IMG/VR virus record: IMGVR_UViG_3300006071_000101
Coordinates: 1-22,849 of that record
Source of the DNA: a virus
Length of the DNA stretch: 22,849 nucleotides
Reading direction: 5' to 3' (one strand)
Shown piece by piece: positions 1 through 22,849 of the stretch. Both the position numbers and the translations under genes were made by a program. Numbering within the stretch: the first letter of the stretch is position 1; each line of letters starts with the position of its first letter. Under the pieces are notes generated by a model that saw only the letters and a program-made list of their open reading frames with translations, did no database searches and was not told where the DNA came from.

Positions 1-473
1 AAACTCATCTCCTCAACATCCAATTCAACATTGTAGTTATAAGAAGGCCAAGAACGAAGCATTCGATCAAATCCCACACTGATAATATCACTCCATATTT
101 TCTTTTCGGTAGGGTTACCAATCTTGGTTGTGATATTTGCGGCTGTATTTCGCTCCATAACCATGTCCACAAAACTGGATTTTTGGTTATCAACGATGAA
201 TTTCATCTGACGGAATGGCACATTGCTCATTCCTTGCATCTGTCTTGCGGCTACCTGACTATAATCTGTGGGAGGGAAACCTTTATAACATTTGTAGATA
301 CGTCCCCACTTACGTTCACGACCAGCATTGTCTAATCGAAGATTCCAACATATAGTAAATGCATCATTGGCTGTTTGGACACGGCTAGTAGGTGCTACAC
401 CATTGGAGTTGATGGTATTAAAACCCCAACTGGAGACACCCTCACGATTTACAATTCTTTTTGTTTTTGCCAT
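1..473 (-). CDS. Probable portal (head-tail connector) protein, C-terminus missing
   Basis: The minus-strand frame opens with ATG at 473 and stays open to the left edge, so only the first 157 residues are present. The protein begins MAKTKRIVNREG. It carries a Trp/Arg-rich stretch (CWNLRLDNAGRERKWGR), then a Q/R-rich segment and a helical part (QMKFIVDNQKSSFVDMVMER). The start is one base after the stop of the upstream minus gene, which suggests an operon. Position beside the terminase, and the pattern of an early aromatic/Arg region followed by a long polar helix region, suggest a podovirus-type portal. That call is inference. The open frame itself is clear. It could also be another virion protein. 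Confidence 0.5.
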   Translation of the reverse strand, partial: MAKTKRIVNREGVSSWGFNTINSNGVAPTSRVQTANDAFTICWNLRLDNAGRERKWGRIYKCYKGFPPTDYSQVAARQMQGMSNVPFRQMKFIVDNQKSSFVDMVMERNTAANITTKIGNPTEKKIWSDIISVGFDRMLRSWPSYNYNVELDVEEMS

Positions 474-474
474 T

Positions 475-864
475 TTAGCCTAGTGTTTGGTTCATTGCTT
501 GTCTGCGTTTCTGACAAGCGGTGCAACCCTTTGCGGCTTGTTCAAGGTTCGTTTGAACCCCAAGTGTTGCCGCAACACGATCACCCAAGCTAGCAAATGT
601 ATGTATTACATTAGCTACCTTGTCGCCAGCTTCTTGCCAACAGTATTGACCTGGGATTCTCCCACAAATTTGTTGTTCGATCAAGTAATCTAAATTATCT
701 GGCACTTCCACATTGTTATTTTTCATGTCACTGGCAACTTTGTTGGAGAATTGTCTGCCATAAGTCATCTCCATTCCATTGACACGATATTTAGTTCCCT
801 TGTCATCGCTGTACTCATACCAGAGTCCACTTGGGATCGGCCCGTTTTTATCCTTTAGTCTCAT
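475..864 (-). CDS. Small conserved phage protein with C-terminal CxxC
   Basis: A 129-residue protein starting at ATG 864 (MRLKDKNGPIP). A TTG at 873 in the same frame would add three residues; the ATG is preferred and neither has a clear SD. The N-terminal part has a WYEYSDDKGTKYRVNG stretch, followed by LIEQQICGRIPGQYCW and a C-terminal CTACQKRRQ. This layout (short beta region, QxC-R-P-x4-CW, then a CxxCxxR tail) is familiar from uncharacterised phage proteins near packaging genes. No function is assigned. It is the first gene of the minus-strand pair whose second gene is the probable portal, and it diverges from the terminase across a gap of about 52 bases. Confidence 0.7.
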   Translation of the reverse strand: MRLKDKNGPIPSGLWYEYSDDKGTKYRVNGMEMTYGRQFSNKVASDMKNNNVEVPDNLDYLIEQQICGRIPGQYCWQEAGDKVANVIHTFASLGDRVAATLGVQTNLEQAAKGCTACQKRRQAMNQTLG

Positions 865-916
865 GTAGATCAAATGATTTGCATTCTTTTTATATTTTTG
901 TCAATAGTTAATCCAC

Positions 917-2842
917 ATGGAATATAACGGATTGGTTTTGGATGCACCAAAAGACACAACATATGGCATCCCATATTTAGAGACTGTTCCACAGTTTGTT
1001 CGTGAGCTTTCTTGCTATGCATTAACCCGTGGAGAGTTTGGAAGGATACAAAGGATTAAACGAGGCATTAGAATTGAGGATACTGACCTTAAAAATCCTG
1101 CTCAACATATGGTTAATTGCTTTAACCTTATTTATGGCAACGATGTGTTACTCCATTCGCAAGGAATCCCGAATAATTATGCCCTAGACATCATTGATTT
1201 GTTCTGCAACGAGAATGATTGGGGAATTGCAGGGTGTGCATCCAGCGGAAAGACGTTTTCTGTGGCGGCTTGTATCGTGATGGATTGGATTTCAGCTCCC
1301 ACAGTCACCTCAACATACGTTGCATCTACCTCTTTGGATGCATCTGAAGACCGTTTGTGGGGTAAAGTTTGCACCCTTTACAGGACGGCAATGCGTAATA
1401 TTCAAACCCAATACAAGACTGCAACCATTGGAAATCTGGTTGAGTACCGAAGAATGATTGTTTTTGAGTCGATTGATACTCGTGATACGGAACGAGACTA
1501 TACAAATGCCATCAAAGCAGTTGCTTTTCCAAAAGGAGGCGAAGGTCAAAAAGCGGTTGATAATATGCGGGGTAGGAAAAACGAACGAGTGAGAGTTTTT
1601 TTAGATGAATTGGCAGAAATGGATCTGTATTGCCTCAATGTGCGATCAAATTTTACCGCAGGAAACGATGATGTTTTGTTTGGAGGCATGGCAAACCCAT
1701 CAAATACGGCAAATAACCCACATACGGAGCTATGCGAACCCGATGATCCTATGGGATGGGAGTCTGTGAATAGGTACACCAAGAGATGGAAAACCCGTAC
1801 AGGGGTTGCCTTGCACCTTTCTGGAGAAGAAAGTCCAAATCTTCAAGCTCCAGATGCAGAAATACCTCCTTTTAAGAACTTTCTGACTTATAAAAAAATG
1901 GAGGCAACATTAAAAATATGCTATGGCAATAAAAATGCCCTAGAATATTGGCGAAATGTCTATGGATGGTGGCCCGATAACTCTGTAGAACTTACAATTT
2001 TATCAAAAGCATTCATTGCTGGATGCGATTTGAACTTTGAACCTGTCTGGAGTGGCAGAACTAGGGTTGTTTGCGGATTTGACCCTGCATTTACTGCTGG
2101 TGGAGATAGATGTGCGGCATCTTTTTGCAGATTAGGGCAAAATGATACTGGTCGTAACGTAGGTTTCTATCTCGGAACTAGAGAATATGAGTCCAGCGTA
2201 GGTGATGTCTTTGAAGAATCCATAGCAATCCAGTTGGTAAAGGATTGTATTGAATTCGGTGTCCATCCAAGGGACTTTGGATTGGATATTTCTGGTGATG
2301 GTGGAAAGATGATGAGAGCAATCATCATTGAATGGAGCAAATTCCATCCAGAGGCTATGTTTGTATTCCCGATTTCCTCGATGGGTATGCCAACAGAGCG
2401 TAGGATCAGCAATCTTGATAAGCGTACTTGCAAAGAAGCATACGATAGATTGGTTACTGAATATTGGTTTGCTGTTCACACGGCATTCTCTACCAGATCA
2501 TTGGTTGGTATTGACGTAGATGCCCATTCCAAGGTCGTAAACGAGCTTTGCAGTCGTCTTTATTACCACAAGGGTAGGAAAGTGGCAGTCGAGAAGAAAC
2601 TCGACATGAAGCATCGTTTGAAGAAGTCACCCGATTTGGCTGACTCATTGACCTATGCTGTCCAGATGCTCCGCAGGGCAGGACTTGAATTTGCGTTTGA
2701 GGAAGAGACAGTTTCTTTAGACATCCAGGAAATCAGCGATTGGGAAAACCGATTGATCCATAGCAAAGGAACTACCCAAGAAAAAATTGAGGATGATGAA
2801 TGGGGATATGGTGGCAAAGGGACGGATGACGATGGATTTTAA
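917..2842 (+). CDS. terL: Terminase large subunit (packaging ATPase-nuclease)
   Basis: A 641-residue motor protein that pumps DNA into the prohead and cuts it. The ATPase domain has a Walker A-like GCASSGKT (106-113), a Walker B VRVFLDE (225-231) whose E231 is the likely catalytic carboxylate, and a motif III-like GGMANPSNTAN (257-267). The C-terminal RNase H-like nuclease domain has the three acidic clusters: D389 in CGFDPAF, D457 in GLDISGDGG and D573/D576 in SPDLADSL. Length suits a phage TerL. ATG 917 has no strong SD upstream. It is transcribed away from the probable portal, and the small subunit lies 5 kb away on the other strand. Confidence 0.96.
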   Translation: MEYNGLVLDAPKDTTYGIPYLETVPQFVRELSCYALTRGEFGRIQRIKRGIRIEDTDLKNPAQHMVNCFNLIYGNDVLLHSQGIPNNYALDIIDLFCNENDWGIAGCASSGKTFSVAACIVMDWISAPTVTSTYVASTSLDASEDRLWGKVCTLYRTAMRNIQTQYKTATIGNLVEYRRMIVFESIDTRDTERDYTNAIKAVAFPKGGEGQKAVDNMRGRKNERVRVFLDELAEMDLYCLNVRSNFTAGNDDVLFGGMANPSNTANNPHTELCEPDDPMGWESVNRYTKRWKTRTGVALHLSGEESPNLQAPDAEIPPFKNFLTYKKMEATLKICYGNKNALEYWRNVYGWWPDNSVELTILSKAFIAGCDLNFEPVWSGRTRVVCGFDPAFTAGGDRCAASFCRLGQNDTGRNVGFYLGTREYESSVGDVFEESIAIQLVKDCIEFGVHPRDFGLDISGDGGKMMRAIIIEWSKFHPEAMFVFPISSMGMPTERRISNLDKRTCKEAYDRLVTEYWFAVHTAFSTRSLVGIDVDAHSKVVNELCSRLYYHKGRKVAVEKKLDMKHRLKKSPDLADSLTYAVQMLRRAGLEFAFEEETVSLDIQEISDWENRLIHSKGTTQEKIEDDEWGYGGKGTDDDGF

Positions 2843-2879
2843 GATTGCTTTGTTTTATTTTGTTGAAAGAATTTTTTAA

Positions 2880-3650
2880 ATGAAGGAAATACTTTCTTTT
2901 GGTGGAGGAACACAATCTGCTGCTATAGCGGCTTTGATTATTCAAGGCAAATTACCAAAACCTGATGCTGTAATTATAGCTGATACTGGTTATGAGAAAT
3001 CTACAACTTGGCAATATTTAGATTCAGTCATTCGACCAGCATTTAAAAAAATTGGATTAGAAGTTCATAGGATAGGGCAAGAATGGGCTACTGCTGGTTT
3101 AATAAGCACAAGTGGAAATTCTGTTCTTATGCCCATGTTTACAACTCAATCTGATACTATTGGAAAATTAAGTGGTTATTGTAGCAACGAATGGAAAGTA
3201 AGGCCAATGGATCGGTATTTAAGAAAAGTTTTAGGAATACAAAAAAAAGATCAAAAAAAATGGATTGGTTACTCTCTTGATGAATCAAGAAGAGCGATTC
3301 GTATGATGGCATCTGAAGATTGGCAGAAAGGTCGTATAAGATTTCCATTAGTTCATGATGTTCCACTTAAAAGACACCAAGCAATTAGAGAGGTAGAAAA
3401 AATGGGGTGGCCCACTCCTCCAAGATCAGCTTGTTACTTTTGCCCAAACATGGGTGACGATGAGTGGAGGGATATTTCATCAGAAGAATTACAACTTGCT
3501 TCTCAACTTGAAAAAAAAATGCAAGAGACAGATCCTTTTGTTTTTCTACACAAAAGCGGAAAACCAATACTTGAAGTTGATTTTACAAAATCTGATGAAC
3601 AACCAGAATTATTTGAACGAGCTTGCTCTTCTGGTGTTTGTTTTGTTTAG
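2880..3650 (+). CDS. PAPS-reductase-like PP-loop protein with Cys pairs
   Basis: A 256-residue protein of the adenine nucleotide alpha-hydrolase superfamily. The N-terminal SFGGGTQSAA (6-15) matches the PP-loop that binds ATP or PAPS, followed by IIADTGYEKSTTWQYL as in phage PAPS-reductase-like proteins. C101 (GYCSNEWKVRP), C185 and C188 (SACYFCPN), and C249/C254 near the end could hold a metal or Fe-S cluster. True assimilatory sulfate reduction is unlikely in isolation. Relatives include DndC (DNA phosphorothioation) and tRNA thiolation enzymes, so a nucleic-acid or cofactor modification role is possible. The gene is visibly richer in A runs than the terminase gene, hinting at separate acquisition. 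ATG 2880 follows a weak GAAAGA. Confidence 0.85.
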   Translation: MKEILSFGGGTQSAAIAALIIQGKLPKPDAVIIADTGYEKSTTWQYLDSVIRPAFKKIGLEVHRIGQEWATAGLISTSGNSVLMPMFTTQSDTIGKLSGYCSNEWKVRPMDRYLRKVLGIQKKDQKKWIGYSLDESRRAIRMMASEDWQKGRIRFPLVHDVPLKRHQAIREVEKMGWPTPPRSACYFCPNMGDDEWRDISSEELQLASQLEKKMQETDPFVFLHKSGKPILEVDFTKSDEQPELFERACSSGVCFV

Positions 3651-3651
3651 C

Positions 3652-3677
3652 TTGACAGCTTCTTTTTTATTGATAAT
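3652..3677 (+). promoter_or_regulatory. Possible promoter downstream of the PP-loop gene
   Basis: TTGACA at 3652-3657 is a consensus -35 box. GATAAT at 3672-3677 resembles a -10 box, but the spacing is only 14 bases, shorter than usual. It would drive the guanidino-enzyme operon. Weak support. Confidence 0.3.
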
Positions 3678-3701
3678 TTTTGTCTGATCGAAAGATTGAG
3701 G

Positions 3702-3929
3702 ATGGGTGTGAATTCGTACCACATGATCCAAGAACATGGCTTTGACGAACCAAAACGTCCTACCCATTTGAGTAACGAGGAGAAGCGTACAGCATTCAGC
3801 GTAGCGGAGTGTTGTGGTTTCTTTTCTTTACTCTTTCCTTTCCTACATGGGTGGGGGGTAATGGGGGGTGTTTCCTTTCTCCTTTGGTTTTCTTTAGCCT
3901 GTGGTGTCTTGACTTGTTTTCAACACTAA
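3702..3929 (+). CDS. Uncertain small ORF in the 300-base gap before the guanidino enzyme
   Basis: A 75-residue frame from ATG 3702 (a TTG two codons upstream is also possible). The first half is polar and plausible (HMIQEHGFDEPKRPTHLSNEEKRT). The second half is hydrophobic (FFSLLFPFLHGW, VSFLLWFSLACGVLTCF) and could form one or two membrane passes, but it comes from T-rich and G-run DNA that looks non-coding. A split inverted repeat (TAGCGGAGT 3802-3810 and ACTCCGCTA 3935-3943) brackets this second half. It may be a real small membrane protein, a decayed gene, or chance. Confidence 0.35.
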   Translation: MGVNSYHMIQEHGFDEPKRPTHLSNEEKRTAFSVAECCGFFSLLFPFLHGWGVMGGVSFLLWFSLACGVLTCFQH

Positions 3930-3947
3930 AGCATACTCCGCTATCCT

Positions 3948-4904
3948 ATGAAGTTTTCTCCCCAAGAATTTAGAAACGGTTCAATCATCCCATCTGTTCT
4001 CAATGGAAAGGTTGATTCTTCCGTCTCTAGCCTAATAGGTAAATCAGAACCTGTTTCATTCGGTGGCGGTCAATACAAGCGGAAACCAAATTTCCTCATG
4101 TGTCCCCCAAAATACTTGTCCACGGCTATCCCGAACAACAAGTTTATGAAGGGTCAGAAAATTGATACTGAACGTGCCATGCGTCAGTACGCTCGCATCA
4201 AGAGACTCATTACTGCTCTCGGTGTTAAAGTCATTGAACTTCCTCCAACCAAAGGGGCACAAGATCAGCACTTTGTTGCTAACCTTGGACTCTCGGTAGA
4301 TCCGTTTATCTTCCTAGCCAAGATGTCTGCTCCTGGTCGAACCATCGAAGAAGAACCTGGTCGCAGATTCTTTGAGAAGATGGGTTATACAGTTCTCCAA
4401 CCTCCTCACTATTGGGAAGGCGAAGCTGAAACAAAACACTGGAAAGACAAAACGTATTTTGGCGGCTATGGAAAATTCTCCGATTGGAAAGCCCAAGAAT
4501 GGATTTCCAAAAAGGGTGGTATCGAAATCATACCTATGCGAATGGTGAGTGATGATCTCTACCACTTGGATTGCTGTATCCATGTCCTAGACAAAGAAAA
4601 CCTGATGGTTTGTCGTAGTGGCATTGATTCGGAATCATTTAAGAGATTAGAAAAACTCGCCAATATCATTGTTGTTCCCAAAGAGATGGAAGCAACTGGT
4701 GCTACCAATCTGATCCGTATCCCTGACAAAAACATTGTGATTAGTGGTATGTTCCAGCCAGAGTATGGTCAGTATCGCAATTCAATGGAATGGATGCTTA
4801 CTACAATGGACAAATTCAATAACTCTGTTATTTTTGCTGACATTGATGAAGCTGATAAAAACGGAGCCGATTGTTCATGCCAAGTAATGCACATGACTTT
4901 CTAA
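3948..4904 (+). CDS. Guanidino-group enzyme, DDAH/amidinotransferase superfamily
   Basis: A 318-residue protein with the landmarks of the pentein fold that acts on guanidino groups (dimethylarginine hydrolase, arginine deiminase, amidinotransferases). After ELPPTKGAQDQHFVAN (97-112), WEGEAE (156-161) stands where these enzymes have their acidic FEGGD/EAGD motif. H206 in YHLDCC is the candidate catalytic His. NGADCSCQVM (305-314) near the C-terminus gives C311 (or C309) as the nucleophile, matching the GGVSCMS ending of bacterial DDAH. All three catalytic landmarks are present and in order, so it is probably active. Substrate is unknown: free arginine derivatives, agmatine or a protein arginine are all possible. 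Its 3' end overlaps the next gene. Confidence 0.8.
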   Translation: MKFSPQEFRNGSIIPSVLNGKVDSSVSSLIGKSEPVSFGGGQYKRKPNFLMCPPKYLSTAIPNNKFMKGQKIDTERAMRQYARIKRLITALGVKVIELPPTKGAQDQHFVANLGLSVDPFIFLAKMSAPGRTIEEEPGRRFFEKMGYTVLQPPHYWEGEAETKHWKDKTYFGGYGKFSDWKAQEWISKKGGIEIIPMRMVSDDLYHLDCCIHVLDKENLMVCRSGIDSESFKRLEKLANIIVVPKEMEATGATNLIRIPDKNIVISGMFQPEYGQYRNSMEWMLTTMDKFNNSVIFADIDEADKNGADCSCQVMHMTF

Positions 4905-5065
4905 AATCTCTTTGGAGATGGTTGGTAGGTAGGATTGCTTTTATCAATGGGTATTGTCCAGAGTGTCTAACGGACTTGAAAGATTGTAATAAAAGTCCTT
5001 GCCATGTCTGTAATGTTCTCGGATACATAAGGCCGAATCAAGTATGGACTAGATTTAAGACATGA
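4877..5065 (+). CDS. Small zinc-finger protein
   Basis: Sixty-two residues from ATG 4877, overlapping the end of the previous gene by 28 bases. After an N-terminal amphipathic stretch (DFLKSLWRWLVGRIAF) come C27, C30, C37, C42 and C45 (YCPEC ... CNKSPCHVC), a compact likely zinc-binding knuckle. The stop TGA overlaps the ATG of the next tiny gene (ATGA at 5062-5065), which supports real translation of both. Function unknown; nucleic-acid or protein binding is a reasonable guess. Confidence 0.6.
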   Translation: MPSNAHDFLKSLWRWLVGRIAFINGYCPECLTDLKDCNKSPCHVCNVLGYIRPNQVWTRFKT

Positions 5066-5169
5066 ATAAAACAACCACATCACCCAATGCCAAAACTACA
5101 GTCTCCACAATGCGAGAAGCAAGAGTCAGTTACGGTACAAAGAAAACAAAGCGTAAGCCAAAGAAGTAA
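5062..5169 (+). CDS. Tiny Lys-rich peptide (35 aa)
   Basis: ATG 5062 overlaps the previous stop by four bases (ATGA) and the frame ends at TAA 5167-5169, one base before the next ATG. The peptide begins MNKTTTSPNAKTTVSTMREA and ends with a basic tail (GTKKTKRKPKK). It has no recognisable domain; the basic tail would favour nucleic-acid binding or packaging inside the virion. It resembles the other Lys-rich peptides at 13580-14513 in composition only. Confidence 0.55.
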   Translation: MNKTTTSPNAKTTVSTMREARVSYGTKKTKRKPKK

Positions 5170-5170
5170 T

Positions 5171-5488
5171 ATGAATGCTGAACAAGATGCTTTTGAGATA
5201 TGGAGCAAAGCTGGTTCAGCAGGGTTAGAGAAATATCGTAAAGGCCAAGCAGAACATAGAACAGATTTCTGGACTGCTGGTGCAGGATGGTATGCACAAA
5301 ACTTGCGAGATGAACAATTGGATCTAATTAGCTATCTTCATCACCTTATTGAAAGAATAGATTCCATGCAAGTATTGGCAGAGATGATGGAAAATGAGGA
5401 TGTCTCACTGCGAGATGCCGCAACAATACTCAAACAATTGACATCCAGTAATCCCCCCAACAAGGCTTGTCACCAATCTAATGATTAA
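5171..5488 (+). CDS. Small helical protein, function unknown
   Basis: Start taken at ATG 5171 (MNAEQDAFEIW), one base after the previous stop, rather than an upstream in-frame ATG at 5087 that would overlap the preceding peptide. The 105 residues contain a glycine-rich patch (SAGLEKYRKGQ) and a soluble helical middle (LRDEQLDLISYLHHLIERI). This middle resembles the MazG-like/dATP-dGTP helices seen in some phage proteins (QLDLISYLHH), but the catalytic ExxE/ExxD set is not complete by eye, so no function is claimed. The last eight bases overlap the phosphoesterase start. Confidence 0.75.
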   Translation: MNAEQDAFEIWSKAGSAGLEKYRKGQAEHRTDFWTAGAGWYAQNLRDEQLDLISYLHHLIERIDSMQVLAEMMENEDVSLRDAATILKQLTSSNPPNKACHQSND

Positions 5489-6287
5489 AAAACAAAAGCC
5501 AGTTGGAGCCGTAATTGTTTCTGACCTTCATTGCGGTTCCACGGTTGGTCTTTGGCCTGATGGACATGAAACATCCACGGGTAACAAAATTGGTCTAGGT
5601 AATAATCTCCATCAGCAATGGCTATGGCAATGCTGGCAAGACAAAGATGAGAAGATTAAAACTCACTTCAAAGGTAAGCCATTTGCTCTCATCATTAATG
5701 GTGATTGTATTGAAGGTAGGCATCATGGAACATCTGAAATTGTTGCCGCATTAAATCTTGATCATACCCTAGCCGCTATTGAATGCCTACGTCCTCTAGC
5801 AAAATTAGCCTGTGCAGTTTACATGACTGCTGGAACCGAGTGTCACGTTGGTGATTGGGAAAAGATGATCGCCAAAGAATTAGGTGCTACTTGGCTAGGT
5901 GACAAAGGATTACTAGAAATCAATGGCACACTCATTGATATTGCCCACCATATGCCGACGAGTTCTAGGGCATACCTTGAGGCTGGAGCAATGTCTATAA
6001 CAATGGGCAACGCCAGACAGAATTACTCCCGTGTTGGTCATAGGGTTCCAAAAATATATCTACGAGGCCATCGACACACGGGAGGAATCTTTAATGATGG
6101 TGCTGGTATATTCATGGTAACACCAGCTTGGCAGTTACTTACCAGATATGCCCACAAAGTTGTGGGAGATGCCATATGCCGCCCAGGTGTAGGAATACTA
6201 GATTGGAGTGGATGTGACAAAGGAGAACTACCAGCAACCAAAATCATTTCGTATGAACCGAAAGAAAATACACCCATCAGAAGCTGA
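5481..6287 (+). CDS. Calcineurin-like metallophosphoesterase
   Basis: A 268-residue protein with the ordered metal-binding motifs of the family: D15 and H17 in SDLHCG, D75 in NGDCIEGRHHG, a GNHE-like TAGTECHVGDWE around 117-126, H156 in DIAHH, and H197/H199 in RGHRHTGG. These bind two metals and cleave phosphomonoesters or phosphodiesters, possibly nucleic acid or nucleotides. Phages often carry such enzymes in early or auxiliary regions. The start overlaps the previous gene by eight bases and the 3' end overlaps the next by 35, so it is part of one compact operon. Substrate unknown. Confidence 0.85.
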   Translation: MIKKQKPVGAVIVSDLHCGSTVGLWPDGHETSTGNKIGLGNNLHQQWLWQCWQDKDEKIKTHFKGKPFALIINGDCIEGRHHGTSEIVAALNLDHTLAAIECLRPLAKLACAVYMTAGTECHVGDWEKMIAKELGATWLGDKGLLEINGTLIDIAHHMPTSSRAYLEAGAMSITMGNARQNYSRVGHRVPKIYLRGHRHTGGIFNDGAGIFMVTPAWQLLTRYAHKVVGDAICRPGVGILDWSGCDKGELPATKIISYEPKENTPIRS

Positions 6288-6552
6288 TTTACGAGAGAGC
6301 ATTATTAAATGTGCGGTTGATCTAATCAACACACCTACAAGAGATGAAGTATCTTATGGTGAATGGTTTTCTGTTAAAGACCTTGCAGGAAAAGTAAACT
6401 ATGGAAAAGATGCTATTCGTAGAAGATTAAAGAAACGAGTTGAATTGGGAGAAGTAGAAGAAAAGATCCAAAAGTGTAGGGTAGGTAATGCAGTCGTATC
6501 GTTAAGTCTATTCCGAATAATTCCCCAAGATGAAATTACCCGTCCGTATTAA
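6253..6552 (+). CDS. Winged-helix-like DNA-binding protein
   Basis: Ninety-nine residues from ATG 6253, starting inside the end of the phosphoesterase gene; a GTG at 6208 is a weaker option. The middle (WFSVKDLAGKVNYGKDAIRRRLKKRVELGEVEEKIQ) reads as a helix-turn-helix followed by a wing: an 'activate module' helix, a turn, a basic recognition helix, then a beta pair. It probably binds DNA, perhaps as a small regulator. Overlaps the following gene by 23 bases. Confidence 0.65.
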   Translation: MNRKKIHPSEADLRESIIKCAVDLINTPTRDEVSYGEWFSVKDLAGKVNYGKDAIRRRLKKRVELGEVEEKIQKCRVGNAVVSLSLFRIIPQDEITRPY

Positions 6553-6781
6553 GCTGGAAGACAAGAAGCTAGGCAGGGAACGTAACGATGGTCAGGCTAT
6601 CTTTGCAGATAAAAAGATAGAAATAGATCCACGACTATCTACCAAAGCCAGACTCAATATAGTTTTACACGAAGGGATACACATCCTTGACCCTAACCTT
6701 CCAGAATTGAAAGTTAGAGCCTACGCAAATCGTCTATCCGATCTCCTGTGGCGTGACCGCTGGAGACGAATAGAGAAATAA
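6530..6781 (+). CDS. Mini HEXXH metalloprotease-like protein
   Basis: An 83-residue protein. KIEIDPRLSTKARLNIVLHEGIH shows a strand, then a helix carrying HEGIH (H47, E48, H51), the HEXXH zinc site. This order (IxIDP, helix, HEXXH) is like the core of ImmA/IrrE or SprT-type phage metallopeptidases, but the protein is much shorter and a third metal ligand is not obvious; E59 or a later residue might serve. It may cleave a regulator or be a structural remnant. The C-terminus is basic (LWRDRWRRIEK). It ends convergently with the next minus gene, directly abutting it. Confidence 0.7.
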   Translation: MKLPVRIKLEDKKLGRERNDGQAIFADKKIEIDPRLSTKARLNIVLHEGIHILDPNLPELKVRAYANRLSDLLWRDRWRRIEK

Positions 6782-6979
6782 TTAGGCGTATTCTAAAATA
6801 CCCTTGGAATGATGTGCAATAAGTTGGAGGATAGCCTTACCCTCTTCAGTAGCAACATGACCCGTCCCTTGGCACTTCCAGCAGGGTTCCCCCAAACCTT
6901 CATCGTACCAATCGGTTCCTGTACCACCGCACTCATCACACGCCTTCTCAAGAGCATTCTTGTTGAATAGGTGTTTCAT
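6782..6979 (-). CDS. DnaJ-type zinc-finger small protein
   Basis: The only minus-strand gene within this part of the plus-strand run; its stop codon abuts the stop of the HEXXH gene. Sixty-five residues with two CxxCxGxG repeats: ACDECGGTG (C14, C17) and PCWKCQGTG (C33, C36). These are the repeats that bind zinc in the DnaJ cysteine-rich domain. No J-domain is present, so it is not a co-chaperone by itself. Such stand-alone CxxCxGxG proteins occur in phages; the role is unknown. Confidence 0.75.
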   Translation of the reverse strand: MKHLFNKNALEKACDECGGTGTDWYDEGLGEPCWKCQGTGHVATEEGKAILQLIAHHSKGILEYA

Positions 6980-7034
6980 AGAAGCTCATCACTAGACGAA
7001 TTTTTTCCAAACACAAGACTTTTTTTATTTATAA

Positions 7035-7259
7035 ATGAAACAACAAAAAGAAGCGTATGAGAAAGCAAAAGAATTGGCACTGAAGGGTGAAGACTTCAGT
7101 ATCTTAGTAGGCATCATAGATCCAGAACAAAGGATGAGGCTCCGAGCATTCGTTTTGAACTTGCCAGAGGAGTTAGCAAAGAAGACAATCTACGGAAGAG
7201 TCCAACTCTCACAGCAACCAGTAACCAAGAAATCTAGAGGCAGACCACGCAATTTATAG
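7035..7259 (+). CDS. Small charged protein with AT-hook-like tail
   Basis: Seventy-four residues from ATG 7035. The N-terminal half is helical and charged (EAYEKAKELALKGEDFSILVGI). The tail KKSRGRPRNL contains the R-G-R-P core of an AT-hook, which binds the minor groove of AT-rich DNA. A small DNA-binding protein is likely. It lies immediately before the repeat- and promoter-rich region 7260-7577, whose AT-rich parts could be a target (inference). Confidence 0.7.
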   Translation: MKQQKEAYEKAKELALKGEDFSILVGIIDPEQRMRLRAFVLNLPEELAKKTIYGRVQLSQQPVTKKSRGRPRNL

Positions 7260-7285
7260 GGAGTTTAGGAAGTTTAGGGAGTTTA
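7259..7285 (+). repeat. Three tandem 9-base repeats
   Basis: GGGAGTTTA (7259-7267), GGAAGTTTA (7268-7276) and GGGAGTTTA (7277-7285) lie head to tail directly after the stop codon of the AT-hook gene and just upstream of a promoter-like sequence. The middle copy differs by one base. Could be a protein-binding array. Confidence 0.8.
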
Positions 7286-7292
7286 CAAATGC

Positions 7293-7320
7293 TTGACACT
7301 TTTTGATAAATGCATAGGAT
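7293..7320 (+). promoter_or_regulatory. Sigma70-like promoter candidate
   Basis: TTGACA (7293-7298), a 16-base spacer, then TAGGAT (7315-7320). The -35 box is a full match and the -10 matches four of six. It points right, into a gap with no plus-strand gene until 8949, so it might make a leader or untranslated RNA. Confidence 0.4.
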
Positions 7321-7352
7321 TTGTAATCTCGTAAATGTCATCTACCACTTTT

Positions 7353-7422
7353 GTGTAGTGATGCACTCTACATAGAGCGAGTGTAGTGATCATGCTACAT
7401 ATATCCAAATTGTGTAGCAGAT
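7353..7422. promoter_or_regulatory. Operator-like repeat cluster
   Basis: GTGTAGTGAT occurs at 7353-7362 and again at 7381-7390, and a related GTGTAGCAGAT begins at 7412, giving spacings of 28 and 31 bases (about three helical turns). Each of the first two is followed by a CTACA (within CACTCTACA and CATGCTACA), giving dyads of the form TGTAG-N-CTACA. The word TGTAGTGAT recurs at 8873-8881 upstream of the small-gene train. This looks like a set of binding sites for one regulator. Confidence 0.5.
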
Positions 7423-7577
7423 CGCAGACACCTGATTAATCACCGCATTATACCCGATTGGATATCATGTCGATGAATCCGCTTTTTCTGTACATGAGCG
7501 TATGCATATGTACACAACATAAACATAAGAACCCCCTTTTGCACTTGCTCACAGACAGAGGTGTGGGGGCAAAATTC

Positions 7578-7823
7578 TTATAGTCCCTTTATCATATCCC
7601 TATCCCAATCCGAGAGTCGAGAATCTTCTATCTTCTCCTTCAATGCCTTGCTCAATCTCTCCCTCTCCAATTTCATGCCACCATACCCACCAGGAGAACT
7701 ATCCGAATCCAGCTCCAACTCATTAGCCAGACTCCTCAATAGCATTATACTCGGCCTATTCCTATCACTAGGTGGGTATCTCAATGTCATCGTGTCCAAC
7801 GGTACTCCCCATCCCATATTCAT
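7578..7823 (-). CDS. Small charged protein downstream of terS
   Basis: Eighty-one residues on the minus strand starting at ATG 7823. The C-terminal half is strongly charged and helical (MKLERERLSKALKEKIEDSR), as expected for a real protein, whereas the opposite strand frame reads as a Ser/Leu/Pro-rich shadow. It follows the small terminase gene in the same direction after 148 bases. ATG at codon 12 is an alternative start. No family recognised. Confidence 0.55.
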   Translation of the reverse strand: MNMGWGVPLDTMTLRYPPSDRNRPSIMLLRSLANELELDSDSSPGGYGGMKLERERLSKALKEKIEDSRLSDWDRDMIKGL

Positions 7824-7933
7824 GTCAAGTCTAGGTTATTGTAAAAGAAACTAAAAGGGAAGGAAGTTTCCAGATATAGGTTTTTTTTCATTGGGTAGTG
7901 TCGCACGTGACCGCCCAATATATAGGTGACGGT

Positions 7934-7980
7934 ACCCCCTCCCACCTCCCGAAGAGATTCCTTGGGAGATCCTAGGGGGT
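7934..7980. other. Nested inverted repeat overlapping the terS stop
   Basis: Outer arms ACCCCCT (7934-7940) and AGGGGGT (7974-7980) enclose inner arms CTCCC (7946-7950) and GGGAG (7964-7968). The terS stop codon (7972-7974) lies in the right arm. No T-run follows on the minus strand, so it is not a standard terminator; it could pause transcription or protect an RNA end. Confidence 0.4.
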
Positions 7981-8547
7981 CGAGGGCGGGACAATCTCCG
8001 CATCTAGGACGGGAGGCAACACCGGCGAAGGAACCGGCGAAAGAACCGGCAGTGCCGGCGTGCCAGTTGAGGGACTGAAGAACTGAACTAGGAATTGGAA
8101 AGGATTAGTCTGTTGTTCAGTTCCCTTTTCGTAGTCTCCTGATAACTTTGATAGGATATTAACAGCTTCTAATTTATTGGGCATTTTTACTCGCTTTTTA
8201 ACATTGCCCATTTGATCTACGTCCTCACTATATTCCTGACATAGTGGAGAATCTTTATCCACTTGTCCAGCTGGTGTTCTTGCAACGCTGGAGAGAAACG
8301 CTTTACGTTCAGCTAAACTCATCACGGTTTTTTCCCATTCTATTTCCTTGGCTCGCTGAATCGCTTGGGAAACTTTGGGAGTCTTGATTAGTCGACAAGC
8401 ATCACTTGCCGCATTCTCAATGCTACTGGATTTGTATCCAGCCAACAGATATGCTTTGCTTAATGGGAGTCCTTCCAAGTGGTATTTGACGAACTGACTT
8501 TGCTTTGGGGATAACTTGGCAACGCTAGGGAGATTTTTCTTGGTCAT
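7972..8547 (-). CDS. terS: Terminase small subunit-like DNA-binding protein
   Basis: A 191-residue protein. KLSPKQSQFVKYHLEGLPLSKAYLLAGY, followed by AASDACRLIKTPKVSQAI, is the classic N-terminal helix-turn-helix of the Terminase_2 type (LTPKQ-x-FVxxYL, then A-x-AGY, then A-x-xLL-x-xPKVxxAI). This recognises the packaging site. The last 34 residues are Pro/Val-rich (SPVPSPVLPPVL) and encoded by short CCGGCGAA-type repeats, probably a flexible tail. It sits on the strand opposite terL and about 5 kb away, which is unusual. Start ATG 8547 has almost no leader from the best promoter candidate. Confidence 0.85.
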   Translation of the reverse strand: MTKKNLPSVAKLSPKQSQFVKYHLEGLPLSKAYLLAGYKSSSIENAASDACRLIKTPKVSQAIQRAKEIEWEKTVMSLAERKAFLSSVARTPAGQVDKDSPLCQEYSEDVDQMGNVKKRVKMPNKLEAVNILSKLSGDYEKGTEQQTNPFQFLVQFFSPSTGTPALPVLSPVPSPVLPPVLDAEIVPPSTP

Positions 8548-8557
8548 GATTACCTAG

Positions 8558-8586
8558 CTTTTACCCCTTTAACCTTCCCTAGTCAA
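8558..8586 (-). promoter_or_regulatory. Promoter candidate for terS
   Basis: Read on the minus strand: TTGACT (8586-8581), a 17-base spacer, TAAAAG (8563-8558). The -35 matches five of six and the -10 four of six. Transcription would start only a few bases before the terS ATG at 8547, giving a near-leaderless message. The word GTCAACCTT (8582-8590) is repeated at 8604-8612. Confidence 0.45.
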
Positions 8587-8625
8587 CCTTATGCAATTCC
8601 CTCGTCAACCTTGGCTTGGTCGATT

Positions 8626-8712
8626 ATGCGAGGCAAAGCCTGGGAAGAGTGGTTTCTGATCGTCACCAACATTGGACGTTTACATTTTGGAGGTGTTAAG
8701 AGAGAAGAGTAA
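8626..8712 (+). CDS. Possible 28-residue peptide
   Basis: ATG 8626 to TAA 8710-8712 encodes MRGKAWEEWFLIVTNIGRLH and eight further residues. Composition is protein-like, with a small hydrophobic core flanked by charge, but there is no SD, no close neighbour and no homologue in mind. It lies in the 400-base stretch between terS and the small-gene train, which otherwise holds only promoter-like sequences. Low certainty. Confidence 0.25.
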   Translation: MRGKAWEEWFLIVTNIGRLHFGGVKREE

Positions 8713-8841
8713 GGAGTCTTTACAAGTTACTCTAGAGTACAGACCAGTATAAAGAAGTGCTACGCAATCCGAGTATACTGACCACTCGTAAAACGTGTCA
8801 ACATCCATTAAAAAAAAGATCATCCTCCTCACAAAAATATC

Positions 8842-8948
8842 TTGCAAGGTTATAAAAAGATGGTATTGTAGTTGTAGTGATTGACAACAGAACCGCTTAA
8901 ATACTGGCTCTAGAGGCGATCACAAAAAACAACAACAACAAAAAAAAC
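8842..8948 (+). promoter_or_regulatory. Promoter/leader candidate of the small-gene train
   Basis: TTGCAA (8842-8847), 16 bases, TATTGT (8864-8869) is a weak promoter. The operator-like word TGTAGTGAT at 8873-8881 would sit just at or after the start site, a good place for repression. A TTGACA also lies at 8881-8886 without a clear -10. The leader ends in a run of AAC/CAA triplets and A's directly before ATG 8949, with no SD. Confidence 0.35.
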
Positions 8949-9131
8949 ATGAACGAAAATAAACTCATCGAAGTTATCCAAGAATATCGTAGAGACAAGT
9001 ATCGTCAATTCAAGGCACTTGAAGAAAAGGGATGGAATGAAAAATCCATGAAGGAATTTCAGGCACAATGGGATGACCTACTTGCCGCTTGTTTCAATCT
9101 TGAAATGCATCTTGAGGATATCACTTTTTAA
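8949..9131 (+). CDS. Small helical protein, first gene of the small-gene train
   Basis: Sixty residues, highly charged and helical (MNENKLIEVIQEYRRDKYRQ then KALEEKGWNEKSMKEFQAQW), with a LLAACFNLEMHLED end. It may form a coiled coil. There is no SD; the start is preceded by an A/C-only leader containing CAA repeats. No family recognised. Confidence 0.7.
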   Translation: MNENKLIEVIQEYRRDKYRQFKALEEKGWNEKSMKEFQAQWDDLLAACFNLEMHLEDITF

Positions 9132-9148
9132 TCACCAACCCCAACACC

Positions 9149-9283
9149 ATGAAAAGATCCGACGCAATCCTTGCTTGGAACCGCTCCAAGCAACTCCAAT
9201 CCCTAACCCTCCGCTTGGCAATCCTGGCGGCATTAGCGGCCATCCTAGCGGCAAGAATCGCTTATCTATTAACCAACAACTAA
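9149..9283 (+). CDS. Tiny single-pass membrane peptide (44 aa)
   Basis: ATG 9149 to TAA 9281-9283. A basic N-terminus (MKRSDAILAWNRSKQ) is followed by a Leu/Ala/Ile-rich helix (LTLRLAILAALAAILAARIA) that would span or lie in the inner membrane. The 17-base leader is TCACCAACCCCAACACC, with no G. Could act on the host envelope; holin-type function is possible but unsupported. Confidence 0.55.
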   Translation: MKRSDAILAWNRSKQLQSLTLRLAILAALAAILAARIAYLLTNN

Positions 9284-9309
9284 AACCCAACCCCAACCCA
9301 CTAAAAAAC
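9284..9309 (+). promoter_or_regulatory. G-free A/C leader
   Basis: The 26 bases before ATG 9310 contain no G and one T, starting AACCCAACCCCAACCC. Similar CAACCCC words precede 9149, 10338 and 10560. Probably an unstructured SD-independent initiation region. Confidence 0.45.
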
Positions 9310-9600
9310 ATGAAAATCAGCAAAGCAGAATTGGAAGGCTCGATTAAGAGACTCAACACCCTTACGGGAGCCAACCCCGAACCCTACACCAGGACGGAAG
9401 ACGGAAAATTCCAAGCCAATGTCGGCACTTATTATCTCGCAGGAGCTTACGGAGGCTGGAAGTTGGAAAAGATCGTTTCCGATACGGGAGGCGTAACCGA
9501 TCCACTACGATGCGGTTATGTCTCTAAAAAAGAGCTTTATAATCTGATCTGGGCCTTCATGAATGGCATCGACCTTGCCCAATACCAGGCAAGCAAATAA
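9310..9600 (+). CDS. Conserved phage hypothetical protein
   Basis: Ninety-six residues from ATG 9310; the longer frame upstream from 9073 is a shadow of two other genes. Sequence pattern: KAELEGSIKRLNTLTGANPE, PYTR-x2-DGKFQANVGTYYLAGAYGGWKLE, then GGVTDPLRCGYVSKKELYNL. This order (a helix ending LN-x-LTG, PYTR, then N-x-G-x-YY-L-x-GAYGG, then a C-terminal helix) is familiar from a widespread phage family of unknown function that is usually encoded in clusters of small early genes. Preceded by a G-free leader and followed by the cysteine-rich protein. Confidence 0.8.
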   Translation: MKISKAELEGSIKRLNTLTGANPEPYTRTEDGKFQANVGTYYLAGAYGGWKLEKIVSDTGGVTDPLRCGYVSKKELYNLIWAFMNGIDLAQYQASK

Positions 9601-9619
9601 CCCCAAACACCGAACCAAA

Positions 9620-9624
9620 AGGAG
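9620..9624 (+). promoter_or_regulatory. Strong Shine-Dalgarno site
   Basis: AGGAG within AAAAGGAGAAAAC, five bases before ATG 9630. One of only two textbook SD sites in this gene train. Confidence 0.8.
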
Positions 9625-9629
9625 AAAAC

Positions 9630-10310
9630 ATGACAACATACAACTTCCATTTCACGCCGGTGAGCGACAACGTAAAAACGGGAGCCATGCCCGTGACCAC
9701 GTCAACAGCGTCAACGTGCCCCGACAAATGCCCCTTGAAAAAAGGGGGATGTTACGCAAAAAACTCTTTTCTCGGGATGCACTGGAAAAAAGTCACGGAC
9801 GGCAGTAGGGGGGAAAGCTTCACCTCTTTCCTTAAAAAAATAAGATCAATTCTTCCTGGTACGTTATGGAGACACGGACAAGCCGGCGACTTGCCAGGCA
9901 AGGGCGACCGCATAAACGCCCGTGACCTGGTACGCCTAGCAAAAGCCGCACGGGGAACGAGAGGATTCACCTACACCCACAAACCCCCGACCGCCGACAA
10001 TCTGAAGGCTATCCGAGCCGCTACCCGTGAAGGTTTCGTGATTAACTTGTCAGGAAATAGCTTAAAACACGCCGACCGACTTTCCCGTCACAGATTGCCA
10101 GTTGTGGCAGTACTTCCCTCGGAGGCGGTGAAGGTAAAAAATCTGACCACGCCCCAGGGACGTCCAGTTGTAGTTTGCCCAGCGACCAGAAGCGAGTTCA
10201 TAACGTGTAAAACGTGCGGTCTATGTTCCAAGGCTGACCGCCCCTTTATCATCGGATTCCCAGCTCATGGCACTATGTCAGCAAAGGCCGATGCAATCGC
10301 CAACAACTAA
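9630..10310 (+). CDS. Cysteine-rich conserved phage protein, possible Fe-S/radical-type barrel
   Basis: 226 residues; start fixed by a textbook SD. It belongs to a widespread but uncharacterised phage family with the N-terminal signature STCPDKCPLKKGGCYAK (C30, C34, C41) and a C-terminal cluster C183, C193, C196, C199 (VCPATRSEFITCKTCGLC). Between them are alternating strands and helices (GFTYTHK, FVINLSGNSLKHADRL, PVVAVLP) that read like a TIM-type barrel. The GCYA step resembles the CxNCYA site of phage Gp37/Gp68-type radical-SAM-like proteins, so a metal or Fe-S site is likely; enzymatic activity is inference. The gene looks richer in GC than its neighbours. Confidence 0.75.
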   Translation: MTTYNFHFTPVSDNVKTGAMPVTTSTASTCPDKCPLKKGGCYAKNSFLGMHWKKVTDGSRGESFTSFLKKIRSILPGTLWRHGQAGDLPGKGDRINARDLVRLAKAARGTRGFTYTHKPPTADNLKAIRAATREGFVINLSGNSLKHADRLSRHRLPVVAVLPSEAVKVKNLTTPQGRPVVVCPATRSEFITCKTCGLCSKADRPFIIGFPAHGTMSAKADAIANN

Positions 10311-10337
10311 CCCCAACAGCCCAAACACCATAACAAC

Positions 10338-10538
10338 ATGAAACTACACCCTAGCATAACTGAAGACCGAATCATTGAAGCAATCGAAACTGACGATATG
10401 GAAGGAATATGCACCGCTTGCGGTGAATCTTCCTCTTCACCTTGTGAACCCGATGCCAGGAACTACGAATGCGACTCGTGCGGAGCTTTCAAGGTTTACG
10501 GAGCCTCCGAGCTTCTCTTTCACCTCCCTTTAATATAA
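10338..10538 (+). CDS. Zinc-ribbon small protein (conserved in phages)
   Basis: Sixty-six residues. ITEDRIIEAIETDDMEGIC leads into a zinc ribbon with C25/C28 (CTACG) and C45/C48 (CDSCG), C36 between them, then FKVYGASELLFHL. This layout (helix, GxCxxCG, EPDARxYECxxCG, VYGAEELL) is shared by many phage small proteins of unknown function. Preceded by an A/C-rich leader with one G. Confidence 0.75.
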   Translation: MKLHPSITEDRIIEAIETDDMEGICTACGESSSSPCEPDARNYECDSCGAFKVYGASELLFHLPLI

Positions 10539-10559
10539 CCCCAACCCCAACCTAAAAAC

Positions 10560-10757
10560 ATGAACATACAAACCGCCGCCGATATTCTTTACGGAAATGC
10601 CGTAGAACGAACCACGCTGACGTTTAAGCCTAACTTGGAGGAATTCCAACCCGTACGAGCAAAGAGCATCCAGGATAGCTTGGAAAGCGTAATTGCAACG
10701 TGTGAAGCACTGAACCGAGAGATTGAAGCGATAAAATACACCTTGGAGAACAAATAA
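10560..10757 (+). CDS. Small helical protein
   Basis: Sixty-five residues, MNIQTAADILYGNAVERTTL followed by a long predicted helix (IQDSLESVIATCEALNREIE), likely coiled coil. Leader CCCCAACCCCAACC plus TAAAAAC, no G. The next gene begins one base after its stop. No family recognised. Confidence 0.65.
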   Translation: MNIQTAADILYGNAVERTTLTFKPNLEEFQPVRAKSIQDSLESVIATCEALNREIEAIKYTLENK

Positions 10758-10758
10758 C

Positions 10759-10977
10759 ATGAACGACAACGAAACAATCTGCAAACATTGCAACATTCCA
10801 AAAGGTTGGCACATTATCCCTAAGCTGAATTGCCCAGGGTCACGGGATGGAACATACCAAGGAGGAATTTGGTTTGAGCCATTGGAAAATGAACCAGAAG
10901 ATGGACAAGATGACCCAGGATCAAATGAAGTCTGGATCACCGCCGCCGACCTTTGCATGAACTACTCTAACGAATAA
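10759..10977 (+). CDS. Small Cys-containing protein
   Basis: Seventy-two residues. An N-terminal CKHCNIP-x11-NCPG (C8, C11, C25) is followed by an acidic linker (ENEPEDGQDDPG) and an aromatic end. Resembles the N-terminal pattern of the protein at 11797 (CxCGLPxxxH ... WCP), suggesting the two are distant paralogues or share a metal-binding fold. Function unknown. Confidence 0.65.
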   Translation: MNDNETICKHCNIPKGWHIIPKLNCPGSRDGTYQGGIWFEPLENEPEDGQDDPGSNEVWITAADLCMNYSNE

Positions 10978-10999
10978 AACCACTAACTAACTGAAACAA

Positions 11000-11004
11000 A
11001 GGAG
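11000..11004 (+). promoter_or_regulatory. Strong Shine-Dalgarno site
   Basis: AGGAG within CAAAGGAGAAAATA, six bases before ATG 11011; it decides the start of this tiny gene. Confidence 0.75.
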
Positions 11005-11010
11005 AAAATA

Positions 11011-11163
11011 ATGAACCCCACGCCATATCAAATAATATTAACCGCCGCCTTTTTAGGCTATCATGTAACGGAATACCAAGCCGTCGAGATCACCGCCCTA
11101 TGGAGAAAATCATGGGACAGCATGGAGAATGCCATCAGGGACTACTTTGCCGCCTACGAATAA
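11011..11163 (+). CDS. Small protein (50 aa) with strong SD
   Basis: ATG 11011 to TAA 11161-11163. MNPTPYQIILTAAFLGYHVT followed by an amphipathic region (EITALWRKSWDSMENAIRDY). The textbook SD, protein-like composition and fit between neighbours make it a real gene. Several ACCGCC words lie inside the coding sequence. No family recognised. Confidence 0.65.
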   Translation: MNPTPYQIILTAAFLGYHVTEYQAVEITALWRKSWDSMENAIRDYFAAYE

Positions 11164-11193
11164 CCGCCGCCGCAGACCCTAACTGATACAAAT

Positions 11194-11445
11194 ATGAGCA
11201 AAATAACATTAGGAAAAAACATGGTAAACGGATTCTTTTCCGTTGCAGATGGTGACATTTACACGCTGGCAGATGGAACCGCCGCCGTAGTAACAGCAGG
11301 AGGAGGGAATTATTGGACGTTACGCCATGCCGCTGCCGATGGAAAAGCCGACTATACCAGGCCACCAGTTCCCGAATGGGAGAATGTGGATGGTCAGTCT
11401 GCAATGGTACATATGATAAATAGGGAGTATTTTCTCCATAACTGA
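11194..11445 (+). CDS. Small beta-rich protein
   Basis: Eighty-three residues, starting MSKITLGKNMVNGFFSVADG and rich in Gly, Thr and aromatic residues, as in a small beta-barrel (DIYTLADGTAAVVTAGGG). Ends in MVHMINREYFLHN. Leader: CCGCCGCCGCAG then CCTAACTGATACAAAT. No known family. Confidence 0.65.
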   Translation: MSKITLGKNMVNGFFSVADGDIYTLADGTAAVVTAGGGNYWTLRHAAADGKADYTRPPVPEWENVDGQSAMVHMINREYFLHN

Positions 11446-11457
11446 ACCGCCGCCGCC
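11446..11457 (+). promoter_or_regulatory. ACCGCCGCCGCC leader
   Basis: The whole 12-base gap between a TGA stop and ATG 11458 is ACCGCCGCCGCC. Related ACCGCCGC words end two other leaders (12265, 12522). Confidence 0.45.
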
Positions 11458-11559
11458 ATGAGTAAAACATCACAACTAACCCTTAACTTGGTCTGCATGA
11501 TGCGAAACCCGAAAGCATGGAGATTCTACCTTTCGGGAATCCGTAGAGCCTTAATCTAA
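11458..11559 (+). CDS. Tiny basic peptide (33 aa)
   Basis: ATG 11458 to TAA 11557-11559: MSKTSQLTLNLVCMMRNPKA, then WRFYLSGIRRALI. Basic and amphipathic with an aromatic core; too short for a domain call. It fits exactly between neighbours and is preceded by the ACCGCCGCCGCC leader, which supports translation. Confidence 0.5.
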   Translation: MSKTSQLTLNLVCMMRNPKAWRFYLSGIRRALI

Positions 11560-11590
11560 CCACCACCGCCAACCCTTAACTGATACAGCT

Positions 11591-11797
11591 ATGAACGAAA
11601 AAACCTCCGCAGAACCAGAATCTGTTATTTTTGTAAAAGAAGTAACACCCGAACAAAAAGCAATCCTTGACAAAATTCTTATAGAATTAATTAAGGAAGA
11701 GAGATTTTATGAACCGCCGTCTATTTCAAAAATGATGCCACAAGGTGATATGACAGATGAAGAATGGCAGGATGATTATTCTTTCTGGTGCGACTAA
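11591..11797 (+). CDS. Small acidic protein
   Basis: Sixty-eight residues, acidic, with a helical centre (PEQKAILDKILIELIKEERF) and a DMTDEEWQDDYSFWCD end. Leader contains TAACTGATACA, the same 11-mer as in the leader at 11180-11190. Its stop shares a base with the next start (TAATG). Function unknown. Confidence 0.65.
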   Translation: MNEKTSAEPESVIFVKEVTPEQKAILDKILIELIKEERFYEPPSISKMMPQGDMTDEEWQDDYSFWCD

Positions 11798-11994
11798 TGA
11801 ATCAAGAAATACAAGAATCTCTTGAGAAATTAAGTGATGAAGCAATGTGTAAATGCGGATTGCCTCGTTACACCCATAGGGAGCCGTTACTTTGGTGTCC
11901 TTCATGGTTCTTTGAAAATAAATGGCTATCCTGGCAAACATTTGAGCATAAAAAACACCCAAAACTTAACCACATAAAAAACAATGACCACTAA
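11797..11994 (+). CDS. Small Cys/Trp protein, similar pattern to 10759
   Basis: Start taken at ATG 11797, overlapping the previous stop by one base (TAATG), rather than GTG 11788. Sixty-five residues with CKCGLPRYTH-x7-CP (C18, C20, C34) and a Trp-rich middle (PSWFFENKWLSW). Likely metal-binding; see the related pattern at 10759-10977. Confidence 0.6.
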   Translation: MNQEIQESLEKLSDEAMCKCGLPRYTHREPLLWCPSWFFENKWLSWQTFEHKKHPKLNHIKNNDH

Positions 11995-12238
11995 AACCAC
12001 CGCCGCATTAACTGAAGTAAAAGCATTAATATCCAGCATCGAACCATTGTTCGCCAACTTGATACGAACATCAAAACATCACCAACTTGATACCATCCAG
12101 ATCAGCACCACACGAGCAAAGGAAATACACGCAGACTTAATTATTCTTAAAAAGAGATTGCAGGAAATTGCAACTTCTGAAACAAAAGCAGAGTCAACAA
12201 TTGACAGGCATCTAGACAAGATGTTTGGTTTTAACTGA
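11984..12238 (+). CDS. Small helical protein
   Basis: Eighty-four residues, a two-helix Thr/Ala-rich N-terminus (KTTAALTEVKALISSIEPLF) and a long charged helix (RAKEIHADLIILKKRLQEI). Coiled coil likely. Start overlaps the previous gene by 11 bases. No family recognised. Confidence 0.65.
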   Translation: MTTKTTAALTEVKALISSIEPLFANLIRTSKHHQLDTIQISTTRAKEIHADLIILKKRLQEIATSETKAESTIDRHLDKMFGFN

Positions 12239-12264
12239 AACGCAACCCCACAAACCGCCGCAAC

Positions 12265-12501
12265 ATGAAAACCGATTACACTTGCAAAAACGAAGAGTGT
12301 CAGCACGACTTTGAAGTCGATTTTGAGCCAGCAACCCGAAACCGAGGGATGCATGGGACTTTTGAGGATGCCGAAAAAGGATCATCAGCATCATGCGACC
12401 CAGGAGAATGCCCAGAATGTGGGGAGGAGGTTTCTACCGAGGATGTAGAATCCGATTGTATGCCCGACCCCGACGATTACATGGAACCTGACTGGGATTG
12501 A
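12265..12501 (+). CDS. Acidic zinc-ribbon protein
   Basis: Seventy-eight residues. Cys pairs at C7/C12 (YTCKNEECQHDFEVD) and C49/C52 (CPECGEEV), with C44 and C65 in addition, form a likely split zinc ribbon. The tail is very acidic (PDPDDYMEPDWD). Similar to FmdB-type ribbons in layout, but longer. Leader ends ACCGCCGCAAC directly before the ATG. Confidence 0.7.
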   Translation: MKTDYTCKNEECQHDFEVDFEPATRNRGMHGTFEDAEKGSSASCDPGECPECGEEVSTEDVESDCMPDPDDYMEPDWD

Positions 12502-12521
12502 ACCATAAACACCGCCGCAAA

Positions 12522-13127
12522 ATGAACGTCATTAAAAGCGTCTATGAATCCCAAGAAGAGATTCTAAAATCTATCCAGAATCTCCATTGTAAAGATGGAT
12601 TTGATTGTGATATGACTTATGGAAACGGATCATTCTGGAAAAATCTTCCAAAACCTATTCTATGCTTTGATATTCAACCTCAAAAGCCAGAATGCATACA
12701 GGGAGATAGCCGTTGTCTACCTTTACTTAAAGAGTCTCTCAATAGCATGGTATTTGATCCTCCCTTTTTGACGTATGTCAAAGGGGGAAGAGATCACAAA
12801 GAAGGAAAAGTTGCTATGACAGCTAGATTCGGTGGATATTGGTCATACACCGAGTTAGAGGATCATTACAGAGACTCAATAAGCGAGGCATACAGGGTAT
12901 TAAGACCGAAAGGTCACCTTGTCATTAAATGTCAGGACATCATCCACAATCACAAAATGCACAGCACCCATTACAATACGATTGCATGGGCTGAAAGCGA
13001 AGGGTTCAGATTAGCAGATTTATTCATTCTTGTGGCTTCCCACAGAATGCCATCACCACAAAAAGGAACACAAAAACACGCAAGGATATTCCATAGCTAT
13101 TTCCTTGTTTTCCAAAAAACAAAATGA
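12522..13127 (+). CDS. Orphan DNA methyltransferase (DPPF type)
   Basis: Start taken at ATG 12522 after an ACCGCCGCAAA leader; an upstream TTG at 12498 is less likely. The 201-residue protein has TYGNGSFW (32-39) in the place of the SAM-binding motif, FDIQPQ at the end of the next strand, and VFDPPF (77-82), the catalytic motif of amino (N6-adenine or N4-cytosine) methyltransferases, followed by LRPKGHLVIKCQDI. No separate target recognition domain and no restriction gene are visible. It may protect phage DNA or alter expression. Its stop overlaps the next start (ATGA). Confidence 0.85.
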   Translation: MNVIKSVYESQEEILKSIQNLHCKDGFDCDMTYGNGSFWKNLPKPILCFDIQPQKPECIQGDSRCLPLLKESLNSMVFDPPFLTYVKGGRDHKEGKVAMTARFGGYWSYTELEDHYRDSISEAYRVLRPKGHLVIKCQDIIHNHKMHSTHYNTIAWAESEGFRLADLFILVASHRMPSPQKGTQKHARIFHSYFLVFQKTK

Positions 13128-13297
13128 GAGCAACACAATACAACGGAGACCGCCCGAATCTTAACTGGTGCGTGTTCCTTTTATTTCTCTACAAAGAGTA
13201 TGATTGGAACTTGACATCACCAAAATTTCGATCAACATATTTTCCCTTCAAAAAAGTCTTGCAAGGGACTAAAACATCAACCACATTAACACGATGA
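13124..13297 (+). CDS. Small basic protein (57 aa)
   Basis: ATG 13124 overlaps the previous stop, and its own TGA overlaps the next ATG (ATGA at both ends). MRATQYNGDRPNLNWCVFLL then FLYKEYDWNL and a basic Thr/Ser end. Aromatic and basic; no domain recognised. The double coupling argues for a real gene. Confidence 0.6.
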   Translation: MRATQYNGDRPNLNWCVFLLFLYKEYDWNLTSPKFRSTYFPFKKVLQGTKTSTTLTR

Positions 13298-13512
13298 CAA
13301 CCACTGAAACACCTGACACATTCACCGCCGAGCCTATCACCGCCGTCGAGACATTCACCGCCGCACCAAAGACTAATGCATTCTTGGGTCTATACGTTCC
13401 GCTTGAGTTAAAGGCAAAAATCCATGCCGCATCAAAAGCCGAGCGTCGATCAATGTCTTCATTTGCTGTTGGAGTCTTTGAGGAATACTTCAACGAACCA
13501 GTAACCCAATGA
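13294..13512 (+). CDS. Ribbon-helix-helix-like protein
   Basis: Seventy-two residues. A Thr/Ala/Glu/Pro N-terminal tail, encoded by repeated ACCGCC words, leads to FLGLYVPLELKAKIHAASKA and ERRSMSSFAVGVFEEYF. The strand-helix-(S)-helix pattern (VPxELxAKIHxxSKAERRSMSSFxxxxxEEYF) matches CopG/Arc-type DNA-binding proteins. A small regulator of this operon is likely. Coupled by ATGA on both sides. Confidence 0.7.
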   Translation: MTTTETPDTFTAEPITAVETFTAAPKTNAFLGLYVPLELKAKIHAASKAERRSMSSFAVGVFEEYFNEPVTQ

Positions 13513-13583
13513 GCAAGACCATCGCCGCATTGATTTTGATTGCATCTCTAATCGCTTTAGCTGTACTTACAATGCCACGATGA
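13509..13583 (+). CDS. 24-residue membrane peptide
   Basis: MSKTIAALILIASLIALAVL plus TMPR: one hydrophobic helix with a basic flank. Overlaps the previous gene by ATGA and the next by ATGA, so the frame is enforced on both sides. One of the shortest plausible genes here. Confidence 0.5.
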   Translation: MSKTIAALILIASLIALAVLTMPR

Positions 13584-13726
13584 AAGAAGGACTTTACAAA
13601 AATATCCAAAAAAAGAGGGAACGCATCGCCGCTGGTTCTGGAGAGAAGATGAGGAAGCCAGGATCAAAAGGAGCACCTACTGCAAAGGCTTTCCGAGACT
13701 CCAAGAAAACCGCTAAAAAGAAATAA
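13580..13726 (+). CDS. Lys-rich phage peptide (48 aa)
   Basis: ATG 13580, overlapping the previous stop. MKEGLYKNIQKKRERIAAGS then GEKMRKPGSKGAPTAKAFRD and a KKTAKKK end. The pattern (GLYxNIxxKRxRIAAGSGEKMRKPGSKGAPT) is familiar from small phage proteins often encoded near virion genes. Likely nucleic-acid-binding; role unproven. Confidence 0.75.
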   Translation: MKEGLYKNIQKKRERIAAGSGEKMRKPGSKGAPTAKAFRDSKKTAKKK

Positions 13727-13728
13727 CT

Positions 13729-13992
13729 ATGGCAAGCGAAAAATGGCAGACAAAAGCTGGTAAAAATCCGAAAGGTGGCTTAAATGCCGCTGGAAGAGCA
13801 AGCTATAACAAGGCTCATGGGGGGCATCTCAAGCCTCCTGCACCTAATCCCAAGACCAAATCAGATGCAGGACGTAAAGCCTCATTTTGTGCGAGGATGA
13901 AAGGGATGAAGGCAAAGTTGACCAGTGCAAAGACTGCTAAAGATCCGAACTCACGCATTAACAAAAGCCTCCGAGCATGGAAATGCCACTAA
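13729..13992 (+). CDS. DUF6321-like Lys-rich phage protein
   Basis: Eighty-seven residues: WQTKAGKNPKGGLNAAGRAS, then a basic middle, then SFCARMKGMKAKLTSAKTAK and DPNSRINKSLRAWKCH. This matches my recall of a conserved phage family (DUF6321) by the motifs KAGKNPKGGLNxxGR, CARMKGMK and INKSLRAWxC. Position two bases after the previous Lys-rich peptide suggests paired function, perhaps in the virion. Biochemical role unknown. Confidence 0.85.
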   Translation: MASEKWQTKAGKNPKGGLNAAGRASYNKAHGGHLKPPAPNPKTKSDAGRKASFCARMKGMKAKLTSAKTAKDPNSRINKSLRAWKCH

Positions 13993-14037
13993 CCAATTTC
14001 CTTTGGAAATTCATCCAAGGATTAACCAACAACAACC

Positions 14038-14217
14038 ATGTCACACACACTAGCAGAACTAAACGAAATCGCACAGGGAATAGCCAACAAGCTCGGTCAC
14101 ATCAGTCAGGAGCTTCTTTTGGAGATCGAAGCACTCATCAACAAGAAGGATTGTTCACAAAACCCCTGCCAAAACCAACAAGCTGTATCGGATGCTACCG
14201 AGACCCCTGCTGTTTAA
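14038..14217 (+). CDS. Small helical protein (59 aa)
   Basis: ATG 14038 after ACCAACAACAACC; no SD. MSHTLAELNEIAQGIANKLG, then a long helix (ISQELLLEIEALINK) and a Gln/Cys tail. A frame in another phase over the same bases is Arg/Thr-rich and looks like a shadow; this one is preferred for its clean helical composition. No family. Confidence 0.65.
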   Translation: MSHTLAELNEIAQGIANKLGHISQELLLEIEALINKKDCSQNPCQNQQAVSDATETPAV

Positions 14218-14224
14218 CAAATAG

Positions 14225-14404
14225 ATGAAAGCACTCTTTGAACGGATGAAAGGGATGTTTCAGCCTATGCAGATTAAGGCACTCCCTAACGAGACTTTGA
14301 TCAATACTCGCAAGCTGTCACCAGCAAAGCGTAAATCGATCAAGACAGAGGCTACCAAGCCAGTAACAAAGGGTCGCAAGCCCACAACAAAAAGGAAAAA
14401 GTAA
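14225..14404 (+). CDS. Lys-rich protein (59 aa)
   Basis: ATG 14225 to TAA 14402-14404. MKALFERMKGMFQPMQIKAL then a strongly basic C-terminus (PAKRKSIKTEATKPVTKGRK). It shares composition, not clear sequence, with its neighbours at 13580, 13729 and 14406. Possible DNA-condensing or virion-internal role. Confidence 0.6.
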   Translation: MKALFERMKGMFQPMQIKALPNETLINTRKLSPAKRKSIKTEATKPVTKGRKPTTKRKK

Positions 14405-14405
14405 G

Positions 14406-14513
14406 ATGCCAACGAAGAAAATGCCAAAGATGGAGAAATCCAAACCTTCCTCCAAGGCTACAAAGATGAAAGCCGCTTCATCCATGATGAACAAAGGCTA
14501 CAAGAAGAAGTAA
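14406..14513 (+). CDS. Tiny Lys/Met-rich peptide (35 aa)
   Basis: ATG 14406 two bases after the previous stop; MPTKKMPKMEKSKPSSKATK then a MKAASSMMNKGYKKK end. Met, Lys and Ser make up most residues. Last gene before the perfect inverted repeat. Confidence 0.55.
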   Translation: MPTKKMPKMEKSKPSSKATKMKAASSMMNKGYKKK

Positions 14514-14527
14514 AAACCTTCCTGTTT

Positions 14528-14562
14528 GCTCCTAGAGGGACATGAACAAACCCTCTAGGAGC
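14528..14562. other. Perfect 12-bp inverted repeat (hairpin) between operons
   Basis: GCTCCTAGAGGG (14528-14539) and CCCTCTAGGAGC (14551-14562), with an 11-base loop. It separates the small-gene train from the recT operon. There is no T-run after it on the plus strand, so it is terminator-like but not a standard intrinsic terminator; it could also be an operator or an RNA-processing site. Confidence 0.6.
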
Positions 14563-14573
14563 TACTAGCAGGA

Positions 14574-14585
14574 GCAACCACGCAC
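14574..14585 (+). promoter_or_regulatory. Leader word GCAACCACGCAC
   Basis: Lies 11 bases before the recT ATG. The identical 12-mer is at 17874-17885 before another start, and AGCAACCAC is at 17657-17665 before a third. A shared SD-independent leader element is suspected. Confidence 0.45.
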
Positions 14586-14596
14586 CCAACAAAAAC

Positions 14597-15400
14597 ATGA
14601 ATAACACATTAGCGGTATCCAGTCAACCATCGATGGGAGACATGGAAAAGATGGCAGTTGCCATCGCAAAGTCAGGTCTATTCGGGATGAAAAGCCCAGA
14701 ACAGGCACTAGCATTAGGACTCCTAGCAGTTTCAGAGAACAAGCCATTCGCCAGCATTTGTGCTGAATATGATGTCATCCAAGGCCGTCCTGCTCTCAAG
14801 AGTCAGGCTTGCCTAGCTCGATTCCAACAAGCCGGGGGAACAATCCAATGGATCACCAGATCCGATAAGGAATGCACCATAGAGGGCAAGCACCCCGCTG
14901 GTGGAACTCTCCAAGTCACTTGGACATGGGACAGGGCGCAAGCCGCTGGACTGACCAGCAAGCAGAACTGGAAGCAATACCCAACCGCTATGCTTTCTAG
15001 CAGATGCGTTGCCGAGCTTGTCAGGGCGATCTACCCTGCTTGCCTTAATGGAGTCTATCTCGCTGAAGAGGTGCAGGATTTTGATACCAAGCCGCTTCGT
15101 ATTGAGAAGCCAGAGATCAAGGTGGAAGCCCAGGTGGTTGCAATTGAAGACGCTGTGCCTACTGTTGCGGAGCTTGTAGAGGCAAGCATGAAGGCAGCAG
15201 AAGAACAAAACCCGCTGACTACACTCTCATCCTTGATGTGGGATGCCGGTATTGAAGACTCTCATGTCATCGAGTTCCTCATCGCCAAAAAGGCTATCAA
15301 GGACAGGAGTGTTCTCCTCAAGGATGTCAACCCCAAGGTCATCGCTCGCATCATTGAGAAATGGGACGATGTTTTGGCTTTCAAACCAGCACTCTCATGA
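14597..15400 (+). CDS. recT: RecT family single-strand annealing protein
   Basis: 267 residues. The core reads MAVAIAKSGLFGMKSPEQAL, FASICAEYDVIQGRPALKSQ, LARFQQAGGTIQW, WTWDRAQAAGLTSKQNWKQY, then MLSSRCVAELVRAIYPACLN and GVYLAEEVQDF. These blocks, including the 'IQGRPALK' step and the terminal GVYxxEEVQD, are typical of RecT annealases. RecT coats single strands and pairs homologous DNA. The C-terminal 90 residues are a helical extension. It works with the exonuclease at 15989 and SSB at 17283 of the same operon. Confidence 0.92.
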   Translation: MNNTLAVSSQPSMGDMEKMAVAIAKSGLFGMKSPEQALALGLLAVSENKPFASICAEYDVIQGRPALKSQACLARFQQAGGTIQWITRSDKECTIEGKHPAGGTLQVTWTWDRAQAAGLTSKQNWKQYPTAMLSSRCVAELVRAIYPACLNGVYLAEEVQDFDTKPLRIEKPEIKVEAQVVAIEDAVPTVAELVEASMKAAEEQNPLTTLSSLMWDAGIEDSHVIEFLIAKKAIKDRSVLLKDVNPKVIARIIEKWDDVLAFKPALS

Positions 15401-15431
15401 TCCGTAACCACAATTAAACGCAAAAAATAAT

Positions 15432-15893
15432 ATGGGAACAACATTTTCCGACAATGGCACGATAAGAAACATTCCTGCTGAAACAATAAACAAATCTCTA
15501 CAAGAGAAACACGAAAAGGATTTATCAGTATTGGTAGTCAACGAATCAACCAAAAGGTTTGAGAAAAGCCTTACAGATACAGAAACAATGGTTGAAAGAG
15601 CAAAATCAGCAAGAGAGGCAATGGATGTTTTGGCTGATTCCGTTAAAGTTGCATGGATTGATTATTCGGAATCCGTCCAAGAATATATAAACTCAATACG
15701 ACAAAAGAAAATATCTGCTGAATTAGAAACAAAACAAATGATGGCATTGTTTGATTCTTTTGCCAGGTTCTCAAATGACCCTCAAAGGGAAATCGAATTG
15801 AAGAAGCTGGAGCAGTTTGCAGATGTTTGTGAGCGTTTAAGAAAACTGAATGATTCTGGAATCCTTGAAAAAATAGCAACAATTATTAAGTAA
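15432..15893 (+). CDS. Helical protein between recT and the exonuclease
   Basis: 153 residues, almost entirely helical and charged (DTETMVERAKSAREAMDVLA, YINSIRQKKISAELETKQM). Coiled coils are likely. No motif recognised. It looks AT-richer than the flanking genes. Position between two recombination genes suggests an accessory role. Confidence 0.75.
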   Translation: MGTTFSDNGTIRNIPAETINKSLQEKHEKDLSVLVVNESTKRFEKSLTDTETMVERAKSAREAMDVLADSVKVAWIDYSESVQEYINSIRQKKISAELETKQMMALFDSFARFSNDPQREIELKKLEQFADVCERLRKLNDSGILEKIATIIK

Positions 15894-15894
15894 C

Positions 15895-15987
15895 ATGAAA
15901 ACCAAAAAAACAAAGACCCAAGAGTATAAATACACTCCAGCAGAAAAATTGCTTTTTGCTTACAGAGCAGCACACGTAAAAAAATAA
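15895..15987 (+). CDS. Tiny basic peptide (30 aa)
   Basis: ATG 15895, one base after the previous stop; MKTKKTKTQEYKYTPAEKLL then FAYRAAHVKK. Ends just before the exonuclease start (15989). Basic with a short aromatic helix. Tight spacing is the main evidence. Confidence 0.5.
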   Translation: MKTKKTKTQEYKYTPAEKLLFAYRAAHVKK

Positions 15988-15988
15988 T

Positions 15989-17044
15989 ATGGACGAGCGT
16001 AACGGAAAACCATCAGCAAGCGGATTCTCCCGACTTGCCCTATGCCCTGGTTCTTGGAACCTAGAGCAGACACTCCCCCCACAGGAGGAGAACAAGTACA
16101 TGGCACTAGGCACAGCAGTCCACGCTGTCCTAGCTGGTCAAGCAGAGTTTGATACTCTCACCGAGGATGGTCAGGACATCGCCACAAGATGCCTCTCCCA
16201 ATTCTCCGAGATGATCGGTCAGTTGGATCTAGGGGAAAGAACCAAGGAGGTTATCGAAGAGAGATTCTGGTATGATGATCTCTTCTCTGGAGCTATTGAT
16301 AGGATCGACTTCTTTGGGGAAGATACAGCAGTAGTCACGGACTATAAAACTGGTCGTGTAGCCCAATCTGGAGCCGCTGAAAACTATCAACTCCGAGCCT
16401 ATGCCGTCCTAGTCAAGAAGGCATTCCCTAAACTCAAGAGCATCTACGTTGCCATTATTCAGCCTTTATCCGCTGGCAAGACAATCGCTGAATACAACGA
16501 GGAGGATCTCGCCAGAGCAGAAAAGGAAATTGTTGGCATCGTTCATGCTTCCCAAAAGCATGATGCTATACGAACTCCTTCTAATGATGCGTGTAAATGG
16601 TGCAGGGCAAAAAGCATATGTCCAGAAGTGCGTCAGACGCATAATGAGATTCAAATAGTCTCTGGTGCTGTTGCTTCTCGTCTATCAAATGATGAGATCC
16701 TAGCCATTGATGAAAAGGCCGAGGTAGTTCTTGACTTCATTGAAGAAGTTAGGAAGGAGATGAAAGCTAGAATGATGGCAGGACAACAATTCGCTGGACG
16801 TTCACTAACTGAAGGACGTAAAGTAAGGAGTGTTTCGGATACTCAATCTGTTATTTCTGCTCTTTCTGGTATCGTTGAACAATCTGACGTGCTTGCTTGC
16901 ACAAAGATTTCAGTTGCATCTCTTGAGAAAGTCTTTGCCAAAGCCAAGGGACTTAAAGGGAAAGAAGCCAAAGAAAAGTTTGAGGATGCCCTCGGTTGGC
17001 TCATCGAAACAACAACTGGTGAGCCTTCCATCAAACGGAATTGA
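15989..17044 (+). CDS. Cas4/RecB-like PD-(D/E)XK exonuclease with Fe-S ligands
   Basis: A 351-residue nuclease. H45 (GTAVHAVL), D104 (GAIDRID), D118/K120 (TDYKTG) and Q134 (QLRAYA) form the PD-(D/E)XK active site in the RecB-family order. C19 (LCPGS) together with C202, C205 and C211 (CKWCRAKSIC) are placed like the four ligands of the 4Fe-4S cluster in Cas4 and AddB nucleases. The length fits the DUF2800-like phage exonucleases that partner with RecT. It would resect DNA ends for annealing. No CRISPR genes are near, so it is a recombination enzyme, not a Cas protein. Confidence 0.88.
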   Translation: MDERNGKPSASGFSRLALCPGSWNLEQTLPPQEENKYMALGTAVHAVLAGQAEFDTLTEDGQDIATRCLSQFSEMIGQLDLGERTKEVIEERFWYDDLFSGAIDRIDFFGEDTAVVTDYKTGRVAQSGAAENYQLRAYAVLVKKAFPKLKSIYVAIIQPLSAGKTIAEYNEEDLARAEKEIVGIVHASQKHDAIRTPSNDACKWCRAKSICPEVRQTHNEIQIVSGAVASRLSNDEILAIDEKAEVVLDFIEEVRKEMKARMMAGQQFAGRSLTEGRKVRSVSDTQSVISALSGIVEQSDVLACTKISVASLEKVFAKAKGLKGKEAKEKFEDALGWLIETTTGEPSIKRN

Positions 17045-17249
17045 TGATCAAGGGGAAGGTTATGCTCTTGCTATCACTTATATGGGACGAGATTGGATCG
17101 TTCTCTACAAGGATGCTGGCAACTTCACAGCCTTCCCTGCTGATCAAAGGAAATCAAACATTCATCAAGCTAGAAAAGTCATGAAATATCTCATGGTCGA
17201 AGGATTCATAAATCCCGAAAACAATGAGCCAACAATGTCAGTGCAGTAA
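17019..17249 (+). CDS. Small protein overlapping the exonuclease end
   Basis: A 76-residue frame if GTG 17019 is the start, overlapping the exonuclease by 26 bases; ATG 17082 would give 55 residues but would cut into a predicted beta pair (YALAITYMGRDWIVLYKD). The rest is helical (KSNIHQARKVMKYLMVEGFI). The start is uncertain; the downstream part is convincingly coding. No family recognised. Confidence 0.6.
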   Translation: MSLPSNGIDDQGEGYALAITYMGRDWIVLYKDAGNFTAFPADQRKSNIHQARKVMKYLMVEGFINPENNEPTMSVQ

Positions 17250-17282
17250 AAACAACAAAACAACAAGATAAATAATAACCAT

Positions 17283-17642
17283 ATGTCATTCACAATATCA
17301 ATCGACGTAACGAAAATCGACAAGTCACTCCTCAAGAGTGTCACCAAGAAGGATGGGACAAAAGCCACATATCTCAACCTTATTTGCTGGCCCAACCGAG
17401 ATGGTCAGGACAAGTTTGGCAATGATGGTTCAGTTAAGCATTCCTTGACGAAGGAACAACGTGATGCAGGGATCAAGTCAGAGATCCTTGGAAACTACAA
17501 AGTGAAGCAGGAACAGGATTCCGTATTCCCCCCTGGCTTTGCCGAGAAGATCAAGCCAGCACCAGCATTCAAGAATCGTGCCCCTAAACCACAGCAGGAT
17601 GATCCATTCGGTGACATTGCCGAGGACGAGATCCCTTTCTAA
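17283..17642 (+). CDS. SSB-like single-strand DNA-binding protein
   Basis: 119 residues. The N-terminal part (TISIDVTKIDKSLLKSVTKK, then YLNLICWPNRDGQDKFGNDG) and the central YKVKQEQ are compatible with a small OB-fold. A Pro/Gln linker leads to an acidic tail ending DEIPF, the hallmark C-terminal tip of SSB proteins that recruits partner enzymes. Position three genes after recT supports this. It is shorter than bacterial SSB. The leader has AAC repeats, no SD. Confidence 0.75.
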   Translation: MSFTISIDVTKIDKSLLKSVTKKDGTKATYLNLICWPNRDGQDKFGNDGSVKHSLTKEQRDAGIKSEILGNYKVKQEQDSVFPPGFAEKIKPAPAFKNRAPKPQQDDPFGDIAEDEIPF

Positions 17643-17669
17643 CCCATAACCAAGCAAGCAACCACCAAA

Positions 17670-17864
17670 ATGAACGAGTATATTTACATATTGTATTACA
17701 AGATTGACTATGAAGGACAATCTGTTGTTGGGGTCTATTCCTCTTTAGAAAAAGCTCAATTTGCTTCTGATTCTCAACCGAAAGAGAATCTTTTCATAGC
17801 AAAAGTAAAACCTGACACAGAAATCGACCTTGATTCTCCTTTTACTTATACAGCAACCATTTAG
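17670..17864 (+). CDS. Small beta-rich protein
   Basis: Sixty-four residues: MNEYIYILYYKIDYEGQSVV then VYSSLEKAQFASDSQ and an alternating strand end. The strand-helix-strand order is typical of small phage beta-alpha-beta proteins. Leader contains AGCAACCAC. Function unknown. Confidence 0.65.
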   Translation: MNEYIYILYYKIDYEGQSVVGVYSSLEKAQFASDSQPKENLFIAKVKPDTEIDLDSPFTYTATI

Positions 17865-17889
17865 TCTGACCAAGCAACCACGCACAATT

Positions 17890-18105
17890 ATGGAAGAGCC
17901 AACAGAAAACGAAGCAAAGCTAATGGCACAAATTGACTTCCTAAAAAGGGATGTCAAGGAGCTACAGGAGAATCTCCGATTTCACAGATGTGATATTTGG
18001 GATGTTGAGGAGGCATTAGAGACCCTTGTAACAAGGTATCTCATTAGTTCCCTCATCGTCTTGGGATTGGTTGTGTCAGTTGTCGTAATGTTCATCCGCA
18101 AATGA
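17890..18105 (+). CDS. Coiled-coil protein with C-terminal membrane helix
   Basis: Start ATG 17890 is chosen because an upstream in-frame start lies inside the previous gene. Seventy-one residues: a coiled coil (KLMAQIDFLKRDVKELQENL), then a C-terminal helix (YLISSLIVLGLVVSVVVMFI) with RK after it. It is tail-anchored. A role in lysis or in organising replication at the membrane is possible but unproven. Stop overlaps the next start (ATGA). Confidence 0.65.
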   Translation: MEEPTENEAKLMAQIDFLKRDVKELQENLRFHRCDIWDVEEALETLVTRYLISSLIVLGLVVSVVVMFIRK

Positions 18106-18326
18106 GTCGACGATACTGCACTTGCGAGGAACGCTACGGAATCGTTCCAGAATATCATAGCTGTGAATATGTCACTGCTAGGAACAAACTGATCCCTGAT
18201 GCCGAGGCACAAGCCAAAGCAATCTCTAGGCTAGATAATGGTAGGTTAGACTTCCTCAAGTTTAACTATACTTTCTCTAATCTCATGGAAAAAGCCGCAA
18301 TAGAAGCTGGACTCTATGACCTCTAA
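18102..18326 (+). CDS. Small Cys-containing helical protein
   Basis: Seventy-four residues. Starts RRYCTCEERY (C6, C8) with C21 later, then helical (AEAQAKAISRLDNGRLDFLK). Coupled to the previous gene by ATGA and overlaps the next by 11 bases. Function unknown. Confidence 0.65.
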   Translation: MSRRYCTCEERYGIVPEYHSCEYVTARNKLIPDAEAQAKAISRLDNGRLDFLKFNYTFSNLMEKAAIEAGLYDL

Positions 18327-18516
18327 AGAAGCACAAGCCTATTGGGATGGTGAACATATCCGTTACTTAACTGAAGATAATCAACCTCCTTCAGTTGAGG
18401 ATCGGGTAAAAGAAGCATTTGATGCAGGGGTAAGATCGGTTCAGCGATCCTATTCCAATCTGGATGTTATCGGAAGCAATCAATGTGGAATCAATTTCCA
18501 AAGGACAACACTATGA
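18316..18516 (+). CDS. Small acidic protein
   Basis: Sixty-six residues (MTSKEAQAYWDGEHIRYLTE then VKEAFDAGVRSVQRSYSN). Helical; no family. Its stop overlaps the next start by four bases. Confidence 0.6.
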   Translation: MTSKEAQAYWDGEHIRYLTEDNQPPSVEDRVKEAFDAGVRSVQRSYSNLDVIGSNQCGINFQRTTL

Positions 18517-18848
18517 GTGATCAATTCGACTTTGACTTCTCACCTATTGAAGAGGAAATCTTTGATGATATTCAATCAAGGTTTCTCCGATTCCATACCA
18601 ATAACCCTCACGTTTATAGCAACCTTGTCGTTCTAGCTAGGCAATTCCGAGAGAAGCGTAGTGATGCCGTGATCGGTATCCAGATGCTCTTTGAAGTTCT
18701 CCGCTGGAACTACTGGTTAAATACAGATAGTGAGGAACAATTCAAGATGCCTAATGAGTTTGCCGCTGGCTACTCAAGGTTGATCATGAAGCAGGAGCCT
18801 GATCTAGCTGGCATATTCAAGCTATCCAAATCTACCTTTGACCAATGA
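18513..18848 (+). CDS. Conserved phage helical protein
   Basis: Start ATG 18513 is preferred (ATGA overlap with the previous stop); an ATG at 18483 in the same frame would add ten residues. 111 residues. FLRFHTNNPHVYSNLVVLAR, then AVIGIQMLFEVLRWNYWLNT, then MPNEFAAGYSRLIMKQEPDL follow a pattern widespread in phages: F-x-NPHVYxxF, then a FExxRW helix, then the conserved 'PDLAGIF' end. Function unknown; usually found near replication genes. Confidence 0.8.
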   Translation: MSDQFDFDFSPIEEEIFDDIQSRFLRFHTNNPHVYSNLVVLARQFREKRSDAVIGIQMLFEVLRWNYWLNTDSEEQFKMPNEFAAGYSRLIMKQEPDLAGIFKLSKSTFDQ

Positions 18849-19189
18849 GAAAGATGTTCAAAGCTAAAGGCAATACCACTAGGCGTGTTGCTGGTAAGAT
18901 GAACAAGACCGAGGAGGCTTATTCAAGGACTCTTCAAGACAGGAAACTCCGAGGGGAGATCCATCACTGGCAGTTTGAAGCTATGGCTTTAAGGCTGGCA
19001 GATAGGACAACTTATACACCTGACTTTTTTCTCATCATGGCAGATGGAAGCATCGCATTCCATGAGGTAAAGGGATTCTGGCAAGGAACAGGGAGAGTAA
19101 AGATCAAAGTTGCCGCTGAACTTCACCCTTGGTTTGAGTTCACAGCAGTCCAACTGAAAAAGAAGGAGTGGGTTTATGAGCAATTCTGA
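18845..19189 (+). CDS. DUF1064-like phage endonuclease
   Basis: 114 residues with a minimal PD-(D/E)XK nuclease core: E23 (NKTEEAYS), D60 (YTPDFFL), E74-V-K76 (FHEVKGFW). This is the layout of phage DUF1064 proteins, related to Holliday-junction and T7 endonuclease I folds. It may resolve branched DNA from RecT recombination or act in packaging. Coupled by ATGA to the gene before; overlaps the next by 14 bases. Confidence 0.85.
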   Translation: MRKMFKAKGNTTRRVAGKMNKTEEAYSRTLQDRKLRGEIHHWQFEAMALRLADRTTYTPDFFLIMADGSIAFHEVKGFWQGTGRVKIKVAAELHPWFEFTAVQLKKKEWVYEQF

Positions 19190-19640
19190 TCTATGTCCCC
19201 ATTGTGGTCAGTCATATCCTCCCAAGAATGCTCGTAAAAGCGATTTTGAGGCATTCTGGAAGGCTTATCCTCGAAAGATAGGAAAGGGATACTGCCAAGA
19301 GATATGGAAGCGGAAGAGATTCCCTGCCATTGAGATCATCCTTGAATCACTCCAGAAGAGCATAGCCTCTGCTGATTGGCAAAAGGATGGAGGCAAGTTC
19401 ATTCCCAACCCTAGCACCTGGCTAAACCAAGGACGATGGGATGACGAAGGAATAGATCACTCCGTACTACGCCAGCAGATTTCCAAGCCAGTATTCAAAG
19501 GAACTACCAGTAGGGTAGATCACGAAGCATACAGGGCATGGAAGATTGAAGAAGGATACCCACCCCAATTCATTGATTCGACTTTCAATGAAGACCCCGA
19601 ACCAGTACAAAAGAAATACCTAGCAACCCTAAAATCATGA
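19176..19640 (+). CDS. Phage replication-initiation-like protein (DnaT/DnaD-like)
   Basis: 154 residues. An N-terminal mini zinc finger (LCPHCG, C7/C10) precedes a domain with FEAFWKAYPRKIGKGYCQEI and FIPNPSTWLNQGRWDDEG. The blocks F-x-x-FWxxYPRKxGK and FIPxPSTWLNQxRWxDE are characteristic of phage replication/helicase-loader proteins. It probably helps recruit the replicative helicase; no polymerase is seen here. The ATG overlaps the previous gene's 3' end. Confidence 0.8.
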   Translation: MSNSDLCPHCGQSYPPKNARKSDFEAFWKAYPRKIGKGYCQEIWKRKRFPAIEIILESLQKSIASADWQKDGGKFIPNPSTWLNQGRWDDEGIDHSVLRQQISKPVFKGTTSRVDHEAYRAWKIEEGYPPQFIDSTFNEDPEPVQKKYLATLKS

Positions 19641-19834
19641 CAAACATATACAACGAAGAGTATCAGAATTGTCTTGACCGAGAGAAGGAGTCTCTTTGTC
19701 AGGAGATCAGCAGACTGAATAGCAAGCTGGCATACCTAGAGAATGTTTTGAGCGAGATCCATCTCCTCAACTCGTTAGGCAAAAGCCTCAAGATCCATGA
19801 TGCGGTGAATGCCGCTATTGATGTTCTCAAGTGA
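19637..19834 (+). CDS. Coiled-coil small protein
   Basis: Sixty-five residues: MTNIYNEEYQNCLDREKESL then a leucine-patterned helix (EISRLNSKLAYLENVLSEIH). Coupled upstream by ATGA and downstream by GTGA. No family. Confidence 0.65.
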   Translation: MTNIYNEEYQNCLDREKESLCQEISRLNSKLAYLENVLSEIHLLNSLGKSLKIHDAVNAAIDVLK

Positions 19835-20046
19835 AAAAACAAACAGAAGTCTGTCCTTTTTGTGATGATAAACAAGAAAGCGATAAGTTTTATAAATTTG
19901 AATGCGGAACAATAAAAAAATTCCCTAGTGGATACATCCGATCAGAAATGTGCCATCAATCAGAAGTTGCAAAACTCTGGAAGCAAAGAGCCGAAATAGC
20001 AGAGGCTGAAGTTGCTAGGATGCATAGGCTCTATTGGAGACAATAA
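19831..20046 (+). CDS. Zinc-ribbon plus helix protein (GTG start)
   Basis: Seventy-one residues starting at GTG 19831, which overlaps the previous stop (GTGA); this overlap decides the start. C8/C11 (CPFCDD), C25 and C41 would form a zinc ribbon (KFECGTIKKFPSGYIRSEMC), followed by a long helix (VAKLWKQRAEIAEAEVARM). Resembles Lar-type small proteins only in the CPFC opening. Confidence 0.65.
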   Translation: MKKQTEVCPFCDDKQESDKFYKFECGTIKKFPSGYIRSEMCHQSEVAKLWKQRAEIAEAEVARMHRLYWRQ

Positions 20047-20047
20047 T

Positions 20048-20392
20048 ATGAACCCACGCACCTTCACAGAGGTTTTATTACCTATCCTGTTGGTCGAGAT
20101 CTTAACCAACTCTGCTTGGCTATACGTCTCCTACGATGCAAAGATCCGAGAGAATGTGTCACTTTCATACACACTCTCAATCGTTGCAGGAGCATTGTCT
20201 GGTCTAGCTTGGGCATGGATGGCATTGAGCATCAAACAATCTGATGTTTACTTTGCCAACATTGCATGGGATCTGATTGTTACAGGCTTGTTCTTTACAA
20301 TCCCGATCTTCCTATTCCACATCAAACTAGATATGCAGTCCGTACTTGGAGCATCCATTGCTCTGATCGGATTGCTGATCATGAAATCATGA
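20048..20392 (+). CDS. Four-helix membrane protein, SMR/DMT-like
   Basis: ATG 20048 (an upstream frame from 20012 would extend into the previous gene). 114 residues with four predicted membrane helices near 6-27, 33-54, 64-86 and 93-113. It resembles small multidrug-resistance transporters: TM1 carries a buried E17 (ILLVEILTNSAW), TM3 follows IAWDLIVTGLFFTIPIFLFH, and the last helix is a Gly/Ile-rich segment (LGASIALIGLLIMK). A proton-coupled efflux or ion leak role is possible; a phage holin-like or superinfection function is the alternative. Coupled to the next gene by ATGA. Confidence 0.7.
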   Translation: MNPRTFTEVLLPILLVEILTNSAWLYVSYDAKIRENVSLSYTLSIVAGALSGLAWAWMALSIKQSDVYFANIAWDLIVTGLFFTIPIFLFHIKLDMQSVLGASIALIGLLIMKS

Positions 20393-20643
20393 ACGACCAC
20401 GAAGAAATTATACTATGTGCTAAAGCCGCTGGAGCCAATCCAGAGGCATCCTATTTCGTCGAGGCATTCCTCGTCGAGAACGCCAAGCCAGAGTTGACCA
20501 TGCAACAGAAGCTAGATCGTTCCAACGACCAGCGAGATCGTGCAGTATCAATTTGTGACGCTATGATGGCATGGGAAACACCAGCAGATGCCCGAAAGAC
20601 ATCCAAGGATCTGTCTCAATTAAAGAAAGAAATAAATGAGTAG
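20389..20643 (+). CDS. Small helical protein
   Basis: Eighty-four residues starting at ATG 20389, coupled to the membrane protein by ATGA. A helical N-terminus (EIILCAKAAGANPEASYFVE) is followed by a charged coiled region (MQQKLDRSNDQRDRAVSICD). No family. Overlaps the next gene by eight bases. Confidence 0.65.
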   Translation: MNDHEEIILCAKAAGANPEASYFVEAFLVENAKPELTMQQKLDRSNDQRDRAVSICDAMMAWETPADARKTSKDLSQLKKEINE

Positions 20644-20923
20644 TTCGATAGACAAAATACTAAACCAACTAGGGTTTGAAACACCCGACCTTCCTCCCAT
20701 AACCAAGAGGGAAGCAATAGAACAGGGATTGATCCAGGGATCAGAGAAGCCAAAGAAAGGCATATGCGGTAAATCTGTTTACACTTCTGCTTCCAAATGT
20801 GATGCCGCTATTAAACACCGACTAGAATCAGGGTTTGGAGGGACTAGCTTTCTCCGTTCCTATTTCTGTGAGGAATGTTCTGGCTGGCATATGTCCTCTT
20901 CCCATAACAAACTGAACAAATGA
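20636..20923 (+). CDS. Zinc-ribbon phage protein
   Basis: Ninety-five residues. GKSVYTSASKCDAAIKHRLE, then SFLRSYFCEECSGWHMSS with C78/C81. This matches a small phage family in which K-x-xYxSxxxAxxAI-x-R is followed by YxCxxCxGWHL(T/S). Probable zinc binding; role unknown. Overlaps the next gene by ATGA. Confidence 0.75.
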   Translation: MSSSIDKILNQLGFETPDLPPITKREAIEQGLIQGSEKPKKGICGKSVYTSASKCDAAIKHRLESGFGGTSFLRSYFCEECSGWHMSSSHNKLNK

Positions 20924-21081
20924 ACCCTCTGGAAGCTATAGGTCATGCCACATCAATATTATTCCTGATAGGTATGATCCTGTTCTTCTGGATGATCTTT
21001 AAGAAAACAAGAAAGGTTTATCGTCGAGGCCAGAAAGCCCAAAGGCGTGAACGTAAATACAACAAATCAAAATGTTCCTAG
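20920..21081 (+). CDS. Small membrane protein with basic tail (53 aa)
   Basis: ATG 20920 overlaps the previous stop (ATGA); TAG at 21079-21081. One membrane helix (TSILFLIGMILFFWMIF) is followed by a strongly basic cytoplasmic tail (KKTRKVYRRGQKAQRRERKY). The shape suits a holin-accessory or DNA/membrane tether; no evidence picks one. Overlaps the next start by ten bases. Confidence 0.6.
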   Translation: MNPLEAIGHATSILFLIGMILFFWMIFKKTRKVYRRGQKAQRRERKYNKSKCS

Positions 21082-21293
21082 CACTCATCTACACTGCAAT
21101 CGCACCGATCCAACAACCGATCCAGCAACCTCAAACACAAACCATCTATGTGGCTAACCTATCTGCCACAGATGGCAGAGATGCAGGAGCATACTACCAA
21201 GTCACAACGCTTCCACAACCAGTACAGGAGCCAGCATACCGAATGACGTTACCAGTTATGGATTTGAATACCGATAACCAACAAGACCAATGA
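21072..21293 (+). CDS. Gln/Pro-rich small protein
   Basis: Seventy-three residues with a short hydrophobic start (MFLALIYTAIAP), then Gln/Pro repeats (IQQPIQQPQTQT) and a beta-like middle (AGAYYQVTTLPQPVQ). Could be exported or low-complexity. Coupled to the next gene by ATGA. Confidence 0.55.
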   Translation: MFLALIYTAIAPIQQPIQQPQTQTIYVANLSATDGRDAGAYYQVTTLPQPVQEPAYRMTLPVMDLNTDNQQDQ

Positions 21294-21511
21294 TCAAGCA
21301 ACCAACCACGCTTAAAGAATTAAAAAAGTTCCGCTATGCCGTAACGGAAAGCCTTCCCCAAGGACAGGCATACGATCCAGCCCAATGTGCCATGATCGTC
21401 TATGAGAGAAAGAGACCCAAGTACCATTGGCAATGCTCTCGCAAGTCAGGGTACGGAAAGGATGGTCTGTGGTGTGCCAACCACAAGAATGATCCAGTGG
21501 CTATGTCTTGA
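21290..21511 (+). CDS. Small Cys/His protein, last gene of the operon
   Basis: Seventy-three residues. C33, C49, C62 and H65 (CAMIVYERKRPKYHWQCS ... LWCANH) could bind zinc. Basic overall. It ends convergently with the minus-strand glycosyltransferase-like gene, the two 3' ends overlapping by 11 bases. No family recognised. Confidence 0.65.
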   Translation: MIKQPTTLKELKKFRYAVTESLPQGQAYDPAQCAMIVYERKRPKYHWQCSRKSGYGKDGLWCANHKNDPVAMS

Positions 21512-22849
21512 GCTTGGTGAATTCTGGACGCTTGAACTTGCCTTCATAGTTAAGGGTTTCTAGTTCCAATAATGGGAGCTTCCGTTCAGTCAACCATTCC
21601 CTAGCCAGCTTGCAGTTGCGTAGATTGGAAGGATCTCTCTGTAAGCCAGCACCCTCCCACAAGGAAGGATGCCATTCATGGTAGATCAAATCCTCAATCT
21701 CTCTACCGCCAGCAGATTTGATTAGCTCACGCATGATACGATCCCAACTATGCCGTCCTAGCACCATGTCAGGGAATAAGTGATGGTTCCTTCTCCACCA
21801 TCCAACTCTCATAGCAAAGAAGTCACACCCTGCATACTTTGCCCCTGCACTTACCCGATCATATGGCAGAGGCTCATCTATCCGTTTGAAGTCTCGACGA
21901 TAAGAATAAGCAGGGAGTGTTCCCTCTAACCTTTGGATAAGATTGTTGGCTATACAAGTGTCCGTATTGGTTAGCAAGAGTACCGCTTCATCGTTACGTC
22001 CAACACAAGCAAGGCGTAAAATATCCTTGATCATGGGTATCCTACGAGTCTCTCCAGGTATAACTTCAGCCGAGGATCTTACAAAGCAGTTGTCATCCAA
22101 ACCTAGATCGACACAAGAGATAGCTTGCCATGTCTTTGCCGCAAGATCATTACGCCTTTTCTCATCTCCAATAGCCCAAGGCATCTTCTGATATACATGG
22201 ACAATCTCTGGATACAGAATGGTAGGCTTATCCTTACGCCTGATCTTCTCCAAGATTCCAACCACATCTCTAGGGAAGTGCCTGTATCGTGTATAAGAAG
22301 CATAGAATGGTCTCCACGCTGTCCCATGCCATAGGGAGGGTCTATCTGTCACGATGGCATGAACTGGCTTATCTGTGGCGTATGAGAGGTGTAGCGGCCC
22401 ACTATCAGTCAAGATCATGGCATGGGTATTAGGATGATCCATAATACCAAGGAGATCATAGAACTTCTCCGCTTTGATCTTACCGAGATCGACGATATGG
22501 AACTCTGGAAGTGAGTTATTTAGGATCTCCCATAGCAATTCTTGATACTGGAATGGGGAGGAAGTGCCACCAGTAGATACCACAATCCAAGGCTTATCCT
22601 TTGGCAATCCCTTCACTAGCTTCTTTTCCCTCTTGGCATCCCTCTGATCGAATACTAGCTTTGGTTGTTTAGGCCAGAGATCCAGCTTGTTGCATAGTCT
22701 CCACGCATCCATCTGGAATGAATCACAGATAATCTGTGGCCCGACATGATTGCCGTACACTTGGCTAACGATCACATCCGTAATCCCAACTACTTGGGTA
22801 GTGATTACATTATCCTCCTTGAATTTCTCCAATGCACCCATGACATCCT
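21501..22849 (-). CDS. Two-domain glycosyltransferase-like protein, N-terminus off the edge
   Basis: At least 446 residues from the first internal Met (ATG 22841), but the frame is open to the right edge and the first GT9 lobe seems missing, so the gene probably begins outside. The N-terminal part has the glycosyltransferase family 9 donor-site signature TDSGPLHLSYATDKPVHAIV (145-164), as in heptosyltransferases. The C-terminal part (about 270-446) has LLLTNTDTCI, AGCDFFAMRVGWWRR and PDMVLGRHSWD, like a second nucleotide-sugar transferase (GT-A-type) domain. It may glycosylate DNA, a virion protein or host surface sugars; which one is unknown. Opposite orientation to the operon suggests its own control. 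Confidence 0.75.
   Translation of the reverse strand, partial: DVMGALEKFKEDNVITTQVVGITDVIVSQVYGNHVGPQIICDSFQMDAWRLCNKLDLWPKQPKLVFDQRDAKREKKLVKGLPKDKPWIVVSTGGTSSPFQYQELLWEILNNSLPEFHIVDLGKIKAEKFYDLLGIMDHPNTHAMILTDSGPLHLSYATDKPVHAIVTDRPSLWHGTAWRPFYASYTRYRHFPRDVVGILEKIRRKDKPTILYPEIVHVYQKMPWAIGDEKRRNDLAAKTWQAISCVDLGLDDNCFVRSSAEVIPGETRRIPMIKDILRLACVGRNDEAVLLLTNTDTCIANNLIQRLEGTLPAYSYRRDFKRIDEPLPYDRVSAGAKYAGCDFFAMRVGWWRRNHHLFPDMVLGRHSWDRIMRELIKSAGGREIEDLIYHEWHPSLWEGAGLQRDPSNLRNCKLAREWLTERKLPLLELETLNYEGKFKRPEFTKLKT

Follow-up and report, generated by a model that had tools for sequence, protein, structure and literature searches.

Organization of the window and its relatives

The window is a linear fragment of 22,849 bases and comprises the whole of IMG/VR virus record IMGVR_UViG_3300006071_000101. 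It has genes for a terminase-like protein, a DUF7227 protein, a DNA methyltransferase, a RecT-like annealing protein and a RecB-type exonuclease, which are listed in Table 1 together with the leaders, words and hairpin described below.

No near relative was found in the phage collection, neither at the DNA level nor by the terminase protein. A relative of the terminase is encoded by 122 virus contigs, the best 80 of the 122 being ~78-100% identical over the protein, and in records of ~50 kb the terminase is followed by an early module whose genes share a single direction. The window belongs to an uncultured freshwater phage family. Two genome scans, one with the terminase and one with its alignment, returned no relative and hence no host. 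The early modules of 10 records were fetched for comparison, three of which are near-identical, giving nine distinct modules with the window included; gene calls in the relatives were made with a simple coding-score script and yielded few leaders per record.

Table 1. Genes, leaders and associated elements, in positions of the window
Feature	Position	Strand	Evidence or remark
Terminase-like gene	917-2842		
A/C leader TCACCAACCCCAACACC of gene 9149-9283	9132-9148	+	1/17 G/T; ATG conserved, 4 relatives
A/C leader with ACCCCAAC, gene 9310-9600	9284-9309	+	1/26 G/T; 85-95% identical in relatives
A/C leader with SD site AAAAGGAG, DUF7227 gene	9601-9629	+	composition, SD site
DUF7227 gene	9630-10310		
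A/C leader, gene 10338-10538	10311-10337	+	2/27 G/T; ATG conserved 6/6
A/C leader CCCCAACCCCAACCTAAAAAC, gene 10560-10757	10539-10559	+	1/21 G/T; ATG conserved 5/5
Leader with SD site AAAGGAG, gene 11011-11163	10978-11010	+	composition, SD site
Leader with CCGCCGC and TAACTGA words, gene 11194-11445	11164-11193	+	composition, words
Leader ACCGCCGCCGCC, small gene 11458-11559	11446-11457	+	composition, words; similar in one relative (L080)
Leader, gene 11591-11797	11560-11590	+	composition
Leader with CCGCCGC, gene 12265-12501	12239-12264	+	composition, word
Leader ACCATAAACACCGCCGCAAA, methyltransferase gene	12502-12521	+	composition; ATG 12522 conserved 4/4
DNA methyltransferase gene	start 12522, not TTG 12498		
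A/C 3' part of leader (gap 13993-14037), gene 14038-14217	14018-14037	+	composition; ATG conserved 7/7
Hairpin of 11-12 bp, loop ACATGAACAAA, upstream of recombinase gene	14528-14562	+	stem covaries in family
Start-associated word AGCAACCACGCA, RecT-like gene	14573-14584	+	word statistics
RecT-like annealing protein gene	14597-15400		
Leader, gene 15432-15893	15401-15431	+	composition
RecB-type exonuclease gene	15989-17044		
A-rich leader, gene 17283-17642	17250-17282	+	composition; ATG conserved 2/2
Start-associated word AGCAACCAC, gene 17670-17864	17657-17665	+	word statistics
Start-associated word AGCAACCACGCA, gene 17890-18105	17873-17884	+	word statistics

Composition of the leaders

A sequence-only reading of this region had described many short gaps before start codons as almost free of G and T, and this is borne out, as the eight intervals that it singled out hold, when pooled, A 45.6%, C 43.4%, G 5.5% and T 5.5%. 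Across all gaps of the train up to position 17889 the values are A 40.1%, C 35.5%, G 11.0% and T 13.4%, that is, 75.6% A+C, whereas A+C amounts to 55.9% in the coding sequence of the same stretch and to 0.57 at codon position 3; the same A/C bias is therefore not a property of non-leader sequence. A comparison of base composition upstream of starts, of the kind that had been proposed as a check, gave a G+T content of 19.4% in the 20 nt before the 18 predicted starts preceded by a gap, against 44.5% in coding 20-mers, and none of 20,000 resamples of coding 20-mers was equally low. Internal ATGs lack the leader bias (46.1% G+T in the 20 nt upstream), and the predicted starts are supported by the relatives, in which almost every aligned homologous position is likewise an ATG; the leader changes in these alignments are for the most part confined to A and C. 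Composition is less extreme in the leaders beginning at 11164, 11560 and 15401 and in the 5' parts of those at 13993 and 14514. Part of the bias is regional, since the + strand is A-rich in coding sequence too (AT skew +0.2 to +0.3).

The leaders of related phages, whose comparison had likewise been proposed, are A/C-rich family-wide. In the early modules of the relatives, leader A+C ranges from 0.59 to 0.81, with most values at least 0.76, compared with 0.54-0.56 in coding sequence. The early leaders of the family have a composition of A.425, C.336, G.113 and T.126; its late leaders (A.394, C.237, G.123, T.246) share the high A and low G but contain double the T and a smaller proportion of C.

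Openness and conservation of the leaders

Between positions -25 and +3 the predicted unpaired probability is 0.72 at the starts of the window against 0.51 at random places (P ~1e-6), and it drops to 0.50 when the leader is swapped for a random 25-mer of the region. Among the 17 window starts, A is found at -3 in 14, at -6 in 13, at -12 in 8 and at -13 in 13.

Identity among relatives is 0.902 in leaders, which is the level of first and second codon positions, versus 0.677 at codon position 3; the leader value was taken from BLAST-aligned segments and may be inflated by the more frequent indels in leaders (12%). Exchanges between A and C make up 45% of leader substitutions versus 18% at codon position 3. 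From these alignments the leaders appear to be under selection. A strand-asymmetric mutation bias, which would render non-coding DNA of the + strand A/C-rich, could draw on the A-richness of the local coding sequence. However, A+C at codon position 3 stays well apart from the 0.76 of the leaders, and the leaders change more slowly than that position, so that this explanation is largely refuted by the composition and substitution figures and is considered extremely improbable.

SD sites and ribosomal pairing

Textbook SD sites (AAAGGAG) had been reported for two genes of the train only, those at 9630 and 11011, which proved correct. There is additionally an AGGA 4-mer before 14038, bringing SD 4-mers to 3 of the 17 window leaders, and leaders with AAAAGGAG were also found before early genes of relatives. 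Family leaders are no more complementary to the anti-SD tail than shuffled sequence is (z -0.5). For their pairing with 16S helix 45 (3' strand) z was -3.3; this target, on a generic tail, was picked once the words were known, and such pairing is a weak lead. The sequence-only reading had also considered leaders matched to a phage factor, an idea that found no support in the search for bS21 or an S1 domain, with 0 of 11 family records (possibly incomplete) positive and the controls detected. The initiation mode on unstructured leaders that it suggested fares better, as the leaders are SD-poor, predicted to be open, apparently selected and family-wide; that they act in translation is what we infer from this combination.

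A start-associated word

An unbiased screen of all 8-mers identified AGCAACCA as the top start-associated word of the family (z 19.5); run on other phages, the same screen has SD-like words near its top. Composition would put the family word in 1.4 leaders, whereas 60 contain it, an excess of ~40x that leader composition does not explain; homologous leaders are counted among the 60, and independent placements number closer to ten than to sixty. The shorter form AGCAACCAC has 99 copies in the family, of which 85 (86%) lie 8-31 nt before the ATG of an ORF versus 16% of random places, and in unrelated phages the same holds for 2 of 16 copies. For GCAACCACGCA all 26 copies lie within this range. 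AGCAACCAC precedes 10 protein clusters without detectable mutual similarity and is most regularly found ahead of the recombinase gene and of genes that follow the exonuclease. The distance from the first base of the word to the ATG varies between 9 and 28 nt, for which reason no fixed ribosomal contact is implied. It should be mentioned that the sequence-only reading covered composition and missed both this specific word and the covarying hairpin described below. A literature search did not find AGCAACCAC together with 'phage' in open papers, and encountered the term 'start-associated sequences' there mainly in connection with mycobacteriophages.

The hairpin upstream of the recombinase gene

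In the leader of the recombinase gene the word lies 3' of a hairpin whose loop, (A/C)CATGAACAA, is nearly constant in the family. Eight of eight distinct stems are fully paired with their own partner, whereas cross pairing between stems reaches 54%, and 10 of 11 stem positions have 2-4 pair types across these eight; arms were placed by hand outward from the loop, and a ninth stem (record L006) with an imperfect loop-proximal part was omitted from the count. Behind this constant hairpin and leader the records differ in the core of the recombinase, which can be either RecT-like or Erf-like, with a C-terminal stretch of ~60-110 aa kept despite the change. A leader can thus outlive the gene behind it.

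This exchange is also what would be expected if the words were recombination linkers, providing short homology between cassettes for recombinase-driven exchange, with unrelated genes inheriting the leader. The placement of the word before 10 unrelated clusters and the absence of several small early genes from some relatives point the same way, making this a serious rival to SD-independent initiation. However, linkers alone leave unexplained the openness, the A at -3, -6 and -13 and the A/C-biased substitution, and the word keeps to start codons; as the explanation of the leaders this reading is judged unlikely, although linker and initiation readings can both hold.

A transcription signal at the RNA or DNA level was also considered, in which the C-rich, G-poor leaders would serve for Rho loading or antitermination, or a phage promoter would include the word. 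The excess of C over G would suit this, as would the strict orientation with transcription, all 13 copies of GCAACCACGC, which is present in each of the nine early modules (~90 kb), being on the + strand. In some relatives the upstream hairpin has a T-run on either side, but the hairpin of the window has none. The leaders are mostly 12-45 nt long and so shorter than usual Rho sites, and the word can adjoin the ATG, with its first base 9-10 nt away. Sigma-70 promoters are not in excess in the region (10 found vs 14.7 in shuffles), nor are intrinsic terminators over shuffles, and Rfam gave no match at gathering scores. A transcription signal is accordingly regarded as very unlikely.

A possible SD-scarce host

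The leaders could be of the usual SD-less kind expected in an SD-scarce host, be it one of the Bacteroidota, the Verrucomicrobiota or some Cyanobacteria, with the words as functionless relics of duplication and descent. Such bacteria are known, examples being Akkermansia and Verrucomicrobia bacterium IMCC26134, and an intact anti-SD is present in the SD-scarce Bacteroidota and some Verrucomicrobiota (PMC10783764). The leaders of an Akkermansia phage are A/C-leaning, and on a plasmid of Opitutaceae (Verrucomicrobiota) SD sites occur at chance frequency. Against this, two Bacteroidota phages have A/T-rich and not A/C-rich leaders, those of the Opitutaceae plasmid are not A/C-rich either, and the late leaders of the same phages have a different composition; the leaders of lambda, by comparison, have SD sites. 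The host may well be SD-scarce, but a host-wide habit alone does not account for the pattern, because the plasmid combines chance-level SD with leaders that are not A/C-rich. Functionless relics also fit poorly with the ~40x excess of AGCAACCA and its conservation where the downstream gene is not conserved. This explanation is possible, though doubtful.

Comparison with known systems and proposed mode of initiation

The start-associated sequences (SAS) of cluster K mycobacteriophages are short repeats a few nt before the starts of numerous non-structural genes that belong to different families, in one orientation and nearly restricted to one phage group; their 13 bp consensus GGGATAGGAGCCC contains the SD core and lies 3-7 nt from the start, and some sites are linked to an inverted repeat (PMC3203893). 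Like SAS, AGCAACCAC is a short repeat of one orientation just upstream of the starts of many unrelated genes. Unlike SAS, it has no SD, is A/C-rich and loosely spaced (9-28 nt), and does not conform to the SAS consensus. In extended SAS the inverted repeats were not considered evidence of RNA pairing (PMC3203893), while the hairpin found here covaries. The nearest known kind to AGCAACCAC is the cluster K SAS.

In Flavobacterium johnsoniae, SD-free, Kozak-like initiation depends on positions -3, -6, -12 and -13 and on low structure around the start (PMC6847099). The leaders of the window resemble this in the absence of SD from most of them, in A at -3, -6 and -13 and in low predicted structure, but differ from the A/T-rich leaders of Bacteroidota phages in having C in place of T and in the recurrence of specific words. 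The C/A-rich (ACA) translation enhancers of enterobacteria, which are GcvB targets, are loosely spaced near the start, and ACAA repeats are documented to work without SD (PMC3879156). The present leaders are similarly C/A-rich, loosely spaced and near the start, whereas the enterobacterial enhancers act with SD and belong to host genes. Plain ACA and ACAA are not enriched in the family leaders beyond composition, and the link to these enhancers accordingly rests on C/A richness.

SD-independent initiation on C/A-rich enhancers, combined with a family-specific start-associated sequence, is the best reading of the composition, predicted openness, conservation and word-start link seen in the sequence, and is held to be somewhat probable. 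The leaders would be translation-initiation regions without SD pairing on what appears to be one early polycistronic mRNA, in which a stretch of 15-35 nt made up mainly of A and C lies ahead of each start. As A and C cannot pair mutually, the start may stay open for the 30S subunit, with A at -3, -6 and -13 supplying a Kozak-like context and the C/A-rich stretches acting as an enhancer, probably through ribosomal protein S1 or direct contact with the 30S subunit. The family word, AGCAACCAC(GCA), may act before unrelated genes as a strong form of the enhancer or as the site of a factor that sets their expression, and each genome would retain SD sites at a small number of early genes. A bolder version takes AGCAACCAC as a true SD-replacing initiation signal, a loosely spaced start tag recognised by the ribosome or a protein and coupled to the covarying hairpin with its CAUGAACAA loop, which would control recombinase expression whichever recombinase is installed; this is thought improbable.

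These leaders bear on the open question of how SD-free bacteria and phages mark gene starts. The AGCAACCAC leaders point to a little-studied way of doing so, for which this phage family offers a natural, repeated and sequence-specific candidate element on unrelated genes, and in which early leaders can be set against late ones as an internal control.

Other recurring words

Words recurring in the leaders had been noted previously, and their copy numbers do exceed those of shuffled sequence, with 7 copies of ACCCCAAC in the window against 0.8 expected and 12 of CCGCCGC, all on the + strand, against 0.5 on both strands. TAACTGA has nine single copies in the window, before some starts, and 0-2 copies in relatives. 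This heptamer is shared with the start repeats of Beggiatoaceae, but a link to them was rejected, as those are tandem copies and the word is found mostly in this window. CCGCCGC is present in all nine early modules (93 copies on + and 2 on - in ~90 kb). It was rejected as a simple leader signal, being hardly start-specific (24% vs 16% at random) and mostly intragenic, in the frame xCC GCC G in 90 of 145 cases. This frame preference is in part due to the avoidance of GCWGC by Ala-Ala pairs.

Recombinase exchange

Among the records of this phage family the core of the recombinase is swapped, being either RecT-like or Erf-like, and this exchanged core is flanked by a constant hairpin-bearing leader and a constant C-terminal stretch of ~60-110 aa (genes compared are listed in the table).

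Coordinates of recombinase, large conserved and tRNA genes in the window and in related uncultured phages (L-numbers)
Feature	Locus	Positions	Strand
Recombinase	window	14597-15400	
Recombinase	L003	2506-3177	
Recombinase	L005	9623-10330	
Recombinase	L241	10033-10677	
Large conserved gene	L178	6502-9117	-
Large conserved gene	L178	4878-6200	-
Large conserved gene	window	21501-22841	-
tRNA	L178	15733-15806	
tRNA	L218	15587-15660	
tRNA	L228	16455-16528	
tRNA	L221	15761-15834	

Palindrome avoidance

Palindromes were counted in the window and the family loci L171, L178, L218, L221, L228 and L239-L248, and are strongly avoided in this set. GGWCC has 10 copies (0.04 of expectation), GCWGC stands at 0.15 of expectation and several GC-rich 6-mers have zero copies. 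This shortage points to restriction by the host as a selective pressure, and it could help to trace the host.

Lineage and gene content

The three large conserved genes have no match in PHROGs, and the 871-aa protein among them has none in the phage collection either, which points to a phage lineage without cultured relatives. The window also encodes a DDAH-like protein (3948-4904; dimethylargininase family, Pfam PF19420), with a relative in the corresponding place near the terminase in L178. Relatives carry tRNA-Gln(TTG), some with an additional tRNA-Trp or tRNA-Asn; ARAGORN identified no tRNA genes in the window.

Recurring words

Within positions 10573-13364 of the window CCGCCGC is confined to the + strand, mainly as Thr-Ala-Ala codons (ACC GCC GCC), with ACC being preferred ahead of Ala in early genes (0.59 vs 0.18 elsewhere). 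Across relatives it numbers 2 to 20 per early module. TAACTGA, scarce in relatives, is repeated in window 10357-12238, with seven copies on the + strand.
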